From positions 1-64,000 of the IMG/VR virus record IMGVR_UViG_3300009788_000098: a stretch of DNA of 64,000 nucleotides; one strand, 5' to 3'. Below are positions 1 to 64,000 of this stretch, one piece after another (positions within the stretch are counted from its first letter, which is position 1; every line of letters begins with the position of its first letter). This DNA is from a virus. The position numbers and the translations under genes were made by a program. The notes beneath the pieces are model-generated. The model had not been told where the DNA came from, ran no database searches, and worked only from the letters and a program-made list of their open reading frames with translations.

Positions 1-120
1 AAACAAAAACTACAGCTTAAAATGAAACTCCAACGGAAACACATTACGATATTGCGATCCATGGACAAACGGATTAACAGCGCTGATAATCGACTTGTTA
101 GAATGTCAGGTGTACGCTAA
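1..120 (+). CDS. C-terminal end of a basic protein (truncated by window edge)
   Basis: The frame is open from the first base to TAA at 118-120 and codes for 39 residues rich in Lys and Arg, ending LVRMSGVR. The first internal ATG is at 22 and has no convincing ribosome site, so this is probably the tail of a longer gene starting to the left. Its stop overlaps the next start as TAATG, which supports real translation. I do not recognise the family. Confidence 0.4.
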   Translation, partial: KQKLQLKMKLQRKHITILRSMDKRINSADNRLVRMSGVR

Positions 121-221
121 TGACAACCCGTATGCTTTGCGTTTCATGCTACAACGGCCACGCAGGCCCAGATAGACTCTGCAACCGCTGCAGAGACCGG
201 ATTGACGGAAAAGGAGACTAG
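120..221 (+). CDS. Tiny zinc-ribbon-like protein, 33 aa
   Basis: The ATG at 120 shares TAATG with the upstream stop, so translation is probably coupled. The product has four cysteines as two knuckles: CVSC near residues 7-10 and CNRC near 21-24. That spacing suits one structural zinc ion. The rest is short, basic and charged. No enzymatic role can be inferred. Very small Cys-knuckle proteins are common in phage early regions. Confidence 0.5.
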   Translation: MTTRMLCVSCYNGHAGPDRLCNRCRDRIDGKGD

Positions 222-225
222 AACG

Positions 226-435
226 ATGATAACAAAGAATCAATCAATACATGTCAGTAATTTAGGATCGAAAATCACAAAAGCTGCAGACGATATCGAC
301 ACATTGAAAAAGATTGAGAAACGATATAAAAACTGTGATGATTATAGAATAAGACTTGATGTTTCAATTCGTGAACTGAAATCATACAAGAATTCGATGG
401 TGTCAGAGCTGCGTGATATAATCGCCAATTGCTAA
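226..435 (+). CDS. Small helical protein, 69 aa, unknown
   Basis: I chose the ATG at 226 because AAAGGAG lies about 10 bases upstream; a TTG at 202 in the same frame has no such site. Residues about 18-65 are charged, Lys/Asp/Glu-rich and probably alpha-helical or coiled-coil (DDIDTLKKIEKRYK is typical). It resembles in style the 68-residue protein at 705-911. No family recognised. Confidence 0.6.
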   Translation: MITKNQSIHVSNLGSKITKAADDIDTLKKIEKRYKNCDDYRIRLDVSIRELKSYKNSMVSELRDIIANC

Positions 436-500
436 ATTGTCAACTTACCAGAGCCCTATTCGTAGGGCTCACGTGAGTTTACAATCTGGTAGACTCAATT
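435..500 (+). other. Nested stem-loop with TTCG loop between small genes
   Basis: The core is an 8 bp perfect stem at 451-470, GAGCCCTA/TAGGGCTC, closed by a TTCG tetraloop. Outside it TACCA (446-450) can pair with TGGTA (487-491), and AATTGTC (435-441) can pair with GAC (492-494) plus CAATT (496-500). No T-run follows, so it is not a classical terminator. The GAAAGGAG of the next gene starts right after it. It could be an mRNA-processing or stability hairpin. Confidence 0.5.
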
Positions 501-512
501 GAAAGGAGAGCG

Positions 513-629
513 ATGATAGCAAGCATACGCTACAATCAGAAAGTTGACGGGCGGATCACGCGCAAAGTGAACCGTGAGAGAAAACGGTTCCGGTCCTCAA
601 TTAGAAAACTGAAAGTTGACAAGGAATAG
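513..629 (+). CDS. Tiny very basic protein, 38 aa
   Basis: GAAAGGAG sits 5 bases before the ATG at 513, and the frame ends at TAG 627-629. The product is strongly basic (MIASIRYNQKVDGRITRKVN, then RERKRFRSS), which would suit nucleic-acid or ribosome binding. That role is only suggested by charge. It lies in a run of similar small genes with the same ribosome-site style. Confidence 0.5.
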   Translation: MIASIRYNQKVDGRITRKVNRERKRFRSSIRKLKVDKE

Positions 630-641
630 TTCCCAGATATT

Positions 642-667
642 CAGCCCGCGAATCCGTTCACGGGCTG
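642..667 (+). other. Intergenic stem-loop
   Basis: CAGCCCG (642-648) pairs with CGGGCTG (661-667). After one mismatch, GAA pairs with TTC around a TCCG loop. It lies between two small genes and has no following T-run, so an RNA-processing or insulating role is more likely than termination. Confidence 0.4.
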
Positions 668-704
668 CCTTCTGCGACCCATCGTAGAGAAAGGAAGTAA
701 AATT

Positions 705-911
705 ATGACAATCAGCAAGGAAGAATTCAATCAAGAATTTACAAATTTGATTAGTACAATCGGTAATTATCGCGGTGTGATAAACATGATAGACAGTCTC
801 AAAGTTTATCACAATTGCAATACCATTGATGAAATTATGGTAAAACTCAATTCGTTTGTTGAGTCCAAAGTTCACGAATTAAATCAACTTCAATCGTTGT
901 CAATTGAGTAA
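705..911 (+). CDS. Small acidic helical protein, 68 aa, unknown
   Basis: The ATG at 705 has GAAAGGAAG about 10 bases upstream. The product is acidic and probably helical throughout, with no cysteines and no membrane segment. It is the last gene before the 646-base non-coding block that holds the first GATTCC array. No family recognised. Confidence 0.6.
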   Translation: MTISKEEFNQEFTNLISTIGNYRGVINMIDSLKVYHNCNTIDEIMVKLNSFVESKVHELNQLQSLSIE

Positions 912-1004
912 ACTTGACAACCAAACATCACGCGCAAGGGAAGAGTCGAAAGTGACTCGACCTTTGCGCGGTTCCGATTCTTCGCCTGGTCTCCAGCTTG
1001 CGAG

Positions 1005-1237
1005 GATTCCACAGATTCCAGATTCCCCGGTCTCAAGATTCCATGGATTCCGCTGTAGATTCCACAGATTCCACCCTTGCGAAGATTCCGCAGATTCCGA
1101 CCCTTCCCACAAAACCCTTGCAACCCTTTGCAGATTCCCCGAAACCCTTCGCGACCCTTCCCGAGATTCCCCAGATCGTATTTTTGCGATGGTGAAACTT
1201 TCTGTATATAGGTCTTTAATGGATCGAGAAAACCCTT
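1005..1237 (+). repeat. GATTCC / ACCCTT motif array, copy 1
   Basis: Eleven GATTCC hexamers start at 1005, 1014, 1021, 1037, 1046, 1058, 1067, 1084, 1093, 1133 and 1165, often 9 bp apart. Seven ACCCTT motifs start at 1073, 1100, 1114, 1123, 1144, 1154 and 1232. All are in one orientation. Open frames that cross it are repetitive translations without ribosome sites. An AT-rich stretch (1281-1306) and a promoter (1505) lie just downstream. It could be an iteron-like protein-binding array or origin; that is inference. Confidence 0.8.
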
Positions 1238-1280
1238 GCAACTTTCTGAAAACCATTCGCGGTTCCCTTCCAGTTTTTCA

Positions 1281-1306
1281 TAATGCTATTATATTATATA
1301 TACAGA
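1281..1306. other. AT-rich tract beside the motif array
   Basis: About 26 bases are almost entirely A and T, including ATTATATTATATATA, which stands out against the GC-rich array immediately upstream. An easily melted tract next to short repeats is the usual arrangement of an iteron-type origin, but no DnaA box was found, so this is a guess. The rest of 1307-1500 holds only a small hairpin (TAGCCC/GGGCTA, 1362-1378) and no gene. Confidence 0.3.
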
Positions 1307-1504
1307 AAATTCCACGAACTATTTTCCCGTGTTTTGGGAGCTATCGGCATTCGGAAAAGTCTAGCCCTTTATGGGCTATGCGCAATTGTAGAACATTTGT
1401 ACTATTTAGACCCTTGGTGACTAGAACAAATATGCTAAACTCCGTAAGGCTAAACTCCACCGTAAAATCTGCGTAAAGAGACCTTACAGACCCTTGTCTA
1501 ACCC

Positions 1505-1532
1505 TTGACAAATACCCCTAAACGTGTATAAT
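1505..1532 (+). promoter_or_regulatory. Sigma70-type promoter of the first small-gene operon
   Basis: TTGACA at 1505-1510 and TATAAT at 1527-1532, both consensus, are separated by 16 bp. They lie 25 bases before the ATG at 1558, which has its own GAAAGGAG. The -35 box is embedded in ACCCTTGACA, an extension of the ACCCTT motif of the array upstream. Confidence 0.9.
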
Positions 1533-1557
1533 GAGTATAGAGTGAAAGGAGTACAAA

Positions 1558-1881
1558 ATGAAAATAGTTCTAGTAAGAAAATCAAACCGGCATAAATGGC
1601 TAAATGCAGGAGCGGCCAGAGATAAGAAAAACTGGGTTAGAATTGTCTACCTTGCCCAACGTGATTATAAAGGTTACCAAACTGCTTACATAGAGGTAAA
1701 TGATAACACCAACCAATACGATATATTCAGACTTCCGCAAAATGCAGAGGTCAACCCGCTCCCTGATATTATCGGCAATCCCTCATTTGTGAAAGCCCTT
1801 GAGAATTTTTATACAACGGGCGCAATGCCGATAACCCCGCCGATAATTGGCAAAATGGTTCAGTTAGGTATTTTGCAGTAA
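1558..1881 (+). CDS. Hypothetical protein, 107 aa
   Basis: First gene of the small-gene operon, directly behind a consensus promoter and a GAAAGGAG site. The N-terminal third is basic and aromatic (KIVLVRKSNRHKWLNAG), and the C-terminal third is Pro-rich. No cysteine motif or membrane segment. A CCCCT-GTAA-AGGGG hairpin (1889-1902) follows the stop and abuts the ribosome site of the next gene. Family not recognised. Confidence 0.75.
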   Translation: MKIVLVRKSNRHKWLNAGAARDKKNWVRIVYLAQRDYKGYQTAYIEVNDNTNQYDIFRLPQNAEVNPLPDIIGNPSFVKALENFYTTGAMPITPPIIGKMVQLGILQ

Positions 1882-1919
1882 AGTGAAACCCCTGTAAAGG
1901 GGAAAGGATAAGGTGATAA

Positions 1920-2132
1920 ATGCTGAACCACGTTGAGCTAATAAAGCCCGCAACCGATACACACCCCCAGACTGGAGAAACTCAGGAAATGACAATTCTT
2001 GACCTGTACAAATTCCAGAGCAATCCGAAAGAGGTTATAGTGTGGGGCTGGGGAACTTTCAGAACTTGCACAGAACCCCTTAACAAAATTGTAGAAATTC
2101 TGGTATCAGACGGATTCAAGGCTATAGAGTGA
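1920..2132 (+). CDS. Hypothetical protein, 70 aa
   Basis: The ATG at 1920 is preceded by AAAGGATAAGG. The product is soluble with a Trp-rich middle (VIVWGWGTFRTC). The next gene starts 12 bases after its stop with its own GAAAGGAG. No recognised family. Confidence 0.7.
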   Translation: MLNHVELIKPATDTHPQTGETQEMTILDLYKFQSNPKEVIVWGWGTFRTCTEPLNKIVEILVSDGFKAIE

Positions 2133-2144
2133 AAGGAGTATAAA

Positions 2145-2519
2145 ATGAATCAATTGCTAGAAAAACGCAGAGACTTTGTAAAATCCCGCGGTGGATCGTG
2201 GGAAGTTTCGGAGTTTGACGGGGAACTAAACGATATCAACCGTGAGATTATAGCCGCTTACAAAGCTGAAAACCCCGCTTGCCATTTAGGGAATGTCAAC
2301 CTATACGAGTATAACAGACACCAAGTTATGACTCCCTGCGTTGGACAAATGGTATACAATTTTGAATATACTTTTGTCATCCCTGAATTTGACCAGGAAC
2401 TGCACACAATGATAATTGAGTATAACAAGCTCCCCTATTCAAGCGGATTAATGAAAGTCATTGATGCAATATTCAACCGCATAGAAAACACCGGCGGCGT
2501 TACTTTTCAATGGGTGTAA
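2145..2519 (+). CDS. Hypothetical protein, 124 aa
   Basis: The ATG at 2145 has GAAAGGAG 8 bases upstream. The N-terminus is helical and charged (LLEKRRDFVKSRGG), followed by a mixed region with many aromatics. No cysteine cluster or membrane segment. It is in the same operon as its neighbours. Family unknown. Confidence 0.7.
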   Translation: MNQLLEKRRDFVKSRGGSWEVSEFDGELNDINREIIAAYKAENPACHLGNVNLYEYNRHQVMTPCVGQMVYNFEYTFVIPEFDQELHTMIIEYNKLPYSSGLMKVIDAIFNRIENTGGVTFQWV

Positions 2520-2530
2520 AGGAGTTTACC

Positions 2531-2824
2531 ATGAGAGATATTAACGAGTGGCCCTACAGTGGCGAAGGCAGCATAACCGATAATTGGCAAAATGAAGTTG
2601 ACGCGTGGACTGAAACCAATGAAGAGAACTATTGGGATCAGCTAGAATGCCTGCCCCCTCGCAAGATGACCGGTTCAGTTTTCGCAGTCGGTGAACCTTT
2701 CAGCATGACAATACACGCCGTATTCGCAGAAATTGGGGGGCGATTCTTCGGCAAGAACTGCGATATAACCAAGTGGAATCCAGTCCGTTATAAGCTGGAC
2801 ATCATAAAGCAATTCAAGGTCTAA
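2531..2824 (+). CDS. Hypothetical acidic protein, 97 aa
   Basis: I chose the ATG at 2531 over the in-frame ATG at 2510, because AAAGGAG lies 8 bases before 2531 and the earlier ATG would overlap the preceding gene. The N-terminal half is acidic and Trp-rich, and the C-terminus ends in a basic segment (RYKLDIIKQFKV). No recognised domain. Confidence 0.7.
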   Translation: MRDINEWPYSGEGSITDNWQNEVDAWTETNEENYWDQLECLPPRKMTGSVFAVGEPFSMTIHAVFAEIGGRFFGKNCDITKWNPVRYKLDIIKQFKV

Positions 2825-2825
2825 T

Positions 2826-3059
2826 ATGACAATTGACAACGAAGTCCTTATTGACGTACTGGACTGCTCCCAGTGCCCGGAGTGGAGCGACCCCAGAGCG
2901 TGCTACAGGTGCGCCGATGGTGATATTCCTGTAAAGGTATGCGAACACGATAACACTGTATTAGACGTTCGGGGCGGCCACCACTACGCAGCTGGTGAGG
3001 TCTGGGACGATATCGAGGAGTCTGTATATTGTCTGGACTGCCAAACGGTTATAGGCTGA
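2826..3059 (+). CDS. Cys-rich small protein, 77 aa
   Basis: Starts two bases after the preceding stop. It has CSQCPEWSDPRACYRC near residues 14-29 and further Cys/His residues (CEHDN near 38, CLDC near 69-72). This suggests one or two zinc sites. The intervening part is acidic. Its role is unknown; zinc-binding accessory proteins recur in this operon. Confidence 0.7.
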   Translation: MTIDNEVLIDVLDCSQCPEWSDPRACYRCADGDIPVKVCEHDNTVLDVRGGHHYAAGEVWDDIEESVYCLDCQTVIG

Positions 3060-3071
3060 AAGGAGTCTACA

Positions 3072-3338
3072 ATGGATACAAAATGGATCGTTGGCTTTGT
3101 GGCAAATGAAAACACCCGTTGGATGCCCTACTTCGGCGCTGATGACCTCCAAGACGCGAAAAAAGCCTTTGAAATGGCTGTTGAAATAGGGGATTATCTA
3201 AAGGTCGGTATATTCAGAAATAAACCCCCATGGCGAGAACGTAAGCCACGTTACTTACACGATAATACTGACAAATCAAATGCCAAAATTAGAGGGCTTG
3301 AGGGACTTATAAACTCATTGCCCTCTGATTATTTCTAA
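3072..3338 (+). CDS. Hypothetical protein, 88 aa
   Basis: GAAAGGAG lies 7 bases before the ATG at 3072. The N-terminus (WIVGFVANENTRWMPYFGAD) looks like a beta-strand domain and the C-terminal half is basic. It ends in TAA (3336-3338). The same frame then stays open for 29 codons through the repeated element that follows and ends at the ATGA of the next gene, so a readthrough tail is conceivable. Confidence 0.7.
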   Translation: MDTKWIVGFVANENTRWMPYFGADDLQDAKKAFEMAVEIGDYLKVGIFRNKPPWRERKPRYLHDNTDKSNAKIRGLEGLINSLPSDYF

Positions 3339-3339
3339 C

Positions 3340-3402
3340 TTCCACCAGGGGGAGGGGTCGCCCGGTTCTACACCGGACTTGATAACGCAAAAGCAGAAAC
3401 CC
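3340..3402 (+). repeat. Intergenic 63-65 bp element, copy 1
   Basis: Closely matches 5270-5334, with a 30 bp identical core at 3364-3393. It contains a hairpin, CCGGT (3362-3366) TCTAC ACCGG (3372-3376). Copy 2 keeps the pairing with a G-U wobble. The frame that reads FYTGLDNAK through the core ends at the TGA inside ATGA of the gene at 3425. The element lies directly before that gene's ribosome site, so it could be a 5' regulatory RNA, a coupled leader, or a duplicated gene remnant. Confidence 0.8.
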
Positions 3403-3424
3403 TTACAACGAAAGGATATAAACC

Positions 3425-3685
3425 ATGAATAAAATTAAAGAACTTCAATTTGACAAATACACAAAAATTATAGAAATAAACGACAGCCGGTTTATGGTTT
3501 ACAAGATCGATAGCGGCGAATGGGACGATAAAAACTGTCGCCCTATTATGCGCGATACTGTGAAAATCAGCCCTGATTATAACCCCTCTGCTAATTTCAC
3601 AATCTCGGCCCCCACTATCAAGACTCTTGTAAAGAAACTGGAGAAAATTGATTATCAGATTGTTAAGCCTCACAACGGGAGATAA
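3425..3685 (+). CDS. Hypothetical protein, 86 aa
   Basis: Follows copy 1 of the repeated element with GAAAGGAT before its ATG. It is mixed alpha/beta and Lys-rich, with no cysteine pair or membrane segment. Two bases separate it from the next gene, so the two are co-translated. Family unknown. Confidence 0.65.
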   Translation: MNKIKELQFDKYTKIIEINDSRFMVYKIDSGEWDDKNCRPIMRDTVKISPDYNPSANFTISAPTIKTLVKKLEKIDYQIVKPHNGR

Positions 3686-3687
3686 AC

Positions 3688-4290
3688 ATGTGTACCAAAT
3701 GCCTAAATTACAATAACCAAGAAACAGTATATTCCACTCAAGAGGGCTCAATGTGTGCTGAGTGCGCCGGGATTATAATTGATGAACTTAGTGAAGAACT
3801 AGACAAAGAACACACAGAACAGATATACTTTTCCGAAGAACTATTTGAGAAATTAGCAAGTGTTCAGCATGATATCTGGGCGGACTGGATGAAACAAACG
3901 CTTGATGAATATGCTATGGCAGCTCCTTGCATGGAATGTATGAGTGGAGAATCAATCCTTTTAAGCATTGGATGTGAATATGAAGATACAGAATACTATG
4001 CCACCTGGAAACAACTGATTAACACTCAGTATAAAAACCTAACAAAAGAGGAAAAGGAAAGTAACCGAGAGCGTGTCCGCAAGTTCTGGCATTTGATAAA
4101 AACCGAGGATACACACACCAAAAAATCATATCAGGGATTAATAAAAATCCTAAAGAAACATTACCCGGAAGTTTGGGAGAAAGTAGCTATGGCAGAGAAT
4201 ACACTGCTAAAGTTTTTAGAGGAGCGTTACGACGACGAAACTGAACCATTTGGAAATGGCTATAACAAGGGATATATGGGAAGCGGATAA
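3688..4290 (+). CDS. Conserved phage protein with N-terminal zinc knuckle, 200 aa
   Basis: CTKC at residues 2-5 and CAEC near 23-26 form an N-terminal zinc ribbon. The body has a segment starting LASVQHDIWADWMKQTLDE and later TQYKNLTKEEKESNRERVRK. That pattern (helix with a WxxWM motif, then YxxLTxxEKExxR) is familiar from uncharacterised accessory proteins of many phages. The biochemical role is not known. The zinc domain suggests a nucleic-acid or protein contact. Confidence 0.7.
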   Translation: MCTKCLNYNNQETVYSTQEGSMCAECAGIIIDELSEELDKEHTEQIYFSEELFEKLASVQHDIWADWMKQTLDEYAMAAPCMECMSGESILLSIGCEYEDTEYYATWKQLINTQYKNLTKEEKESNRERVRKFWHLIKTEDTHTKKSYQGLIKILKKHYPEVWEKVAMAENTLLKFLEERYDDETEPFGNGYNKGYMGSG

Positions 4291-4339
4291 TATATCAGAT
4301 TGACACAATTATTGAGAAGCACGGAAAGGAAAAATAATC

Positions 4340-4747
4340 ATGTACAAAAATAAATTATGCCCACTTTGCCAATCATCTGCAATCATAAAAACGGGCGGGT
4401 ACAACAAGCTGTATTATTGGGCTGAATGTACAGATCAAACTTGTGGATATGAGACAGGACATCATCCTACGAGGGCAGAAGCTGCCCGCGCCTGGATAGA
4501 GCGTGATATTAAAGATAATACTAAAATATTAGAAGATACGATAATAAATCTTCGTGATGAGATTAAGGAATTGAAAACCCGGATATCTATTGAGGAGAGA
4601 TTACCAGAGGTGCATAATCGGGTATTGGTATTTATGTCTCCCGATCATGTACACACAAGACTTTGTCTTTATAACAATGGTTATTGGGTAGATGATGAAG
4701 GCCAAAGTGTCAATGGTGTAACTCATTGGCAACCTATATTAGATTGA
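4340..4747 (+). CDS. Lar-like zinc ribbon fused to DUF551-like domain, 135 aa
   Basis: Residues 7-35 (CPLCQS...WAECTDQTC) followed by an EAARAWIERD-type helix match the Lar restriction-alleviation zinc ribbon pattern. A short coiled coil follows near 55-75. The C-terminal 60 residues, from EERLPEVHNRVLVF to THWQPI, match the DUF551 signature of phage accessory proteins. A second DUF551 protein lies at 21838. Lar relatives can counter host type I restriction, but that function is not shown here. Confidence 0.75.
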   Translation: MYKNKLCPLCQSSAIIKTGGYNKLYYWAECTDQTCGYETGHHPTRAEAARAWIERDIKDNTKILEDTIINLRDEIKELKTRISIEERLPEVHNRVLVFMSPDHVHTRLCLYNNGYWVDDEGQSVNGVTHWQPILD

Positions 4748-4759
4748 AAGGAGAATAGA

Positions 4760-4972
4760 ATGCCCACAAATAAAGAGATAGAGGATTATATGCTTCAAGA
4801 AGTTAAGTTTCACGCTGATTATAAAACTGGTATTGTTAACCTTACAACCATTGCTGAGGATGCGTATAACACCCTTGAGCCTTCCTCAACTACAGATATA
4901 CCTGAACGTTATTTTGAGATTGCACTTGAACTGTTCGAGTGTGATGAAGCTAGTGAAAGGAGAACACAATGA
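4760..4972 (+). CDS. Hypothetical acidic protein, 70 aa
   Basis: GAAAGGAG lies 6 bases before the ATG at 4760. The product is acidic and probably mostly helical. Its stop overlaps the next start (ATGA at 4969-4972), so the pair is translationally coupled. No recognised domain. Confidence 0.7.
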   Translation: MPTNKEIEDYMLQEVKFHADYKTGIVNLTTIAEDAYNTLEPSSTTDIPERYFEIALELFECDEASERRTQ

Positions 4973-5268
4973 ACAAATGCCCCCTGTGTGATAATACTGG
5001 AGTAATGGATACAAAGCGGAAACCCTCACGCTATCTTTACAACCGCAATCACAAACTCGTTAACGTTTACTGTGTCCTGTGTGCTGAAGATAAGAACGAG
5101 GTCAATCGTGCCGTGAAAGTAATTGAGAAGCGGATCAAGACCCTTGCAAAGTTCGCAGGTCTCAAAGGGCACACTGTAAAGGACGCGTATGCAATCCGGC
5201 AGCTCCCTGGTGTGATAGAACTCGTAACTGCTTATATGAGAATATTAACCCTTGTCTGGACTGTCTGA
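4969..5268 (+). CDS. Zinc-ribbon protein, 99 aa
   Basis: CPLC at residues 4-7 and CVLC near 35-38 form a rubredoxin-like knuckle pair, followed by a basic helical region (KVIEKRIKTLAKFAG). It is translationally coupled to the preceding gene. An overlapping frame, at -1 relative to this gene, runs into the repeated element downstream. The role is probably nucleic-acid related, by composition only. Confidence 0.7.
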   Translation: MNKCPLCDNTGVMDTKRKPSRYLYNRNHKLVNVYCVLCAEDKNEVNRAVKVIEKRIKTLAKFAGLKGHTVKDAYAIRQLPGVIELVTAYMRILTLVWTV

Positions 5269-5269
5269 A

Positions 5270-5334
5270 TTCCACAGGGGGAATCGGGGTCGTCTGGTTC
5301 TACACCGGACTTGATAACGCAAAAGTAGAAACCC
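5270..5334 (+). repeat. Intergenic 63-65 bp element, copy 2
   Basis: Second copy of the element at 3340-3402. The 30 bp identical core is at 5296-5325. The stem is extended here: GTCTGGT (5292-5298) can pair with ACCGGAC (5304-5310) using one G-U pair. As in copy 1, the frame through the core ends at the ATGA that starts the next gene (5366). Confidence 0.8.
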
Positions 5335-5365
5335 CTATAGCCGAAACCCCCGAAAGGAGTCCACT

Positions 5366-5665
5366 ATGAAAAGTCTATATAAACCAACTGATAAACTATG
5401 CCCAGAATACACCCCCCCTGAGACCTTCCCCTACGGCGAATATGTAAAGGTTGCAGAATTCCCCGCAACCGCCGAGGGCGGGCGACCTTGCACGCTTTGC
5501 GAAACCCGAACGCCTGCAAGGTTTTATAAACTGGCTGTTTACCCTTCGCCCGACAGTATAGGAGAACTACAACACGGCGTAACTATCTTCACAGGCTCAG
5601 GACAAGAGAAGCTGATTGTGTCAATTGCCCGTGGAGTCGCTGATGGTATGCTAGTAATCAGCTAG
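5366..5665 (+). CDS. Hypothetical protein, 99 aa
   Basis: CGAAAGGAG precedes the ATG at 5366, directly downstream of the repeated element. The central part has CTLCETRTPARF, a single knuckle. The remainder looks like a small beta-rich domain. It is the last gene of the operon, and its stop lies at the edge of the second GATTCC array. Family unknown. Confidence 0.65.
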   Translation: MKSLYKPTDKLCPEYTPPETFPYGEYVKVAEFPATAEGGRPCTLCETRTPARFYKLAVYPSPDSIGELQHGVTIFTGSGQEKLIVSIARGVADGMLVIS

Positions 5666-5666
5666 A

Positions 5667-5820
5667 GATTCCAGTCTAGATTCCACACCAGATTCCACTA
5701 AAGATTCCAGCTAATCTGTGGAGATTCCCCCCCCCCGACCCTTCGCAGATTCCGGGTCAGATTCCAGTAACCCTTCCAAGATTCCAGAGCTTCCGGGCAA
5801 TAAAAACCCTTGCGACCCTT
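5667..5820 (+). repeat. GATTCC / ACCCTT motif array, copy 2
   Basis: Eight GATTCC motifs start at 5667, 5679, 5691, 5703, 5723, 5748, 5760 and 5780, commonly 12 bp apart. Four ACCCTT motifs start at 5738, 5770, 5806 and 5815. Further single copies (near 5942 and 5951) fall inside the GIY-YIG gene on the other strand. A run of ten C residues lies at 5727-5736. Orientation is the same as in copy 1, so the arrays bracket the small-gene operon. Confidence 0.8.
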
Positions 5821-5827
5821 AGCCCCC

Positions 5828-6139
5828 TCACGCACCTGGCAATAATCCTTCCCTCTTGACTTCCAAGTGCGTGATATACCTGTGGTACGTGTCTGGGTTG
5901 CAAATTGGGCATAATCGCTTCCCCCCACCCTTCTTCAACTTAGATTCCAGCTTCCGTGACCCTTCCCAAGTGCGGATAACTTGCCACTGGATTCCGGCTT
6001 TATTAACAGCCCTCAACAATCTCGCACCACGGTTAGACCGATGTTCCTTTAACCGTCTTGCGAAATTCTTGGTATAGCCGATGTAATGTTGCATGTGACC
6101 GAGCGGCTCTTCGAAGTGGATAAGGTACACAATTTCCAT
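5828..6139 (-). CDS. GIY-YIG endonuclease domain protein, 103 aa
   Basis: The N-terminus reads EIVYLIHFEE (the 'GIY' strand, here VYL), then HYIGYTKNFARRLKEHR, the YIG strand with the Arg and following helix. A Cys pair CPIC occurs near residue 78. The length suits a stand-alone GIY-YIG nuclease of the YhbQ/Slx1 or homing type. It is on the minus strand among plus-strand genes and overlaps GATTCC motifs, which suggests a free-standing mobile endonuclease. No strong ribosome site is visible. Confidence 0.8.
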   Translation of the reverse strand: MEIVYLIHFEEPLGHMQHYIGYTKNFARRLKEHRSNRGARLLRAVNKAGIQWQVIRTWEGSRKLESKLKKGGGKRLCPICNPDTYHRYITHLEVKREGLLPGA

Positions 6140-6221
6140 ACCCTAATTGTACCGCAAATTGCAGAAATATGGGTAACAAAAAGCCCCCTGATAAACCCCT
6201 TGTAAAAAGGTGACTAAAACC

Positions 6222-6728
6222 CTAACTATCGCCTAGTAAAGCCTCACTAGCTTCCGCTAAAAGGGCATTATCACCATGCTCAACTAAAAGGTCATCTGTC
6301 GGCAACTCTAACCACTCTGACAAATCCCCCGCAATAGTAATCTGTACAGTATCATCCATCTGTACAAAACTGATTGCGTTTCCGCCTTCGTCTAATGCCC
6401 GTGCTAGCTTCTCAAAACCCTTTGCGTCTAGCTTGAGCAGGTTATAAAACTCCTTCTGAATTGCCCAACCGATTGCTGCTAATGGGACATAATCAAATGT
6501 CACCTTCTTGCGGGTGTTCAGGGCGGGGTGTAATTCCTCGCCAGCCTGATGTGATCTAATCCCTTTGCTTCTAGCCAGAGACTCTAAAGCTGCTACATCG
6601 TTCTCGGCAGATTTCTTAGCCTTGACCGCATCAACGTAATGGGACTCTGCTTGCAACTCTGCAAGGCGTTCTTTTGCTGACTGTGCTTGTAAGCGACTCT
6701 GTGCTAATTGTGCTATAAGTTCGTTCAT
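6222..6728 (-). CDS. Coiled-coil protein, 168 aa, unknown
   Basis: The ATG at 6728 has GAAAGGAG upstream on the minus strand, behind a clear promoter. Residues 1-55 are an Ala/Gln/Glu/Lys-rich coiled coil. The rest is a compact acidic domain (FDYVPLAAIGWAIQKEFYNLL). Lone, divergently transcribed genes like this are often regulators or host-takeover factors, but nothing here shows DNA binding. Confidence 0.75.
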   Translation of the reverse strand: MNELIAQLAQSRLQAQSAKERLAELQAESHYVDAVKAKKSAENDVAALESLARSKGIRSHQAGEELHPALNTRKKVTFDYVPLAAIGWAIQKEFYNLLKLDAKGFEKLARALDEGGNAISFVQMDDTVQITIAGDLSEWLELPTDDLLVEHGDNALLAEASEALLGDS

Positions 6729-6767
6729 GGTACTTCTCCTTTCACTAACTTGGATACTTCCTTATAT

Positions 6768-6796
6768 ATAGTACCACAAGTGCGCTCCCTTGTCAA
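6768..6796 (-). promoter_or_regulatory. Promoter for the minus-strand gene 6222-6728
   Basis: On the minus strand TTGACA (6791-6796) and TACTAT (6768-6773) are separated by 17 bp, about 40 bases before the start codon. Together with the promoter at 6848 this makes a divergent promoter pair. Confidence 0.85.
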
Positions 6797-6847
6797 GCGT
6801 GTTACTAAGTATTTATACCTAATTGCCACAATACTGGTGTAATGCTC

Positions 6848-6875
6848 TTGACAAATACCGATAATCGTGTATAAT
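6848..6875 (+). promoter_or_regulatory. Promoter for the 6917-8636 operon
   Basis: TTGACA (6848-6853) and TATAAT (6870-6875) with 16 bp spacing. The surrounding CTTGACAAATACC and CGTGTATAATA closely resemble the promoter at 1505, so the two are probably co-regulated. Confidence 0.9.
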
Positions 6876-6916
6876 AAGGATATAAGATTACATACGATTA
6901 GTGAAAGGAGAATACT

Positions 6917-7135
6917 ATGGAAGCAAATGAGATAATTGAAATGTACAAAAAGTTAGCAGAAGAAACAAAAGCACCAGTAACAACTTTTGTAGCTGGCATC
7001 AAATTCGTGTTTAGCAGCCGTTTCAAGTCAGGCACAAGAAGCATAATAGCACACTATGTTGCCAGCGAAATCAGACACGAAAAGGGCGCAGAAGAGCTCT
7101 TGACCACATGCCTAAAAATCCAGAGAGACCGATGA
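6917..7135 (+). CDS. Hypothetical protein, 72 aa
   Basis: GAAAGGAG lies 8 bases before the ATG at 6917. It is the first gene behind a consensus promoter. The sequence is mixed, with a central basic stretch (SSRFKSGTRS). Its stop overlaps the next start as ATGA. No recognised domain. Confidence 0.7.
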   Translation: MEANEIIEMYKKLAEETKAPVTTFVAGIKFVFSSRFKSGTRSIIAHYVASEIRHEKGAEELLTTCLKIQRDR

Positions 7136-7515
7136 ATAAATTCCACAAAGCACGCAACCTAGTGAACATGTCCATGGTCGCACCTGATGCTCGTGACAAA
7201 GAGGGTAGAATTCGCACTGCCAATGTGAGCGGATCAAAAGCCAAATCTTATCACGTAATTTTGCGACGGCATAACAGCAGGATAACAGCGGAGTGCAGAC
7301 TTTCTACAGGAGTTGGCTTTCTTCCATGTCCCTCCAATGAATACTTGTGCTGGCACTCACTAGCTGTTATTATGACTGCCATTGAAGAAACCGGCAAGAA
7401 AGTTTCGTTCTGCCACGAGAAAGACAAAGCTGAGAACTTATCTAACCTGGGAGGACAAATTTTTGCAGCAAGTAAATGGAAGTCGGATAAAGTAAACTGG
7501 TTGGTAGTGAAATGA
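7132..7515 (+). CDS. SWIM-like zinc-finger protein, 127 aa
   Basis: I chose the ATG at 7132 because of ATGA coupling with the preceding stop. Residues about 44-86 run from YHVILRRHNSRITAECR through LPCPSNEYLCWHSLAVIM. That matches the SWIM pattern of a strand pair followed by C...CxH and a hydrophobic helix, although the first Cys of the CxC is displaced. SWIM domains bind nucleic acid or proteins. Confidence 0.7.
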   Translation: MNKFHKARNLVNMSMVAPDARDKEGRIRTANVSGSKAKSYHVILRRHNSRITAECRLSTGVGFLPCPSNEYLCWHSLAVIMTAIEETGKKVSFCHEKDKAENLSNLGGQIFAASKWKSDKVNWLVVK

Positions 7516-7658
7516 TACTGTTTGACCTCACCCTGCTCACCATCGCCGTTGTCGCTGCCCTAAAAGGCTCGTGGAATACCGTAGCGTTCTGTGCGGGGTT
7601 CTGGGCGACTATGACAATGAGATGCAAAACGTATAGAGAGATAAAGGAGACCTCATGA
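7512..7658 (+). CDS. Small membrane protein, 48 aa
   Basis: Linked by ATGA overlaps to both neighbours (7512 and 7655). Two hydrophobic stretches, LFDLTLLTIAVVAALKG and NTVAFCAGFWATMT, suggest one or two membrane helices, followed by a basic tail. It is too short for further assignment. Confidence 0.55.
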   Translation: MILFDLTLLTIAVVAALKGSWNTVAFCAGFWATMTMRCKTYREIKETS

Positions 7659-7855
7659 AAAAAGACTTCATACTTAGAAAAGTGGACGATGAGAACGTTG
7701 TAGTCATCTGCAAAGAATACAACACCGCTTGGGCAATGCTATTTGCGGATTTCTTTTACACCTCTGCTGGCAATGAAATATACAGATTTGCTCGTGGCGA
7801 GAACGCTGACGGCAAGGAACTGCACGTTACAATCACGATAGAGAGAACCCCATGA
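7655..7855 (+). CDS. Hypothetical protein, 66 aa
   Basis: The ATG at 7655 has AAAGGAGACCTC upstream and overlaps the preceding stop. The product looks like a small alpha/beta domain (DFILRKVDDENVVVICKEYN), ending in an acidic/basic strand. Coupled to the next gene by ATGA. Family unknown. Confidence 0.65.
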   Translation: MKKDFILRKVDDENVVVICKEYNTAWAMLFADFFYTSAGNEIYRFARGENADGKELHVTITIERTP

Positions 7856-8067
7856 ACAAATTCTCAAAAGACATGGCTATGAGGCACCTGGAATCGTGGC
7901 TGGAATCATTCTTTTACGAGCTTGACGAAAACTATGATTACGCGAAAAGAAAGTGGTACAGTGGTGTATTCTTAGGCTTTGAAAGCATGGCTTGGGCTAT
8001 AGGAGAGAAACAGATTGAGAAACTAGCCCTGGCGTGCGTGGAACTCGTGCGGAGAACGTACCGATGA
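7852..8067 (+). CDS. Hypothetical helical protein, 71 aa
   Basis: Translationally coupled at both ends (ATGA at 7852 and 8064). It is aromatic-rich and probably helical (MRHLESWLESFFYELDENYD). No cysteines arranged in pairs. No known family. Confidence 0.65.
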   Translation: MNKFSKDMAMRHLESWLESFFYELDENYDYAKRKWYSGVFLGFESMAWAIGEKQIEKLALACVELVRRTYR

Positions 8068-8636
8068 CAATCTGGCTGACTGCTGACCATCACGCAGGAC
8101 ATCACAATATCATTGAGTATACAAATCGCCCATTTGCTAATGTTGCAGAAATGGATAGCGAGCTTATCAGACGACACAATAAAGTAGTTGCCCAAAATGA
8201 AAGCGTATATATGCTAGGAGATGTAACTTTAGCTAACCTTGAGTACACATACAATTTCCTAAATCAACTTAATGGGACATTATACATTGTGCCAGGTGGA
8301 CATGACTACTGGATAGAGAAGCACAATAGACTTCCATCATCAGTAGAACTAGCATCAAAATTGCAACCCAACAAAGTAGTCATTCTGCCCTCACTATACA
8401 CACTTAAGCCAGTGTACACTCGATACCCTTCCTGCATCCTCTGCCACTTTGCTTTGCGCACTTGGCACAAATCCCACTATAACAGTTTTCACTTCCACGG
8501 ACACTCACATGGTCAGCTTCCGACAGCTTATAACTGCCTTGACGTAGGTGTCGATGTGCATAATTTCTATCCTATCAGCCTGGATAAAGCCTCAAAGAAA
8601 ATCGAGAAGAACAATGAAAACCTTGACAAAAACTAA
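8064..8636 (+). CDS. Calcineurin-like metallophosphoesterase, 190 aa
   Basis: The ATG at 8064 is coupled to the preceding gene. Metal-site motifs appear in order: ADHHAGH (residues about 7-13, the DxH block), LGD (near 50), PGGHD (near 80, the GNHD block), CHFAL and HFHGHSHG (near 150). This matches small phage and bacterial phosphoesterases of the YfcE/phosphodiesterase type that hydrolyse phosphodiesters with two metals. The substrate is unknown. The first half of the promoter at 8623 lies in its last codons. Confidence 0.85.
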   Translation: MTIWLTADHHAGHHNIIEYTNRPFANVAEMDSELIRRHNKVVAQNESVYMLGDVTLANLEYTYNFLNQLNGTLYIVPGGHDYWIEKHNRLPSSVELASKLQPNKVVILPSLYTLKPVYTRYPSCILCHFALRTWHKSHYNSFHFHGHSHGQLPTAYNCLDVGVDVHNFYPISLDKASKKIEKNNENLDKN

Positions 8637-8651
8637 CAACCAAACTACAAT
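8623..8651 (+). promoter_or_regulatory. Promoter pointing into the 8652-8780 gap
   Basis: TTGACA (8623-8628), 17 bp, TACAAT (8646-8651). No open frame with a ribosome site follows before the convergent terL stop, so the product would be a non-coding RNA or an antisense transcript to terL. Confidence 0.7.
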
Positions 8652-8657
8652 ACATAA

Positions 8658-8780
8658 ATACCCCCCAAGACAGGAAACTGTCTGCGTGCCGCCTGCTCAT
8701 TGTAGTGGGCGGTTGCGTGTACTGAATAGCTGGCAGAGAGAAAGGGGCTGCTATAATCAGTCTTGCTACCTTGTCTGTTG
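8658..8780 (+). ncRNA. Candidate structured small RNA antisense-adjacent to terL
   Basis: Downstream of the promoter at 8623 there is AGACAG-GAAA-CTGTCT, a 6 bp stem with a GNRA-type tetraloop. A second stem follows, GCCGCC...GGCGGT. No terminator is obvious before the terL stop at 8781, so the transcript may run into terL as antisense. No conserved RNA family was recognised. The gap holds no protein gene. Confidence 0.35.
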
Positions 8781-10379
8781 TCACGTAATGTACCCCTGAC
8801 CTGCGAGCCAGACGCGCGCACGACCTTTCATGCACAACTTTGGCCCAACGAGAGCCTGCAAAACCGCGTCAGCTACATCAGTGGAACGTTTCAAGCGCTT
8901 GCGAATATCTTTCTTGCTCTCGACCTTGATAACCGCGTTACTCAGCACATCAAATTTGGGCGTAGTTAGTTCCCTCAATAATCTAGTATCTCGCGGTATC
9001 ATTACTTCTGTACCACCATTGGGATCAAACATCTCCCGACCAAGCCACCACATCGCGGCACGTTTATTTTGGAACTTGAACTCCTTGGTTTTGTCTTTGA
9101 GCGCAGTCTTTTCGGCAGCGTTGAAAGGAAGTGCTTTATCAGTATACCCTTGCTCTCTTAGTCTATCCAATACCCCTACGCCAATTCCAATTACGTCTAT
9201 AAAAGTGGGGGCGTGAAATGCGTCAATTATGCCTTTCAACCTTCCGGCAATTTCCATTGTTGCTGTCCCACTTCCCCCAGCTCCAAAAGACCTCGTTTCA
9301 AAAACCCTTGTATCGTCGTGACAAATTGCAATAACAGTATTGTCGCCACCCTCGCCGCCTAAGCCAATGTCGCACCCTACAGAAGTAACAGTTCCTCTGG
9401 GCGCACCATCGGCAATATCTCTTTGCCATTCATCCCACCTTGTCATGGCTTGCTCAACCCACTCCATCGGGATCAGAGTGTTAACATCAGCCTCTTTGAA
9501 CTCTCCGAGAACATGGTTGTGATATTGCTGACTGTCCTCTCCCCACTGCTTGCGTCTTTGTTCAGCCCACTCTTCAGTCATTCGACCTGATTTGATAGCA
9601 TCCTCACGCGTGATGTGAATTGTATGCCAGTCTTCGTATCCCAGTCTTCCCCGATGAATGTCAAAGAACCTTCCTGCTGGCTCTCCTGGCGTGCTGATTG
9701 CTAAGACTTTTGCAAATTGTTCGCCGCCACGACCTGACCCTGCAAAAGTCCCCTCAAATGAATCCCACACTTCAGTCGGGATGATTTTAGCTTCGTCAAA
9801 GACAAAAAACAGGTTATCACTATGCGCCCCCTCAAGTTTGGCAGGATCATCTGAACTAACCGCTAATGCCATTCCAGTACTCAATCGCAAACGCAACTTC
9901 TGCAATTCGTAACGATTGTCAAATGGCTCACGTCCAATTATGTCCCACCTTAACAAACGTGACCATTTGTGCAATTCCGGCCAGAGGTAATCCTCAAGCT
10001 GCGACCACGTAGACGCTGTGGTTAATGCTTTCCAGTCATTACCATCATTGGTAAGCGCAAAAGCCAAGACACACCACGCTGCGAGTGCGGTCTTGCCTAA
10101 AGTTCTTGGCCCACGTATAGCTTGGCGCTTATGGTCTGTCCAGTTCCCTAATATGTCTTCCTGATAAAAAGCTGGCCCATCGCCACCCGCTCTTTCCCAA
10201 TCTATGCAATCATGGACAAAAGCGACCCAATCATCTCGGTATGTGTTTTGGAACTGGCTATACTTGGCTCGTTCAATTTGGGCAACACCGCCAACCTTCT
10301 CAACTAGCTCTTTAGCTTTGCTTTCCTGAAGGGAGTGCCACTCCTGCTCGCTTAAAAAGTCCTTCAACGTCTTCTTCAT
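8781..10379 (-). CDS. terL: Terminase large subunit, 532 aa
   Basis: The DNA-packaging motor. The ATPase half has Walker A GPRTLGKT (residues 90-97) and Walker B NLFFVFDEA (about 189-197), then a coupling-like STPG (229-232). The RNase H-like nuclease half has GCDIG with D337, IDVIG with D395, and a C-terminal DVADAV acidic motif (501-506). GAAGGAGAG precedes its ATG even though that ATG lies inside the terS end, so the 68-base overlap is real. Full length for the family. Confidence 0.95.
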   Translation of the reverse strand: MKKTLKDFLSEQEWHSLQESKAKELVEKVGGVAQIERAKYSQFQNTYRDDWVAFVHDCIDWERAGGDGPAFYQEDILGNWTDHKRQAIRGPRTLGKTALAAWCVLAFALTNDGNDWKALTTASTWSQLEDYLWPELHKWSRLLRWDIIGREPFDNRYELQKLRLRLSTGMALAVSSDDPAKLEGAHSDNLFFVFDEAKIIPTEVWDSFEGTFAGSGRGGEQFAKVLAISTPGEPAGRFFDIHRGRLGYEDWHTIHITREDAIKSGRMTEEWAEQRRKQWGEDSQQYHNHVLGEFKEADVNTLIPMEWVEQAMTRWDEWQRDIADGAPRGTVTSVGCDIGLGGEGGDNTVIAICHDDTRVFETRSFGAGGSGTATMEIAGRLKGIIDAFHAPTFIDVIGIGVGVLDRLREQGYTDKALPFNAAEKTALKDKTKEFKFQNKRAAMWWLGREMFDPNGGTEVMIPRDTRLLRELTTPKFDVLSNAVIKVESKKDIRKRLKRSTDVADAVLQALVGPKLCMKGRARVWLAGQGYIT

Positions 10380-10929
10380 TGAACTCTCCTTCTATCATCT
10401 CTTGCCCCTCGCGGTCACCCAGTGTCCCATCTCTAATAAGTTCAACAATTTTGCTACGGTAGTCGTCCACCTCAATGCGTGTTTTCCTGCCGAACTCACC
10501 GGGGTATTGTCGTTCTAGTAACCAGGCGTTTGCTTGCCACTGTTTTAGTCCAGCGTTCCTGATTTGTTCTAGCAGTAGCAGTTTGCGTAGAGGGCGTGCA
10601 CGCTCACTTTTGAGGAACAGGTCAAGGTACACTTTCTCATTTTCTAATACCTCTGCCATTTCCCCCGTATCCATCTCAAGTTTTGTTATGCGCTGGAACT
10701 CGTTATGCCCCCGCCGTCTCCATGAGCTGAGAGTGCCTGGCGAGATTTCCATTGCTCTAGCAGCATCGGCGTTGCTCAACCCAGCCCCTATAGCTTCGAT
10801 AATTGCCTTTACCATGTCGGGCGAGCATTTGCCTCGTCTACCGTAGAATGGGTCATATACCATGAGATCAGCAAACTTCTCATAGTAGTACTGTTGGTTT
10901 TCGTCACCATCGCTCATTCCATTATCCAT
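10312..10929 (-). CDS. terS: Terminase small subunit, 205 aa
   Basis: Lies directly upstream of terL and overlaps it. Residues about 38-72 form a helix-turn-helix (IGAGLSNADAARAMEISPGTLSSWRRRG) typical of small terminases that recognise the packaging site, followed by a long charged helical oligomerisation region. AAGGAT precedes the ATG. Together with TerL it would start packaging at the virion end of the replicated DNA. Confidence 0.85.
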   Translation of the reverse strand: MDNGMSDGDENQQYYYEKFADLMVYDPFYGRRGKCSPDMVKAIIEAIGAGLSNADAARAMEISPGTLSSWRRRGHNEFQRITKLEMDTGEMAEVLENEKVYLDLFLKSERARPLRKLLLLEQIRNAGLKQWQANAWLLERQYPGEFGRKTRIEVDDYRSKIVELIRDGTLGDREGQEMIEGEFNEEDVEGLFKRAGVALPSGKQS

Positions 10930-10938
10930 GACTTATCC

Positions 10939-10967
10939 TTGTTATAATCGTCAAAATGTGTTAGTAT
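10939..10967 (+). promoter_or_regulatory. Weak candidate promoter for 11024
   Basis: TTGTTA (10939-10944), 17 bp, TAGTAT (10962-10967), between divergent terS and the phosphoesterase gene. The match is weaker than for the other promoters in the window; position is its main support. Confidence 0.35.
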
Positions 10968-11023
10968 GATAATTGTAACACGGACGGTAAGAACTAACAA
11001 GAATGGAAATCTGAGGAGGAACG

Positions 11024-11881
11024 ATGCGAAAACTAGCTGTATTGGTATCAGACATGCACAGTGGGCATAAGTTAGGGCTTTGTAACCCTGATGCCAAAAT
11101 ACTGAACACTGCCGAGAACCCACCGAAAGAGCAAGGGGTGTGTCTTGTAGAATGGCAGGAGTACCTGTGGGATGTTGTTTACTCACCAGCAATAGAGAAA
11201 GTGGTGAAATTGGCAGGGAAAGATGAGATCATTGTGAACATCTTGGGGGATATAGTGCAGGGAAGTAAGTTTCCGAACCACCTTGTTGCGTTTGAGGAGA
11301 GCAACCATTGTAAGATTGCATACTATAACCTGCTGCCCTGGTTGAGTATTCCTAATGTACACACGATGCGCCTGACAACGGGAACGCCCACCCATGAGGG
11401 GGAGAACTTGAGTGCCGCGGTAACAGTTGCAGATGTGATACGCAATGAACGTGAGATTGACATAAAGGTAGCCCATCACTTTGAGTTGAACATTGACAAC
11501 TTTTTGCTTGATATTGCACATCACGGGGCGCACCCTGGTATTCGGCTACATACAAGAGGCAATATGTTGAGATATGAGATGGGGTCGGCGATTAGCGAGT
11601 ATATTGAGAATGGCGAAGTGCCGCCTGATTGTGTTGCGCGGGGTCATTTCCATATGCCCGTTGAGGAAACTATTACGCGGTTTCGCAACGACGAGATGAA
11701 GAAGTTTACCTATCTGTTGGTTCCATCGTTGACAGGGATGGTTCCCCATGCACGCAAAGTGACGAAATCAATTTCTAAGGTGACTAATGGTATTTGTGCG
11801 TTAGAGATCATTGATGGGAAGTTGGTCAATGTACATTGGTTCACGAAAACTATTGATACGCGGTACAAGGAGAAGGTATGA
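11024..11881 (+). CDS. Metallophosphoesterase, 285 aa
   Basis: The ATG at 11024 follows GAGGAGGAACG. The motifs of the calcineurin-like fold appear in order: SDMHSGH (residues 9-15), NILGDIVQG (near 68-75), GTPTHEGE (near 120, in place of GNHE), an AHHGAHPG block (near 165) and GHFHM (near 207). It is of the size seen for phage phosphoesterases near replication genes. The substrate, DNA or nucleotide, is not evident. Coupled by ATGA to the next gene. Confidence 0.85.
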   Translation: MRKLAVLVSDMHSGHKLGLCNPDAKILNTAENPPKEQGVCLVEWQEYLWDVVYSPAIEKVVKLAGKDEIIVNILGDIVQGSKFPNHLVAFEESNHCKIAYYNLLPWLSIPNVHTMRLTTGTPTHEGENLSAAVTVADVIRNEREIDIKVAHHFELNIDNFLLDIAHHGAHPGIRLHTRGNMLRYEMGSAISEYIENGEVPPDCVARGHFHMPVEETITRFRNDEMKKFTYLLVPSLTGMVPHARKVTKSISKVTNGICALEIIDGKLVNVHWFTKTIDTRYKEKV

Positions 11882-12405
11882 CCTGCATTGTTGGAATTCA
11901 AAATGACAAAGGTTGTTGGATCGGAACAGATTCGTTTTCTGGAAGTGCTGATAGCAAAGGAATAATGAAAGAAGGGAAATTTGTTAGATGTGGAAAGTTT
12001 ACAATCGGATATACCACATCTTTCAGGATGGCGCAAATCATTGATAACTTGAACAAGAAACCAAAAACAATATATGAATTTTGTGAAGTTATACGTGACG
12101 CTCTCAAAGAAAAGGGATTTTCTGAAATAGATAACAATAAAGAGATTGGTGGCACAATGATTGTTAGTGACGGTATAGAAATGTGGCACGTTGGAAGTGA
12201 TTTTGCGTATACACAGGACAGTCGCAACTTATACGCTATTGGTTCTGGCTACGCCTATGCTCTTGGGGCTATGTTTGTTACTCGCAATGAATATCCTAAA
12301 CAGAGTGAAGATTGGATGTTGAGAGCAGGTCTTCAAGTTGCATCAGAGTGTATTCCAACAGTTATTTCCCCGTTTCATATCAGGAAAATTGAGGAGAAGG
12401 TGTAA
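11878..12405 (+). CDS. Proteasome-like Ntn hydrolase, 175 aa
   Basis: The N-terminus MTCIVGIQNDKGCWIGTDS fits the proteasome beta / HslV fold, with Thr2 or Cys3 as a candidate N-terminal nucleophile after Met removal. A later GGTMIVSDG and YAIGSGYAYALGAM match the family's glycine-rich strands. Phages often carry such proteins without an ATPase partner. Whether it is a peptidase here is unproven. Overlaps both neighbours by a few bases. Confidence 0.75.
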   Translation: MTCIVGIQNDKGCWIGTDSFSGSADSKGIMKEGKFVRCGKFTIGYTTSFRMAQIIDNLNKKPKTIYEFCEVIRDALKEKGFSEIDNNKEIGGTMIVSDGIEMWHVGSDFAYTQDSRNLYAIGSGYAYALGAMFVTRNEYPKQSEDWMLRAGLQVASECIPTVISPFHIRKIEEKV

Positions 12406-12647
12406 TGGAAACAGACAAGCTGCTTGACCTGCTCAAGTACCAAGTGCCACCAACGCGCCCGCCCGGTATTGGCGTAACGGCAATTGAGTTCGCGGAAGTG
12501 CAGGGATGCGTTCCTAACACTGCCCGCCGCTTACTTATGAAAACCGATCTTGTTGGCGTAACGATGTTAGTTGACACGAAACATACCAAAGTATTCTTGC
12601 CAGCAGAAGATGTAGAGGCTAATGAACATTACAAAGCGTGGATATAA
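12405..12647 (+). CDS. Small helix-turn-helix-like protein, 80 aa
   Basis: The start overlaps the previous stop by one base and has GAGGAGAAGG upstream. Residues 24-45 (VTAIEFAEVQGCVPNTARRL) have the look of a winged-helix recognition segment. The C-terminus is a short strand-rich tail. DNA binding is inferred from that pattern only. A promoter for the next unit starts 9 bases after the stop. Confidence 0.6.
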   Translation: METDKLLDLLKYQVPPTRPPGIGVTAIEFAEVQGCVPNTARRLLMKTDLVGVTMLVDTKHTKVFLPAEDVEANEHYKAWI

Positions 12648-12656
12648 GGTTTACCC

Positions 12657-12685
12657 TTGACATTAGGTTTAGTTTGTGCTAATAT
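12657..12685 (+). promoter_or_regulatory. Promoter for the ssDNA-binding-like gene
   Basis: TTGACA (12657-12662), 17 bp, TAATAT (12680-12685). It is again embedded in ACCCTTGACA, as at 1505. An AAAAAGGAG site and the ATG at 12738 follow after about 50 bases. Confidence 0.85.
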
Positions 12686-12737
12686 ATAGATGTAAATGAC
12701 TTTTATCAATTATTGAATTCAAAAAGGAGAAAGTATA

Positions 12738-13541
12738 ATGGCAGATTTTTTAGATAACTGGACGGAGTGGGCAGATCAAGATGCAAGTGCAGCAGACAAG
12801 CGTGGAGTAAAGGTCAATTTTGGACAACTCACTATCAAGCCTTTTCGCTTTACCCACTGGCAAGATGACGGGAGTGGCAATCGAACACCTATTGAGGTTA
12901 AGCCAGAACAGTATGGCAACCTTCCTACAGGCAGTCGCAGTATGGACTTAGAATTCAGCATTAACGTGAAGGAATTCAATCCCTCATGGGAAAATCCATA
13001 TGAGCGCAGGTGCAGGATAGGCAGTAAAGATTGGTATGCCACGATCAGACCAAGTATTGAGGCTATACTTGGCAAAGGCTCAATGGCAGAAGGCAAGTAT
13101 AGCGGAACACTTGCTGACCTCAACGGGAAGTATGTTGAGACCAATGATGTGCCACAGAAAGAGAAAGACGGCACGGATAGCACTGAGTGGAACATGATAA
13201 AGCTAATAACGGTGTTCTCCAGTCGTAGCGAGTGCTTTGCCGCATGGCAGGAGCGTTTTGGTGGCAATGGTGAAGAGGCACCTACCGCTTCTGGTTTGGA
13301 CATGCCTGATATTTACGATGAGGCTTCATGGCGTGGTGCTCTTGTTGACATCAAGAAGGCACTAAATACTGGACAAACAGTTCAAGAAGTAGCTAAAGAT
13401 TATAGTGCCAGCAACAGACAAGTCTTGCAAGCGCTTACAGGCGAGATTAAGAAAGAACTTGATGCTGGCGTAACGGGCGTTGCTCTTGCACAACGTTATG
13501 ATGTTCACGTTTCTGACATCATGGCTATCAAGAGCGCGTAA
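12738..13541 (+). CDS. Putative ssDNA-binding-type protein, 267 aa
   Basis: Residues about 20-175 look like a beta-rich OB-type domain with many aromatics (FSINVKEFNPSWENPYERRC). The last 85 residues contain two helical repeats that look like degenerate helix-turn-helix units (TGQTVQEVAKDYSASNRQVL and AGVTGVALAQRYDVHVSDIM). Its own promoter and its place before the ERCC4-like and Sak4-like genes suggest a ssDNA-binding protein. The family is not certain. Confidence 0.55.
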   Translation: MADFLDNWTEWADQDASAADKRGVKVNFGQLTIKPFRFTHWQDDGSGNRTPIEVKPEQYGNLPTGSRSMDLEFSINVKEFNPSWENPYERRCRIGSKDWYATIRPSIEAILGKGSMAEGKYSGTLADLNGKYVETNDVPQKEKDGTDSTEWNMIKLITVFSSRSECFAAWQERFGGNGEEAPTASGLDMPDIYDEASWRGALVDIKKALNTGQTVQEVAKDYSASNRQVLQALTGEIKKELDAGVTGVALAQRYDVHVSDIMAIKSA

Positions 13542-13556
13542 ACTCCTCCCTATAAA

Positions 13557-13582
13557 GGGCTACCTCAGAGATGGGGTAGCCC
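13557..13582 (+). other. Stem-loop after the ssDNA-binding-like gene
   Basis: GGGCTACC (13557-13564) pairs perfectly with GGTAGCCC (13575-13582). There is no U-tract, and AAAGGA for the next gene follows at once. It may attenuate or process the highly expressed upstream transcript. Confidence 0.5.
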
Positions 13583-13594
13583 AAAGGAATCATT

Positions 13595-13798
13595 ATGATG
13601 AATGAAGAAAATGTTAGAATATTATGTGCCCTTTTTGTTTCTATCATTATAGGTCTTGTTATGCTAATAGCAATTACTCTTGTGCAGACCTTTGAAGGTA
13701 GTCTAGCAATGTATGTGGCTGGTGTCTTAACATGGCTAACATCATATGGCAGTTTGACATGGTATAAAAACTTTTTACAGAGGAAGCCACATGAGTGA
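13595..13798 (+). CDS. Two-pass membrane protein, 67 aa
   Basis: AAAGGA precedes tandem ATGs at 13595 and 13598. Hydrophobic segments near residues 9-30 and 38-56 suggest two membrane helices with a basic C-terminus (FLQRKPHE). Size and topology are compatible with a holin, but many phages carry unrelated proteins of this kind. Overlaps the next start. Confidence 0.6.
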   Translation: MMNEENVRILCALFVSIIIGLVMLIAITLVQTFEGSLAMYVAGVLTWLTSYGSLTWYKNFLQRKPHE

Positions 13799-13931
13799 AT
13801 TCTGGAAGTTTCTGAACAGAGTAATGAACCTGGTTGAGGGAATGATATCTCATCCAATTATGGTTCTGCTTCTCGTAGGGCCGACATGCTGGGTGACGCT
13901 TTGGATTGCGGTACAGGTGGCAAGCAAATGA
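13791..13931 (+). CDS. Single-pass membrane protein, 46 aa
   Basis: Starts inside the preceding gene's last codons and ends in the ATGA of the next. One hydrophobic segment (HPIMVLLLVGPTCWVTLWIA) occupies the C-terminal half. Support comes from the coupled arrangement; function unknown. Confidence 0.5.
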   Translation: MSEFWKFLNRVMNLVEGMISHPIMVLLLVGPTCWVTLWIAVQVASK

Positions 13932-14248
13932 TAAACGAAAAGTTACAAAAGAAGGTTGAATATATTATTGCAGGGATGGAAGACCATTCTTTCATTGAGA
14001 TTTTGGACGAACTTCTTGATGTCAAAGATGACGATGGCAAGCGAATTTTCTCAGTTGAGATTCGCACATTTTACAACACTGGAACTAGAAATCGTTATAT
14101 TGCAAAAGTTCGCAGACTTTATCCGTGTAATTGCGCAATAGAGACAGAATATCGCGGCACAGACTTGCCATTTGCTCTTTGGAGGGCTGTGACTGCAAAT
14201 ATTAACTTAATGGCCGCACAGAAGAATCATTTGAAGGAAAAGAAGTGA
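13928..14248 (+). CDS. Hypothetical protein, 106 aa
   Basis: I chose the ATG at 13928 because of ATGA coupling; an earlier in-frame ATG at 13886 would overlap the membrane protein. The N-terminal half is helical and acidic (IIAGMEDHSFIEILDELLDV). The C-terminal half has CNCAIETEY and a helix. Ends in GTGA overlapping the ERCC4-like gene, so it may work with it. Confidence 0.65.
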   Translation: MINEKLQKKVEYIIAGMEDHSFIEILDELLDVKDDDGKRIFSVEIRTFYNTGTRNRYIAKVRRLYPCNCAIETEYRGTDLPFALWRAVTANINLMAAQKNHLKEKK

Positions 14249-15078
14249 TATTCCTAGACGCATCTGAGACACGTACCAATACCACCATGCCCGACATTGA
14301 GGGTGTTGTCTCTATTCCCGACCTTGAAGCTCTTACAGGTGCAGACATGATGCTATCGTTGATGAAAGCACCTGCAATTACAGAGGTGCTGATAAAACGA
14401 CACGTTGCGAACGGTGCAATATTAGTACAACGTAAGCACGGACGAGACCTATCCTCAAGTGTCGGCGAGCGCATGAACAAAAGCCTTGCAAAGATGATTG
14501 AGGTTGGAACTAGATGTCCCTATCAGCGTGTCCTATTACATGTCGGTATAATGACTTGTAGTTCGGGCGATAAAGCGGTTATCAATAAGCAGCAGTCTCG
14601 CAAGCAATGGGTCTCGGTTCAAAGTGCAATTTCTAAGTGGCGTGGGCGCGGGGGAACATTCGAGTACATATCTCGTGCAACGTTATTGGAAAGATGGTGC
14701 AATATACAGCTACGTCAAATGCAAGAGTTCAAAGACAAACCGGTCAAGAAGTTCATGGCTGCTAAACCACTTGTGCAAGAGTTGGATGACTTCTTACAAG
14801 TGTTAGTGCCGGTGAACGATGGGCGAGTGCTACTTGCTTGTCTGCCTGGTATTGGGGCTAAGATGACATCTGTGTTACACAATGAGTTTGAACACGTGTA
14901 CGAGGCTCTGTGCTGGTTGACTGAGCCGACTAATGCAACCACTGGTAAGCGGATCAAGGGTGTGGGCGTAAAGACTATTGAGAATGTGCGTGGGTATCTT
15001 GAGCTGGATGATCCATTCCGGTTGAGTGTTGAGCCATCGCCGTTCTTGCTGGAACAATGGGAGAATAGAAATGAGTAA
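14245..15078 (+). CDS. ERCC4/XPF-like nuclease with helix-hairpin-helix domain, 277 aa
   Basis: The N-terminus FLDASE (D5, E8) and ILVQRKHGRDL (62-68) match the VDxRE and ERKxxxD motifs of the XPF/Mus81 nuclease family. The Glu of ERK is Gln here and the usual GD before it is replaced. The C-terminus has two helix-hairpin-helix units, LLACLPGIGAKM (about 198-209) and GVGVKTIENVRGYL (about 242-256). It would cut or bind branched DNA. GTG start, coupled as GTGA. Confidence 0.7.
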   Translation: MIFLDASETRTNTTMPDIEGVVSIPDLEALTGADMMLSLMKAPAITEVLIKRHVANGAILVQRKHGRDLSSSVGERMNKSLAKMIEVGTRCPYQRVLLHVGIMTCSSGDKAVINKQQSRKQWVSVQSAISKWRGRGGTFEYISRATLLERWCNIQLRQMQEFKDKPVKKFMAAKPLVQELDDFLQVLVPVNDGRVLLACLPGIGAKMTSVLHNEFEHVYEALCWLTEPTNATTGKRIKGVGVKTIENVRGYLELDDPFRLSVEPSPFLLEQWENRNE

Positions 15079-15856
15079 AAGAGTAGAACTTGATAATGGG
15101 AAAATAGCATTACAACAAACAGGAACAAATAACGTTGATCTTGATGAGTATTTATATTATAAAATCAGATTACCACAGCTTCCTATTCGCGAAGAAGCCA
15201 TGAACAAAATAGACTTTGAGCAACTAGACAAGACAATAATGACAGATGATTTCTTCGTGGACGGCATAGAAGTACATGAACTCAAGGACTATAAGGCTTA
15301 TTTCAATCCAATTCCTGAAGAAATAGAGCCGAGTAAGTTCAAAATAGAAATAGTTGACTTGGGATCAGACTCAAGTTGCTCTTCCATGAGCAGGATATTA
15401 CGAAGCAATCTTTCTGTTGCTGATAAAGTTTGGTTAAATCTTGATTTTGAAGGTGCTATACGGTTTGCGCTGGAGAGACAATTGCGAAAATGGATAACGA
15501 AACATAGTGTCACTGATTTCTGGTGGTGTACACTTCCCGCACCCATTATCAATAAACCAACTTGTGGTTGTAGTGCTGAGTGTATTATGCAAAAAATCAT
15601 TAGGGTAAAAGAAACAAATACTTTCTTTACCTTTGCTCTGTATGGTAGTCATACTAGAAAAGAAAGAACATTAGTTAACTTTTGTTTCCAATTAGATATG
15701 CGTGTGTGTTTAGCAATCTATAAACAGGGAACAAAAACGCTTTATCAGGGAGACAAACTGTTTAAAAAGCGAACTGAATGTATTTGTTGCAAGTCTAAAA
15801 ATATTACAGAAGTCCATCGTCATCAGTGCATTGAATGTAAGGCAGAGTGGCTATGA
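15071..15856 (+). CDS. Hypothetical protein with C-terminal zinc ribbon, 261 aa
   Basis: I chose the ATG at 15071, which overlaps the preceding stop; an upstream in-frame start would overlap the ERCC4-like gene further. The C-terminus CICCKSK...CIECKAEWL (about 236-261) is a zinc ribbon, and a CGCSAEC cluster lies near 180. The N-terminal half is acidic. Zinc ribbons and location suggest DNA metabolism; no family recognised. Confidence 0.65.
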   Translation: MSKRVELDNGKIALQQTGTNNVDLDEYLYYKIRLPQLPIREEAMNKIDFEQLDKTIMTDDFFVDGIEVHELKDYKAYFNPIPEEIEPSKFKIEIVDLGSDSSCSSMSRILRSNLSVADKVWLNLDFEGAIRFALERQLRKWITKHSVTDFWWCTLPAPIINKPTCGCSAECIMQKIIRVKETNTFFTFALYGSHTRKERTLVNFCFQLDMRVCLAIYKQGTKTLYQGDKLFKKRTECICCKSKNITEVHRHQCIECKAEWL

Positions 15857-16125
15857 ACTGGATAACCCAAAGCGGTAGTGCAATTAAGATAACCGATATT
15901 TCAGATGGGGAACTGAGTGCAATTATACTTCTATTAGAAAACAAGATGAACAGGTTGCAGACTGCGATGAACCCAGATGTGTATGCTATCTCGAAGGGAT
16001 GCAATGGACACCTGGTTTTGTGTGACTTGCGTTCTCGGAATGTCAGTATGGTCAGCAAGGTTGTGGAACGACACAATGGTTGGTTGCGGACTATGTTACA
16101 AGAGAAGCAGAGGAGAGACGCATGA
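15853..16125 (+). CDS. Hypothetical protein, 90 aa
   Basis: Start chosen at the ATG of the ATGA overlap (15853-15856). The sequence begins as a strand-rich region and becomes helical, with a long basic C-terminus (HNGWLRTMLQEKQRRDA). Ends by overlapping the next start. No recognised domain. Confidence 0.6.
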   Translation: MNWITQSGSAIKITDISDGELSAIILLLENKMNRLQTAMNPDVYAISKGCNGHLVLCDLRSRNVSMVSKVVERHNGWLRTMLQEKQRRDA

Positions 16126-16283
16126 AGGTACGCACATTCATCAAGTTGCTGAAAGAGAACTTTCATGCACGTCTGCAACAGAAAACAGGCTGGGGCAAGA
16201 ACGAAGTCTGGGAAGAATTCCTAGCTGCAATTGCAGTAGCGTTGGTGGACATGATAGATAGCGGTGAGGAAGATGCTGATTGA
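16122..16283 (+). CDS. Hypothetical protein, 53 aa
   Basis: AGGAGAGACGC precedes the ATG at 16122, an ATGA overlap. A basic N-terminal helix is followed by a hydrophobic helix and an acidic tail (DSGEEDAD). Family unknown. Confidence 0.6.
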   Translation: MKVRTFIKLLKENFHARLQQKTGWGKNEVWEEFLAAIAVALVDMIDSGEEDAD

Positions 16284-16515
16284 CGATGAAACAAGACAAG
16301 CCATTCTGGATAATGATGAGACAGATCGACAGATGCTTGGGAATTTTATAGAAGGTCTGTGCAACATGAAAACCATGGCTATTATACTAGGAAGAGCGGT
16401 ACAAATATTGTCAATGCGTATGCTTATCATAGACCCTGAATTTGCTACTGCAATAACAGCAGAAGTGAATAAGGCTTTCAAAGAATATGGAATAACGGAA
16501 GGAGAAAGAGGATGA
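16273..16515 (+). CDS. Hypothetical helical protein, 80 aa
   Basis: The ATG at 16273 has GTGAGGAAG upstream. The protein is helical, Met/Ile-rich and acidic. Ends in an ATGA overlap with the ATPase gene, so it may be a partner, but nothing identifies it. Confidence 0.6.
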   Translation: MLIDDETRQAILDNDETDRQMLGNFIEGLCNMKTMAIILGRAVQILSMRMLIIDPEFATAITAEVNKAFKEYGITEGERG

Positions 16516-17618
16516 ATACTATATTGCCACCCGAATTTACTGGAGTAATGTTTATATCTGGTTACAGCGGAAGTGGAAAGTCGTTTCTGGCATCTCAAGC
16601 TGACCTACCTGACAACATAATCTACCTTGATTTCGAAGATAAAGGCAAGGGCATTGATACACAACTGCGCTTTGGTTCTTACAAAGCGTTGGTTCAGGAT
16701 GCTGATGGTGATCCACAGACATTGCATAACCTATTTATCAATACCATTGAGGGGATACCACAGGACAGGTATACAGTTATGGTATTGGACAATTCAGCCC
16801 CGCTAGAGATTGCTATGCGCGTAGAAGGGGGGCGTGATGCAGATTTCTATGCTAAACGTTATGGGCTGAACGCTAAGAATATCAAGACAGGTGCTTTTGG
16901 TGGAGCGAAGGCAGTAGTCAATCCTATGATTGATGAACTATGTAGTCGCATATATGCCAGAGGGGTAAATCTCATTGTAGTTATTACTCATATCTCGGCT
17001 AAATGGGGTGTTGGCGGCAAGATACCTAACAAATACAACCCCAAAGGAGCTGCGCGGTGGGGCAATCTGAGTATTTGTACACTACTGCTTATCCCCGGTG
17101 ACAAACCGCCTGTGCCTGATGCAATTGTCTGGAAAGAACAATTAGGTACTATCTCAATTAGCGATAATCTGTCACCAGAGCAGTTAAGTTCCATGATGCG
17201 TGGCGAGAGTGGGCACACAGTTAGCCGACGGTTGCCAGCACGTATCCCGCAATGCACAATGCAGAAGATACGCTGGTATCTCACTCATCCTGTAGATTGG
17301 GACAATCCTAACGACGATGAGAAAATGCGTGAAGAAGAGATGGCTCCGTTCGATGATAAGCTGAGCAAGGAACAGTTGGGATATATTCTGATGGCAGCTA
17401 AGATAGAGGAACAGAAGAAACGAGAAGAGGAAGAGCTGTTGAATATGCTAGAACAGAATGACCAATTGGAAAAAGCCAATGGGTTGGTGAAACATCTGGA
17501 AGACTACGATGGCATATTAGCTCCTGTGCCGGTGAAGAAGTTTCTGGCAAGTAAGGGGGCTGAAGTTGAGTTGCCAGTTGCAGTGAAGGTTATTAGACAA
17601 TGGAAGGAGCAAAATTGA
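16512..17618 (+). CDS. Sak4-like RecA-fold ATPase, 368 aa
   Basis: Walker A is GYSGSGKS (residues 17-24), followed by a strand ending YLDFEDKGKGID. The Walker B region is YTVMVLDNS (about 87-95). LIVVITHISAKWG (near 160) resembles the sensor strand of the AAA_24/Sak4 group. Such proteins act as single-strand annealing or recombination ATPases beside ssDNA-binding proteins, which fits this neighbourhood. The last 110 residues are a charged coiled coil. Coupled to both neighbours. Confidence 0.8.
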   Translation: MNTILPPEFTGVMFISGYSGSGKSFLASQADLPDNIIYLDFEDKGKGIDTQLRFGSYKALVQDADGDPQTLHNLFINTIEGIPQDRYTVMVLDNSAPLEIAMRVEGGRDADFYAKRYGLNAKNIKTGAFGGAKAVVNPMIDELCSRIYARGVNLIVVITHISAKWGVGGKIPNKYNPKGAARWGNLSICTLLLIPGDKPPVPDAIVWKEQLGTISISDNLSPEQLSSMMRGESGHTVSRRLPARIPQCTMQKIRWYLTHPVDWDNPNDDEKMREEEMAPFDDKLSKEQLGYILMAAKIEEQKKREEEELLNMLEQNDQLEKANGLVKHLEDYDGILAPVPVKKFLASKGAEVELPVAVKVIRQWKEQN

Positions 17619-17881
17619 TGGAACCGTTAAGCACACGAATGGAAGTACGCATCAAAAGAGTTATTGATCTCACCTACGATGCTGGTTATTATTCTGGCAG
17701 AGGATATGAGCTTTCTGATGATCTTAAAAAGAGAGCAATATCGGCAGACACTATCAAGGATCGCAACCTCGCAATCTCAATCCTGAAAGATGCGATTAGA
17801 GAACTTGAGAGTAGCAGTACGACTAATGTCAACATTAAAGCTGATGATGTTTCAGGAACTGTCATCGGTGTAAAGATATAA
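17618..17881 (+). CDS. Hypothetical protein, 87 aa
   Basis: The ATG at 17618 overlaps the preceding stop (TGATG) and has GGAAGGAG upstream. A helical N-terminal two thirds is followed by a strand-rich end (STTNVNIKADDVSGTVIGVK). Unknown family. Confidence 0.65.
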   Translation: MEPLSTRMEVRIKRVIDLTYDAGYYSGRGYELSDDLKKRAISADTIKDRNLAISILKDAIRELESSSTTNVNIKADDVSGTVIGVKI

Positions 17882-17893
17882 AAGGAGAGTAAC

Positions 17894-18160
17894 ATGGAAA
17901 AAGATAGTGGATTCTTGGAAGTAACAGCAATTAGAGAGTACACCCCTGAAGGAGAACCTGTCCACAAAGGACGCGTGAATGAAGAGACTGGCGAAGAGGC
18001 AGAGATGTATGCCAGTGGTAAGCGACTGATGCTCATTGATATAGTTTTCATTCAGGAAATAAAGAAGAGTGATGAAGATTTCACTCGTATTGAAATGAAA
18101 AGTGGTGTAACGTTTCACGTTGAGGAACGCTACGAGAAATTGAAAGAGGTGATAGCATGA
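17894..18160 (+). CDS. Hypothetical protein, 88 aa
   Basis: AAAGGAG lies 7 bases before the ATG at 17894. The sequence alternates strands and charged loops and looks like a small beta-barrel domain (SGFLEVTAIREYTPEGEPVH). Overlaps the ParM-like start as ATGA, but partition function is not implied. Confidence 0.65.
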   Translation: MEKDSGFLEVTAIREYTPEGEPVHKGRVNEETGEEAEMYASGKRLMLIDIVFIQEIKKSDEDFTRIEMKSGVTFHVEERYEKLKEVIA

Positions 18161-19140
18161 AAGTTGGAATTGATTTAGGATATAATGCAGTAAAGGTGGT
18201 GTCTGACAGCGGGAATAAGACCTTCCCGTCTATGGTTGGCACCCCTGAACAGTCATCTTACGGCATGGGTGGGCGGACTACGTTCACTATCACCCATGAG
18301 GATAAGATGTATAACGTTGGCGAGGCTGCCATTGAGCAGTCCCGCTTTGCCGGACGACAGGAAGACCGTGAGTGGATAAACAGTACAGAGTACATGATAT
18401 TGTTCCTTGCTGCACTATCTACACAGAGGACTTCTGGGTCTGTGGATATGAGTATCGTAACCGGGTTGCCGTTGGCGTACTTCGAAGCTGACCGTGAGAG
18501 TGTACAGGAACGCTTTGAGAAGGTTCATCACGTGTACCGCGATGACCGCAAGGTGCTGACTGTCAATGTGAGACACTGTTGGGTAGCCCCTCAGCCGATG
18601 GGCACGTTGGCATCTATGGCGTTCACAAAGAAAGGTGATATTGCCAATGCTGATATTGCGCGTGGACGCGTGGGTATCATTGACATTGGCGGACATACTA
18701 CCAATATCTTGCACTCACTGAAGATGGAGGATATTAGAGCTGAAACAGAGTCCATAGTCATGGGTGGCTGGCATATTGCAAGGGCGATGCAACCCGTAAT
18801 TGAGGAACGTTGCCCTGGTGTAGATTGGAAATCCCACGAGATCGAACAAGCTATCAAGAACAAGTCCATCAATTACCGTGGCGATACTATCGATTTGTCT
18901 GATGACGTGAATACAGTCCTGAACCAGTTTGCTAACCCGATATTGGCGAAGGTGCGGGAACTATGGCCTGGTGATGGTGCGAGGTTGGACTGTATTTTGA
19001 TTACAGGTGGTGGGGCGCATCTAATTGGCAATCGTATCAAGAGTGACCTGAAACACAGCAAGGTCAGCATCATCGACGACCCAGTGTTTGCGAATGCGAT
19101 TGGGTATCATAGATTGGTATCTGTCGGAGAGAAGAAGTAG
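18157..19140 (+). CDS. ParM-like actin-fold ATPase, 327 aa
   Basis: Residues 1-15 (MKVGIDLGYNAVKVV) are the first phosphate loop, VGIIDIGGHTTN (about 174-185) the second, and LITGGGAHLIG (about 282-292) the adenosine motif of the ParM/StbA/Alp group. Such proteins form ATP-driven filaments that segregate plasmids or move phage DNA. The small gene that follows with a one-base overlap is a natural partner candidate. No centromere-like repeats were noticed nearby. Confidence 0.85.
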   Translation: MKVGIDLGYNAVKVVSDSGNKTFPSMVGTPEQSSYGMGGRTTFTITHEDKMYNVGEAAIEQSRFAGRQEDREWINSTEYMILFLAALSTQRTSGSVDMSIVTGLPLAYFEADRESVQERFEKVHHVYRDDRKVLTVNVRHCWVAPQPMGTLASMAFTKKGDIANADIARGRVGIIDIGGHTTNILHSLKMEDIRAETESIVMGGWHIARAMQPVIEERCPGVDWKSHEIEQAIKNKSINYRGDTIDLSDDVNTVLNQFANPILAKVRELWPGDGARLDCILITGGGAHLIGNRIKSDLKHSKVSIIDDPVFANAIGYHRLVSVGEKK

Positions 19141-19457
19141 TGCCCGACACCGCCTACAAGCTCACCTGCAACACGGTACGAGACCTAGATGTCATCACAT
19201 ACCTTGATAAGTTCACAGTTTCAGAACGCAACACGACAATCAAGTTGGCGTTGAGACAGCACATGGTGAGCCAAAAAAGTATGCTAGAGACAGTTGAGGA
19301 ACTCGTTGTGCAGATATTGCGCGAAATAACAGACTTGCGGAAGTCGGGGGTTGCGGTAGCTCACGGTGGCAACGGAAGCGAACAAGACACATTGACAGAT
19401 GCTGAGAGAGAAGAGATTATTGGTAATGTAAGGAGAATTATTGATTTTGGAGATTAG
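19140..19457 (+). CDS. Candidate ParR-like partner, 105 aa
   Basis: The GTG at 19140 overlaps the ParM-like stop by one base. The N-terminal 60 residues contain FTVSERNTTIKLALRQHM, which could be a ribbon-helix-helix. A short helix and an acidic C-terminal tail follow (LTDAEREEIIGNVRRIIDFG), like ParR proteins whose tail contacts ParM. Assignment rests on position, size and this pattern. Confidence 0.5.
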   Translation: MPDTAYKLTCNTVRDLDVITYLDKFTVSERNTTIKLALRQHMVSQKSMLETVEELVVQILREITDLRKSGVAVAHGGNGSEQDTLTDAEREEIIGNVRRIIDFGD

Positions 19458-19460
19458 GAT

Positions 19461-19808
19461 ATGGAAAAAATAGATTTCAAAGGATTAGTAGAGCAGATAT
19501 TGTTGGATTTCTGGGGTGTAAGAGAACAATACCGCGATGAGTGGGGCAGGCAGCAGCGCAGCTTTACAATTGGCAAGCATAATGATATAGCGTGGCGAGA
19601 CTTTGTAACCACGATTTCGGGTACTGAGATACGCCCTGGTAATGGTATCAACAGCGTAATGGTCGAGTTTGCTATGGCGTTGACCATGGCACTCGTTACT
19701 GGGTTCAAGATCGAAGAGTTAGCAGTGGCCATAAAGGAAATGATGCCGAGTGACTTTGCACAGGATAAAGTAAAGAAGCAGTTGGCTCAGTTATTGGAGT
19801 TGCTGTAG
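19461..19808 (+). CDS. Hypothetical helical protein, 115 aa
   Basis: The ATG at 19461 follows the partner gene by three bases. The sequence is acidic and aromatic at the N-terminus (ILLDFWGVREQYRDEWGRQQ), then helical with a Leu-rich end. It has no cysteine motif. A new promoter starts 11 bases after its stop. Confidence 0.65.
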   Translation: MEKIDFKGLVEQILLDFWGVREQYRDEWGRQQRSFTIGKHNDIAWRDFVTTISGTEIRPGNGINSVMVEFAMALTMALVTGFKIEELAVAIKEMMPSDFAQDKVKKQLAQLLELL

Positions 19809-19818
19809 TGTATTGCCC

Positions 19819-19847
19819 TTGACTAGCGTTTCCGAAAGTGGTGTATA
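19819..19847 (+). promoter_or_regulatory. Promoter for the small membrane-protein unit
   Basis: TTGACT (19819-19824), 17 bp, TGTATA (19842-19847), again in a CCCTTGAC context. AAAAGGAG and the ATG at 19875 follow within 30 bases. Confidence 0.7.
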
Positions 19848-19874
19848 TATGTATAGACCGAAAAGGAGAAAACC

Positions 19875-20072
19875 ATGAGTAAATCAAGCAGTAGCAGTAG
19901 TGGCGGTATCGGGTTTGTTGGTTTGTTAACTATAGTCTTTATTGTCCTGAAACTAACGGGTGTCATTGACTGGCATTGGGCATGGGTAGTGTCACCAATA
20001 TTGATTTCATTAACTTGTGTTCTTCCCATAGTGGGCTTGTTCATTATAGTTATGGCACTCATAAAGGACTAA
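19875..20072 (+). CDS. Two-pass membrane protein of the 'transmembrane Fragile-X-F' type, 65 aa
   Basis: A Ser-rich start (MSKSSSSSSGGIG) is followed by FVGLLTIVFIVLKLTGVIDW and a second hydrophobic segment. This order, with the invariant-looking KLTGVIDW turn, is familiar from small phage proteins often annotated with that misleading name. Function unknown. It has its own promoter and AAAAGGAG. Confidence 0.75.
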   Translation: MSKSSSSSSGGIGFVGLLTIVFIVLKLTGVIDWHWAWVVSPILISLTCVLPIVGLFIIVMALIKD

Positions 20073-20073
20073 C

Positions 20074-20232
20074 ATGTGGAACAAACCCCCTGTGAAATTA
20101 CCACCGCTAGGTAAAAAGTTAGAAGTCCTTGATGATGGCGTGCTGAAACGTGCCACATGGACTAGCAGAGGGTTCATGCTGTGGGGGTTCATGGTCTATT
20201 TGAGACATGTTAGTGCATGGAGAGAAACATGA
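20074..20232 (+). CDS. Hypothetical protein, 52 aa
   Basis: ATG two bases after the preceding stop; ends in the ATGA of the next gene. Pro- and Lys-rich start, then Trp-rich amphipathic segment (GFMLWGFMVYLRHVSAW). Supported mainly by the coupled gene chain. Confidence 0.45.
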   Translation: MWNKPPVKLPPLGKKLEVLDDGVLKRATWTSRGFMLWGFMVYLRHVSAWRET

Positions 20233-20354
20233 TACCACCGCAATCAGCAGAAGTAGTAATGCCTATCTACAGAATTACATTCTCGCTGACTATAGGATTG
20301 TTGGGAGGAGCTGCATTTCTGCTTGCAGCATGGCTACACGAGAGAACAAAATGA
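20229..20354 (+). CDS. Single-pass membrane protein, 41 aa
   Basis: ATGA overlaps at both ends (20229 and 20351). A central hydrophobic segment (FSLTIGLLGGAAFLLAAWL) is followed by a short basic tail. Too small for a family call. Confidence 0.5.
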   Translation: MIPPQSAEVVMPIYRITFSLTIGLLGGAAFLLAAWLHERTK

Positions 20355-20578
20355 AAACTAAAGAAGTCCTCTACAAAGGCAAGTCGTTTGAAGTAGTCGA
20401 TATAACATCGGTTGCTACCCTGTATGTGCATGGAGAACGTGTCAATGACGCTGATGTCACAACCTGTCTACTGAAACTCTTCAAAGAGAACATGTACATT
20501 ATGCCAAGAGCGGATGACAAGTATGAGTTCTGTATAAACGTGGTGGGGTCTTGGAGGATTAATGAGAGAACTGATTAG
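20351..20578 (+). CDS. Hypothetical protein, 75 aa
   Basis: I chose the ATG at 20351 because of ATGA coupling; a longer frame upstream overlaps the two preceding coupled genes. The product is a small alpha/beta protein (KTKEVLYKGKSFEVVDITSV). Overlaps the next gene by 17 bases. Confidence 0.6.
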   Translation: MKTKEVLYKGKSFEVVDITSVATLYVHGERVNDADVTTCLLKLFKENMYIMPRADDKYEFCINVVGSWRINERTD

Positions 20579-21053
20579 TAATATCAAGAACGTGTTCTAC
20601 TGGCTACCGATTTTGTGGAAAGACCGTTGGTTTAGTTGGGAGTATTTGTTAGATATCATCGTTCACAAACTCAACAGTATGGAAGCACGTTTCAGAACTG
20701 ACAGTATCAAGTACTATGATTATCAAATTGCCGATGAGATTGCACAGGTCGCACGTATACTAAACGATGTCCGCAAAGATGTGTACTTCAACGTGACATG
20801 GAGAAGGGCAATAGAACTGTACGGTCAAGGGAAGATCGTATGCCTTGAGATGCGCGATGATGAATGTCCAGATGATTGTTCTGAACAGTGCTATGCCAAT
20901 ACTGTATATCCTGATAAACCAGAGGGTATGACAGATGAAGAGGCTCTCAGTGGTTGCTGTAAACTCTACAGAGAGGGCGATGAGAGACGCTGGTCAGACC
21001 TGCGCAAGGCAATGCGGTTGATGGGGGAAAACGCCCCTGAATGGTGGGATTGA
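20562..21053 (+). CDS. Hypothetical protein, 163 aa
   Basis: TTGGAGGATTA precedes the ATG at 20562, a strong ribosome site. The N-terminal 60 residues are Trp-rich and helical. The C-terminus has a Cys cluster (CPDDCSEQC near 105 and GCC near 135) that may bind metal. The general look is that of a large group of uncharacterised phage proteins. No function inferred. Confidence 0.65.
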   Translation: MRELISNIKNVFYWLPILWKDRWFSWEYLLDIIVHKLNSMEARFRTDSIKYYDYQIADEIAQVARILNDVRKDVYFNVTWRRAIELYGQGKIVCLEMRDDECPDDCSEQCYANTVYPDKPEGMTDEEALSGCCKLYREGDERRWSDLRKAMRLMGENAPEWWD

Positions 21054-21054
21054 C

Positions 21055-21255
21055 ATGGACAAACTAATTGAAGACCTCAAAGCACTAGAACTGTACGATA
21101 GAAGCATCGTTGTAGTCAAGACACCCTACCCGCAAAGTATAGAGTTGGGTGGGCTTGCAGAGGCACTGAAGACCGCGTTTCCTGGCGTGAAGTTCTGTTT
21201 GGTTTCTATTGGTCTTGATGAGGACATATTTACAGTTGACTTGGGTGAGGCTTGA
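21055..21255 (+). CDS. Hypothetical protein, 66 aa
   Basis: ATG one base after the preceding stop. Alternating strands and helices suggest a compact alpha/beta fold (DKLIEDLKALELYDRSIVVV). The next promoter overlaps its last codons. Family unknown. Confidence 0.6.
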   Translation: MDKLIEDLKALELYDRSIVVVKTPYPQSIELGGLAEALKTAFPGVKFCLVSIGLDEDIFTVDLGEA

Positions 21256-21280
21256 CCCTGTAACATAAAGTTGGTACAAT
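21252..21280 (+). promoter_or_regulatory. Promoter of a single-gene unit
   Basis: TTGACC (21252-21257), 17 bp, TACAAT (21275-21280). It precedes the membrane protein gene at 21309, which is followed by a terminator, so this is a self-contained transcription unit. Confidence 0.75.
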
Positions 21281-21308
21281 TTATATATTCTAAACCTCGG
21301 AGGTAACA

Positions 21309-21590
21309 ATGGAAAATCTTTTATTGTCAGTAAGTGGAATGAACGAATATGTAGTTTTGGGGATCGCAGCCTTTGTCGTATTCCTTGTTGTAAGGACACT
21401 CAATTTTTTTGGGTATCTCAGCACAGGAACAATGAAGCGCATTGGAGTACTCGTTGGTAGTGCAGTAACGTCTAACATGCTGTGCGAGGCTGAGAAGGTC
21501 TTGAGCGCGGTTGTTATCGGGTTGCTGTCAGTTGGCTTCAATGAGCTGGTGACATTTATCGGGAAGGTCAAGATAAGTAAAAAAGCGTAA
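21309..21590 (+). CDS. Membrane protein, holin-like size, 93 aa
   Basis: CGGAGG precedes the ATG at 21309. Residues 14-33 are clearly hydrophobic (VVLGIAAFVVFLVV), and 63-84 is a weaker second helix. The end is basic (KVKISKKA). A private promoter and terminator set it apart from the coupled gene chain. Topology fits a holin or other small membrane effector, but it lies 9 kb from the lysozyme, so this is tentative. Confidence 0.65.
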   Translation: MENLLLSVSGMNEYVVLGIAAFVVFLVVRTLNFFGYLSTGTMKRIGVLVGSAVTSNMLCEAEKVLSAVVIGLLSVGFNELVTFIGKVKISKKA

Positions 21591-21614
21591 GAGTCGGCAG
21601 CAAGCTATTGGGTT

Positions 21615-21642
21615 TGCGGGTGTCCCTCAACACCCGCATTTT
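21615..21642 (+). terminator. Rho-independent terminator
   Basis: TGCGGGTGT (21615-21623) pairs with ACACCCGCA (21630-21638) around CCCTCA and is followed by TTTT. It closes the 21309 unit. Confidence 0.85.
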
Positions 21643-21669
21643 GGCAAGAAGTTTAGGTAAGGAGAAGGC

Positions 21670-21837
21670 ATGAAAGTCATCAAAGTCAACAATCTGCGTG
21701 AGATCAAGGGGAAAAGATTGCACGTTGTTACTTGCGATGATGTCAAGCGTGCAGTACGCAGGTTTGAGCATGTGTATGGAAAGAAGCCGAAGGTGGTGTA
21801 CGATACCCCTAATGGGTTCTGTATGGTGGTGGAGTAG
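21670..21837 (+). CDS. Small basic protein, 55 aa
   Basis: AAGGAGAAGGC precedes the ATG at 21670, and the TAG is followed directly by the next ATG. The product is basic and strand-rich (KVIKVNNLREIKGKRLHVVT). No family recognised. Confidence 0.6.
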   Translation: MKVIKVNNLREIKGKRLHVVTCDDVKRAVRRFEHVYGKKPKVVYDTPNGFCMVVE

Positions 21838-22191
21838 ATGAAAATAAACAAATGTGACTTTTGTGAGAGACCTACCATGATTCATTTTGTGCCCGTAATT
21901 GACGGCAAAGATAAAATTATGTGTATGGACTGTACTATCAATACACTGAATGAGTTGCTGAAAGAAGCTGAGAGACTGAAAGAACAATGTCGCTGGATAC
22001 CTGTTAGCGAAAGAGTGCCTAAAAGTAGCACGACAATGGTTGCTCTTATAAATATTTATGAGTGTGATTGGAATACAATTGGCTGGCTTGATGAGGAAGA
22101 GGATGAAGGGTGGGCGACAGACGGTGGATTTGTTCCATTAGGCCATTTTACCCATTGGCAACCCCTACCACCGCCCCCGGAGGATGAGTAA
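21838..22191 (+). CDS. Zinc knuckle plus DUF551-like domain, 117 aa
   Basis: CDFC (6-9) and CMDC (29-32) form a zinc ribbon. The C-terminal part, from RWIPVSERVPKSS to THWQPLPPPP, is the DUF551 signature seen in phage accessory proteins. It has the same two-part layout as the protein at 4340. Immediately follows the preceding stop. Confidence 0.75.
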   Translation: MKINKCDFCERPTMIHFVPVIDGKDKIMCMDCTINTLNELLKEAERLKEQCRWIPVSERVPKSSTTMVALINIYECDWNTIGWLDEEEDEGWATDGGFVPLGHFTHWQPLPPPPEDE

Positions 22192-22361
22192 TGGGCAAGT
22201 TTGGTAAAGGCACACCAGAACAATTGTTATGGAAAGCAGTAAAGCAAGTCCAATATGGATATTACTGTGATAATTACTCACCAAACTATTCATGGGGAAG
22301 AGTAGTGCGAGCACTGTTGGCAATTATAGCACGCATTCATAGTGAGCATATAGATGATTGA
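22191..22361 (+). CDS. Hypothetical protein, 56 aa
   Basis: TAATG overlap with the preceding gene, and its end overlaps the glycosyltransferase start by 8 bases. Aromatic-rich middle (QYGYYCDNYSPNYSW) and a hydrophobic, basic second half. Function unknown. Confidence 0.5.
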   Translation: MGKFGKGTPEQLLWKAVKQVQYGYYCDNYSPNYSWGRVVRALLAIIARIHSEHIDD

Positions 22362-23217
22362 CATTCTCCTCTGTGCCCCGACCTATCGTTCTAGTACCGC
22401 TGCAATACGGATGATAGAGTCACTGCATCACATTGATGCTAACGTGCTGTGCTTCATAACGGGGTCGAGAGAGGATGAGGAATTGTTGGTCATTGCTGAC
22501 TACCTGGTTGGCAAAGATTTTCCTGTCATTCTAGCGTGCGCGGAGCGCAATTGTGCTGCCTTCAACCAGGCATGGGGGTTCGTGTGGGCAGTGAACAACG
22601 GATTACATGCCAAGTACGTATGCTGGATAGATGATGATGTAGAATTTGTGCACAATGATGTTGCCATAATGCAGGCAATTGAGGGTGCTGAACCGTTTTC
22701 GTTGTTGTCTCTAGCATTACCTTGTGAGCCGCGGGAAAAAAACAATCCAATTGGCGCTGGGTGGTTGGATGCGTGTGGTATCGTTGCAAAGTTCGAGGAT
22801 TGTGTGAAATATGGTGTGAGGGATTCACAACCTGAAGCACCATGGATATTCTACACTGAAGTAGAGTACATGCACCGTATGTGTTACTTTACAAACAGAC
22901 CTACAGCTTCAAGTGTGGGTTGTTATTACTTGCATTATCAGCGCACCGATGCAGACCTCATTGAGAAGCGGGCTGAGACTGAGGCGGAGGCTTTCCACTA
23001 TGCTGGTCGTTTCTGGAAGGACAAGTTTGACATTGATGTTCACATAGACCCGATTGGAGACCCTGATGTTTGGGGTGAGTTGTGGGCATTGTGTAATACT
23101 GGGTATAACTATAACTTTGAGAAACATCTGATATTTGATGGGCGGTGGGTTGATTGGGAAGACATTTATAACAGTTATAATGTAGAGATATTAAGAGGAG
23201 TACAACAAGATGAGTGA
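22354..23217 (+). CDS. GT-A type glycosyltransferase, 287 aa
   Basis: The fold begins IDILLCAPTYRSSTAAIRM, as in family 2-like enzymes. The metal and nucleotide-sugar motif is CWIDDDVEF, with Asp 93-95. A conserved GAGWLDACGIVAKF and a C-terminal extension follow. It would transfer a sugar from a nucleotide donor. It lies 21 kb from the two GT2 paralogues of the sugar cassette and is not obviously their duplicate. Substrate unknown. Confidence 0.7.
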   Translation: MIDILLCAPTYRSSTAAIRMIESLHHIDANVLCFITGSREDEELLVIADYLVGKDFPVILACAERNCAAFNQAWGFVWAVNNGLHAKYVCWIDDDVEFVHNDVAIMQAIEGAEPFSLLSLALPCEPREKNNPIGAGWLDACGIVAKFEDCVKYGVRDSQPEAPWIFYTEVEYMHRMCYFTNRPTASSVGCYYLHYQRTDADLIEKRAETEAEAFHYAGRFWKDKFDIDVHIDPIGDPDVWGELWALCNTGYNYNFEKHLIFDGRWVDWEDIYNSYNVEILRGVQQDE

Positions 23218-23413
23218 AAAAGTAAAATGTGTATCGGTTTATCTTGATGGTTGTTACGGATATACTGTGCCAGCAAATCCAAAGGATATAGCCTGTATGC
23301 TTGATGGCGAATTGGACGGCATAGACCTTGGTGATGATGTGGTCATAGAGCTAAAAGTTGTTGGATTTACACAAGATGAAATAGATAACTTTGGCGAATT
23401 CGCAGGCTGGTGA
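23210..23413 (+). CDS. Hypothetical acidic protein, 67 aa
   Basis: Overlaps the glycosyltransferase end by 8 bases, and its ribosome site (AGAGGAG) lies within that gene. The product is acidic and strand-rich (VSVYLDGCYGYTVPANPKDI). No family recognised. Confidence 0.6.
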   Translation: MSEKVKCVSVYLDGCYGYTVPANPKDIACMLDGELDGIDLGDDVVIELKVVGFTQDEIDNFGEFAGW

Positions 23414-23688
23414 ACAAGGGATTGGGCAGAGATATATGGTGGTGGATGATTGAATATATGTCCTGCACAAACTGCAACAAGAATACGATGAAAGTTACTA
23501 TAACAACTGGAACAAAAGTGTTAGATTGTGGCACACTAAACAAAATAACTATCTGTAAATTCTCTTGTGAAGAATGTGGATGTTTACACGGAACGACATC
23601 AGTAAGTATCCCAAACTCAATTCCAGAAGCAGATATAGTTTTTGACAACTACATTTGCCACGAGAATATTGAGATGTTGAGTGATTGA
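23410..23688 (+). CDS. Cys-rich protein, 92 aa
   Basis: GTG start in a GTGA overlap; an ATG at 23446 is an alternative. CTNCNKN and CEECGCLHG suggest a two-knuckle zinc ribbon, with a strand-rich segment between them. It ends within the start of a methyltransferase fragment. Function unknown. Confidence 0.55.
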   Translation: MNKGLGRDIWWWMIEYMSCTNCNKNTMKVTITTGTKVLDCGTLNKITICKFSCEECGCLHGTTSVSIPNSIPEADIVFDNYICHENIEMLSD

Positions 23689-23839
23689 GCTTGAGAACGG
23701 TTTCCAGTTGCACTTGGGGGACTGCCTTGAGGTGATAAAGAACTTGCCTAACGAGAGTGTTGATTTAATTGTAACTGATCCTCCATATGGAGATAGTAAC
23801 AGGAGTGTAAAATGGCACAACCAAAGAGAATTATTATAG
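23681..23839 (+). pseudogene. N-terminal fragment of a DNA methyltransferase gene
   Basis: A GTG at 23681 opens a frame whose first 38 codons match the starts of the methyltransferases at 24874 and 26930: IELENGFQLHLGDCLEVIKN, then VTDPPYGDS. After that the frame runs into unrelated sequence and stops at 23839. The DPPY motif is intact but the SAM-binding FxGxG part is missing. The next gene starts at 23812, inside it. A relic of a duplicated methyltransferase. Confidence 0.8.
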
Positions 23840-24231
23840 AGTACGATAATGGGTGTGCGGATGTAATCGACCTTTTTGAGGGCTGCTATAGTATGGACTG
23901 GGGGTATGGAGAGATTGGAGGGTATCGGAACGTTGAAGGCATAATGAGGTTTGTCATAAGAGGCACTGGCAGATTTCTTCGCAAACAAAAAGGTGACAAG
24001 TATTCTTGTAATCGGAAGGAAGAAACTATGAACGAAAAATTAAACTTGAACAATTATTCAGAACTGTTTTTCAAAGTTCCAGTTGATAGCAAGATGACTT
24101 ATGACGAAGCCAAACGACTTGTTGGCTGTATTTTGTACATAGAGGGAGGCGACGCGCTTGAGGTCACTTCTATTAGCGATGATGACGATTTCGTTTATAT
24201 AAATGTGGAGAAAATAGATGAAGATAACTGA
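23812..24231 (+). CDS. Hypothetical protein, 139 aa
   Basis: The ATG at 23812 has ACAGGAG upstream, inside the methyltransferase fragment. An internal ATG at 24028 in the same frame is preceded by GGAAGGAAG, so a shorter 67-residue product (MNEKLNLNNYSELFFKVP...) may also be made. The first part is acidic and Gly-rich; the second is alpha/beta. Possibly two fused small genes. Confidence 0.6.
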   Translation: MAQPKRIIIEYDNGCADVIDLFEGCYSMDWGYGEIGGYRNVEGIMRFVIRGTGRFLRKQKGDKYSCNRKEETMNEKLNLNNYSELFFKVPVDSKMTYDEAKRLVGCILYIEGGDALEVTSISDDDDFVYINVEKIDEDN

Positions 24232-24385
24232 CATCAAGGTCGTTGACATTGATATTCCGTTCTTGAGGTGGGTTGGGATACTTATAAAAGTGACACTTGC
24301 TTCATTAGTAGTGTCAGTCATTGTGTTTGGTGTGCTGACAGTGCTGTTAGTTGCTGGCACGGTGTTTCTTGCGATGCTGGTATGA
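24218..24385 (+). CDS. Single-pass membrane protein, 55 aa
   Basis: The ATG at 24218 overlaps the preceding gene. After a soluble start, residues 19-55 are almost entirely hydrophobic (LIKVTLASLVVSVIVFGVLT and on), enough for one long or two short helices. Function unknown. Confidence 0.5.
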   Translation: MKITDIKVVDIDIPFLRWVGILIKVTLASLVVSVIVFGVLTVLLVAGTVFLAMLV

Positions 24386-24404
24386 CTAGACTTCAGTAAA
24401 GTCC

Positions 24405-24433
24405 TTGACAAGAACACAGATTAATGGTATACT
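24405..24433 (+). promoter_or_regulatory. Promoter for 24471
   Basis: TTGACA (24405-24410), 17 bp, TATACT (24428-24433). GTGAAAGGAG and the GTG start at 24471 follow about 35 bases later. Confidence 0.9.
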
Positions 24434-24470
24434 GTGTATAGAAATATCCAACTAGTGAAAGGAGAAAGTT

Positions 24471-24845
24471 GTGAAAATTAGCAATAAATCACAGACCATA
24501 CTCAAAGAAACGTTTGCTCAATACAAAGATGCAGACCCAGTAGATTTCGGCATAAGCAAAACCCTATATGACCGTGCGGTGTTCCACATCTACCCTGTTG
24601 GAGATACCCTAAACGATGAGAACGAGGAATCAGCGGGCTACACAACCTGTCTGCTGTTCGACCTCCATATTTATGACACTAAGAACATGCAAAAATACAT
24701 ACTATCCAACAGAGACGGTATAGACTTCATCGGTTTCGAGAACGTAAAAGTCCACGTATTCAAAGACCAAAGCACGATGATTGCGGTGGACGTAGAGGAA
24801 ATACAAATATGTAATCTCAAGCTAGTAACGGTAACTCACACATGA
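24471..24845 (+). CDS. Hypothetical protein, 124 aa
   Basis: GTG start with GAAAGGAG 7 bases upstream, behind a good promoter. The product is an alpha/beta protein with many Asp residues (TILKETFAQYKDADPVDFGI) and no zinc motif. It may be a high-level early product because of its private promoter. Family not recognised. Confidence 0.7.
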   Translation: MKISNKSQTILKETFAQYKDADPVDFGISKTLYDRAVFHIYPVGDTLNDENEESAGYTTCLLFDLHIYDTKNMQKYILSNRDGIDFIGFENVKVHVFKDQSTMIAVDVEEIQICNLKLVTVTHT

Positions 24846-24873
24846 GTGCAATAATTATAAAACGGACAACAAT

Positions 24874-25614
24874 ATGATTGAACTTAAAAATGGCTTCCAT
24901 TTGCATCACGGGAATTGTCTTGAAACGACAACACGAATGCCAAATAAAAGCATTGATCTGATAATAACTGATCCTCCCTATGGAGACAGCTACAAAAGTT
25001 GTTATCAGAATTATGACAATAGGGGAACAATACCCGTGAGAATTGAGCGTGAAGATTATTTTCAAGAAATAGAAGGTGACGAAGAGGTTCCTACCGAGTA
25101 TTTAATTGAATGTTATAGATTACTAAAAGATGCTTCTGCCATCTACATTTTTTGCAAATGGAACAAATGGCATATTCTTTTCCCCGCTGTAGAACAAGCA
25201 GGTTTCAAGATAAAGAATATGATTGTGATGAACAAAAACAATCATGGAATGGGGGATTTGAAGGGTAGCTATGCCCCCAAGCATGAGCTTGTAATGTTTG
25301 CTACTAAAGGAAAGCATATTCTAAGGTACAAGATGCGACCTAAAGATGTAATAAGAGCAAAGGTTCTATACAGTGGCTCAAGAAGATTACATCCTAACCA
25401 AAAGCCTGTAGAGTGGATAATACCATTTATTTTACATTCATCAGATGAAAGCGACACGATACTAGATTTGTATATGGGTTCTGGGACAACTGGCGAAGCA
25501 TGTGTCAACACCGCCAGGAATTTCGTGGGTATTGAGAAAGAGAAGAAATACTTTGATATAGCGGTAAAGCGCATCCGAAAAGCGCAAATGCAACCGTTGC
25601 TATTCCAACCTTAA
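24874..25614 (+). CDS. DNA adenine/cytosine-N4 methyltransferase, 246 aa
   Basis: DPPYGDS (33-39) comes before the SAM-binding LDLYMGSGTTGEAC (near 205), the order of beta-class N6-adenine or N4-cytosine enzymes. HPNQKPVEW (near 180) and a C-terminal FVGIEKEKKYFDIAVKRI complete the fold. It shares both ends with the enzymes at 26930 and 63180 (AQMQPLLF at the end), so these are paralogues. Likely role: modify phage DNA against restriction. Confidence 0.85.
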   Translation: MIELKNGFHLHHGNCLETTTRMPNKSIDLIITDPPYGDSYKSCYQNYDNRGTIPVRIEREDYFQEIEGDEEVPTEYLIECYRLLKDASAIYIFCKWNKWHILFPAVEQAGFKIKNMIVMNKNNHGMGDLKGSYAPKHELVMFATKGKHILRYKMRPKDVIRAKVLYSGSRRLHPNQKPVEWIIPFILHSSDESDTILDLYMGSGTTGEACVNTARNFVGIEKEKKYFDIAVKRIRKAQMQPLLFQP

Positions 25615-25705
25615 CAACTCCAACTCCTCTGGAATATTTAAGATTAGAAGTGCATTTTCACCCTGTGCAGATGGGCAAGAATGGGGTAGAATACGTGTAC
25701 TATGA

Positions 25706-25816
25706 AAAGCAGTAAGGCAATGTCGATAACTATTGAAAGTTCCCCGTGTCCGTGGTCTGGCAAGGTCGCCCCTTACCTTACTGCTTTGGCCTTCTGACCA
25801 CGAACAAGGGGAATTT
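25706..25816 (+). ncRNA. Interleaved long stems (pseudoknot-like RNA or DNA element)
   Basis: A 12 bp perfect stem, AAAGCAGTAAGG (25706-25717) with CCTTACTGCTTT (25776-25787), interleaves with a second: 25737-25757 pairs with 25796-25816 over 21 positions, with two mismatches and one G-U. The order is A1-B1-A2-B2, so both stems can coexist only as a pseudoknot; otherwise they are alternatives. It lies in the 249-base gap 25615-25863, which has no gene, just before the 25864 gene. Confidence 0.7.
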
Positions 25817-25863
25817 GCTTATTGATTTTAGTCCCAACAGGAAGGAGATAGGGAGTATTTTTT

Positions 25864-26811
25864 ATGGAAATGGTAAAAGAAGAGTTCAATTTGGTGGAGT
25901 TGCTGGAGGGCAGCTACGGTGACTATCGGGAGGCGGAGCCAGAACCAGACAACTGGTTTGACTTATTGGATGACCGCGTCTTTGAGGTTACCAGTGATAT
26001 GGAAGACGCTCTCAGAGACATGGACAGACGGAAAGAGCTGGATGAACGGCGTTTATCTCGTATAGCTGACTGTGGGAACTGGGCTTATTGGTTTGATCCG
26101 CACGCCGGGTCAATGAAAACGTATAAGTTTCGTTGTGACCTGTTCCGTGAGTGTCCAAAGTGCTTGGAGCAGAGAGCTAAGGCTGAATTCAAGCAGTGGC
26201 GAAAGGTAATGTACGAGCCAGTTGCCCACTTCACAATGGATAGTGGTGAAACGGATAGTTGGCTACGTAAAGCTGGCGCAAAGAAGAGTGATTATGTCAG
26301 ATACCCACAGAAAGACGGGACTGATGTGTTACTCGTGCAAAGAGATTTAATTCCTGACGCATCACTCGTCGGCCCTGAATGGTATCACCAACAGGATTGG
26401 ACAAAGATTATGGACACGCCTGAAGGTCGTAACCGTTCTGGAACGCTGCACGCTGGCCCACCCCCAAGTGGTAAGGAAGAGTACACGGTTATCACGACCA
26501 TGCAATTCCTCACAACCGCTGATTGGGTAGTGACAGCAGAAGCTATGCGACAGGTCATTGAGGACACAGGACATTATCGCCCTACAGAACCTCAACATGT
26601 TGTATCTTGTCTCACAGATCGCACGAACAAGACTGTTGCGAAGCTTTTAGCTGCTGGCTATGAGATCACGATCTACAAGAAGAAGTTCAAGCTGATACAC
26701 AGTAAGATTTCGTGGGATAATATAGATATACATACGGAAAATCTTACCAAAGTTCCGCTTCATGTATTGCACAAAAGACGGCAAAAACGGCTCGTCGCAG
26801 GTCTAATCTAG
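25864..26811 (+). CDS. Unrecognised protein with C(x)nCPxC motif, 315 aa
   Basis: The start region is acidic. Residues 66-100 read CGNWAYWFDPHAGSMKTYKF, then CDLFRECPKC and a basic helix (LEQRAKAEFKQWRK). A Cys cluster of this type followed by R/K/W-rich helices resembles rolling-circle or plasmid Rep proteins, but no HUH motif is visible. The gene is bracketed by folded DNA/RNA and sits between two methyltransferase paralogues, as if inserted. No function is assigned. Confidence 0.65.
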   Translation: MEMVKEEFNLVELLEGSYGDYREAEPEPDNWFDLLDDRVFEVTSDMEDALRDMDRRKELDERRLSRIADCGNWAYWFDPHAGSMKTYKFRCDLFRECPKCLEQRAKAEFKQWRKVMYEPVAHFTMDSGETDSWLRKAGAKKSDYVRYPQKDGTDVLLVQRDLIPDASLVGPEWYHQQDWTKIMDTPEGRNRSGTLHAGPPPSGKEEYTVITTMQFLTTADWVVTAEAMRQVIEDTGHYRPTEPQHVVSCLTDRTNKTVAKLLAAGYEITIYKKKFKLIHSKISWDNIDIHTENLTKVPLHVLHKRRQKRLVAGLI

Positions 26812-26820
26812 CAAATTAGC

Positions 26821-26857
26821 CTACTTAGTCCATAAGTAGCGATAGTTGAAGGTCAAC
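26821..26857 (+). other. Two small hairpins after the 25864 gene
   Basis: CTACTTA-GTCCA-TAAGTAG (26821-26839) and GTTGA-AGG-TCAAC (26845-26857) lie directly behind the stop codon. No T-run follows. The downstream AACAGGGAGATAGG resembles AACAGGAAGGAGATAGGG before the gene, a possible short flanking direct repeat. Confidence 0.5.
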
Positions 26858-26894
26858 CGATGGTGGAAAGTAACAGGGAGATAGGTAAACTGAC

Positions 26895-26923
26895 TTGCAT
26901 ATTTTGTCAAGATATGGTATTAT
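26895..26923 (+). promoter_or_regulatory. Promoter of the second methyltransferase
   Basis: TTGCAT (26895-26900), 17 bp, TATTAT (26918-26923). The ATG at 26930 is only 7 bases after the -10 box, so the mRNA would start at or beside the start codon (leaderless). The segment TGTCAAGATATGGTATTATAGTGTA is nearly repeated at 28360-28384. Confidence 0.7.
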
Positions 26924-26929
26924 AGTGTA

Positions 26930-27562
26930 ATGATTGAATTAGATAGTGGTTTCCAATTGCATTTGGGAGATTGTTTACAAATTATGAAGGGTATGCCTGG
27001 TGGTTCTGTGGATGCGGTGGTTACCGACCCGCCGTATGGAATAGGACGAGTATGGAAAGGCGGTGCTTCATGTGGTTGGGCATCCGCACAGAAACAGACA
27101 TCCAAAAGGAACGAATGGGATGATAAACCACCCTCAAAAGAAGTATTTGATACTATTCTGTCCACTGGCAACACGGTGATTATATGGGGCGGGAATTACT
27201 TTGAATTGCCTACATCTCGCGGGTGGCTTGTATGGGTAAAGCCAGAGAGGGGCTTCACATTATCCGAGGCTGAGTTAGCATGGACTAATATGGATATGCC
27301 AATGAGAGTATTTGAGCATCGGCGCTCTGATAGAGGGCGTGTCCATCCTACACAGAAACCGCTTGGTTTAATGAAGTGGTGTATAACAAAATACACAAAA
27401 GAGAGCGACACCGTCCTCGATCCCTTTATGGGCAGTGGAACAACGGGAGTAGCCTGTCACTTGACGGGACGTAACTTTATCGGCATTGAAATTGATCCTG
27501 ATTACTTTGCCATAGCAGAGAAACGCATTCGAGAAGTGCAGATGCAACCGTTATTATTTTGA
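26930..27562 (+). CDS. DNA methyltransferase (beta-class), 210 aa
   Basis: DPPYGIG is at 33-39 and the SAM motif LDPFMGSGTTGVAC near 165-178, with HPTQKPLGLMKW before it. It is shorter than the paralogue at 24874 because the middle region is reduced. It ends VQMQPLLF. Probably N6-adenine or N4-cytosine specific. No ribosome site precedes the ATG, consistent with a leaderless transcript. Confidence 0.85.
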   Translation: MIELDSGFQLHLGDCLQIMKGMPGGSVDAVVTDPPYGIGRVWKGGASCGWASAQKQTSKRNEWDDKPPSKEVFDTILSTGNTVIIWGGNYFELPTSRGWLVWVKPERGFTLSEAELAWTNMDMPMRVFEHRRSDRGRVHPTQKPLGLMKWCITKYTKESDTVLDPFMGSGTTGVACHLTGRNFIGIEIDPDYFAIAEKRIREVQMQPLLF

Positions 27563-27573
27563 AAGGAGAAGTT

Positions 27574-27777
27574 ATGAACGTTATGAACGGAGGATACCCA
27601 ATGCCAGATGAATTTGACCCCGATAACCTAGATACTGATAGACAGTTGACAGAGGTACTGGAAGAACAGAACAAAGAATTGAAAGCCGAGGTTGAGAGGC
27701 TGAAGAAATTATTGAAAGAAGCAATTTATCGCACCGATGCGCCTGCTGGTGAAGATTGTCTAGGGTGGCAAGGCTAA
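27574..27777 (+). CDS. Small coiled-coil protein, 67 aa
   Basis: GAAAGGAG lies 7 bases before the ATG at 27574. Residues 23-55 form a heptad-rich helix (LTEVLEEQNKELKAEVERLK), followed by a short tail with a single Cys. Similar coiled-coil proteins lie at 28110-28316 (C-terminal part) and 30116. Function unknown. Confidence 0.65.
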   Translation: MNVMNGGYPMPDEFDPDNLDTDRQLTEVLEEQNKELKAEVERLKKLLKEAIYRTDAPAGEDCLGWQG

Positions 27778-27789
27778 AGAGTGGCGGAA

Positions 27790-27906
27790 ATGAATCCTAT
27801 ATTTGCCTACATAATTACAGTTGCCGTGTGTAGTATAATATTCACCGTGCTTCTCACCATCTTCATTTATTGCGGCCTTGAAGAAGACTGGGGAGATTGG
27901 GATTGA
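27790..27906 (+). CDS. Single-pass membrane protein, 38 aa
   Basis: Starts at the ATG 27790 (a GTG at 27781 is in frame). Hydrophobic residues 4-30 (IFAYIITVAVCSIIFTVLLT and on), then an acidic tail EEDWGDWD. Small; supported by position in the gene chain. Confidence 0.5.
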   Translation: MNPIFAYIITVAVCSIIFTVLLTIFIYCGLEEDWGDWD

Positions 27907-27954
27907 ATGGTTGAACTAGAGAACGGATTTCAGTTGTACAGGAGTGTAAGATGA
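27907..27954 (+). pseudogene. Minimal methyltransferase start relic
   Basis: ATG at 27907 opens MVELENGFQL, the conserved first ten residues of the three methyltransferases here, then breaks into the ribosome site of the next gene and stops at 27954. The breakpoint is followed by ACAGGAGTGTAA, the same sequence that follows the break in the fragment at 23681. Confidence 0.7.
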
Positions 27955-28316
27955 GGATACCGATAAAAGCGTTGAAGGAGATTGCAAAGAAATATAGCCT
28001 TTCTCACATTATTTTATTTGCTTATCACCCGAATAGTAAAGAACACCATATCGCCTCTTATGGCAAATCACTGGAGGGGTGTTCCCAAGCAGCAGATTTT
28101 AGCAATACGTTAAGGGAAGCGCTAGGATGGCCTGAAGCATTACTTGTACAACCATCACGAGTAAAGAAATTGCAAGTCGAGGTTGAGGGGTTGAAGGAAT
28201 TATTAAAACAAGTTGCTCAGCATGTTAGTACTGATAATATTGGAGCCGGGTCAGCTTTAGTTTGTGACACTCTTCAAAAATTGATGAGAGACAATTATTT
28301 TTATGAACAAAAATAG
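27951..28316 (+). CDS. Conserved phage protein, 121 aa
   Basis: The ATG at 27951 has ACAGGAG upstream. The first 65 residues (IAKKYSLSHIILFAYHPNSK, then ASYGKSLEGCSQAADFSN) follow a pattern often seen in small phage proteins of unknown role. The remainder is a coiled coil (VKKLQVEVEGLKELLKQV). Its last codons start a 28 bp repeat also found at 30076. Confidence 0.7.
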   Translation: MRIPIKALKEIAKKYSLSHIILFAYHPNSKEHHIASYGKSLEGCSQAADFSNTLREALGWPEALLVQPSRVKKLQVEVEGLKELLKQVAQHVSTDNIGAGSALVCDTLQKLMRDNYFYEQK

Positions 28317-28336
28317 CTTCTGATACCCGGAAGGAA
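28309..28336 (+). repeat. 28 bp exact repeat, copy 1
   Basis: Identical to 30076-30103. Both copies span the final codons and TAG stop of a gene plus the following bases (TAGCTTCTGATACCCGGAAG), and both lead into a new transcription or translation start. Probably a remnant of a segmental duplication. Confidence 0.85.
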
Positions 28337-28349
28337 GTGAGTGGCTTGC

Positions 28350-28378
28350 TTGACACAACTGTCAAGATGTGGTATTAT
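28350..28378 (+). promoter_or_regulatory. Promoter overlapped by a perfect dyad
   Basis: TTGACA (28350-28355), 17 bp, TATTAT (28373-28378). The -35 box lies in CTTGACA-CAAC-TGTCAAG (28349-28366), a perfect 7 bp inverted repeat suited to a dimeric repressor. The transcript would begin with the structured leader that follows. Confidence 0.8.
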
Positions 28379-28384
28379 AGTGTA

Positions 28385-28520
28385 GCATATGATATAAAGC
28401 GGTAACCACACCGTCAAGTGGGTGGAAAGCCCACACCTCCCCCTTACCCTGTTGGGAATTGGATGGCAGTTATAGTAGCTTACTGAGTGCGAACCTCAAC
28501 CATCCAACTACAAGGACACC
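28385..28520 (+). ncRNA. Structured 5' leader (candidate cis-regulatory RNA)
   Basis: Between the promoter and the ATG at 28540 lie about 150 bases without a credible gene. TTGGATGG (28459-28466) pairs with CCATCCAA (28500-28507) and encloses AGTA-GCT-TACT and TGAG...CTCA hairpins, a three-way-junction layout. Upstream, GTGGG...CCCAC and GGTAA...TTACC can form nested stems. It has the architecture of a riboswitch or protein-binding leader, but no known class was recognised. Confidence 0.5.
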
Positions 28521-28539
28521 GTTGAACGAAGGAGAAACC

Positions 28540-28728
28540 ATGATTGACTTGCAATATGTACACAAATGTCCACGATGTAATAATCTTTACTCTGATGAAC
28601 GATTGTGGGAGCTTATTACAAATATGAAAACACCCGATGCTCTCATAAAAGAGTATAAGATTGACGCATGTCCTGTATGTGTTGTAACAAAAGGCATTAT
28701 AAAGGTAGTGAAATCATTTCAGGAATGA
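28540..28728 (+). CDS. Zinc-ribbon protein, 62 aa
   Basis: AAGGAGAAACC precedes the ATG at 28540; the longer frame from a TTG at 28459 lies in the leader. CPRC (10-13) and CPVC (47-50) form a zinc ribbon around a helical insert. It is the first gene behind the structured leader, and its expression probably depends on it. Function unknown. Confidence 0.65.
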   Translation: MIDLQYVHKCPRCNNLYSDERLWELITNMKTPDALIKEYKIDACPVCVVTKGIIKVVKSFQE

Positions 28729-28739
28729 AGGAGAAGATA

Positions 28740-28937
28740 ATGGGAACAATGACTTTATTTATATGTGATTTGTGTGGCAAAAAGTGCGAGGGCAAACTTT
28801 CGGAATACCCACTTAAAGATGACTTCTGCTACATTGACTTTCGTTCACTTGGCGAAAAACGTAGAGTAGAAAATATTCTTGCGTGTGACAGATGTATGAA
28901 TGAATTTGATAAGCTGTTAGCTACACTAAGGACATAA
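28740..28937 (+). CDS. Zinc-binding small protein, 65 aa
   Basis: GAAGGAG precedes the ATG at 28740. CDLCGKKC (9-16) and CDRC (50-53) form a zinc ribbon. The middle has a strand-rich segment (DDFCYIDFRSLGEKRRVENI). Related in style to the protein just upstream. Function unknown. Confidence 0.65.
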   Translation: MGTMTLFICDLCGKKCEGKLSEYPLKDDFCYIDFRSLGEKRRVENILACDRCMNEFDKLLATLRT

Positions 28938-28939
28938 CC

Positions 28940-29305
28940 ATGATAACATTCCGAACGGGAGACGTAGTTGAGATCAACAATGTGCCAGGCAAAGTTGTAC
29001 GCACAAAGAGTAGGCAGCTCATTGTAGAGCCGTTACCGAAGTACACCTATGCCAATGGGGTCATGCAGTTTGACGAGGAGGACATAGAGCAAGCAGGGAA
29101 GTTCTTGGAAATCACATTCATGCGCTTGCACACCGAAATAACGAACCTGATATCGCTGGTTGAGCTTGCATTGCGAGCTGATGTGCAATATAAACAGCAC
29201 TACATATATCTGTTAGCGCAAGCAATTGGGGTTGAGATGGGCGGTATTGATAGAGGTGAGATACCGCACTATGAGGAGGAAGAAGACAATGGCGAGGACA
29301 GTTAG
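28940..29305 (+). CDS. Hypothetical protein, 121 aa
   Basis: Starts two bases after the preceding stop. The N-terminus (TFRTGDVVEINNVPGKVVRT) looks like an SH3-like or KOW-type barrel. A helical region follows, then a very acidic end (EEEEDNGEDS). The barrel could contact nucleic acid. Overlaps the next gene. Confidence 0.6.
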   Translation: MITFRTGDVVEINNVPGKVVRTKSRQLIVEPLPKYTYANGVMQFDEEDIEQAGKFLEITFMRLHTEITNLISLVELALRADVQYKQHYIYLLAQAIGVEMGGIDRGEIPHYEEEEDNGEDS

Positions 29306-29582
29306 TTCTATGAGATGTTTGACGCTCATGTCAACTTCAGACCGATATTATCCTAAGTTTGCCCAGTTCTCGTTTTACGAAGTGCGTTCTGGGCTACCTA
29401 GAGATAACTGGCCTGCTGGGACTATATTTCGGGATGGGCGTGGGCATTTGCGACATGTTCGGAGAGGTAAGAAAGGCGGGTTGATACTGGTGAAGGGGGG
29501 CGGGAGGTCGGATGGACATAAGAGGACACTTGATGATGGTGGTCATAGCTTGCTTATTAGTGGGACTGGCGGGATGTGCTGA
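29289..29582 (+). CDS. Basic Gly-rich protein, 97 aa
   Basis: I chose the ATG at 29289, preceded by GAGGAGGAAGAAG; an earlier in-frame start overlaps the previous gene more. The C-terminal half is Gly/Arg/Lys-rich (RDGRGHLRHVRRGKKGG). It overlaps the lipoprotein gene by 70 bases, so one of the two frames may be spurious. Lower confidence. Confidence 0.4.
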   Translation: MARTVSSMRCLTLMSTSDRYYPKFAQFSFYEVRSGLPRDNWPAGTIFRDGRGHLRHVRRGKKGGLILVKGGGRSDGHKRTLDDGGHSLLISGTGGMC

Positions 29583-29958
29583 CCCAGTGGTATTTGAAGC
29601 AGTTCGAGACACAGTCGGGCTGCAAGAAGCAACATTGGGTATGTGGTCAACTGAGTTGTTTTACGATGGGGCACATTACTTTGGAGTAACCCCGCTCTCT
29701 CAACAGACGTATTGGATACGGTCTACAATTGAGGGCGTGATTACAGACTGCGGGGTGAACGGGAATATCTGCAACATTGCCGATGTGCCAATGACCGGTG
29801 TTGAATGGCATATGTTGCCGGAAACAGTCAAGGCGGGAATGGTGAATTTTGTTCTGACTGTGATTGACAATGCACAGTACGTGAACGCCTGGTTGATGAT
29901 TATACCAGTAGGCGAGTTTGATATCTTTGATGTAATAGCACCGAGAGAGAAGACGTGA
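29512..29958 (+). CDS. Putative lipoprotein, 148 aa
   Basis: GGGAGGTCGG precedes the ATG at 29512. A hydrophobic signal (MMVVIACLLVGLAGC) ends in the lipobox LAGC, so the Cys near residue 22 would be lipidated. The rest is soluble with two further cysteines (DCGVNGNIC). It lies 350 bases before the lysozyme, so a lysis accessory, surface-exclusion or spanin-like role is possible but unproven. Confidence 0.7.
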   Translation: MDIRGHLMMVVIACLLVGLAGCADPVVFEAVRDTVGLQEATLGMWSTELFYDGAHYFGVTPLSQQTYWIRSTIEGVITDCGVNGNICNIADVPMTGVEWHMLPETVKAGMVNFVLTVIDNAQYVNAWLMIIPVGEFDIFDVIAPREKT

Positions 29959-29978
29959 TGGTTATTAATAAGTGAATG

Positions 29979-30083
29979 ATGAGCAAAACAATTACGTGTA
30001 AAAAATGCAGATGGATTTTTGATGGTCGATGGTGTCCAAAGTGTGGTTGGGATAGAGCGTCAAAATATGAGGAAGAAAAATAG
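29979..30083 (+). CDS. Tiny zinc-ribbon protein, 34 aa
   Basis: ATG at 29979 (29976 is also possible). TCKKCRWIFDGRWCPKCGW gives two CxxC pairs 9 residues apart, a minimal zinc ribbon. Its last codons start copy 2 of the 28 bp repeat. Function unknown. Confidence 0.55.
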   Translation: MSKTITCKKCRWIFDGRWCPKCGWDRASKYEEEK

Positions 30084-30103
30084 CTTCTGATACCCGGAAG
30101 GAA
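30076..30103 (+). repeat. 28 bp exact repeat, copy 2
   Basis: Same 28 bases as 28309-28336. Here it runs from the last codons of the zinc-ribbon gene to the ribosome site of the coiled-coil gene at 30116. Confidence 0.85.
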
Positions 30104-30115
30104 AGGAGAATGATG

Positions 30116-30310
30116 ATGACTGATATGTATATTGTTGAAATTGATGACAGGAGATATGAGATAGCTCTTGAGGTTGCGGAATTGATAAAAGGTCAAGGGG
30201 AAGAGCTCGAGGAGTTGAAGACTGAGAATGAAAGTTATAAACTTCAATGTGATATGCTGCAAAAATTAGTAAGGGCAACTTCAAAGGAATTGAAGGAAAG
30301 CGAGGACTAA
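30116..30310 (+). CDS. Small coiled-coil protein, 64 aa
   Basis: Three ATGs in a row (30110, 30113, 30116) follow GAAAGGAG; the third has the best spacing. After a strand-rich start, residues 20-60 form a Leu/Glu/Lys coiled coil (LKTENESYKLQCDMLQKLV). It ends just before the lysozyme gene and may be co-expressed with it. Confidence 0.6.
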   Translation: MTDMYIVEIDDRRYEIALEVAELIKGQGEELEELKTENESYKLQCDMLQKLVRATSKELKESED

Positions 30311-30311
30311 A

Positions 30312-31067
30312 ATGACTGATAGAGTAATAGGACTGGATGTGTCCCGTTGGCAGGACAATCCCTACACCCCACAGGAGATTGACTTTGTAAAAGCGCGCGA
30401 GAATGGAACTGATTTTGTGTTCATCCGTGCCGGATTGGATAACACGGTAGACATAAACTTTGCCGATGCGTGGAGGGATGCGAAGAAGGCAGGGCTGTTG
30501 CGGGGGAGCTATTGGTATTATGATTACCGGTTCAATGCCTGGGCACAGTCCCAGAAGTATATTGGCACACTAGACGGTGATTATGGCGAGTTACCCCTGG
30601 TCGTTGATTTAGAAAAGAAGCGGGGCACAAAATATCCGAATCGCATGGCTTATCTTGTTGGCATCAAGGATTTCTTAGAAGGGCTAGAATTGCACATATC
30701 TGATAACCACTCAATAATGATTTATCTCAACCGCGGACTGATAAACTATCTCAAGCCCATACCTGAATGGCTGTTGGCATATGACCTTTGGATAGCCTGG
30801 TACCCGAACGCCTGGGCAAGGTTGCGGAATAGACAGCCCAAGGTATCACCATGGAAAAGGTACACGCTATGGCAGCACACAGATAGAGCGGATGGTCACG
30901 CATATGGCATGGAAAGTCGCCAGGTAGACGAGAACTACTTCAACGGTTCATGGGAAGAGTTGCAGAACTACGCCACACATATCTCAATTGAGCCACCTAC
31001 ACCGCAACCGCCTACAGAGCTAACTAACCAGGAGAAGTTAGACAGGCTATGGGAGATGCACCAGTAA
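30312..31067 (+). CDS. GH25 lysozyme (endolysin), 251 aa
   Basis: Hydrolyses the beta-1,4 bond between N-acetylmuramic acid and N-acetylglucosamine. GLDVSRWQDN (8-17), FVFIRAG (35-41), GSYWYYDY and PLVVDLEK (about 96-103, with the catalytic Asp/Glu) match the family, and IAWYPN and TLWQHTD follow in the usual places. The last 30 residues are a Pro-rich linker and short helix, too short for a typical wall-binding domain. No signal peptide, so release needs a holin. Confidence 0.9.
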   Translation: MTDRVIGLDVSRWQDNPYTPQEIDFVKARENGTDFVFIRAGLDNTVDINFADAWRDAKKAGLLRGSYWYYDYRFNAWAQSQKYIGTLDGDYGELPLVVDLEKKRGTKYPNRMAYLVGIKDFLEGLELHISDNHSIMIYLNRGLINYLKPIPEWLLAYDLWIAWYPNAWARLRNRQPKVSPWKRYTLWQHTDRADGHAYGMESRQVDENYFNGSWEELQNYATHISIEPPTPQPPTELTNQEKLDRLWEMHQ

Positions 31068-31086
31068 TGTGTTATAATGGTACACT

Positions 31087-31176
31087 ATGGACACAAAATT
31101 ATGGGACACAATACTATGCGTGATATTCGTGATTGCGGTTGTGGTGATAATTGTGCTTGCGGTGCTGGTGACATAG
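31087..31176 (+). CDS. Tiny membrane peptide, 29 aa
   Basis: TATAAT at 31073-31078 lies 8 bases before the ATG at 31087, so a leaderless mRNA is possible, although the -35 box is poor. After MDTKLWDT the peptide is wholly hydrophobic (ILCVIFVIAVVVIIVLAVLV). It could be a minimal membrane protein beside the lysozyme. Existence is uncertain. Confidence 0.35.
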   Translation: MDTKLWDTILCVIFVIAVVVIIVLAVLVT

Positions 31177-31177
31177 C

Positions 31178-32113
31178 ATGAAGATACTAATCACCGGCGG
31201 CGCAGGGTTCATTGGATCACACGTTGCAGACGTACTTGTCAGGCGTGGCGATAGAGTATTCACCATTGACAATTATACTACTGGGCGCTTTGAGAATACT
31301 AATGAAAGAACATTCGTCTTCGATGATAATATTGCCAATGGGCTTGCTGTCAGGGAGATATTTGAGAGCATTCGCCCCGATGTAGTTGTCCATGCTGCTG
31401 CGTCTTATGATGATCCTGATAATTGGTTCAGGGATGCAACAACCAACGTGTGCGGGACTATCAATGCGGTCAAGATAAGTGATACATTTGATGTAAAGCG
31501 GTTTGTATATCTACAGACCGCACTGTGCTATGGGCTAAAACCAGAGACGCAACCCATCCCGATTGACCATGTCCTAAACCCAGTTGGCAGTTTCGCAATT
31601 TCCAAAGTGGCAGGCGAGAGATACGTGATGGAGAGCGACCTTGATTGGGTATCGTTAAGGTTAGCTAACGTCTACGGGCCGAGAAGCGTGAGTGGGCCTG
31701 TACCGGCGTTCTGGAAGCGATTGAGCGAAGGCAAAGAGTGTTTTGTAGCGGATAGTCGTAGGGACTTCATCTATGTTGATGACGTGATACGTGTGATTGT
31801 GAAAGCTATCGACGGAAAGGGGGAAAGTGGTGTGTACCACGTGGCAACTGGACAAGATTGTCCGATACTAACATTGTATCAAGAGATAGTAGCTGCAATG
31901 GGATTGGATATGCCCGACCCTGAAGTGCAGAAACGAAGCCCTGATGACGCGGCCACTATACTGCTAGATGCAACTGAAACAAGGGTGGACTTTGACTGGG
32001 ATGCCGTGACACCACTGGACTTCGGTGTGCGGAAGGCAATTGCTTGGTACGAGGAGTGGGGTGTTGAGAAGACGTTTACGCATCTGGGCGACAAGGATAA
32101 TGGGAACCACTGA
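31178..32113 (+). CDS. NAD-dependent SDR sugar epimerase-like, 311 aa
   Basis: GGAGFIGSHVADVL (7-20) is the NAD-binding GxxGxxG. The catalytic YxxxK position reads GSFAISKVAGE, so the usual Tyr is Phe. Other extended-SDR features are present (RLANVYGPR, RDFIYVDDV). It probably binds a nucleotide sugar; without the Tyr it may be inactive or use another acid. It lies about 2 kb before the main sugar cassette. Confidence 0.8.
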   Translation: MKILITGGAGFIGSHVADVLVRRGDRVFTIDNYTTGRFENTNERTFVFDDNIANGLAVREIFESIRPDVVVHAAASYDDPDNWFRDATTNVCGTINAVKISDTFDVKRFVYLQTALCYGLKPETQPIPIDHVLNPVGSFAISKVAGERYVMESDLDWVSLRLANVYGPRSVSGPVPAFWKRLSEGKECFVADSRRDFIYVDDVIRVIVKAIDGKGESGVYHVATGQDCPILTLYQEIVAAMGLDMPDPEVQKRSPDDAATILLDATETRVDFDWDAVTPLDFGVRKAIAWYEEWGVEKTFTHLGDKDNGNH

Positions 32114-32124
32114 GGGAGAATAGT

Positions 32125-32388
32125 ATGACAGAAGAAGCACTAATAAGTATTCTTATGGGTACGCCAATCATAACGGAAGATTGTACTATCAAGCGTATTG
32201 ATATACAGAAACACCCCTGCCCCTACTGCCACGGCATCACGTATGACGACAGTCGAGGGCATTGTTGCGGGTGCGGTGCGCCACGAGAACAAGAGAAACC
32301 ACCGCGAGGGCTTACGTTGATGAAGGGCGTTGAGAGTGCCACGCTCAAAGACGCGATGCTATCAGCTTGGTGGGAAGTTGCCAAGTAA
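32125..32388 (+). CDS. Zinc-ribbon protein, 87 aa
   Basis: GGGAGAATAGT precedes the ATG at 32125. CPYCHGITYDDSRGHCCGCG (residues 32-51) is a clear zinc ribbon in a protein that is otherwise acidic then helical. Two hairpins follow its stop. Function unknown. Confidence 0.7.
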   Translation: MTEEALISILMGTPIITEDCTIKRIDIQKHPCPYCHGITYDDSRGHCCGCGAPREQEKPPRGLTLMKGVESATLKDAMLSAWWEVAK

Positions 32389-32398
32389 CACACAAACC

Positions 32399-32440
32399 GC
32401 CCCACATGAGCGGGGCAGCTTGCGCCAAAGTTTCCTTTGG
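32399..32440 (+). other. Two adjacent hairpins
   Basis: GCCCC (32399-32403)/GGGGC (32412-32416), then CCAAAG-TTTC-CTTTGG (32425-32440). No good U-tract follows, so termination would be weak. They separate the epimerase unit from the next small gene. Confidence 0.45.
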
Positions 32441-32492
32441 GTGGGGGATTATAGGATTTTAACACACAAGTAGAAATTTGTCAAGGAGAGAT

Positions 32493-32777
32493 ATGGTAGA
32501 CGAATTGTCAGATGTAATGGGAAAGAAGTTGGTTGATGCTGAAGGATATGTGCCTGAAGGTGACGATTTACATTTTGAGATTACCAAGTTTATTTTTGAG
32601 GATGGAACAGAAGCATTTGCTGAGGGTAGCCACGATACTGTATCGTTGTCATCATATTCTAAAAACAATGAGTATGAATTATCCAATGAAAATCTTGAGA
32701 AATGGCAAATATGTAATAATTGCGGAAATAGAATGATGTACGATGGCAATAAATGGATATGTAGTGCATGGGTATAG
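32493..32777 (+). CDS. Hypothetical protein with C-terminal zinc ribbon, 94 aa
   Basis: AAGGAGAGAT precedes the ATG at 32493. The first 65 residues are acidic with strands (DLHFEITKFIFEDGTEAFAE). The end CNNCGNRMMYDGNKWICS is a zinc ribbon. Its last bases overlap the helicase start. Function unknown. Confidence 0.65.
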   Translation: MVDELSDVMGKKLVDAEGYVPEGDDLHFEITKFIFEDGTEAFAEGSHDTVSLSSYSKNNEYELSNENLEKWQICNNCGNRMMYDGNKWICSAWV

Positions 32778-33586
32778 CAATACCAGACAACCCCAGCGAC
32801 ATAGGCGTTCCCCACAATGAGTGGCGACGAGGACAGCGTTCTCTATTGGAGTCCTTTATACATAGCAAGGCAGAGTACGTCTTTACAGAAATTCCAACGG
32901 GCACGGGCAAGAGCGGGGTTGCGTGTGCTCTAGGTCACTACAACAACGTCACGGTCTGCGTACACACATTGGCACTACTCACCCAATACGAGAACCAGTA
33001 CGGGTTTTCAGTCGTGCGTGGCAAGCAAGAATACAATTGTGCTAATGTTGAGAAGGTTGATGCTTGGAGAGGGTTGCACAAGATAGTCCCGACTGTTGCT
33101 GATTGCACTTATAGTCCTATGAACAATTGTGAGTATTATTCTTATTGCCCTTATCCACGTGCTAAACACCGTGCAACGCTTGCGGAACGATCCGCTTGTA
33201 CCTATCGCTACATGGCATTGTCTGAGAGGATGCAAAATCGTAACGGGTTTTTAGTATTTGATGAAGCTCACGATGCAGCAGAGGAGCTTATTGCTTTCAA
33301 TCAGTTTGAGCTTGTCAACCGCAGATTGCAGAAGCATAAATTGCCATTGTTTCCTATACAAGAGTTTGGGGAAGATAACAAAGGGGATGTTGTGACACCT
33401 GTAGAACGAGGGGCGTTGCACAGATGGTTGCGTGAGTGTATCGGTCTGCTCAAAGTTGAAGCAGGTGACGAGAGCCGTGAAGCTGCTACAAGGAAACGCA
33501 TGGAGAGCAGATTCATACGTATCGGTGGCGAGATAGCATCTGATGATTGGTTCTTGCATATCACGGACAAAGGCTTCACTGTTTAG
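32768..33586 (+). CDS. DinG/XPD-like helicase, N-terminal part up to an in-frame TAG
   Basis: Walker A is EIPTGTGKSG (residues about 40-49) and the DEAH box is FDEAHDAAEE (near 165). Four cysteines between them (YNC, DC, NC, YC near 85-125) could hold an Fe-S cluster, as in XPD/DinG helicases. The frame ends with TAG at 33584-33586 and continues without shift into the next open frame, which carries the remaining helicase motifs. Confidence 0.75.
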   Translation: MGIAIPDNPSDIGVPHNEWRRGQRSLLESFIHSKAEYVFTEIPTGTGKSGVACALGHYNNVTVCVHTLALLTQYENQYGFSVVRGKQEYNCANVEKVDAWRGLHKIVPTVADCTYSPMNNCEYYSYCPYPRAKHRATLAERSACTYRYMALSERMQNRNGFLVFDEAHDAAEELIAFNQFELVNRRLQKHKLPLFPIQEFGEDNKGDVVTPVERGALHRWLRECIGLLKVEAGDESREAATRKRMESRFIRIGGEIASDDWFLHITDKGFTV

Positions 33587-33589
33587 GCA

Positions 33590-34345
33590 TTGAGTGCGCG
33601 CAGGATTGCGACCATAGTATCTGAGAAGAAAAGGCGTAAGTTGCTGATGAGTGCTACAATTGGCAAGCCGGCTCCCCTTGCGGGGGCATTAGGGATTAAG
33701 AACTATCAATCATATTCGCTTCCCCATCCTGTACCAGCTAAATACCGCCCTGTAGATGATTTAGGTGTGCCACGCATGACGCATCGTAATCTTGTACAGC
33801 AAGGTGATGGTCTGTTTGATGTGCAGGCAGGGTGCATCTGGGAGTGGGTTAGTATGTTTCCGAAACACTGGCGTGGTGTTATACTGACAACCAGTTACTA
33901 TAAGATAGAACAAATAGCTAAACGATCACAGGGCAGAGGTCGCAGGTTGCTTGTCCAAGAACGGGGGGTGAAGGTCGGTGACGTAGTGAAACAGTTCATC
34001 AGCGATATGCGAGACGGCGATGTTATGATTGGCACAATACAAGGCATGGGAACGGGCATTGATTTGTTTGGCGACATTGCTCGGTGGTTGGTCATTGCTG
34101 GTGTTCCGCATGTAAACCCGACTGATAGGTATATGAAAGCTAGACGTGACAAGGACGGGGGAGCGCACTATCAACGTTGGTTGACGTACAATGCGGTTGT
34201 ACAGGCAGCAGGGCGTATCAGCAGGGGCGAACTGTTAGATGACGGCTCGTTTATGACGAACTATGTTGCGATTGCTGATGGGTCTGCGATGACGGCTACT
34301 GCGTTGAGGTTCTATCCTGAGTGGTTCAAGGAAGCAATACAATAA
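33590..34345 (+). CDS. DinG/XPD-like helicase, C-terminal part
   Basis: Same frame as the part ending at 33586; only a GCA codon separates the TAG from a TTG here. There is no ribosome site. KLLMSATIG (19-27) is motif III-like. GTIQGMGTGIDLFGD (about 160) and VQAAGRISRG (about 210) correspond to the last motifs of superfamily 2 helicases. So one gene appears interrupted by a single amber codon: mutation, error or suppression. Confidence 0.7.
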   Translation: MSARRIATIVSEKKRRKLLMSATIGKPAPLAGALGIKNYQSYSLPHPVPAKYRPVDDLGVPRMTHRNLVQQGDGLFDVQAGCIWEWVSMFPKHWRGVILTTSYYKIEQIAKRSQGRGRRLLVQERGVKVGDVVKQFISDMRDGDVMIGTIQGMGTGIDLFGDIARWLVIAGVPHVNPTDRYMKARRDKDGGAHYQRWLTYNAVVQAAGRISRGELLDDGSFMTNYVAIADGSAMTATALRFYPEWFKEAIQ

Positions 34346-34374
34346 TTGACATTCAAACCAAAACATGCTATACT
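34346..34374 (+). promoter_or_regulatory. Promoter leading straight into a terminator
   Basis: TTGACA (34346-34351), 17 bp, TATACT (34369-34374). A terminator at 34398-34420 lies only about 20 bases after the expected start, so the transcript would be about 40 nt unless it is antiterminated. Confidence 0.8.
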
Positions 34375-34397
34375 CCTATAATCACCCCCCCCACTAG

Positions 34398-34420
34398 CCC
34401 TGCCCGTTGGCGGGGTTTTT
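34398..34420 (+). terminator. Rho-independent terminator
   Basis: CCCTGCC (34398-34404), loop CGTT, GGCGGGG, then TTTTT (34416-34420); one G-U pair. It closes the helicase region and also the short transcript from 34346. A run of eight C (34385-34392) lies just upstream. Confidence 0.9.
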
Positions 34421-34445
34421 GGGTGTGCAGTCATTGACTTATTCA

Positions 34446-34474
34446 TTGACTTATCGCATAGCATGTGGTATACT
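34446..34474 (+). promoter_or_regulatory. Promoter of the sugar cassette
   Basis: TTGACT (34446-34451), 17 bp, TATACT (34469-34474). The mRNA would start near 34481 with a hairpin, GCCCAA (34484-34489)/TTGGGC (34495-34500), immediately before AAGGAG. The next genes overlap or touch as far as 49378 without an obvious terminator, so this may drive a 15 kb operon. Confidence 0.85.
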
Positions 34475-34512
34475 GAAATAGTAGCCCAATACTGTTGGGC
34501 AAGGAGAATTCT

Positions 34513-35139
34513 ATGAAAGACACATCAGTCATAATTTTGTGTGCAGGTCATCAAGAACGATGGGGCGATATATCTTGTAAGCATCTTGTGCCGATTGACA
34601 AAGAACCGTTGCTGTTTCGGACTGTGAAGCAATGCAAGAAGATATTTGGGGTTGAGCCTGTAGTTGCTACGCAGAATCCTTTGCTTGATAAGTTGTCTCG
34701 GCATAAGGGGTATGAATCTCATATACCGTTTATGTGCAGGTGGACAGTTGAGACGCTTTCAAGCACTCTTGACCAGATTATATATTATCCAGGCGGAAAT
34801 CCATTACCGATAATGATTGTGTTATTAGGTGATGTTTATTATACTGATGTCACATTGAGGGTTATCAAGAAGGGCAATACATTAGTCTATGGCGATTCGT
34901 ATGAAATATATGGGTTGAAACTTTGCAATCATAATAGGGCTAGAGTTGCCTTAAAGAAAGCAATTGCACATGCTGAAGAAGGGGGCACAGGTAAGCTGTG
35001 GGAGTTCTACCGTGCTTATATTGATATTCCCATGATGCCTCATGTTGAGTGGTTGGATGTAGAGTTCACGTTTATTGATGATGAGACACAGGACTTTGAT
35101 ACTTATGAAGAATATAAACAGTTTATTGCAAATAGGTAG
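34513..35139 (+). CDS. MobA-like NTP-transferase, 208 aa
   Basis: The ATG at 34513 has AAGGAG 7 bases upstream, next to the 5' hairpin. SVIILCAGHQERWG (5-18) is the nucleotide-binding start of the GT-A nucleotidyltransferase fold, though the usual GxGxR loop is altered. CKHLVPIDKEPLLF and VLLGDVYYT (with an Asp for metal) follow. It probably activates a sugar or similar phosphate. First gene of the cassette. Confidence 0.7.
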   Translation: MKDTSVIILCAGHQERWGDISCKHLVPIDKEPLLFRTVKQCKKIFGVEPVVATQNPLLDKLSRHKGYESHIPFMCRWTVETLSSTLDQIIYYPGGNPLPIMIVLLGDVYYTDVTLRVIKKGNTLVYGDSYEIYGLKLCNHNRARVALKKAIAHAEEGGTGKLWEFYRAYIDIPMMPHVEWLDVEFTFIDDETQDFDTYEEYKQFIANR

Positions 35140-35159
35140 ATTTAGATGTTGGTTGCGCT

Positions 35160-35237
35160 ATGTTCCGAACAGGATTATTGGATTTATTCTTTGGAACACT
35201 TCTCATAGTTTCATTTATCGTATTGCCAAACATGTAA
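35160..35237 (+). CDS. Tiny membrane peptide, 25 aa
   Basis: ATG at 35160, ending in TAATG with the next gene. The product is MFRTGLLDLF then a hydrophobic run (FGTLLIVSFIVLP). It has the look of the other minimal membrane peptides in this genome (31087, 36293). No ribosome site; existence uncertain. Confidence 0.35.
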   Translation: MFRTGLLDLFFGTLLIVSFIVLPNM

Positions 35238-35371
35238 TGTGGCTTAAGACAGGTCATTATTGTGTGCTCTACAAGGACATAGCAGGAAGTACTGGAAAAG
35301 TTAGATGGTATCGGTGGGAGAAAGCCAGCAAACAATGTTCACTTCTTATCCCAGAAAGGTACAGGACATGA
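35237..35371 (+). CDS. Small basic protein, 44 aa
   Basis: TAATG overlap at the start and ATGA overlap with the cytidylyltransferase at the end. Basic and aromatic (MWLKTGHYCVLYKDIAG, then KVRWYRWEKASKQC). Supported by its coupled position; no family. Confidence 0.5.
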   Translation: MWLKTGHYCVLYKDIAGSTGKVRWYRWEKASKQCSLLIPERYRT

Positions 35372-36093
35372 AAGTCATTATCCTTGCAGGCGGACGTGGT
35401 ACAAGGTTAGGGCATGAGACAGATCGTATCCCTAAGCCGATGGTTGAGATTGGGGGGAAACCAATACTATGGCATATTATGAAGCACTATGCTCACTATG
35501 GGTTTAGTGAGTTTGTGGTTGCGGGGGGCTATCAAGTTGATATAATCAAGCATTATATTTGGGACAGAGGGTGGAATAGCGATAGTGGTGTTTACCAAGT
35601 TGATGAGAATTTTGATGTACAGGTTATTGATACTGGCTTAGATACGCAAACAGGTGAGCGCATCAAGAGGTTGCAGCCCCTTATAGATGATACATTCATG
35701 GTTACATACGGTGACGGGGTAAGCAATGTCAAATTGGATAATCTCATCGCGTATCATGGCACTCACCCCTATACAGCAACCATGACAGCGGTACGCCCTC
35801 CATCTAAGTTTGGTGTGCCGAAAATCAACGAGCTTGGTTTCGTGGAAGAGTTTGCCGAGAAGCCGCGCGGGTGGATAAATGGCGGGTTCTTTGTATTTGA
35901 GCCAAGCCTGTTTGAGTATTTAGAAGACGGGGCATCTCTGGAACAGCACACGTTATCAACACTTGCGCGCGAAGGTCAGTTGCTTGCATACAATCATTAC
36001 GACTTCTGGCAATGTATGGATACGCCACATGATCGTGATAAGTTGCGTGAACTTTGGGATAGCGGTAATGCGCCGTGGAGGATATGGGAATGA
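35368..36093 (+). CDS. Glucose-1-phosphate cytidylyltransferase, 241 aa
   Basis: I chose the ATG at 35368 (ATGA overlap). KVIILAGGRGTRLG (2-15) is the nucleotide-binding loop. IPKPMVEIGGKPILWHIMKH (near 22-41), VTYGDGVSN and FVEEFAEKPRGWINGGFFVF match RfbF/DdhA-type enzymes that make CDP-glucose from CTP and glucose 1-phosphate, the entry step to CDP-deoxysugars. Slightly shorter than the usual 255 residues. The catalytic positions look intact. Confidence 0.85.
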   Translation: MKVIILAGGRGTRLGHETDRIPKPMVEIGGKPILWHIMKHYAHYGFSEFVVAGGYQVDIIKHYIWDRGWNSDSGVYQVDENFDVQVIDTGLDTQTGERIKRLQPLIDDTFMVTYGDGVSNVKLDNLIAYHGTHPYTATMTAVRPPSKFGVPKINELGFVEEFAEKPRGWINGGFFVFEPSLFEYLEDGASLEQHTLSTLAREGQLLAYNHYDFWQCMDTPHDRDKLRELWDSGNAPWRIWE

Positions 36094-36296
36094 AGCGCGG
36101 TGATGCTCTCGACTACATCGTTGACATGCTCAATAGGGAAATCAAGAAACTCATTCCCAGAGCTGACATGGAGAAGAACCATGGTTGGTTTAGCGAAGCA
36201 GGGCGTATGGCATATAAGAAGCGTGGAAAATTGCAGGAAGTACGTAAAGCAATGCTTGCAATACCGCGCATAAAACAGATGGAGTTATTTGAATGA
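36090..36296 (+). CDS. Hypothetical helical protein, 68 aa
   Basis: ATGA overlaps at both ends (36090 and 36293). Basic helical protein (ALDYIVDMLNREIKKLIPRA). It breaks up the enzyme genes, so it may be a phage-specific insertion in a captured cassette. Function unknown. Confidence 0.55.
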   Translation: MKRGDALDYIVDMLNREIKKLIPRADMEKNHGWFSEAGRMAYKKRGKLQEVRKAMLAIPRIKQMELFE

Positions 36297-36403
36297 ATAG
36301 TCCTATATATTGTATTCCCGAGCATGTCTTGTTTTTTACATTGCTTATAGGATTTGTTATAGTTTTCGTTGTTGGGTACGGGTTAGGAGTTTCTAGGAAA
36401 TGA
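36293..36403 (+). CDS. Single-pass membrane peptide, 36 aa
   Basis: ATGA overlap with both neighbours. Hydrophobic residues 12-31 (VLFFTLLIGFVIVFVVGYGL) form one membrane helix, with a short basic end. Function unknown. Confidence 0.5.
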   Translation: MNSPIYCIPEHVLFFTLLIGFVIVFVVGYGLGVSRK

Positions 36404-37440
36404 AAGTTTTAGTTACAGGACATAACGGTTACATAGGATCAGTCCTCGTTCCGATGTTACAGGAACATGGACACACAGTTGTCGGCATGGATGCTGATTG
36501 GTTCAAGGATTGCCTATTCACAGTTCCTCAATACAAATTGCAGGAAACAAAGCGTGACATTCGTACAGTCCATGATGAGAACGAACTCAAAGGTTACGAT
36601 GCTATCATCTACCTTGCTAATTTGTGTAATGACCCGCTTGGCTGGCTCAATCCAACGCTCACCTACAAAATCAATCACGCCTGGTCAATGCGGTTTGCAT
36701 ACCGTGCCATGCTTGCAGGAGTTGAGAGATTTGTGTTTGCTTCCTCGTGTAGCGTGTATGGCAACGCAGATGGAGTTGTGGATGAGAGTTCTGAACTCAA
36801 TCCGCTCACGCCTTACGCAGGTGCTAAATTTCGCATGGAGGACAGTTTAGATGAATTCGGTGCAAGAGCACAAATGCTAAACCTTCCCTTCACGCCAGTA
36901 TCATTACGCAACGCAACTGTCTATGGTGTTTCCCCTAGACTTCGCACAGACATTGTGGTCAATGATCTTGTGAAATCAGCATACGTAACAGGCAAGGTGA
37001 CATTGTTGAGTGACGGCACGGCTATGCGTCCATTGGTGCATGTGCGGGATGTGTGCAGAGTCTTCGTCCTTGCGTTAGAAGCCCCGAAAGATGTTGTCCA
37101 TAGACAGAAGTTCAATATCGGTTCTGAGAACCTTGCTGTACTGGAAATTGCCAAGATTGTTGCGAACATTACGGAAGCCGAGGTAGAGATTGGAACTAGC
37201 GGTGCAGACACACGTAGTTATGAAGTTGATTTTAGCAAGGCGAAACGCCAATTGAACTTCAAGCCTAATTGGGAGGCATGGGATGGTGTTGAAGAACTGT
37301 GGGATGCGTTTGAGGCAACATGCGTTGATGGGGTTCTTGCAGGACATCCTATTGAGTGGTACAAGTTCAACCGCCTAAAGCGTATTCAATATCTGCAAGA
37401 ATCTGAACAGATTGATTATAAGTTGTTTTGGAAGGAGTAA
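36400..37440 (+). CDS. NAD-dependent SDR (epimerase/reductase), 346 aa
   Basis: TGHNGYIGSVLVPML (6-20) binds NAD. The catalytic region is ASSCSVYGNADG and NPLTPYAGAKFRMED, with the Tyr and Lys of YxxxK. There is no Thr-Asp-Glu triad as in 4,6-dehydratases, so epimerase or 4-ketoreductase is more likely. A C-terminal extension of about 50 residues follows. It would act on the CDP- or dTDP-sugar of the cassette. Confidence 0.8.
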   Translation: MKVLVTGHNGYIGSVLVPMLQEHGHTVVGMDADWFKDCLFTVPQYKLQETKRDIRTVHDENELKGYDAIIYLANLCNDPLGWLNPTLTYKINHAWSMRFAYRAMLAGVERFVFASSCSVYGNADGVVDESSELNPLTPYAGAKFRMEDSLDEFGARAQMLNLPFTPVSLRNATVYGVSPRLRTDIVVNDLVKSAYVTGKVTLLSDGTAMRPLVHVRDVCRVFVLALEAPKDVVHRQKFNIGSENLAVLEIAKIVANITEAEVEIGTSGADTRSYEVDFSKAKRQLNFKPNWEAWDGVEELWDAFEATCVDGVLAGHPIEWYKFNRLKRIQYLQESEQIDYKLFWKE

Positions 37441-37443
37441 GAA

Positions 37444-37683
37444 GTGACAAAAGTATTGCATAATGTGTGTGATATATGTGGAAAAGACAGATTATGGAAT
37501 GGTATTGCGGGATGGGCAGTTTTGAAACTGAAACCCAAAACTGAAGATGATAAAAAGACTTTGCTGTTTCAAGAATATTACAAGAATTACAGACAGTACT
37601 CTAGCAAAATGGATATATGTTATGTATGTACAAAAGAGTTTATTGCTTGGTTAGCAAATCGAAAGCGGAAGGAACTGCAATGA
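37444..37683 (+). CDS. Zinc-binding small protein, 79 aa
   Basis: GTG start at 37444 behind GGAAGGAG. CDICGKD (9-15) and CYVC (59-62) form a zinc ribbon, with a helical insert between. Ends in ATGA overlapping the methyltransferase. Its position within the cassette may be incidental. Confidence 0.6.
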   Translation: MTKVLHNVCDICGKDRLWNGIAGWAVLKLKPKTEDDKKTLLFQEYYKNYRQYSSKMDICYVCTKEFIAWLANRKRKELQ

Positions 37684-38834
37684 ACTGTCGCTCATGTAAC
37701 AGCACCGATTTACAACTCATCCTGGACTTGGGCGAGATGCCATTGGCAAACGCCCTGCTAGAAACCCCCGATCAACTCTGCAAAAAATATCCACTAGACG
37801 TGTGGTTCTGCAACGATTGCACATTGGTACAAATTAGCGAGACTGTTGCACCTGAGATACTGTTCAGTGACTATGCGTACTTTAGCTCGTACTCGGATAC
37901 GGTTGTGCAGAATGCGGCAGAGTTAGTAGAACACGTGATGTGGAAATATGAACCCCAAACTGTAGTTGAGATTGGGAGCAACGATGGGTACTTGTTGCAA
38001 CACTATCCAGAGGATATAAAGATACTTGGCTTTGAGCCAGCAGAGAACATTGCGAAGGTCGCTAATGCAAAAGGTATTAGCACAGATGCCTCGTTTTTTA
38101 CCAAGCGGGTAGCACAAATCTTGTGTGTTATGCCAGCGGATATTATCCATGCCAACAATGTCCTCGCTCATGTAGCAGACCTGAATGACTTCGTTGAGGG
38201 TATTGCAATACTTCTCGCAGACAATGGGACAGTCATTATCGAAGTCCCTCACGTCAAGGAATTAGTAACGCATTGCGAATTCGACACCATCTACCACGAA
38301 CATCTATGCTACTTCTCAATATCGGCTATCCACAACTTGTTGCAACGACACGGGCTACACATTCATGCTGTTGAACCAATTCCCATTCACGGTGGGTCAA
38401 TACGCATATTTGCCATGAAACGACCAAGTAGCTTCAAGATAGTACACGATGAGACCTCATTGCCCAGTTATTACAAGGGGTTTGCAGAGGCGGTTGTTTG
38501 GTACAGAAATCACTTCAAGAAGTTCCTTGATGATTTGAGACATGTCTGTGGCCCGATTGTTGCTTATGGTGCTGCCGCCAAGGGTGCGGTATTGCTGAAC
38601 TATTGTGGCGTTGGTGCAGAGATACTGGATTATATAGTTGACCGAAGTCCACACAAGCAGGGGAAGTACATGCCGGGGGTACGATTGCCAATCTTTCCTG
38701 TGGAGATGCTGCTAGAAGATCAGCCTAACTATTGCCTTATCCTTGCGTGGAACCATGCTGATGAGATAATGAAGCAACTGTCAGAATATAAGGGGAAGTT
38801 CATTATTCCAATACCGAATGTGAGGGTTGTATGA
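37680..38834 (+). CDS. Sugar C-methyltransferase-type SAM enzyme, 384 aa
   Basis: The N-terminal zinc motif CRSC (3-6) with CNDC (44-47), the SAM loop TVVEIGSNDGYLL (near 95), a conserved HGGSIRIF and the C-terminal NAD-like domain (GAAAKGAVLLNY) match the TylC3/NovU/EvaC group. These transfer a methyl to carbon 3 of a 4-keto deoxysugar nucleotide. A branched sugar product is therefore likely. I chose the ATG at 37680 (ATGA). Confidence 0.85.
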   Translation: MNCRSCNSTDLQLILDLGEMPLANALLETPDQLCKKYPLDVWFCNDCTLVQISETVAPEILFSDYAYFSSYSDTVVQNAAELVEHVMWKYEPQTVVEIGSNDGYLLQHYPEDIKILGFEPAENIAKVANAKGISTDASFFTKRVAQILCVMPADIIHANNVLAHVADLNDFVEGIAILLADNGTVIIEVPHVKELVTHCEFDTIYHEHLCYFSISAIHNLLQRHGLHIHAVEPIPIHGGSIRIFAMKRPSSFKIVHDETSLPSYYKGFAEAVVWYRNHFKKFLDDLRHVCGPIVAYGAAAKGAVLLNYCGVGAEILDYIVDRSPHKQGKYMPGVRLPIFPVEMLLEDQPNYCLILAWNHADEIMKQLSEYKGKFIIPIPNVRVV

Positions 38835-39352
38835 AGTTCATTGAGACCGAATTTGATGGCGTGTGGCTTATCAAGGCTGAACAACACTGGGACTTGCGTG
38901 GTGGCTTTGCTCGTGGCTTCTGCGCGAGAGAGTTTGAAGAACACAACTTGCCTACTAAAATTGTCCAGACTAATTGGGCGTATGACCACAGAGAAGGAAC
39001 TTGGCGTGGGCTACATTATCAAGTTGCCCCTCATAAAGAAGCCAAACTTATTGTGCCGGTGAACAGAATACACGATATTATTATTGACCTGCGCCCCAAG
39101 TCGGATACTTACATGGAGTGGGGTTCATTCGTGCTTACAGGGCGTACTATGCTCTACGTTCCAGAAGGGTTTGCGCATGGTCATCAGGCAATGGAAGATA
39201 ATGTGCGTATCTTCTACCACATGTTCAACTATTATAATCCTGAACATAAGAGGGGAATACGGCATGATGATTCAGCATTCAGAATGTGGTTGCCACTAGA
39301 GATTACAGCAATGTCTTTGCAAGACAAGCATTGGCCTAACTATGAAGCGTAG
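38831..39352 (+). CDS. RmlC-like sugar 3,5-epimerase, 173 aa
   Basis: Cupin of normal length for the family. DLRGGFARGF (21-30), TNWAYDHREGTWRGLHYQ (47-64, with the catalytic His 62) and VPEGFAHGHQ (about 110) match dTDP-4-dehydrorhamnose 3,5-epimerases. It would invert carbon 3 and/or 5 of a 4-keto sugar nucleotide. The usual partner 4,6-dehydratase is not in this window. Coupled on both sides. Confidence 0.85.
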   Translation: MKFIETEFDGVWLIKAEQHWDLRGGFARGFCAREFEEHNLPTKIVQTNWAYDHREGTWRGLHYQVAPHKEAKLIVPVNRIHDIIIDLRPKSDTYMEWGSFVLTGRTMLYVPEGFAHGHQAMEDNVRIFYHMFNYYNPEHKRGIRHDDSAFRMWLPLEITAMSLQDKHWPNYEA

Positions 39353-40478
39353 CATACCTATCGCTGGCCCGTGGATTACCCAGAAGGAAATAGACTATGT
39401 TGCCGATGCTGTTGCAAATGCGTGGTATCAAGATGCCGGTATTTACCATGTGCGCTTTGAGAATGCGTTTGCAGAGTACGTTGGGCGCAAACATGCAATA
39501 GCACTCCCGACATGCACATCTGCAATTCACCTTGCACTATTAGCATTGGGAGTTGGCAAGGGCGATGAGGTTATTGTTCCTGAACTAACGTGGATTGCAA
39601 CAGCAGCTCCCATTACTTATGTCGGTGCGACACCTGTGTTCTGCGATGTGGACAAAGATACGTGGTGCATGGACGTTGAGGCTTTGAAGATAGCAATAAC
39701 ACCAAGGACCAAGGCTATTATCCCTGTTGATCTCTACGGTGGGATGCCCGACTATGATGAGATATTGAAGATTGCCAAGAAGCATAACATTGCTGTCATT
39801 GAAGACGCAGCCCAAGCTATCGGGTCTGAGTACAAGAAGCACAAAGCAGGCTCGTTTGGAACAGTTAGTTGCTTCTCGTTTCATGGTAGCAAGACGATGA
39901 CTACGGGCGAGGGTGGAATGTTGGTTACTGACATGGACGAGGTATATAACCGCGCATTACATTATCGTGACCATTGCCGTGAGGGTATATCATATCGAAG
40001 CGATGCAATCGGATACAAATATAAGATGTCATCCATGCAAGCGGCATTGGGGTTGGCACAGTTGGAGCGCATTGATGAGTTAGTTGAGAAGAAACTTAAA
40101 TTGGCTGAATGGTATACTGATAGATTATGGAAGTGCAAAAAGATAATTTGTTGGAACTTGGAAGCTTCTCACACGAAGAACTCGTATTGGATGACTTCAA
40201 TCGTTATAGACTCTGATGAATATAATAATCCTGAGATATATCGAAACGAAGTGATGGAAGCATTAAAGGAAAGAAACATAGGTGTTCGTCCCGTGTTTTA
40301 TCCACTGAGTCGCTTAGCAGCCTATGGTGCTTATTCTAAAGGTGAATACGTTAGTTATCGCAGTCCAAATGCCGACTATATAGGTCGGCGTGGTATCAGC
40401 CTTCCCTCAGCACTATGTCTGACAGAAGAAGATGTTGATTACGTGTGCAAGAACCTGCTGGAGATATTAGATGCGTAA
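39342..40478 (+). CDS. DegT/DnrJ/EryC1-type aminotransferase, 378 aa
   Basis: PLP-dependent enzyme. TCTSAIHLALLALGVGKGDEV (58-76) holds the cofactor phosphate, EDAAQAIGS (154-162) the stacking residues, and FHGSKTMTTGEGG (180-192) the Schiff-base Lys 184. It would place an amino group on a keto-sugar nucleotide. Full length, no frameshift. It starts inside the RmlC-like gene. Confidence 0.9.
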   Translation: MKRSIPIAGPWITQKEIDYVADAVANAWYQDAGIYHVRFENAFAEYVGRKHAIALPTCTSAIHLALLALGVGKGDEVIVPELTWIATAAPITYVGATPVFCDVDKDTWCMDVEALKIAITPRTKAIIPVDLYGGMPDYDEILKIAKKHNIAVIEDAAQAIGSEYKKHKAGSFGTVSCFSFHGSKTMTTGEGGMLVTDMDEVYNRALHYRDHCREGISYRSDAIGYKYKMSSMQAALGLAQLERIDELVEKKLKLAEWYTDRLWKCKKIICWNLEASHTKNSYWMTSIVIDSDEYNNPEIYRNEVMEALKERNIGVRPVFYPLSRLAAYGAYSKGEYVSYRSPNADYIGRRGISLPSALCLTEEDVDYVCKNLLEILDA

Positions 40479-41319
40479 GATACTCGTTACAGGTGCAACT
40501 GGCTTCATCGGGAGGCAATGTTTGCAGTATCTAAACGACTATGAGGTTCATGCAACTTACTTGAGTGGTTGGAAATCAGAACGGTGGTTGACAACAGATG
40601 TTGTTTGGTATTGGGCAGATTTGCTAAATGATGCAAAATCTATTATAGAGACAGTACGCCCAACTCACCTCTTGCACTTCGCATGGTTTATGGAACACGG
40701 GAAGTACTGGACTTCTGAAAAGAACTTGATATGGTTGCAGGCAAGTACAAACTTGCTACGTGCCTTTGCAGATAATGGTGGTCAACGTGTCGTGATAGCA
40801 GGTAGTTGTGCGGAGTTCGGTAAGTCCCTATACGGTATCTGCAAACATTCGCTTCAATTAGTCACAAGTGCATATTGCAAAGCGAGAGGTATTAGCAGTG
40901 CTTGGGGACGAATATTCTTTCCATACGGCGCTTATGAGAGACCTCAGCGGTTAGTACCTTACGTTATAAATAATCTACTACAAAACAAGGAAGCACTTTG
41001 CACAAGTGGCACTCAGGTTCGGGATTTGGTGTATGTATCTGATGTCGCCAAGGCATTTGTAGACATTCTCAACTCGGACGTTCAGGGTGTTGTAAATATA
41101 GGTTCGGGAACAGGGACACCAATAAAGGAAGTTGTGACCACGATTGGCAAATTGTTGCAACGGGAGGAGCTTATCAAACTATGTGCAGTTCCTGACCGAC
41201 CTGATGAGACTGGAATTATCATTGCGAACAATAGTTGCTTGCAGGATATTGGCTGGTCACCTGAGTTTGATTTAGAGATTGGCATACAGAAAGCGATAGA
41301 CTACTGGACATCAAAATGA
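40471..41319 (+). CDS. NAD-dependent SDR reductase/epimerase, 282 aa
   Basis: TGATGFIGRQCLQYL (7-21) is the dinucleotide loop. AGSCAEFG...SLYGICKHSL holds a YxxxK motif. A C-terminal substrate domain has VRDLVYVSDVAKAF. Somewhat short for the family, as in 4-ketoreductases that finish deoxysugars. Likely a late step, after C-methylation, epimerisation or amination. Confidence 0.8.
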   Translation: MRKILVTGATGFIGRQCLQYLNDYEVHATYLSGWKSERWLTTDVVWYWADLLNDAKSIIETVRPTHLLHFAWFMEHGKYWTSEKNLIWLQASTNLLRAFADNGGQRVVIAGSCAEFGKSLYGICKHSLQLVTSAYCKARGISSAWGRIFFPYGAYERPQRLVPYVINNLLQNKEALCTSGTQVRDLVYVSDVAKAFVDILNSDVQGVVNIGSGTGTPIKEVVTTIGKLLQREELIKLCAVPDRPDETGIIIANNSCLQDIGWSPEFDLEIGIQKAIDYWTSK

Positions 41320-42419
41320 ATTGTCCTGTTTGCCAATCCAATCAAACAACTCTTTTTATTCAACGAGAGTCTGTTCCTGTTCATCAGAACGTTGTGATAA
41401 GGAGTTTGCAAGAAGCACGGAACGCCCCTGTAGGGACATTGGAACTCGTTGTTTGCGAGAGGTGTGGCTTTATCTTCAACCGTGCATTTGACCCTGCGGC
41501 AATGAACTATGAAGAACACTATGACAATAATCAAAATTACTCTTGCGTATTTCAGGAGCATGTTGCAGATCGAGCACGTTATCTGAACGAGAATATCAAG
41601 AACAGTGTGATAATCGAGATTGGGTGCGGGAATGGGGAGTTCTTGAGACAGTTAGTTTCAGATAGCAACATAGGATATGGCATTGACCCCGCTTACACTG
41701 GCTTGATGTCTGAGAAACGGGCGACGTTCAAGAGAAGCTATTTCAGCCCAGATGTAGTTGATGTTCTCGCAGATGTGGTTATATGTCGCCATGTCATTGA
41801 GCATATTCAAGACCCACTGCGTTTACTCAATGACATTAAACAGGTGGCAAAGGACTCAGCTAGAATATTTATTGAGACTCCCAACGCTTCGTGGATTCTT
41901 CGCAATCAGGCTTCTTGGGACTTTTTCTATGAGCATTGTTCGTATTTCTCGGCAGAGTCATTGACGTGTGCGCTCAACAGTGCGGGCATTAAGGCAGACC
42001 GATTGCACAACGTGTTTGATGGTCAATACTTATGGCTAGAAGCATCGTTGCCTGGCGACAGCAAACAGGGCATTCCCGAAACTGCTATACCTGTGCTTGC
42101 TCACGAATATGTCAGCAATAAAGATAGGCTAATAGATAACCACACTGCCATCTGGGGAGCTGGGGCGAAAGGTGTGACTTTTGCAAACTTGATTGATCCA
42201 GAGATGAAGCGGATAAGTTGCGTAGTTGATATAAATCCTAATAAGCAAGGTTGTTTTATTCCTTGTTCTGGTCATCCGATAATCAGCTATGCCGAGTTGG
42301 GGGATTACCATGTGGAAACGATAATAAATATGAATCCGAATTACTTTGACGAGAACGAAGCTATACTGCACGACATGAAATTTGATATTGATTTGATAGG
42401 GGTTGAGGAGTTGCTATGA
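41316..42419 (+). CDS. SAM methyltransferase with N-terminal zinc motif, 367 aa
   Basis: CPVC (3-6) with CERC (48-51), then the SAM loop IIEIGCGNGEFL (near 95) and RHVIEHIQDPL typical of Methyltransf_23-like enzymes. The C-terminal domain has WGAGAKGVTFANL, like the C-methyltransferase at 37680, so the two are related. Substrate may be the same nucleotide sugar or a glycan. Intact and coupled. Confidence 0.8.
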   Translation: MNCPVCQSNQTTLFIQRESVPVHQNVVIRSLQEARNAPVGTLELVVCERCGFIFNRAFDPAAMNYEEHYDNNQNYSCVFQEHVADRARYLNENIKNSVIIEIGCGNGEFLRQLVSDSNIGYGIDPAYTGLMSEKRATFKRSYFSPDVVDVLADVVICRHVIEHIQDPLRLLNDIKQVAKDSARIFIETPNASWILRNQASWDFFYEHCSYFSAESLTCALNSAGIKADRLHNVFDGQYLWLEASLPGDSKQGIPETAIPVLAHEYVSNKDRLIDNHTAIWGAGAKGVTFANLIDPEMKRISCVVDINPNKQGCFIPCSGHPIISYAELGDYHVETIINMNPNYFDENEAILHDMKFDIDLIGVEELL

Positions 42420-43144
42420 GCGAATTTGAGAAAGAAGTGCAGGACAATATCGCGCGACTGGGTGCAGATAATGTTGCTAAGAAGATGGGATATGAGTGGA
42501 TAGAACGTGTTGCTCCCAATGGCTACATGCACAACTTCACCTGGTTGGGGTTGCCGATTATTCAATTACCACAAGACATTATCGCATTGCAGGAAATCAT
42601 CTGGCGCACATACCCCGATGTGATAGTTGAGCTAGGGATAGCGCGTGGGGGCGGATTAGCATTCTACGCATCTATGCTAGAATTGAACGGTGGTGGCAGG
42701 GTTATTGGAGTTGACATTGACATCAGGGAACCCAATAGGATAGCCATTGAAGACCACGCAATGTGGGGGGCAATAGAGATGATAGAGGGATCATCGACAG
42801 ACATACGTGTCGTGAAAGAGGTGAAAGAACTCATCGACACTTACGATAGAGTTATGGTGTGCTTGGACAGCCACCACACACACGAACACGTCTTGCGAGA
42901 ACTAGAATTGTACTCTCCGTTGGTAACAAGAGGATGCTACCTTGTGGTATTCGACACCTGGTTAGAGGATTTGGCGACAGGAACGTTCCCAGACCGTCCG
43001 TGGGGAAAGGGGAACAATCCCAAGACTGCTGTGTGGGAATTTTTTGGAACTGGTGCAGGAAAACGGTTTGAGTTTGACAAGCGCATACAGAACAAGTTGG
43101 TGATGACCAGTAACCCTGATGGATATTTGAGGTGTGTGAAATGA
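42416..43144 (+). CDS. CmcI-type (cephalosporin hydroxylase/O-methyltransferase family) protein, 242 aa
   Basis: ELGIARGGGLAFYASML (72-88) is the SAM loop, GVDIDIREPN the acidic strand, and FDTWLEDLATGTFPDRPWG and GNNPKTAVWEFF are diagnostic of the CmcI family. Members linked to glycans methylate sugar hydroxyls, e.g. rhamnosyl O-methyltransferases. The metal-binding acidic residues appear present. Part of the same coupled run. Confidence 0.85.
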   Translation: MSEFEKEVQDNIARLGADNVAKKMGYEWIERVAPNGYMHNFTWLGLPIIQLPQDIIALQEIIWRTYPDVIVELGIARGGGLAFYASMLELNGGGRVIGVDIDIREPNRIAIEDHAMWGAIEMIEGSSTDIRVVKEVKELIDTYDRVMVCLDSHHTHEHVLRELELYSPLVTRGCYLVVFDTWLEDLATGTFPDRPWGKGNNPKTAVWEFFGTGAGKRFEFDKRIQNKLVMTSNPDGYLRCVK

Positions 43145-44133
43145 GATTTAGCATCGTAATCCCCAACCGCAACCGCGAAGATACGCTCCACTACACGTTG
43201 CAGACCTGCATTGAACAAGCCAACTTTGACGACTATGAAATTGTAGTCTACGACAATGCAAGTGATCCTCCAGCAGAAGTCAGACCTAGATGCACTCTCT
43301 ACCGTGGCGAGGAACCACTCTCAATGACACGAAGTTGGGAAGCTGCTGTAGGATACGCTAAGGGTGACTACATTATCGTTGTTGGCAGTGATGATGGGAT
43401 GATACCCCATGCTCTGCATGATATTGATGAAGTGCTAACCGCATTACACAACCCCCCTCTCTTGCGCTGGAATAGATGTTACTACACGTGGGCTAATGCT
43501 ACCCAAATAGCACTGCCTCCTCAACTGGGGGTGTTGCAGTTAGTCAAGGATGGTAGTTCGCGTATGCTCGATGCTAAGAAGCTGATTGATGCTGTAGCGC
43601 GCGGCAAGATGGATTATACGTTCCTGCCCATGCTTTACACAGCGGCCATTAGGAGAGATTTGCTAGACACAATGAGAGAACGAACAGGGAGTGTGTTTCA
43701 TTCGGTGTGTCCTGACATATTTTCGGGGTTTGCTTTTGCGTCTCTAGTAGACACAGTTCCGTGTATCAACAAGGCAATGACTATCAGCGGTGGAGGCAAT
43801 AGGTCAACGGGCTTTCATGTCATGGCTATTCCTTACGGCGAGATTAGCAAGGAATTTCTTGCCCTGAACAGACAGGATGGGCTTGTGTTGAATCACCGTA
43901 TCCCAGAGGGGTATTATGACCGCTTGGATGGGGGTTTGCAAGGTAGTTATTACACAGTTTATGATTTGGGTCTGATTGATTGGGATATAGCAGATACGCC
44001 AGAGAAGTTTACAGATATGCCTGCCTTTGATGGTCGGCGCGCAAATATGCGTGCTACTGACGTGTACCATGCTTCGATAATATGTGGGCGTGAGTTACAG
44101 TTTGAGCCTGATTTGAATTTTGTGGAGTGGTGA
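43141..44133 (+). CDS. Family 2 glycosyltransferase, 330 aa
   Basis: I chose the ATG at 43141 (ATGA). FSIVIPNRNREDTLHYTLQT (3-22) is the GT2 start, YDNASDPP the base contact, GDYIIVVGSDDG (near 80) the DxD-type metal site. The C-terminal half shares long blocks with the next gene (LYTAAIRRDLLD, FSGFAFAS, ending NFVEW). It would transfer the finished sugar or extend a glycan. Confidence 0.85.
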   Translation: MRFSIVIPNRNREDTLHYTLQTCIEQANFDDYEIVVYDNASDPPAEVRPRCTLYRGEEPLSMTRSWEAAVGYAKGDYIIVVGSDDGMIPHALHDIDEVLTALHNPPLLRWNRCYYTWANATQIALPPQLGVLQLVKDGSSRMLDAKKLIDAVARGKMDYTFLPMLYTAAIRRDLLDTMRERTGSVFHSVCPDIFSGFAFASLVDTVPCINKAMTISGGGNRSTGFHVMAIPYGEISKEFLALNRQDGLVLNHRIPEGYYDRLDGGLQGSYYTVYDLGLIDWDIADTPEKFTDMPAFDGRRANMRATDVYHASIICGRELQFEPDLNFVEW

Positions 44134-44134
44134 A

Positions 44135-45124
44135 ATGCCTAGATTTAGCATCGTAATCCCCGCCCGTAATCGGCACCATACGTTAGCATACACACTCAAA
44201 ACGTGTCTTGCGTGTGAGTACGACAACTACGAAATAATCGTATACGACAATGCAAGCATACCTCCGCTTGAAGTCCCAAGTGGCGTTACCCTCTACCGTG
44301 GCGAGAAGGCACTTTCCGTAACACGAAGCTGGAACGAGGCTGTCCTGCGCGCTACAGGAGAATACATCATTCTCTTTGGTAACGACGATGGCATTATTCC
44401 TTACGCTCTGCGCGACTTGGATACTATCCTAACGACAATGGGTAATCCGCCACTGCTCCGCTGGCGTAGGTGCTATTACACATGGGCTAATGCCGATATG
44501 ATAGGATTGCCACACCAGCGGGGAATTTTGCAACTGTCTATAGGCGGCACTCCACGCATACTAAACTCTAAGAAACTGATAAGCGCCGCAGTGCAACTCA
44601 AGATAGATTACACCTATTTGCCAATGCTGTACACGGCGACTATCAGGCGTGACCTAGTAGAAGAGCTATATGAGCGCACAGGATATGTATTTCACTCTCT
44701 CGCACCAGACCTGTTCTCAGGGTTTGCTTTTGCGGCAATGGTGGACAAAGTGCCATCAATTACTAAGCCCATGACCATCAATGCCGGAAGCAACGAATCA
44801 ACAGGTGTTAACGTGTTGGCTTTTGGCAAAACGGGGAAAGAGTCAGAGCTTCATAAGGAATTTATAAGGTTGAATTACCAGGATGGATTGATACCTGCTA
44901 ATCACATGACAAAACAAGAGCTGACACGACAAGCAGAATTTGAGAGGTGCTTTCGTATCATAGGAGAGTTGGGGTTGATAGACCATGACCCTGTGCCGTT
45001 CTCCGATGTGCCGGAGTTTGATGGAACAATTGAAGAAGTGTATGCAAACGATGTGTTTGAGGCATCGCAGATATGTGGGGAGAGATTAGATACGCCGTAT
45101 AGTTTGGAATTTGTGGAGTGGTAA
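44135..45124 (+). CDS. Family 2 glycosyltransferase, paralogue of the preceding gene, 329 aa
   Basis: ATG at 44135 just after the previous TGA. FSIVIPARNRHHTLAYTLKT, VYDNASIPP, EYIILFGNDDG and LYTATIRRDLVE align block by block with the protein at 43141, and both end FVEW. The product of a tandem duplication that has since diverged, so the two probably use the same or related donor on different acceptors. Confidence 0.85.
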   Translation: MPRFSIVIPARNRHHTLAYTLKTCLACEYDNYEIIVYDNASIPPLEVPSGVTLYRGEKALSVTRSWNEAVLRATGEYIILFGNDDGIIPYALRDLDTILTTMGNPPLLRWRRCYYTWANADMIGLPHQRGILQLSIGGTPRILNSKKLISAAVQLKIDYTYLPMLYTATIRRDLVEELYERTGYVFHSLAPDLFSGFAFAAMVDKVPSITKPMTINAGSNESTGVNVLAFGKTGKESELHKEFIRLNYQDGLIPANHMTKQELTRQAEFERCFRIIGELGLIDHDPVPFSDVPEFDGTIEEVYANDVFEASQICGERLDTPYSLEFVEW

Positions 45125-46684
45125 ATGAACATCGTATTCGTTGAGTTGCTGAAAACACCACTGGACAATATCCTCGCACATTTTGAAGGTAAGCATGTGA
45201 TAGCTGAGACTGTCTGTGTCCCATTGGGCATTATGTATCTGTCAGCTTACATTAAAGAAAACAACGATGTAGAACAAGTAGGGCTTATTGATTATCCGTT
45301 GATACCGCTCAGTGACTACAACGACTTAGACGAGTACATACTTGCTGGCATAAAGTCTATAGATTTCAGGCCAGATTTCATTGCTATCTCGCTCAATTAC
45401 ACTACCGCACATCACTTCTTTCTTGCCGTTTTGGAACAACTCAAGGCTTGTTGGCCTGATGCTACAACTGTGGTCGGTGGCACGCACGCTACATTCTACA
45501 CAGAGGGCATTGCCAAGAAGGTTGACTTCGTAATTGGGGGCGAGGGGGAACTTAGCTTCTCAGAGTTCATACGAGAATATCCCTATGTTGAGGACATACC
45601 AGGTGTTACACAACTCACAATGTCAGAAGCGGTATCAGACCTTGACACCATTCCAGACTGGGACTTGATAGATGTGGAAGCATATCGCAAGAGTGCTGGT
45701 ATCCACCCGCGAGATGGTAGAAGGCGAGAGTACGAAGCTATGATCCTGACTTCGCGCGGCTGTCCAATCGGGTGTAAGTTTTGTGCTAATTACATCATAC
45801 ACGGGCGCAAGATGCGTTTGCGTTCAACAGAAAGCGTACTAGCAGAAATGAAGGAACTGCGTACTCGGTATGGGTTCAACCGTTTTGTCATATTCGATGA
45901 CTACTTCGGTGGCAAGAAGAGGATACTAGAACTGCTGAACAGGGTTGTGGAAGAAGGGTTTGTTGTTACTGGTTACCCTAATGGTCTACACGTCAACTCC
46001 TTGGATAAGCAGATGCTCAATGCTATGATAGAAGCTGGCATGGAAGTAGCGACAATTGCTATTGAGTCCGGTTCACAGCACATACAGGACTATCTGAACA
46101 ACAAGGTAGACTTGGACAAAGCCAAGGAATTGGTAAGCTACCTGTATCGCAGAGGCATCATTGTTCGCATCTATATGATGTTAGGCTTCCCTGGTGAGAC
46201 TAAGGAACGGATGTTCGAGACTATAGATTATGCGAAGCAACTAGACGCAGACTGGGTTCACTTCGCGATAGCGACACCGCTCTTGGGTACTGAGATGCAC
46301 AGGGAGTTTACAGAGATGGGATGTCTGCGAGATAATCCTGACAGATGGCGTGTAGCGTCGCGTATGCACAGGGACTTTGATACGCTTGAGATATCTGCGA
46401 CTGAACTCAATGATTTGATGTATCTGGCTAATCTGGAAGTCAATTTCGTTTACAATACCAATATAGAAAAGGGCAATTGGCAGAGAGCGAGAGACTTGTT
46501 TGAAGGCATTCTGAAACTCTATCCGCATCATATAATTGCACTAGATGGCATAATGCGCTGTAATACGAAATTGGGCTATAATAGTATGGGAGAGTTTTGG
46601 CAAATAGCAAATTTGGTTGCTAATGATGAGAGAGCAGGGGAAATGAGACAGAAATATAGTTATCTTATGAGATATTTCCCATGA
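45125..46684 (+). CDS. B12-binding-type radical SAM enzyme, 519 aa
   Basis: The N-terminal Rossmann-like domain has VPLGIMYLSAYIKE and VVGGTHATFY, the hallmarks of cobalamin-binding radical SAM proteins. The cluster motif is RGCPIGCKFC (Cys 213, 217, 220), followed by a GSGSQ-like segment (ESGSQHIQDYLNNK). Such enzymes methylate unactivated carbons or rearrange carbon skeletons. With the sugar genes around it, a C-methyl or deoxy step is plausible. Coupled to the next gene by ATGA. Confidence 0.85.
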   Translation: MNIVFVELLKTPLDNILAHFEGKHVIAETVCVPLGIMYLSAYIKENNDVEQVGLIDYPLIPLSDYNDLDEYILAGIKSIDFRPDFIAISLNYTTAHHFFLAVLEQLKACWPDATTVVGGTHATFYTEGIAKKVDFVIGGEGELSFSEFIREYPYVEDIPGVTQLTMSEAVSDLDTIPDWDLIDVEAYRKSAGIHPRDGRRREYEAMILTSRGCPIGCKFCANYIIHGRKMRLRSTESVLAEMKELRTRYGFNRFVIFDDYFGGKKRILELLNRVVEEGFVVTGYPNGLHVNSLDKQMLNAMIEAGMEVATIAIESGSQHIQDYLNNKVDLDKAKELVSYLYRRGIIVRIYMMLGFPGETKERMFETIDYAKQLDADWVHFAIATPLLGTEMHREFTEMGCLRDNPDRWRVASRMHRDFDTLEISATELNDLMYLANLEVNFVYNTNIEKGNWQRARDLFEGILKLYPHHIIALDGIMRCNTKLGYNSMGEFWQIANLVANDERAGEMRQKYSYLMRYFP

Positions 46685-48216
46685 AAGTTTTATTGGGTGA
46701 CCTGCGCCACAAGACCATAGGCGCACACTCCATGCTTGTGCCGCTAGGAATTGGGTACGTTGCTGCGTATGCTAAGGACAGAAACGCAATAGAAATCCGT
46801 ATGCGTACTGACCCAGAACTTGCACTACAAGACATCACAGATTGGCAGCCAGACGTTATCGGGTTGGCGAACTTTGTCTGGAACGCGGGACTCAACGAAA
46901 TGGTTTACACATATGCCAAGGAACTCAACCCGAAAGTGGTAACCGTTGGCGGGGGGCCAGAGTTTTCTACAGGTTGTGACTTCTACGCCTATTACGAGGG
47001 GGAGGTGGCATTTACAGAGCTAATTAGAAACCTCATTGCAGGCATGGATGCACCGCACCGAGGGTTTGCCCCTGGGGGTGTGCCATTGCCACGCATCAAA
47101 AATCTTGACACTATCCCATCCCCCTACCTTGCTGGACTTTTAGATCAATGGCTTGATGGCACTCATATTCCTATAATACAAACAACTCGTGGATGTCCAT
47201 ACAGTTGTGGTTTTTGCAAGGAGGGTGCGGATGACCATCGCACGGTTGCTCGTTTTAGTTTAGAGCGTGTCAAAGAAGAACTCAACTATATCGCAGATAA
47301 GTTGCCAGAACTGCCCGAGCTTCAGATTGCAGATAGTAATTTCGGTCTATCGAGGCACGATGAGGATGTAGCAATGCACTTGCGTTGGTTGCAGGACAAT
47401 CGCAACTGGTGGCCTGTTATCAAGGCAGGAACTCACCGTGTCAACGATAGAGTTGTACGCATTGCGTCAATAGTGCGGAACAAGCTAGTGGCAGCAGGAT
47501 CATTACAGTCGCTCAACGAGGAAACCTTACATATCATCAGCCGCGAGAATGTTCCCTTTGAGGAATATTGCAAGCACGCTGAGACATTCAAGAAGCAGCA
47601 CAATCCGCTCATTGCAGAGCTGATTGTGCCATTGCCAGCAGAGACAAAGAAGTCGTTCTTTACGGGAGTAAGGAAGATGATGGGTGCGTCCATAAACAAC
47701 TTCTATCCGTACACACTCATGTTTCTGAAAGGGACGGCTATTTGCGAGATGCGCGAGAAGTACAGTATGGTGTCACGGTTTAGACTGTTGCCCAACCAAT
47801 TTGGGGAATACAACGGGAAGAAAGTCTTTGAACTAGAAGAAGTGTGCGTTGCCACAAATACAATGTCATTTGAAGATTACTTGGACTGTCGTGGGTTCAT
47901 GTTTGTTTGTCTCCTGTTGATGGACGCACGATTAGGTTGGTTCAGGCAGGACATTGATGATTATTTCAGCTTTGCAGTTCAGTTCTGGGAAGAGTTGCCG
48001 AACACAGATACTACTTTTGCTAGAATATATAAGGACTTTATGCTAGAAGCTAAGACAGAACTGTGGGATACGCGAGAAGCGTTTGTTGAACATTTCTCAA
48101 AGGATGAGAATTACGAACTATTGCTACAGGGCAATCTTGGGGATAACCTCTTCCGCAAGTACAGGGCAATAGGATTTATCTCTCTTATAGATACGCTTTA
48201 TGAGGCAGCAAAATGA
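46681..48216 (+). CDS. Second B12-binding-type radical SAM enzyme, 511 aa
   Basis: VPLGIGYVAAYAKD (20-33) and VTVGGGPEF (88-96) mark the cobalamin-type domain, and TRGCPYSCGFCKEG (Cys 172, 176, 179) binds the iron-sulfur cluster. The C-terminal 150 residues are helical and differ from the preceding enzyme. It is not a close duplicate of 45125, so the two likely do successive reactions. Coupled to the ATP-grasp gene. Confidence 0.85.
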   Translation: MKVLLGDLRHKTIGAHSMLVPLGIGYVAAYAKDRNAIEIRMRTDPELALQDITDWQPDVIGLANFVWNAGLNEMVYTYAKELNPKVVTVGGGPEFSTGCDFYAYYEGEVAFTELIRNLIAGMDAPHRGFAPGGVPLPRIKNLDTIPSPYLAGLLDQWLDGTHIPIIQTTRGCPYSCGFCKEGADDHRTVARFSLERVKEELNYIADKLPELPELQIADSNFGLSRHDEDVAMHLRWLQDNRNWWPVIKAGTHRVNDRVVRIASIVRNKLVAAGSLQSLNEETLHIISRENVPFEEYCKHAETFKKQHNPLIAELIVPLPAETKKSFFTGVRKMMGASINNFYPYTLMFLKGTAICEMREKYSMVSRFRLLPNQFGEYNGKKVFELEEVCVATNTMSFEDYLDCRGFMFVCLLLMDARLGWFRQDIDDYFSFAVQFWEELPNTDTTFARIYKDFMLEAKTELWDTREAFVEHFSKDENYELLLQGNLGDNLFRKYRAIGFISLIDTLYEAAK

Positions 48217-49187
48217 ATATCTTGGTAGCTGGAATTGGCGGGGCTTCTTTAGGGACTGAGATTATAAAGAGCTTGCAACACGCTGGCAAGTACACTGTGT
48301 ACGGTTGTGACATTTCCGAGTACGCCTATGGGCATTTTCAGGGGATACAGACCTTCAATGTGTCCAAGGAAAGGTATATCGAAGACGTGAAAGCAATATG
48401 CAAGCGTTATGATATTGATGCGATTATACCAGGCGCAGAGGGGTCGTTGAAGTTGCTGATAGAAGCAACAATCAATGCGCATATAGCATCTAACTCATTG
48501 GAAGTAGTTGACATTTGTTCAAACAAAGATATGTTATTTAGGCGGCTCAAACGATTGAAATTGCCAACACCATTTACAACTGTTATCACTAATCCTATTC
48601 AAGTGTTAGACGTTCCATATCCGTGTGTTATAAAACCTGCTACAGGGACAGGAGGCAGTCACCTTGTATTCTTGGCATCTGCCACAGAGGAAGCTGTCTT
48701 GTATACTAGTTATGTTCTGAAACACACAGAAATAGTTATGTTGCAAGAGTACATCCCACTGGACGAAGGTGAATTCACAGTTGGTGTTCTAACGCTGGGC
48801 AACAAGACACATTCTATTGCAATGCAACGTCTATTCCACTCTAAATTATCTATCAGAAGCGAGACAGAACATGGTCTAATCTCCAGTGGGTATAGCCAGG
48901 GTGTCATTGACGACTTCCCCGAAATAAGAAAGCAGGCAGAGGTCTACGCACAAGCACTAGGGAGTACAGGGCCGATGAACATCCAGGGGCGTGTCAAAGA
49001 TGGTGTTCTATACCCGTTTGAAATCAACCCACGGTTCTCGGCATCGACTTACTTGCGTACTCTAGCGGGATTCAACGAGATTGACATGTATTTGCAGTTC
49101 GTGCTGAATGAGGTTAGTCCACCTGAAACACCTATCAAGCGTGGTCTTTATTTGCGTAGTTTTACAGAAGTAGTGACGGAAAAATGA
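48213..49187 (+). CDS. ATP-grasp ligase, 324 aa
   Basis: An N-terminal pre-ATP-grasp domain (NILVAGIGGASLGTEIIKSL), then the ATP-binding core with CVIKPATGTGGSHLVFL (about 140-156), an EYI hinge and FEINPRFSAS (about 272-281) coordinating Mg. Resembles CarB/PylC-like ligases that join a carboxylate to an amine or thiol. In this context it could attach an amino acid to an amino sugar; that is inference. Confidence 0.8.
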   Translation: MNILVAGIGGASLGTEIIKSLQHAGKYTVYGCDISEYAYGHFQGIQTFNVSKERYIEDVKAICKRYDIDAIIPGAEGSLKLLIEATINAHIASNSLEVVDICSNKDMLFRRLKRLKLPTPFTTVITNPIQVLDVPYPCVIKPATGTGGSHLVFLASATEEAVLYTSYVLKHTEIVMLQEYIPLDEGEFTVGVLTLGNKTHSIAMQRLFHSKLSIRSETEHGLISSGYSQGVIDDFPEIRKQAEVYAQALGSTGPMNIQGRVKDGVLYPFEINPRFSASTYLRTLAGFNEIDMYLQFVLNEVSPPETPIKRGLYLRSFTEVVTEK

Positions 49188-49378
49188 AATACTCAAGAGC
49201 AGTCAAGTTGGCAGTTGAGTGCATTGACAAAGAAATCCAACGCGGGGCTGTTGAAGCCAACTTGCATGATATATACAAAGCAACGTATTCTGCCGCTGTT
49301 AGATTGTCCAAGCGCCGTAAGGCACTGAAAGAGGCGAAAGAATGCTTGCTTGGTCAACTACCGCTATCAAGGTCTTGA
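49184..49378 (+). CDS. Small basic helical protein, 64 aa
   Basis: ATGA overlap with the ATP-grasp gene. Lys/Arg-rich and helical (AVRLSKRRKALKEAKECLLG). Its stop overlaps the -35 region of the next promoter. Last gene of the long plus-strand run; function unknown. Confidence 0.6.
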   Translation: MKYSRAVKLAVECIDKEIQRGAVEANLHDIYKATYSAAVRLSKRRKALKEAKECLLGQLPLSRS

Positions 49379-49403
49379 CAATTTGCATACAATAGTGTAT
49401 AAT
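49375..49403 (+). promoter_or_regulatory. Promoter for 49424
   Basis: TTGACA (49375-49380), 17 bp, TATAAT (49398-49403): full consensus. GGAAAGGAG and the ATG at 49424 follow after 20 bases. Confidence 0.95.
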
Positions 49404-49423
49404 AGGGGAAAGGAGAACAAACT

Positions 49424-49735
49424 ATGATTGAACCGAAACAAACCAGGAGACCGCTCCGAGATCGTGACGAGAAGTGTACAGAGGTAAAAAAGATAGTCCG
49501 TGTGTACATGACAGAACAGGGTGGCGTACAGGTATCGTTGCGCATGTTCGCTGAGATGCTGAACGAGCCGTTTACAGAGCAAGGGCTGACAGGGTGTTCG
49601 CATCAGACTATCCATAACTGGATACATCAGAAGCACCTCCCGTTACCCCGCTGGATGGAACAGTTGAAATACTTTGCACAGCCCGAAGATTGGCAGTACA
49701 AGTTTGCTTGCGATCTTGAGATGGCAGCAATCTAA
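49424..49735 (+). CDS. Putative DNA-binding protein, 103 aa
   Basis: AAAGGAG lies 9 bases before the ATG at 49424. Residues about 36-70 (GVQVSLRMFAEMLNEPFTEQ then SHQTIHNWIHQKHLPLP) read as a helix-turn-helix with a recognition helix around TIHNW. A strong private promoter makes it a candidate regulator. Overlaps the next gene as TAATG. Confidence 0.65.
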   Translation: MIEPKQTRRPLRDRDEKCTEVKKIVRVYMTEQGGVQVSLRMFAEMLNEPFTEQGLTGCSHQTIHNWIHQKHLPLPRWMEQLKYFAQPEDWQYKFACDLEMAAI

Positions 49736-49893
49736 TGGCTACAGCAATCTTCAAGTGTACGTGTACCAATCCCTATCAAGACCGTATATACGGTATTGGC
49801 AAACGCGTCTACAACAGCAAGAAAGAGGGCGGTCAATGGCGTTGCACAGTGTGCAAGAAAGAGTACACGGGCAAGGTAGAACAGTTGTCCTAA
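49735..49893 (+). CDS. Conserved phage zinc-ribbon protein, 52 aa
   Basis: CTCTNPYQDRIYGIGKRVYN, then WRCTVCKKEY: a CxC and CxxC pair of a type seen as a stand-alone protein of about 50 residues in many phages. Function unknown. TAATG coupling to the regulator-like gene. Confidence 0.7.
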   Translation: MATAIFKCTCTNPYQDRIYGIGKRVYNSKKEGGQWRCTVCKKEYTGKVEQLS

Positions 49894-49898
49894 AAACA

Positions 49899-49927
49899 TT
49901 GTCCTAATGGAAATAGTATGTTACAAT
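49899..49927 (+). promoter_or_regulatory. Candidate promoter for 49935 (leaderless)
   Basis: TTGTCC (49899-49904), 17 bp, TACAAT (49922-49927). The ATG at 49935 is 7 bases after the -10 box, again suggesting that transcription starts at the start codon. Confidence 0.6.
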
Positions 49928-49934
49928 GGGGGTC

Positions 49935-50168
49935 ATGCCGAAGTATTTTATCAGATATATCAACCTAGTACATAAACTCCCCCCGTTGAATGACCAGCGC
50001 CATAGGCAGATACTACACGATACTTACCAAGCTATTGACAAGCCAGATGAGGTGCTGGAACTTGATGAGTTGATTGGGGAGTTACAAGGGTTGGGGGATG
50101 TGAGCGTTGCAGAACTGCTAACGAAACTGTCTATCTTCGTTTACATGTCGATGGACAAAACCAACTAA
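49935..50168 (+). CDS. Hypothetical protein, 77 aa
   Basis: I chose the ATG at 49935; an in-frame ATG at 49926 lies inside the promoter. The product is helical and acidic in its second half (DEVLELDELIGELQGLGDVS). Its TAA overlaps the stop of the convergent minus-strand gene (shared CTAA at 50165-50168), so no terminator fits between them. Confidence 0.6.
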   Translation: MPKYFIRYINLVHKLPPLNDQRHRQILHDTYQAIDKPDEVLELDELIGELQGLGDVSVAELLTKLSIFVYMSMDKTN

Positions 50169-50557
50169 CCATCTAATTCTTCAGGACGCGGGTGAGGCTC
50201 AATGTCGTGTGAGCGCAATTGTTCAATAAGCTCGTCAATGTATTCTTCATAGTGACGTTGCCTAGTCTGCAATCGTTTGACACGAGCATCTAGTTTAGCA
50301 GTCTTGGCCTGTTCAACCTTGAAGTTGATATTCAGTTCATTAGTCGTGGTTATGAGGTGCGTTACTTGCTCTTGTAGCTCATCTATGATGCCGCGGTAGG
50401 TATCCCCCTGTATCTGTGTTACCTCAGCCTCAATCTTCTTGATGTCAACAGGTTGTTTTCGCACATTGATGAATATTTGTACTGCCTGTGCGATAAGTGC
50501 CACTACCCCCGATATACCACCAATTATTATTGCTAACATGCTCGTTTCATTGTTCAT
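50165..50557 (-). CDS. Membrane-anchored coiled-coil protein, 130 aa
   Basis: The start at 50557 (MNNETSMLAI) has AGAGGAC upstream; an ATG at 50581 adds 8 residues. One N-terminal membrane helix (LAIIIGGISGVVALIAQAVQ) is followed by a long coiled coil. At the distal end of the tail operon this fits a holin- or spanin-like lysis protein or a tail accessory; the topology is clear but the role is not. Confidence 0.65.
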   Translation of the reverse strand: MNNETSMLAIIIGGISGVVALIAQAVQIFINVRKQPVDIKKIEAEVTQIQGDTYRGIIDELQEQVTHLITTTNELNINFKVEQAKTAKLDARVKRLQTRQRHYEEYIDELIEQLRSHDIEPHPRPEELDG

Positions 50558-50589
50558 AGTGTCCTCTATTATAGCACTCATTTGTGTAG

Positions 50590-50835
50590 TTATGTACCCT
50601 TTAAAATTGCCACATCTACTTCTAGCACAGTAACGCGTTCTGACAAAGTTGGAACATATGGCAATGGCTCTGGCGGGAAATCAGTTAATTTTCCATCAAC
50701 AATAGTGTGTGTTTTAAAGTCTGGGATATATTCTAGTTGAATAATTGCTTCATTTTCTCCGCATTCTCCGACTTCTCCAAAATTGCCTTCTAAAAGTTTG
50801 CCTGAAACTGTGTTGTATCTAATATTAGCTTTCAT
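50590..50835 (-). CDS. Tail-fibre-associated small protein, 81 aa
   Basis: Beta-rich protein (IRYNTVSGKLLEGNFGEVGE) with a Pro-rich linker (FPPEPLPYVPTLSERV) and a short C-terminal heptad segment. It sits directly after the fibre genes, as do small chaperone or accessory proteins of tail fibres. Function inferred from position only. Confidence 0.6.
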   Translation of the reverse strand: MKANIRYNTVSGKLLEGNFGEVGECGENEAIIQLEYIPDFKTHTIVDGKLTDFPPEPLPYVPTLSERVTVLEVDVAILKGT

Positions 50836-50837
50836 AA

Positions 50838-51839
50838 CTATAATTCCTCTATATAGCCAATTGCATAAAGATAAGCATCACAAGAAGCATTTAATACTTT
50901 ATACATTAGTGCTTGGTTTGGGCTAAGAGGCAAAAAACCACTTGAAGTAGTTTGGAAACCTCCTACAGCAAATAGCAATCCTGTGAGATCAGGTGATTCG
51001 ATGGGTTTTACATAAACTAAAGCTTGGTTAACTGCTGCGGCAGGAGGAAAATCAGCAAATAGCAACAAAAACGAGCGCAAACTATATGGAGGAATATAGT
51101 TAGAAGCAGCTACTCTTGTCCAAGCAACAGAACTTCCTGCTGCAAGTATTATAACGGGGTCTCTGGCATCGTGAGAGACGAATCCACACATATTTCTTTG
51201 AAATTTCATTATCTGCGTACTTGCATTTAATCTAATTGCACCTACGCATCTATACCATGTGCCGTTTACTTTTCTATATCTTGGCACTCCGTGAACAATT
51301 GTAAGATAATCATTGTCCGCTGCATCTACATCGTTGACCTCAACTGTAATATTGTTTCCCACGGTATCTATGGAAATGACTGTCCACCCCCCTCTAACAG
51401 TAGAGAATGTGATATCTGTCCATCCTCGGAGTATGTCGCCCGGCTCAACATCGTTTTCGCCTGTATCATTATCATAGCTTAATATCACGGCATTAGCAGC
51501 AGGGTTTGCATCTAGTTGAGCATCAAATACAGTTGTCTCAATAGTCGTGGGATACAGAGGTGGTTCATCGTACAGCAATGCTGCCCATCTGTTATCGCTA
51601 TCATTGTATACATATACATACAGCCATGTATCAGCAGCACTTAAATCAGCCCCGCCAATATAACTCGCTCCTACGCCAATATCTAATTCATCTGTATCAT
51701 TAGCTTCTGTTAGCGGAAAGCCCGACATGCTTATTTCCCCTTTCATCACACGAATTTTATCTGTGTCCGTATAGTAAGGTAACACCCCATCTCGGTAGTG
51801 CAAGTTGATATTATTTACTGCATTTTGGTACACTGTCAT
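50838..51839 (-). CDS. Tail fibre / receptor-binding candidate, 333 aa
   Basis: Entirely beta-rich with many Asn, Asp, Thr and aromatic residues; no enzymatic motif. An N-terminal segment that may attach to the baseplate is followed by Gly/Asn-rich strands (TVISIDTVGNNITVEVNDVD). Its stop and the neighbouring genes overlap or touch. It is the most variable-looking part of the tail module, as expected for host recognition. Confidence 0.6.
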   Translation of the reverse strand: MTVYQNAVNNINLHYRDGVLPYYTDTDKIRVMKGEISMSGFPLTEANDTDELDIGVGASYIGGADLSAADTWLYVYVYNDSDNRWAALLYDEPPLYPTTIETTVFDAQLDANPAANAVILSYDNDTGENDVEPGDILRGWTDITFSTVRGGWTVISIDTVGNNITVEVNDVDAADNDYLTIVHGVPRYRKVNGTWYRCVGAIRLNASTQIMKFQRNMCGFVSHDARDPVIILAAGSSVAWTRVAASNYIPPYSLRSFLLLFADFPPAAAVNQALVYVKPIESPDLTGLLFAVGGFQTTSSGFLPLSPNQALMYKVLNASCDAYLYAIGYIEEL

Positions 51840-52918
51840 TATATTACCTGTAGATTTCCAATCGAACTAAGAACGACCCAAGTTGTGTCCGCGGTAATAC
51901 ATAGAAGTTCTACTGCATCATATTGTAGAGAAGAGTCCAGACTTCCTCCCGCGCCCGCAGTTGTACTCAAACTTCCATAATGTATTGTTTCACCTGCGTT
52001 CTGAGCAACTCGCCATCCGCCAGCACCTTTGCCTGCAATTCTTACTATTGATCCTAGAGCGGCGACATTGGGCAATGTTACAGTTACCAACGCGGCGTTG
52101 TTGCAAATATAACCATTGTCAACGGCAGCGGCTTGTGCTACGCCCACAACTTCGTTCCAGGTTATGCCACCACCAGTACCCAAGTTTTGACTCATTGCAC
52201 GCCATCTGCTTGACGTAGTATCGTACTGCAATATGGTCATGCCGTCATCTTCTAGCGTTATATCGTCAGTAAGTGCAAATCTGTTAGCCGCCGCTGATGC
52301 TACATCCTCGTCTGTCAGTGTAAGGTCATTTGCACCGATATTGTGGATAATCAGTATCCTGCCATCAGAGCCACCTTGCAAACCAGTAATACTCCATGCG
52401 GCGTTAGTTGACAACCTTAGCGTAGATGCACTTGCTAAGTTAGCAGGGTTGTAGTCATCTTCATCAGCAACTATCTGCGCAGGTGTAATGTCCCCACTGA
52501 ACTGCCATCCATCAGTAGCGTCTACTGTCGTATTCGTGTCGCTTGAGAGCGAGTCTAGGCTAATATCGCCCACATTTGTAATGTCGAAGTCTCCGTGTGA
52601 CTGGTTAGCAACCCATGTTACAGTTCCATCATCTAGTATTGCATTGGCAGGCCCAACTGAAAGACTGTGCCATGCTCCGTTATAGAATATCTTATACGTG
52701 AAGTCGTTGCTATTGTATACCCTGCGCCCATCCCAACTATTGCCAGCCCCATAGTCGCCAGCAGTAGTCTTAATTTCTATGTCATCACGAGCGATCATGC
52801 CTTCAACCAGTACAAGGCGCTTCTTCAAATCGACCACCTGTTGAACAAGTGACTTCGCGACGTTAGTTTGATCCTCACGTCGCCTTTCAGTTGCAAAATC
52901 TGAGAACTGGTCTGTCAT
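51839..52918 (-). CDS. Tail fibre protein, 359 aa
   Basis: The start at 52918 (MTDQFSDFATERRRE) avoids a 44-base overlap; an ATG at 52963 is possible. A short coiled coil (NVAKSLVQQVVDLKKRLVLV) is followed by a long beta-rich shaft with repeats of Asp/Thr/Gly (SHGDFDITNVGDISLDSLSS) and a compact C-terminal domain. This is the layout of trimeric fibres. Overlaps the following gene at its stop. Confidence 0.65.
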   Translation of the reverse strand: MTDQFSDFATERRREDQTNVAKSLVQQVVDLKKRLVLVEGMIARDDIEIKTTAGDYGAGNSWDGRRVYNSNDFTYKIFYNGAWHSLSVGPANAILDDGTVTWVANQSHGDFDITNVGDISLDSLSSDTNTTVDATDGWQFSGDITPAQIVADEDDYNPANLASASTLRLSTNAAWSITGLQGGSDGRILIIHNIGANDLTLTDEDVASAAANRFALTDDITLEDDGMTILQYDTTSSRWRAMSQNLGTGGGITWNEVVGVAQAAAVDNGYICNNAALVTVTLPNVAALGSIVRIAGKGAGGWRVAQNAGETIHYGSLSTTAGAGGSLDSSLQYDAVELLCITADTTWVVLSSIGNLQVI

Positions 52919-52919
52919 A

Positions 52920-54071
52920 TTATTTGTCCATGAACTCTGTGCGAATAATCTCGCCTTCGGCATTTTGCGAGACTGTGGCTTGCAAACTTACCAACTTCTT
53001 TGAAGCTGAGTAATCCTTGTAGCGAACTGTTACCAAATCTCCCCAAGTGTAGTGTTTGCCATAGTAAGTAGCTTCCGTTTGCAATACATCAAAAGTCAGC
53101 ATCTCGTCAAACTTGCCTTCTTCTAATCTAGCTTCTGCTGCCGAGGTTAGTTGTCCTGACTGATCGTCACCCGAAGTTGCCGTGTTGACAATCATCTCAA
53201 TTCTGTTCCAAGGCGAATCGTTTATATCAACACTTGTTGCAAGTTCAATTTGCTGTGCCGCGTCTGTTCCCCTTCCTAGTGCGTAAACAGCAGTTATCTC
53301 GTTTGTTCTGTCCTGTTTCAACATAGGAGTGTCCATGTTGGCAAAATCAGTAGAGAATATTACAGGGTCATTGCTGTCAGGGTTTCCCTGTGTGCGATCT
53401 GTTCCTCTCTGTCCCGCGTAGGTGCGAAACTCAAACACTGCATTTCCAGCACTTACGATATCAAAATCAATCACATTGCTGTTCTCAACAGTAAACAGAC
53501 CAATACGTTGCAACGTCGCAAGAAGATTATCGTTCTCCATGCTATCTTCCCACGTTGGGCCGCCAGCACCATCTGCTTGGACTATCAGCCCTGGGTATAC
53601 ATTGCTTGCTATCCTGCCAGCTCCCACCAAGGCATCAGCCCCGATGTTCTCAATAACTAACTCTTTCATCACAGTTTCGGCAACAGCGTTCTTGGTCGCC
53701 TCTGCTGTGCCTGCGCGCCACATGATATATGCCCGTCTAGCAAGGTCGAGATAGCTAAATCCATATGCAACAAACGAGTCCTTATCGTTTACAGGTTGCA
53801 AGAGATCATTGGTTGACCGATGGAGACCTTCCCATTCTTTATACCACGGGAGGTCAACTTTTAGATTTTGTCTCCATATCTCAATTTGCCCGTCCAGCTC
53901 AAACAAATCAACACGGCTATCGTTGCCGTCAATCTCAAGGCGCATGTTCCCCCTGTTATTTACTTTGTGCGCAAATGCTAACGAGCGCCAAGCATCAAAC
54001 TCTGCAACCAGAAGCCCCCCTTGGTCTTTGAGGCGCACCTTATACTCAGCTTGACCGGGCGAACTTGGCAT
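52920..54071 (-). CDS. ReqiPepy6 Gp37-like tail protein, 383 aa
   Basis: Segments such as YKVRLKDQGGLLVAEFDAWR, SFVAYGFSYLDLARRAYI and the C-terminal YGKHYTWGDLVTVRYKDYSA match the siphovirus ReqiPepy6 Gp37-like family, which occupies the Tal/baseplate-hub position after Dit. It probably forms the distal tip that contacts the cell surface. Length is normal for the family. Confidence 0.8.
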   Translation of the reverse strand: MPSSPGQAEYKVRLKDQGGLLVAEFDAWRSLAFAHKVNNRGNMRLEIDGNDSRVDLFELDGQIEIWRQNLKVDLPWYKEWEGLHRSTNDLLQPVNDKDSFVAYGFSYLDLARRAYIMWRAGTAEATKNAVAETVMKELVIENIGADALVGAGRIASNVYPGLIVQADGAGGPTWEDSMENDNLLATLQRIGLFTVENSNVIDFDIVSAGNAVFEFRTYAGQRGTDRTQGNPDSNDPVIFSTDFANMDTPMLKQDRTNEITAVYALGRGTDAAQQIELATSVDINDSPWNRIEMIVNTATSGDDQSGQLTSAAEARLEEGKFDEMLTFDVLQTEATYYGKHYTWGDLVTVRYKDYSASKKLVSLQATVSQNAEGEIIRTEFMDK

Positions 54072-54074
54072 GTT

Positions 54075-55364
54075 TTAGTGTTCGCCTGTTAGTGTCCATC
54101 CTGCCTGTTCGGAAGTTCCACCGTTATCACCATAGAATGTTGAGTTACCTGCACCACTGTTCTGTGTGATAACTTGTGCATAGTGATATCCAATTCCAGT
54201 AAATTGAACCCAACTTGCACTCATATGTTCCATTGAACCAGCAACATTGATAACACCTGTGCTAGATTCGGTTGGCACAAAAGCTACTCCATCTGATGTA
54301 ACAGAACATTTTGGATTTTCGTCTTCAGCAAGCATATGAACAACCGCATTTTTAGAAACTGCACCAACTATTCCACCTATCAAGAAATGGAACTGCCATG
54401 CAGTCGCACCACCATTAGCAGCAACCCACGCAGCATTGTTGAGTAACCAATTATCAGTTGCGTCACGCCTGTAGTCGGTGTACCCAATGCGATTGTACAT
54501 ATTCCACAAGAATCTTCCTTGTACAGTTGGATGGTCATTGAATTCTACAGAAGCATCCGTTCTAACAGTTCCAAGATATAATCGTGTAATGTCAGCAGTT
54601 TCGACAAGTGCACCATCGCTCCACGAGATTGCATCAGCACGCGCTACATCACTTGCCCAAGCAGCACTAAATTCTAATGCTAAATTCTCGTTAGCATCTA
54701 AATATCCAAACACATCATAGTTTGTATTAATTGCCAATGCGCCATTTCCAATGCTCGGTTCAGTGAAATTGATTGTTCTCCATCCGCCACGCGCATCAGG
54801 AAGCGTAATCAGATTCCCTGAATAGGGTGTGAAGTATAAAGTTGTTTGCGCCGTTCTGGTCGGCTGATTAGGAACACCTGTTAGAAGTGACAATCTTCCT
54901 TGTACATGTCGCGGGAAAGGAGCAAATTTACGCGTATCAACTAGATTAGTAACATTTCCAGCAGCGTCCAAGTCAAATTGTGCTAGTGGTATCTCCCACA
55001 ACACTCCATCATCGTGTGTCAATGCACCTATGCGCGTATCTACTCTTACAGTCTGAGTAGCCCAGTCTTTTGCCAGCACAGTGAGATATGCTCCCGCCGC
55101 GGCAGCAGGCATCACTTCATCTACACTGGCAGTGTTGATATAATATGTCCCATCTACCCATGCGGCACCAGAATTTACATGAATGCTATCAGGCGGCACA
55201 GCAGTAGTGGTAACTTCTAAACTGTTCAATACGCCACTCAGCACGCCAGTATTGCTCAAGTTTTGTGCCTGTGAATGGCTATATAATGTGCCCCATTCTT
55301 GGAACGTGTAAGGGCCAGCGTCGCCTAGTGCGTCGTCAAACCAAGGGTATGAATTCTCTGCCAT
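54075..55364 (-). CDS. Baseplate/tail tip protein, 429 aa
   Basis: Lies between the Dit-like and Gp37-like genes. The first part (YPWFDDALGDAGPYTFQEWG and later VNSGAAWVDGTYYINTASVD) is typical of phage structural proteins with an immunoglobulin-like or cell-surface binding start. The rest is beta-rich without enzymatic residues. Likely a baseplate or upper-fibre component. Confidence 0.65.
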   Translation of the reverse strand: MAENSYPWFDDALGDAGPYTFQEWGTLYSHSQAQNLSNTGVLSGVLNSLEVTTTAVPPDSIHVNSGAAWVDGTYYINTASVDEVMPAAAAGAYLTVLAKDWATQTVRVDTRIGALTHDDGVLWEIPLAQFDLDAAGNVTNLVDTRKFAPFPRHVQGRLSLLTGVPNQPTRTAQTTLYFTPYSGNLITLPDARGGWRTINFTEPSIGNGALAINTNYDVFGYLDANENLALEFSAAWASDVARADAISWSDGALVETADITRLYLGTVRTDASVEFNDHPTVQGRFLWNMYNRIGYTDYRRDATDNWLLNNAAWVAANGGATAWQFHFLIGGIVGAVSKNAVVHMLAEDENPKCSVTSDGVAFVPTESSTGVINVAGSMEHMSASWVQFTGIGYHYAQVITQNSGAGNSTFYGDNGGTSEQAGWTLTGEH

Positions 55365-55374
55365 AATCTATCTC

Positions 55375-56310
55375 CTAGATACCTATGTATCTGTCAAACC
55401 AGCTCATTGTAATTGCAGTATTCTCATTAATATTAGACCCGCTTACGTTAATTGTATTCAGCCCATCGGTGGCAGTGGGGTCAACCTCCAACCTGAAATT
55501 GGCTAAATCGCTATCAGTTGATAGAAAACCTATCAAGTTGTCTCCATTGTTGTCTACAACGGTTTTGTTTCCGAACTCCAAACTTATTGTTGCTATTACA
55601 CCGGCATTAATTGTTGTGTTCAATTCTATTTTGGTGTTGATAGTGGCATTGGTAATAGATGGGTTCGTAATTGGCCCCGTGATGACAATAAGCGGAAATG
55701 TTTTGTACGTCCCAACTGTGGTAACACTTGTGCTCAATTGAATATCATCACTGTTAAACACAATTCCATCAGCGTCAAATGTTATCGGAAATACCAATTC
55801 GCCAAGTGCGACAAAGTTGACAAAACTTGCCGATTCCTGAATGGGGTTGAACAATACAGGATCGTGTGCAATAAACTGCACGACTGGCTGAACACTAAAT
55901 TCATCCCATTTTGCCGGGTTGTCATTGAACTGTAGTCCACTGCTGATAAGAACATTCAAGTCGCGTTGCGAGTTATCGGGCAATCTTTTCCGCAATATTC
56001 CAGTAGCGAATTCTGTAAGTGATTGCCTGTTAGGGCGCGTGACATTCAGTAATTCGGCACGCATGTCCCAATACTCTTGCCGAGAACATCCGTTGTGTCT
56101 ATGAATAAGCGTCAAAGTGCGTGGCTCAAGTACAAAGCCCAGTACAGTTTCGCCATCTTGGAAAGGGCCACGTTGTGTTCTGTAATTGATGCGTGGTAGA
56201 CCTAGCCCATTCGTTCCTGAGATAACGAATTTCTCCACACCATCGCGAAACTTGTACATCTCGCCGTCTGGTGCAATATACTCATCAAATTCTACTAGGG
56301 GTTGTCTCAT
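55375..56310 (-). CDS. Distal tail protein (Dit-like), 311 aa
   Basis: N-terminal half with GTNGLGLPRINYRTQRGPFQ (about 32-51), LEPRTLTLIHRHNG and REEYWDMRAELL-type features that fit the Sipho_tail/Dit family forming the hexamer at the tail end. The C-terminal half is a beta-rich galectin-like extension (NPSITNATINTKIELNTTIN). It overlaps the tape measure stop by 4 bases. Start at 56310. Confidence 0.8.
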   Translation of the reverse strand: MRQPLVEFDEYIAPDGEMYKFRDGVEKFVISGTNGLGLPRINYRTQRGPFQDGETVLGFVLEPRTLTLIHRHNGCSRQEYWDMRAELLNVTRPNRQSLTEFATGILRKRLPDNSQRDLNVLISSGLQFNDNPAKWDEFSVQPVVQFIAHDPVLFNPIQESASFVNFVALGELVFPITFDADGIVFNSDDIQLSTSVTTVGTYKTFPLIVITGPITNPSITNATINTKIELNTTINAGVIATISLEFGNKTVVDNNGDNLIGFLSTDSDLANFRLEVDPTATDGLNTINVSGSNINENTAITMSWFDRYIGI

Positions 56311-58691
56311 AGTGCTGCCACCAATGCCATATCATCTACAATTTGTTGTGGCGATTGAAGCTTGAAATAGTTAGCGTTGATAGTGAAGGATGAACTTTTA
56401 TCAACTGCGCCACCTGACGCGCCAGATGCAGGCATTACAGCTCCAGTTGCTTGTATAGTCTGCCCAGCCATGTTTACAATCGCATCATTAGCCATTGTTG
56501 TTGCATCCATTATGCCTTTAGCAAAACCTTTTACTATGTTTTGCCCGATTTCAGCAAACACTTTGGATGGAGAAGCTATGCCAAGTATATTTTTTATCCA
56601 TTGTAATGAACCTAAAAACACAGACACAATTGAGTTCCAAAGTCCATGCAATTTGTCGAGTACTTTTATTTTGATAACATCCCACCAAAAAGCGGCATCA
56701 TTTCGTATGGACGACCATATGCCGACCAAAAAACTTATTACCCCTGAGAGTACATTAACAGCATCGTTTCTAGCCTTTGCAGCCCATTGCACAACAGATG
56801 CGTGAATGCCTCTCCACCAATTATCTGCTCCTGTAATGACTTTACTCCATATTGCAGCAAAAGAAGCGGGAAGAGTACTAAACAATGTTAGTAATTCTCT
56901 AATTGCAAATACTGAATTGTTAAATATTCCAATCCAAAACTGCTTGAATGATTCTTTTATAGCATCTTCTATTGCTTGCAATTGTACAAGAGTATTGAAC
57001 ACTTCTAGTATGACAGTGACGACATCTATTGCTGATGCAATTGCTCCAGTAATATCAGCGAACAAGTTAAATTCCGGGTTTACTATTCTTAATGTTTCTC
57101 CCAAGTTGCTAATTGCAGTAGTTAGACCAAGTAGCGAGGAAGCCATTGTATCAAATACTTGTGCAACTTCTTCATCACTTAACCCGAACATTTCTCCTAT
57201 TTCGGCAAAAATGCGCGCAATACCCATTTCAGGGCCGAATTCATCAAAAGTTGCTGTTATATTTGAAATAGCGTCTGATATTTCTCCTATTCCAAATGCA
57301 ATACTAGCCGCAATATTAGCCATGACGAGTTGTATTCTAGCAGGTGTAAGTTCCCCAAATCCCAGTGCTACTGACACCTCGCTCAGAGCGGGAAGCAAAT
57401 CGTCTCTGATAGAGTCTTTGATTGTAGTGATAAAGCGCGGAACTTCTTGTGTCATTGCATCCAAAAAGCCAAATGAACTCTCAACGTCAATGCCAGACAA
57501 GTCCATGAACGCCTCAACCATGTTCAGGCCAACCTCTATTGCGAGGTCGCGGAACTGATTTTTGACAATCTGAATTTTGGATTGCATTGTATCAAAGCGA
57601 ATATTAGCCTCACGTGTACGAGCCACATTATCAGCAACCGCTTGCTCCACGCCGATGAGGGCATCGGTAAGAATATCAGCATTGCCGGCCAATCCCAAGA
57701 AAGTTCTCAACTGCCTGATACTTGCTATCTGCAATTCGCCAAGAGTTATGGCAGCCCTAGAACCTTCTAATGAAACTCCTTGGATAAACTTGTCAAATGC
57801 CTGAACCGGGTCTGCTCTCCAGGCTGTAGCGAATTCATTTGCACTCATACCTGCAACCTCGGCAAATGCTTGCATCATCTCCCCGCCTTCTGCCACAGCG
57901 GTATTTATCTTGATTAATGCTATAGCAATAGCAGAACCACCAGCTTCAGTTTGAATACCAGCACGCAACATAGCTGCGGAAAGAGCAAGCGCATCGGCTT
58001 CAGTTCCACCAACAATCGCCATTGCGCCTGCAATGTTTTTTGAACCGAGCAGAATTCTATCTTCGGCTACACCAAAGTTATTGCCCAAGAATATCAACCC
58101 AGATGATGTTCTATCTATAGAATCGACTAATTCATCCCCTGTGGCCCCAAACACAGTAGCCAACTGTGCCAATCCTACAGCGGCTTCCTCTGCAGTCAAC
58201 TTAGTAGCTACGCCGACTTCAGCGATGATTTTTGTAAATTTGGGAATGTCTTTGGCAACAACGTTAAACTGCCCACCTATCGCCGCAATATCGGCAAGTT
58301 CTTCAACTGTGAGCGGCACTTGCTTAGACAGATCACGAAGTCCTTGAAACACTTCCTCGCCCAACCCAGTAAGGGCAAATATGCCAGTACCCAAATCTTG
58401 TGTTGTTTTCAGAACACCAGCAAACGCACTCTCAACACTAATGGCAGATGCAACTGACAACTTTCCAAGGTTGAGAATTGCTTTGCCCATAAGTTCAACT
58501 GCGTCTGTAACTACTTGCGCTGCAAACTCAATAGGTGCAAGAGCAAGATCAAACGCTTTGAAAGCGACAGCAGCAGTAAGACCGGCAATACCACCGCTGG
58601 CAAGTGCTCTGTTCATACTGCCCATGCCAGAAATGAACTTGCCAAGTCCTCTTATCTCTGCTATTGCGCCTACTGGGGTGAAGTTTGCCAT
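56307..58691 (-). CDS. Tape measure protein (TP901 family), 794 aa
   Basis: The N-terminal core has the TP901 pattern: VESAFAGVLKTTQDLGTG, LTVEELADIAAIGGQFNV, AAVGLAQLATVFGATGDELV and RLRTFLG-like segments. Several hydrophobic helices in the centre and end could cross the membrane at DNA ejection. By the usual 0.15 nm per residue the tail would be about 120 nm long. No lysozyme or peptidase domain was seen. Confidence 0.9.
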   Translation of the reverse strand: MANFTPVGAIAEIRGLGKFISGMGSMNRALASGGIAGLTAAVAFKAFDLALAPIEFAAQVVTDAVELMGKAILNLGKLSVASAISVESAFAGVLKTTQDLGTGIFALTGLGEEVFQGLRDLSKQVPLTVEELADIAAIGGQFNVVAKDIPKFTKIIAEVGVATKLTAEEAAVGLAQLATVFGATGDELVDSIDRTSSGLIFLGNNFGVAEDRILLGSKNIAGAMAIVGGTEADALALSAAMLRAGIQTEAGGSAIAIALIKINTAVAEGGEMMQAFAEVAGMSANEFATAWRADPVQAFDKFIQGVSLEGSRAAITLGELQIASIRQLRTFLGLAGNADILTDALIGVEQAVADNVARTREANIRFDTMQSKIQIVKNQFRDLAIEVGLNMVEAFMDLSGIDVESSFGFLDAMTQEVPRFITTIKDSIRDDLLPALSEVSVALGFGELTPARIQLVMANIAASIAFGIGEISDAISNITATFDEFGPEMGIARIFAEIGEMFGLSDEEVAQVFDTMASSLLGLTTAISNLGETLRIVNPEFNLFADITGAIASAIDVVTVILEVFNTLVQLQAIEDAIKESFKQFWIGIFNNSVFAIRELLTLFSTLPASFAAIWSKVITGADNWWRGIHASVVQWAAKARNDAVNVLSGVISFLVGIWSSIRNDAAFWWDVIKIKVLDKLHGLWNSIVSVFLGSLQWIKNILGIASPSKVFAEIGQNIVKGFAKGIMDATTMANDAIVNMAGQTIQATGAVMPASGASGGAVDKSSSFTINANYFKLQSPQQIVDDMALVAAL

Positions 58692-58692
58692 A

Positions 58693-58968
58693 CTATCTCT
58701 TCTTGCGCTTGCTGTCTGCTTTCATCTTTTTATTTTGTGCGTCTTGAGCATGGTTTTCAATTAGCCCATGCAAGCGATATCGTGCTATTACATTCGCTTT
58801 GAGCCATATCGGATAATCGCCCGCTTCCCATCTCTCTATGTCTAGTCTAGCACTGATGCAGGCTTCGTATTCCTCAAAGTACATTGAATAAGTAATACCT
58901 GTATTGACTCTGCCGAGAATATGAGCATCTTCAATCGGGTCGCCATGTCTACGAACGTTGAAAGGATT
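58693..58968 (-). CDS. Tail assembly chaperone, frameshifted (T-like) part
   Basis: Open from 58968 to 58693 with no start until an ATG at 58884 that lacks a ribosome site. It reads NVRRHGDPIEDAHILGRVNT...ITYSMYFEEYEA and ends with a Lys-rich tail. This is +1 to the upstream chaperone frame and overlaps its end, the classical G/GT layout before a tape measure. Probably made only as a fusion by frameshift near 58961-58963. Confidence 0.75.
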   Translation of the reverse strand, partial: NPFNVRRHGDPIEDAHILGRVNTGITYSMYFEEYEACISARLDIERWEAGDYPIWLKANVIARYRLHGLIENHAQDAQNKKMKADSKRKKR

Positions 58969-59488
58969 CTATTGCGTTATCTACATCCTCCTGTTTCAGT
59001 GCGGCCATTGCGCTGAGGCGGAGAATAATATCGGCATTGGCTATTACGTACTTCTTATACCAGAACTCTCGTTCGTACTCATCCTCTGGATCGCGGTCAA
59101 CCAACTTTATAAGTTTCAGATTGTGCAACCATCCATCATCTTCTGAAATGTCAGATAGCAACTCAATCCCGAACAGTACTACCGCGTCCAAGCCAACTTG
59201 CTCCAGTTTTACCTCATAGTCTTTCATTGCTTGTGCGTAGTCGGGACACATTGGGTTTTCCATGTACTTTGTTGGATCATCGGGCGCGTCTGGGTGTGGA
59301 ACGAGAGGTATTTGCGGTTCTGGTATTCGCAACTGTGCCTCTCGCACTACGTAAGAAGCAACAGGATGCAACTTCACCTGTACCCCGCTGGAAAGCGTGA
59401 TAATAGCATCCTGTGCTTGGTCATGTTCTTTCTTGACTGCTACAACCGGATTGGTTGTTGGTTTATTATTCAATTGTTTGTCGTTCAT
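58949..59488 (-). CDS. Tail assembly chaperone (G-like), 179 aa
   Basis: GAGAGGAG precedes the ATG at 59488. Ser/Thr- and Pro-rich start, a central region (IPLVPHPDAPDDPTKYMENP) and a helical end (LSAMAALKQEDVDNAIESFQ). It lies between the major tail protein and the tape measure. Near its end UCC-UUU-CAA lets tRNA-Phe shift from UUU to UUC (+1), giving a fusion of about 263 residues. Confidence 0.75.
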   Translation of the reverse strand: MNDKQLNNKPTTNPVVAVKKEHDQAQDAIITLSSGVQVKLHPVASYVVREAQLRIPEPQIPLVPHPDAPDDPTKYMENPMCPDYAQAMKDYEVKLEQVGLDAVVLFGIELLSDISEDDGWLHNLKLIKLVDRDPEDEYEREFWYKKYVIANADIILRLSAMAALKQEDVDNAIESFQRS

Positions 59489-59556
59489 TTGTTATACTCC
59501 TCTCGGTGTGAGATTAGCCCCTTGCTAGGGGATTATTGTTGTTTGGTCAGTAATGG

Positions 59557-61065
59557 TTAGTCGCCACCAATTACGATGAACCCATCCGTTGCATCAAATC
59601 CCAGACCGAAGCCTGCGACGAAATCAACATCAAACGGGCACACAACCAGGGCGTTAATCCTGTCGTTATTGGGCATAGCATTGGCTGCTCCACGAGGGGT
59701 CAGCGTCCAGCTGTTTCCGCCATCAATACTAACGTAGATTTCACCTTTGGTATCAACTGTTGCAGCGACCCACATAACGCTATCAGATGACATAGCAATG
59801 TCAGTGATTGCAGTCGGGGCTACGCCAGGCAACGTGATTGCTACCCAAGGTGATATGCCTGCGTCCAGTGTGTAAGCAAACGTGCCATCATCTGCACCTG
59901 CAAACCACTCGACTTCAGACTTGACTAAGATAGCAAGTAGGTCAGTACCCCAACCAACAGGTGATTGCAATACTTGGCCGACTATATCATTGTCAATGGT
60001 TACAATCGTGCCATCTTCACCAACAGCGACTGCGAACTCGTCAGAGAGCAGGTCAACGTCTAGTAACCTGCCAGTTGTCGCTATGCCAGCATCAACAACT
60101 ACTACACCGGCTGGGGGATTGGTGATTTTGTACACATAACCACTGTTACCAACAATGTAGCCAACATTGCCCACGCTGTCAATAGCCTCAGGTGCTCCAC
60201 CGACTACGTAGCCAGCAGTTGATTGCACCCAATCAGGGTCTTGGATACCGTCTAACTCATCGGCATCCACAATGTGCATCTCGTCAGCGGCAATAGCTAC
60301 TATCACTACTGCATATCCGGCAACGCACGCTATACCTACAGGGCTGTTTGCGACCTCAACGGTATCTATGTCTTCCATATACCATGTCGATCCACCATCA
60401 AGAGTGTAGATAATCTGAGATGGTGTTCCGGCAGAGCCGCCTTCTGTCAACGTAATACCCATGAACTTCTGGCAACCGTCTGATAGTTCTGCACACTCGC
60501 CGCAAGACGGATTGTCACACCGCGCAGCATCTACTACCTCATTGATTATGCCACCGGGGGTGCGGTCTGCATACTTGACTGGAACGTACTCATACGCTCT
60601 AATTCCTGAGATATCAATGGTTTCGTCAACTTTGGAATTCTCACCTGGTTCAAGTGTACCCAATGGGTCTGTAGAATAAGACTCAAAGGTTACTGCTTCC
60701 CAAATCAGGGCCTTCTCAAAATCATTGAAGACGCCAGGAGCAGCACAATTGCCAAGGTGTAGCTGAACGTCGTGAGCACATTTGCGCATAGCAAGCGTCA
60801 ATACTCTGCTCTTGACATCACGGGGGTAGCGACCCATCAAACTGGTTGACGGACGCTCTTCCTCATCACGAACTGAGCCTGTTTCAATGAAGTCTCCATA
60901 GCGGTCTTTGCTCGGTTCATAAATCGGGGTTGTGCCACCAAAGTTCTTTTCCATCCCTTCCATTTTCAGGTAGTACAGGAATTCAGGTTCACGATCTGCG
61001 CGCGCACGACCTTCTATGATCCAAACTCTAGTGAATGCACTTGCGAGGGGGTTTCTTTTACCCAT
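59557..61065 (-). CDS. Major tail protein with C-terminal beta-propeller, 502 aa
   Basis: AGGAGG precedes the ATG at 61065. The first about 190 residues are the tail-tube-like part. A Cys cluster (CDNPSCGECAELSDGC, about 185-200) leads into repeated blades with YTLDGGSTWY, VGEDGTIVTI and VSIDGGNSWTL, the Ycf48/BNR pattern. So the tube would carry a propeller on its surface, an uncommon decoration. Position before the chaperones supports the call. Confidence 0.75.
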   Translation of the reverse strand: MGKRNPLASAFTRVWIIEGRARADREPEFLYYLKMEGMEKNFGGTTPIYEPSKDRYGDFIETGSVRDEEERPSTSLMGRYPRDVKSRVLTLAMRKCAHDVQLHLGNCAAPGVFNDFEKALIWEAVTFESYSTDPLGTLEPGENSKVDETIDISGIRAYEYVPVKYADRTPGGIINEVVDAARCDNPSCGECAELSDGCQKFMGITLTEGGSAGTPSQIIYTLDGGSTWYMEDIDTVEVANSPVGIACVAGYAVVIVAIAADEMHIVDADELDGIQDPDWVQSTAGYVVGGAPEAIDSVGNVGYIVGNSGYVYKITNPPAGVVVVDAGIATTGRLLDVDLLSDEFAVAVGEDGTIVTIDNDIVGQVLQSPVGWGTDLLAILVKSEVEWFAGADDGTFAYTLDAGISPWVAITLPGVAPTAITDIAMSSDSVMWVAATVDTKGEIYVSIDGGNSWTLTPRGAANAMPNNDRINALVVCPFDVDFVAGFGLGFDATDGFIVIGGD

Positions 61066-61073
61066 TAGTCCTC

Positions 61074-61355
61074 CTATTTATTCTCTTTGTACATATTGGA
61101 TATCCTGCGGGTGACGATCTGTTGGACAGCACTCCGTAACAGATTATAGCCACCGGCTTGCAGGTCATCGAGGCTAATGAGACCTCGTTGAACAAGTAGA
61201 TTGTTCAGTTCTTTCATCATTTCAACACAATCAATCTCGGCAAGGTCAGGCGGGTTGCATGGCACTCCCTTATGTGCGTCTAACGATGACATCCCGTCCT
61301 TAACCCAAGACTGTCGTAACCAACCATTTTCATCTTCGTAAATTGTCAATCTCAT
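61074..61355 (-). CDS. Hypothetical tail-module protein, 93 aa
   Basis: GGAAGGATG precedes the ATG at 61355. Small mixed protein (WLRQSWVKDGMSSLDAHKGV), helical in its second half. Located between connector and major tail genes where tail-terminator or completion proteins usually lie. That role is a guess. Confidence 0.6.
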   Translation of the reverse strand: MRLTIYEDENGWLRQSWVKDGMSSLDAHKGVPCNPPDLAEIDCVEMMKELNNLLVQRGLISLDDLQAGGYNLLRSAVQQIVTRRISNMYKENK

Positions 61356-61367
61356 CTCGCATCCTTC

Positions 61368-62729
61368 CTACGCCGCAACTGCACTCACTCGCAGTAGTCT
61401 AGGGCGCATATTGTGCAAACTTCGATACACCTCTACCTCTCCTTGGCGCGTGCCAAAGGGGTTGTTCAGTATTTCAGGGGGCGTAAATATAACGTTTACA
61501 TCGCCGCCCGACTCGGCAAGGTTGCGTGAGTAATAGGTAACTGCCTGTGCTATAGGCTGAATTGGTCTTGCTTCTCCGCCACACGGCATACGGGCTGTTG
61601 CTAGGTGAGCGATGTTGCGTGCTAGTGCTCTATCTAGTTCTGTACAGTTTCTCTCGTTCAGCCAGTTCTGGTTCAGTTCGCCACATTTGTACCATATTTT
61701 GACAGCATCAGGTTCGCGACACTCAGTCCAGTTTACTTTCTCCCACTGGGAGTTGGTTGTGCTGTAATCCGCAGGCGAGAGTGACACAAAGCCACCCTCG
61801 GCATCGCGAACTGTCAGACAACCGTCTTGAGCAATGAGTGAACAGGATGTGCAACCTATGCCCCCACAAGCCGTGCAACATATCGGGCTAACGCCACCAC
61901 CTTCGTGTTCCCAGAGGAACTGAGCACTGTTCTCTGTGCTATCTGTGTACTCTCGGCGTACTTCAACCTCATCAACGTAGCTTGCTGCTGGGGTTGCGTC
62001 TATGGCTGTTACTTGCCCCTTGGGAATAGCGTCCCACAGAGAGGGGAGGATCATCTTCCAGCTCTCAACTGTGATTGTTGCAATGCCACCTGTGATTGCC
62101 ACTGAGCGCAACGGGCGTATCTCCCATGCTGGGTCGCCGCTGTGGTTTGCAAAGTACAATCGTAGTTCACAGGGGTCTGTTGCAGTTACCGTCTGGGTGA
62201 TAGTTGCTAACGAGTTCCATCCATCAGTAGCCGTAGCCATTGAGTATACGAGTACAGAAGTTGCTGGGCCGAGGAGTACGGGTGTGCCTTCCAAGTCCGC
62301 ATTACGTCTGCCACCAGCAATTATCTTGCCCCAGTTGGTCTTTACGCCTTTCATCTGTCCATGAGCACCGACACCCCCACCGTAGAGTTCTACACGGTTC
62401 TCACGGGGATATTTGTGATATTCTTGTGAAATCCACACAGGAGAAGGCCAGTAGCCCAGAAATTCTGCAATGTCGTACTCAGCTTGTTGAATTATGCGTG
62501 CTAAGTCCTCTCGACTTATATTGCCAGGATTTTGGTAGCCGAACTGTTTCCAGATAGGTCGTCCATCTACCATGTCCCCTGCGCCAGCGGCGATGTTGAC
62601 ACCGTAACTCGTGAACGGTTCTGGGGAGACCTGAGGAAGTCGCGCACCGTTGAAATGCAACGGGTTCAGCCCCATAATCTGCGCGTATGTGTCTAGCGGT
62701 AAGAGTGTGTATATATCTGCTCGCGCCAT
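61368..62729 (-). CDS. Head-tail connector/adaptor-like structural protein, 453 aa
   Basis: TGGAG precedes the ATG at 62729. The N-terminal part has IIQQAEYDIAEFLGYWPSP (about 83-101), like gp6/head-completion adaptors, but it is much longer than they are. Near 283 there is CCTACGGIGCTSC, a DnaJ-like CxxCxGxGCxxC zinc motif. More cysteines follow (CREPD, CGELN, NCTEL). It may be a connector enlarged by a metal-stabilised insert. Confidence 0.55.
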   Translation of the reverse strand: MARADIYTLLPLDTYAQIMGLNPLHFNGARLPQVSPEPFTSYGVNIAAGAGDMVDGRPIWKQFGYQNPGNISREDLARIIQQAEYDIAEFLGYWPSPVWISQEYHKYPRENRVELYGGGVGAHGQMKGVKTNWGKIIAGGRRNADLEGTPVLLGPATSVLVYSMATATDGWNSLATITQTVTATDPCELRLYFANHSGDPAWEIRPLRSVAITGGIATITVESWKMILPSLWDAIPKGQVTAIDATPAASYVDEVEVRREYTDSTENSAQFLWEHEGGGVSPICCTACGGIGCTSCSLIAQDGCLTVRDAEGGFVSLSPADYSTTNSQWEKVNWTECREPDAVKIWYKCGELNQNWLNERNCTELDRALARNIAHLATARMPCGGEARPIQPIAQAVTYYSRNLAESGGDVNVIFTPPEILNNPFGTRQGEVEVYRSLHNMRPRLLRVSAVAA

Positions 62730-62731
62730 TG

Positions 62732-63043
62732 TTACTCCACAATTGATTCAACTATAATTGCGACTGTGCTGAGTGCAAACGGTATACAGAACAAAACTGT
62801 TGCTTCAGGAAAACGAGCGTAAGCAATGGTAACTATAACTCCAAACCATATACTGTTGCACCAAATACATGTCAATCCTTTAGCAAACTGGTTTCTACCA
62901 TACGGTTTACTTTCTTCATCGTACTCAACACCAACAAGATGCCGAAACTTCTCAAATACCTCATAAGGGCCATCCTCGTGAGCTACCAGAGAAGAAATTC
63001 GCCATACAGCCAGTGCAATTAGAATAAACATGACAAATTTCAT
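62732..63043 (-). CDS. DUF1360 membrane protein, 103 aa
   Basis: I chose the ATG at 63043 rather than a TTG at 63067. Two or three hydrophobic segments (FVMFILIALAVWRISSLVAH, IWFGVIVTIAYA, ATVLFCIPFALSTVAIIV), the EDGPYEVFEKFRHLVGV block and CIWCNSIWFG are characteristic of DUF1360, a small membrane family common in phages. Role unknown. First gene after the terminator at 63065. Confidence 0.75.
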   Translation of the reverse strand: MKFVMFILIALAVWRISSLVAHEDGPYEVFEKFRHLVGVEYDEESKPYGRNQFAKGLTCIWCNSIWFGVIVTIAYARFPEATVLFCIPFALSTVAIIVESIVE

Positions 63044-63064
63044 CTTAATAGTCCAAATTACAAT

Positions 63065-63099
63065 CAAAAAAAACCGAGTGTGCTTCCTGCACGCTCGGT
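63065..63099 (-). terminator. Rho-independent terminator (minus strand)
   Basis: On the minus strand ACCGAGCGTGC (63099-63089), loop AGGAA, GCACACTCGGT (63083-63073; one G-U), then seven U. Strong; it ends transcripts from the methyltransferase side and from the promoter at 63143. Confidence 0.9.
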
Positions 63100-63136
63100 G
63101 TGAACGTTATATTTCTATTCAGTTGTCTGTTCAACT
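63065..63136 (-). ncRNA. Candidate small RNA of about 70 nt
   Basis: The promoter at 63143-63171 would start an RNA near 63136 that meets a strong terminator at 63099-63065. It contains CAGTTG (63137-63132)/CAACTG (63125-63120) at its start and the terminator stem at its end. No ribosome site or open frame. Either a stable small RNA or an attenuator leader of the tail operon. Confidence 0.5.
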
Positions 63137-63142
63137 GTCTGT

Positions 63143-63171
63143 ATTATAGCACCATTGGTGCAAATATTCAA
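63143..63171 (-). promoter_or_regulatory. Promoter before the terminator (minus strand)
   Basis: TTGAAT (63166-63171) and TATAAT (63143-63148) on the minus strand, 17 bp apart. It is the only clear promoter upstream of the tail module in this window, but a terminator lies between it and the first tail gene. Confidence 0.8.
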
Positions 63172-63179
63172 GGATGAAA

Positions 63180-63863
63180 TCAGAATAAGAGTGGTTGCAT
63201 CTGCGCTTCTGCTATGCGTTTTTGGGCTATGTCAAAGTAGTCGGGGTCAATTTCGATGCCAATAAACTTACGATTATGCTTAACTGAGGCCACACCTGCT
63301 GAGCATGAACCCATTGTGAAATCTAATACCGTATCGCCAATTTCTGTGCTGTCAAGTATCAGCTTTTCTATCAGCGGAACGGGTTTCTCGTTTGGATGTA
63401 GCAAGTCATTAGGCATAACCCGTCGCTGATTTATAATTGTTCTTGGTCTCTTTCGGGGAAAGACAAATCCATCTTTAATGGCAAACAGTATGCTTTCATG
63501 TTGCGGGGCATATTCACTATTTAAGTCGCCCATGCCATGAACAATCTTATTCCATATAATTTGTGATTTTACATCAAATCCCGATGAAACAATCTCATTT
63601 AGAAATGCTTGTTGCTTATCCCATCTGTAAAATACATAGATAGCTTTTCTTGTTATTCTATAAGCATCTTTTCCCCACCCCAAAAACGGTTCTTTATCAT
63701 TCCTTATCTTGGGTTTCCACTGCGTTTTGTCAGAGCGCCTGGCGCTCTGATAGTCTATTCCGTAAGGAGGGTCTACGATTGTCACGTCTGCGGAATTATC
63801 AGACATGTTTTGCATAATATCTAAACAGTCACCCAAATGCAGCTGACAGCTGTTTTCTATCAC
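63180..63863 (-). CDS. DNA methyltransferase (beta-class), 227 aa
   Basis: DPPYGID (31-37), HPNEKPVPLIEK (near 155) and LDFTMGSCSAGVAS (near 177), the last a variant of FxGxGT with Cys in place of the second Gly. The ends (MIENSCQLHLGDCL and AQMQPLLF) are shared with the enzymes at 24874 and 26930. GTG start in a GTGA overlap with the upstream gene. Modification of phage DNA is the likely role. Confidence 0.85.
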   Translation of the reverse strand: MIENSCQLHLGDCLDIMQNMSDNSADVTIVDPPYGIDYQSARRSDKTQWKPKIRNDKEPFLGWGKDAYRITRKAIYVFYRWDKQQAFLNEIVSSGFDVKSQIIWNKIVHGMGDLNSEYAPQHESILFAIKDGFVFPRKRPRTIINQRRVMPNDLLHPNEKPVPLIEKLILDSTEIGDTVLDFTMGSCSAGVASVKHNRKFIGIEIDPDYFDIAQKRIAEAQMQPLLF

Positions 63864-64000
63864 GACAGATTCGTTCTATCCAGCGGATTAGGGGGAGGGA
63901 CTTCAAACTTGAACCCCAGAGCGTCAATAATCCGTTGTGCCTTTATTGCTCCAATGCCGTGTAGTTGCTGCAATCCATCTGCGCCCAATGCCAACACGCC
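63860..64000 (-). CDS. C-terminal end of a helix-hairpin-helix protein (truncated by window edge)
   Basis: Reading leftward from base 64000 the frame gives ALGADGLQQLHGIGAIKAQR, then IIDALGFKFE and a Pro-rich tail, stopping at 63860. LHGIGAIKAQRII is a helix-hairpin-helix (GxGxxxA) that can bind DNA. The rest lies beyond the window. Coupled to the methyltransferase by GTGA. Confidence 0.65.
   Translation of the reverse strand, partial: GVLALGADGLQQLHGIGAIKAQRIIDALGFKFEVPPPNPLDRTNLS

What the first reader, a model, noticed from the sequence alone, without database searches (positions are those of the whole stretch)
34513..49187. A phage-borne cassette for a branched, amino- or methyl-modified sugar
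The sequence shows, in one coupled run: an NTP-transferase, a glucose-1-phosphate cytidylyltransferase, two SDRs, a TylC3-type C-methyltransferase, an RmlC-like epimerase, a DegT aminotransferase, a second SAM methyltransferase, a CmcI-type methyltransferase, two GT2s, two radical SAM enzymes and an ATP-grasp ligase. Known families place these in deoxysugar and glycan biosynthesis. Such a full set is unusual inside a tailed phage. Inference: the phage makes its own sugar for host-surface remodelling, virion decoration or DNA modification. The missing 4,6-dehydratase suggests dependence on a host intermediate.
Basis: partly seen in the sequence, partly recalled or inferred. Interest (0 to 1): 0.8.

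Follow-up and report, generated by a model that had tools for sequence, protein, structure and literature searches.

The report
Phage-borne branched-sugar biosynthesis cassette
A complete 85-kb bacterial virus carries, as an extra 15-kb block, a coherent set of enzymes to build an unusual methyl-branched (probably also amino- and O-methyl-) sugar and attach it to something, most likely its own particle or its host's surface; such sugar kits are known in phages, but this one follows a bacterial layout that does without the usual dehydratase.

Summary
Confirmed. Window 34513-49187 holds the enzymes listed, inside a complete 85,243-bp tailed-phage genome (123-bp end repeats; TerL, tape measure, Dit). 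The core RfbF-SDR1-CMT-RmlC has the order of a Verrucomicrobiota operon; motifs of RfbF, CMT, RmlC and DegT are kept. The last 11 genes are translationally coupled. In the sister phage G416 the same interval has no sugar genes, so the cassette is an accessory insertion.

The inference "missing 4,6-dehydratase means host dependence" is weakened: in 630 bacterial genomes, those with RfbF but no RfbG are strongly enriched for this SDR1 family (14/26 versus 4/171; p=2e-11, uncorrected for phylogeny). SDR1 resembles the C4-dehydrogenase Cj1427; a dehydratase-free route (CDP-glucose, C4 oxidation, C3-methylation, epimerisation, C4 amination or reduction) is my preferred, untested reading. Three operons hold both enzymes, so SDR1 is not strictly a substitute.

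The acceptor is unproven. I favour virion glycans: a second, lineage-conserved glycosylation module lies between capsid and tail genes, other phages carry these genes beside head/packaging genes, and no flippase, multi-pass membrane protein or base-hydroxymethylating enzyme was found. Host-surface remodelling remains a strong rival. Phage sugar kits are known; the makeup is a new variant.

The parts
34513..35139 (+). MobA-like NTP-transferase (ATG at 34513; ORF opens at TTG 34495)
   Evidence: NTP_transf_3 7e-5, 23.4 bits, below cut-off 27; weak assignment
35368..36093 (+). RfbF-like glucose-1-phosphate cytidylyltransferase
   Evidence: TIGR02623 263 bits (equivalog cut-off 300.25); PDB 1tzf 5e-61 with collinear GGxGTRL / KPMVEIGGKPILWHIMK / YGDG motifs
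36400..37440 (+). SDR1: extended SDR, SSCSVYG and YxxxK, no dehydratase TD[EK]; proposed C4 oxidase
   Evidence: PDB MoeE5 1e-26 and 6vo6 1e-24; orthologs next to RfbF in bacteria; motif alignment and tree
37680..38834 (+). TylC3/TcaB9-type sugar 3-C-methyltransferase (CMT)
   Evidence: PF08421+PF13489+PF08484; PDB 5t64 1e-64, 4rv9 6e-64, TcaB9 1e-63, Y-x-E-H kept
38831..39352 (+). RmlC-like 3,5- (or 3- or 5-) epimerase
   Evidence: PF00908 8e-44; PDB E 6e-27, RGLH and catalytic Tyr/Asp region aligned
39342..40478 (+). DegT/DnrJ/EryC1 PLP aminotransferase, closest to C4-aminating perosamine synthase
   Evidence: PF01041 3e-114; PDB 3bn1 1e-80, PLP Lys aligned
40471..41319 (+). SDR2: extended SDR, YGICK active site, putative ketoreductase
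   Evidence: PF01370 7e-33
41316..42419 (+). MT23: SAM methyltransferase with a partial CMT-like architecture
   Evidence: PF13489 1e-22, PF08484 8e-9
42416..43144 (+). CmcI/rhamnosyl O-methyltransferase family, putative sugar O-methyltransferase
   Evidence: PF04989 4e-78; PDB CmcI 7e-8; 53% identical homolog in a Verrucomicrobiales sugar cluster
43132..44133 (+). GT2a glycosyltransferase, no multi-pass membrane segment
   Evidence: PF00535 3e-12; no match in the phage collection
44120..45124 (+). GT2b glycosyltransferase, tandem paralog of GT2a (56% identity)
   Evidence: PF00535 3e-11; alignment
45125..46684 (+). B12-binding radical SAM enzyme 1
   Evidence: PF04055 2e-25, PF02310 1e-16; several B12-rSAM models, none over cut-off
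46681..48216 (+). B12-binding radical SAM enzyme 2, KedN5-like
   Evidence: NF033712 1.7e-36, below cut-off; PF04055 26.5 bits, below cut-off 29.5
48213..49187 (+). ATP-grasp ligase (PylC-like N-terminus)
   Evidence: PF02655 2e-9, PF15632 7e-9, PF21360 1e-6
31178..32113 (+). SDR0: WbmH-like nucleotide-sugar epimerase upstream of the cassette; catalytic Tyr replaced by Phe
   Evidence: PDB 2q1w 3e-91; alignment shows gSFAISK against sSYAISK
63860..64000 (-). 3' end of the 1072-aa GT4-GT2-GT2-HhH protein (record 63860-67078), first gene of the second glycosylation module (to record 69858), between tail genes and the putative capsid gene
   Evidence: Pfam; 45-50% identical in sister phages G417 and G416, same position

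Best explanation
The block is an accessory nucleotide-sugar cassette of a tailed phage. Proposed route: RfbF makes CDP-glucose; SDR1 oxidises C4 without dehydration; CMT adds a methyl at C3, acidified by the 4-keto group; the RmlC-like enzyme epimerises C3/C5; DegT aminates C4 (or SDR2 reduces it); MT23, CmcI, the B12-radical SAM pair and the ATP-grasp ligase tailor it further; the paired cytoplasmic GT2s transfer it. Most likely acceptor: a glycan on virion proteins, whose core is made by the lineage's conserved glycosyltransferase module in the structural gene block. Shown here: gene content, complete phage genome, accessory insertion, conserved motifs, same core order as bacterial operons, statistical link of SDR1 with RfbF lacking RfbG. 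Inferred: every reaction, the substrate of each tailoring enzyme, and the acceptor.
For: Family and PDB matches with active-site motifs. Same order RfbF-SDR1-CMT-RmlC in a Verrucomicrobiota locus without RfbG (L240) and related loci in Pseudomonadota (L202-L204, L208, L212, L216). RfbF+/RfbG- genomes enriched for SDR1, 14/26 against 4/171, p=2e-11. Precedent: Cj1427 makes a 4-keto GDP-heptose without dehydration, followed by an RmlC-like C3/C5 epimerase and a C4 reductase (PMC10680097). Virion acceptor: a glycosyltransferase/methyltransferase/kinase-like module lies between the putative capsid gene and the tail genes and is conserved in sister phages; in L107 GT2-MT23-RmlC-CMT follow the major head protein, in L129 the set precedes TerL and portal, in L128 it abuts tail and head-closure genes; no multi-pass membrane protein by hydropathy; virion glycosylation is known in mycobacteriophages (stated in PMC12619734).
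Against: No experiment. RfbF falls below the curated equivalog cut-off (263 of 300 bits), so its substrate is not certain. Three bacterial operons hold RfbG and SDR1 together (L237-L239), so SDR1 may do something else (for example 4-keto reduction or C4 epimerisation) and the 4-keto sugar may come from elsewhere. The cassette is on the strand opposite to the structural block. No direct link between the GT2 pair and a virion protein.
Confidence: 0.45

Rival explanations
1. The cassette remodels the host surface: the phage GT2s add the sugar to lipid-linked O-units or capsule precursors in the cytoplasm and host enzymes export them, changing receptors and excluding other phages; this could act during plasmid-like lysogeny.
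For: Close homologs lie in bacterial polysaccharide clusters (L012). Phage O-antigen nucleotide-sugar genes are reported (PMC12911398, PMC11295528). An actin-like partition protein at 18157-19140 suggests plasmid-like maintenance.
Against: No flippase, polymerase or multi-pass membrane protein; no GtrABC set recognised; related gene sets in other phages lie next to head and packaging genes.
Confidence: 0.33
2. The phage lacks a 4,6-dehydratase and borrows a host CDP- or dTDP-4-keto-6-deoxy sugar; SDR1 acts later as a reductase or epimerase.
For: No dehydratase in the record; RfbF-RfbG-SDR1-CMT-RmlC operons exist (L237-L239); phage L129 carries RfbG.
Against: 14 of 18 SDR1+RfbF+ genomes have no RfbG anywhere, and the phage carries its own RfbF, which would be needless if it borrowed the next intermediate.
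Confidence: 0.3
3. The sugar is attached to phage DNA as a hypermodification against restriction.
For: The 1072-aa glycosyltransferase has a C-terminal helix-hairpin-helix domain; virus-encoded glycosyltransferases that modify DNA are described (reference 46 cited in PMC12619734).
Against: No TET/JBP, thymidylate-synthase-like or hydroxymethylase enzyme among the scanned ORFs, which include nearly all unassigned ones of 200 aa or more outside the structural block; the phage carries ordinary DNA methyltransferases instead.
Confidence: 0.06
4. The radical SAM pair and the ATP-grasp ligase form a separate small-molecule or peptide-tailoring unit that merely follows the sugar genes.
For: Their best models (KedN5, Sden_1168, PylC-like) are not sugar enzymes; not seen together with CMT in the other phages examined.
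Against: Same coupled run with 0 to -4 bp junctions; a related B12-radical SAM gene lies near CmcI in a Desulfovibrionales sugar cluster (L015).
Confidence: 0.2
5. The block is host DNA joined to a phage by mis-assembly.
For: Homologs are bacterial; the sister phage lacks it.
Against: Terminally repeated record, phage modules on both sides collinear with G416, small phage-type ORFs between cassette genes, matching composition, similar sets in other phages.
Confidence: 0.03

Closest known systems
Verrucomicrobiota/Pseudomonadota polysaccharide operons RfbF-(RfbG)-SDR1-CMT-RmlC (L240, L237-L239, L216, L208)
   Same: Same core enzymes; L240 has the same order and no RfbG
   Different: The phage adds, in one run, DegT, SDR2, MT23, CmcI, two GT2s, two B12-radical SAM enzymes and an ATP-grasp ligase
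Campylobacter jejuni GDP-heptose pathway with Cj1427 C4-dehydrogenase, Cj1430 epimerase, Cj1428 reductase (PMC10680097)
   Same: Logic of C4 oxidation without dehydration, then epimerisation and C4 reduction; SDR1 matches 6vo6, which I identify from memory as Cj1427, at 1e-24
   Different: CDP-hexose rather than GDP-heptose is expected; the C-methyltransferase and aminotransferase are extra; SDR1 is not shown to have this activity
Phage sugar cassettes: L129 and L128 (IMG/VR), Synechococcus phage DSL-LC02 (GMD-CMT-GDP-fucose synthase plus glycosyltransferases), huge phages LR756502, LR745206, LR756501
   Same: Phage-borne C-methyl-sugar genes with glycosyltransferases
   Different: DSL-LC02 uses GDP-mannose; L129 has RfbG; none of them has a close match to this GT2 pair, and I saw no radical SAM/ATP-grasp tail in those examined
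Mycobacteriophage virion glycosylation (Freeman et al. 2023, cited in PMC12619734)
   Same: Phage-encoded glycosyltransferases acting on capsid and tail tube
   Different: No dedicated nucleotide-sugar pathway is mentioned there; a virion acceptor is unproven here
GtrABC seroconversion cassettes
   Same: The middle domain of the fused glycosyltransferase matches a GtrB-like family
   Different: No flippase or multi-pass GtrC-type protein

Membership tests
TylC3/TcaB9-type sugar 3-C-methyltransferase | Zn-binding + SAM + C-terminal domains (PF08421, PF13489, PF08484) | tested here: met
   All three over cut-off
TylC3/TcaB9-type sugar 3-C-methyltransferase | Y-x-E-H catalytic motif | tested here: met
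   IYHEH aligned to IYDEH of 5t64; that Tyr, Glu and His are catalytic is from memory of TcaB9 work
Glucose-1-phosphate cytidylyltransferase (RfbF) | Score over the curated TIGR02623 cut-off | tested here: not met
   263 bits against 300.25: an RfbF-like enzyme, exact specificity open
Glucose-1-phosphate cytidylyltransferase (RfbF) | Conserved nucleotide and sugar-binding motifs of 1tzf | tested here: met
   Full-length alignment, 5e-61
CDP-glucose / NDP-sugar 4,6-dehydratase | [TS]-D-[EK] motif and curated cut-off | tested here: not met
   SDR1 41 bits against 278; SSCSVYG in place of TSDKCYE; no other candidate in the record
Cj1427-type C4-dehydrogenase | NAD(H)-dependent C4 oxidation with alpha-ketoglutarate recycling | not testable with these tools
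   Similarity only: 90 bits to 6vo6, YxxxK kept
RmlC-type 3,5-epimerase | Catalytic His and Tyr | tested here: met
   RGLH and the Tyr region aligned to RmlC structures; scores below TIGR01221 cut-off, 118 against 156
DegT/perosamine-synthase-type C4 aminotransferase | PLP-binding Lys in the SFxxxK motif | tested here: met
   FSFHGSK aligned to FSFFGNK of 3bn1
GtrABC seroconversion cassette | GtrA flippase and multi-pass GtrC | tested here: not met
   No ORF with more than two predicted membrane segments (simple hydropathy)
Glycosylated hypermodified DNA (T4 or TET type) | Enzyme that makes the hydroxylated base | tested here: not met
   None recognised by Pfam or PHROGs; several early ORFs remain without any family
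Virion glycosylation system | Glycan on purified virion proteins | not testable with these tools
   Only gene position and conservation
Tailed phage (siphovirus-like) | TerL, tape measure, distal tail protein, end repeats | tested here: met
   phrog_2 2e-35, tape measure 2e-65, Dit 1e-10, 123-bp repeat

The most novel reading that the evidence does not exclude
An uncharacterised SDR family (signature [SG]SCSxYG...YxxxK) gives a dehydratase-free CDP-sugar pathway (RfbF-SDR1-CMT-RmlC) that makes C-methyl-branched hexoses keeping the 6-hydroxyl, used by bacteria of at least two phyla and carried by phages as self-sufficient kits to decorate their virions with an amino, C- and O-methylated sugar tailored by B12-radical SAM enzymes.
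Probability: 0.2. Interest if true: 0.75.

Novelty: new variant of a known kind. Interest (0 to 1): 0.5.

Why it matters
If the dehydratase-free reading holds, it defines a CDP-glucose branch shared by bacteria and phages and makes it testable with four enzymes in a tube. It would also show that a phage can bring nearly the whole supply line for a rare sugar, not only the transferase, which bears on how phages escape receptors, antibodies and host defences through glycans.

Tried and rejected
Strict exclusivity of SDR1 and RfbG looked near-perfect in Pseudomonadota (10/14 against 1/95) but was weakened by a second phylum, where three genomes have both in one operon. Host contamination: rejected. 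TAG recoding to explain the split helicase: rejected, TAG ends 19 other called ORFs of 120 aa or more, among them long structural genes. Single-sequence scan of viral contigs with CMT found nothing, the alignment-based scan found hundreds, so the first negative was a matter of sensitivity. An AlphaFold model of GT2a was poor (pLDDT 36) and was not searched. GT2a had no PDB or phage relative. Consensus promoters: 24 found against 33 expected, so not used as evidence, though near-perfect ones sit at both cassette ends (34346, 49375). Host could not be named: the nearest bacterial homologs are spread over several phyla.
Full report
What is there. The window is bases 1-64000 of an 85,243-bp virus record; the ends of the record share a 123-bp direct repeat. 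It is a tailed phage: TerL (phrog_2, 2e-35), tape measure (2e-65), Dit-like and minor tail proteins, GH25 endolysin, actin-like partition protein and several DNA methyltransferases. The finding at 34513-49187 is confirmed gene by gene. From 37680 to 49187 eleven genes are joined by overlaps or zero gaps (-14 to 0 bp); the three genes before them are separated by 228-306 bp with small ORFs between. The first gene, an NTP-transferase, is only weakly assigned.

Are the enzymes intact? The RfbF-like protein aligns over its whole length with S. Typhi glucose-1-phosphate cytidylyltransferase 1tzf (5e-61) but scores 263 bits against the curated 300. CMT aligns with sugar 3-C-methyltransferases (1e-64) and keeps the Y-x-E-H motif. 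The RmlC-like and DegT proteins keep their catalytic regions; DegT is closest to perosamine synthase, a C4 aminotransferase. SDR1 and SDR2 keep YxxxK but lack the TD[EK] of dehydratases. The upstream SDR0 (31178-32113) is a WbmH relative (3e-91) with Phe in place of the catalytic Tyr.

Is it an insertion? The closest relative found with long sequence, G416 (79.5 kb; TerL 48%, putative capsid protein 58% identity), is collinear. Between its helicase (51215-52846) and its tail genes (from 59484) lie 6.6 kb without sugar genes; in our phage the same interval holds the 15-kb cassette. The cassette is accessory. By contrast a second glycosylation module (record 63860-69858: 1072-aa GT4-GT2-GT2-HhH protein, methyltransferase, unknown protein with DDYW motif, methyltransferase, RIO-like kinase) lies between the putative capsid gene and the tail genes and is shared with G416, and in part with G417, in the same place. 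In G416 and G417 the methyltransferase slot carries an added or fused sulfotransferase-like protein.

The missing dehydratase. The best candidate in the record for 4-keto formation is SDR1. I asked whether bacteria with this SDR1 have the CDP-glucose 4,6-dehydratase. In 399 Pseudomonadota genomes, 109 have RfbF, 96 RfbG and 14 an SDR1 ortholog; of RfbF+ genomes, 10 of 14 without RfbG have SDR1 against 1 of 95 with it (p=2.5e-10). In nearly all of these RfbF lies within about 5 kb of SDR1. In 231 Verrucomicrobiota genomes the numbers are 4 of 12 against 3 of 76 (p=0.006). Pooled: 14 of 26 against 4 of 171. These tests are not corrected for phylogeny, and some genomes are drafts. One locus, L240, has RfbF-SDR1-CMT-RmlC in the phage's order with no RfbG in the genome; three relatives (L237-L239) have RfbG between RfbF and SDR1. 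In the tree these four form one branch. So the absence of a dehydratase is a normal form of this pathway, and SDR1 is its constant part. Because the C-methyltransferase family needs a 4-keto sugar (established for TylC3/TcaB9, from memory), the simplest route without RfbG is C4 oxidation by SDR1, as Cj1427 does to GDP-heptose, followed there too by an RmlC-like epimerase and a C4 reductase (PMC10680097). SDR1 matches 6vo6 at 1e-24; that 6vo6 is Cj1427 is from memory. This is an inference, weakened by the three operons with both enzymes.

Is it unusual in phages? Confirmed phages: L129 (TerL 1e-266, portal 4e-111) has GT2, SDR2, MT23, CmcI, RfbF, RfbG, CMT and RmlC just upstream of the packaging genes; L107 has GT2-MT23-RmlC-CMT directly after the major head protein; L128, with head-closure and tail genes, has CmcI, SDR2, SDR1, RfbF, CMT and RmlC and no RfbG; L113 carries a CMT upstream of a major head protein. 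Huge phages and a cyanophage carry related sets. What stays unusual is the length of the set here: aminotransferase, two B12-radical SAM enzymes, an ATP-grasp ligase and a GT2 pair without relatives in the phage collection.

What is it for? No flippase, polymerase or multi-pass membrane protein is evident, so a Gtr-type mechanism is not met; no base-hydroxylating enzyme was found, so DNA modification is unlikely. The second module in the structural block and the position of related genes beside head genes in other phages favour a virion glycan, but host-surface remodelling with host export machinery stays possible. I put the virion reading somewhat ahead and leave the acceptor open.

Noticed in passing
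window 32768-34345: The helicase is split by an in-frame TAG at 33584-33586, where the sister phage G416 reads Gln in an intact 543-aa ORF. TAG is an ordinary stop elsewhere in the genome, so this is a nonsense mutation, a sequencing error or read-through.
   Followed up: partly
record 63860-69858 (window end; L004 860-6858): Second glycosylation module inside the structural block: a 1072-aa GT4-GT2-GT2-HhH fusion, methyltransferases, a conserved unknown protein (DDYW motif, no Pfam or PHROG match) and a RIO-like kinase, conserved in sister phages.
   Followed up: partly
window 31178-32113: WbmH-like epimerase with Phe at the catalytic Tyr position; possibly inactive or altered.
   Followed up: partly
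L220 17354-18082 and L221 16847-17980: In G416 a sulfotransferase-like ORF sits beside the MT24 gene of the second module, and in G417 it is fused to it: a variable tailoring slot.
   Followed up: no
window 18157-19140: Actin-like (ALP/MreB-like, phrog_691) partition protein, conserved in G416; suggests plasmid-like maintenance of the phage.
   Followed up: no
L004 7230-8687 and 13648-15870: The putative capsid protein and the large structural protein at 76648-78870, though conserved among the sister phages, have no PHROG match: a poorly described phage lineage with 475 TerL relatives confirmed in IMG/VR.
   Followed up: no
L108 11439-14042: A phage helicase interrupted by an intein-like segment with an HNH domain.
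   Followed up: no
record 83119-83613 (L005 5119-5613): A nitroreductase-family gene (6e-28) near the right end of the phage genome.
   Followed up: no
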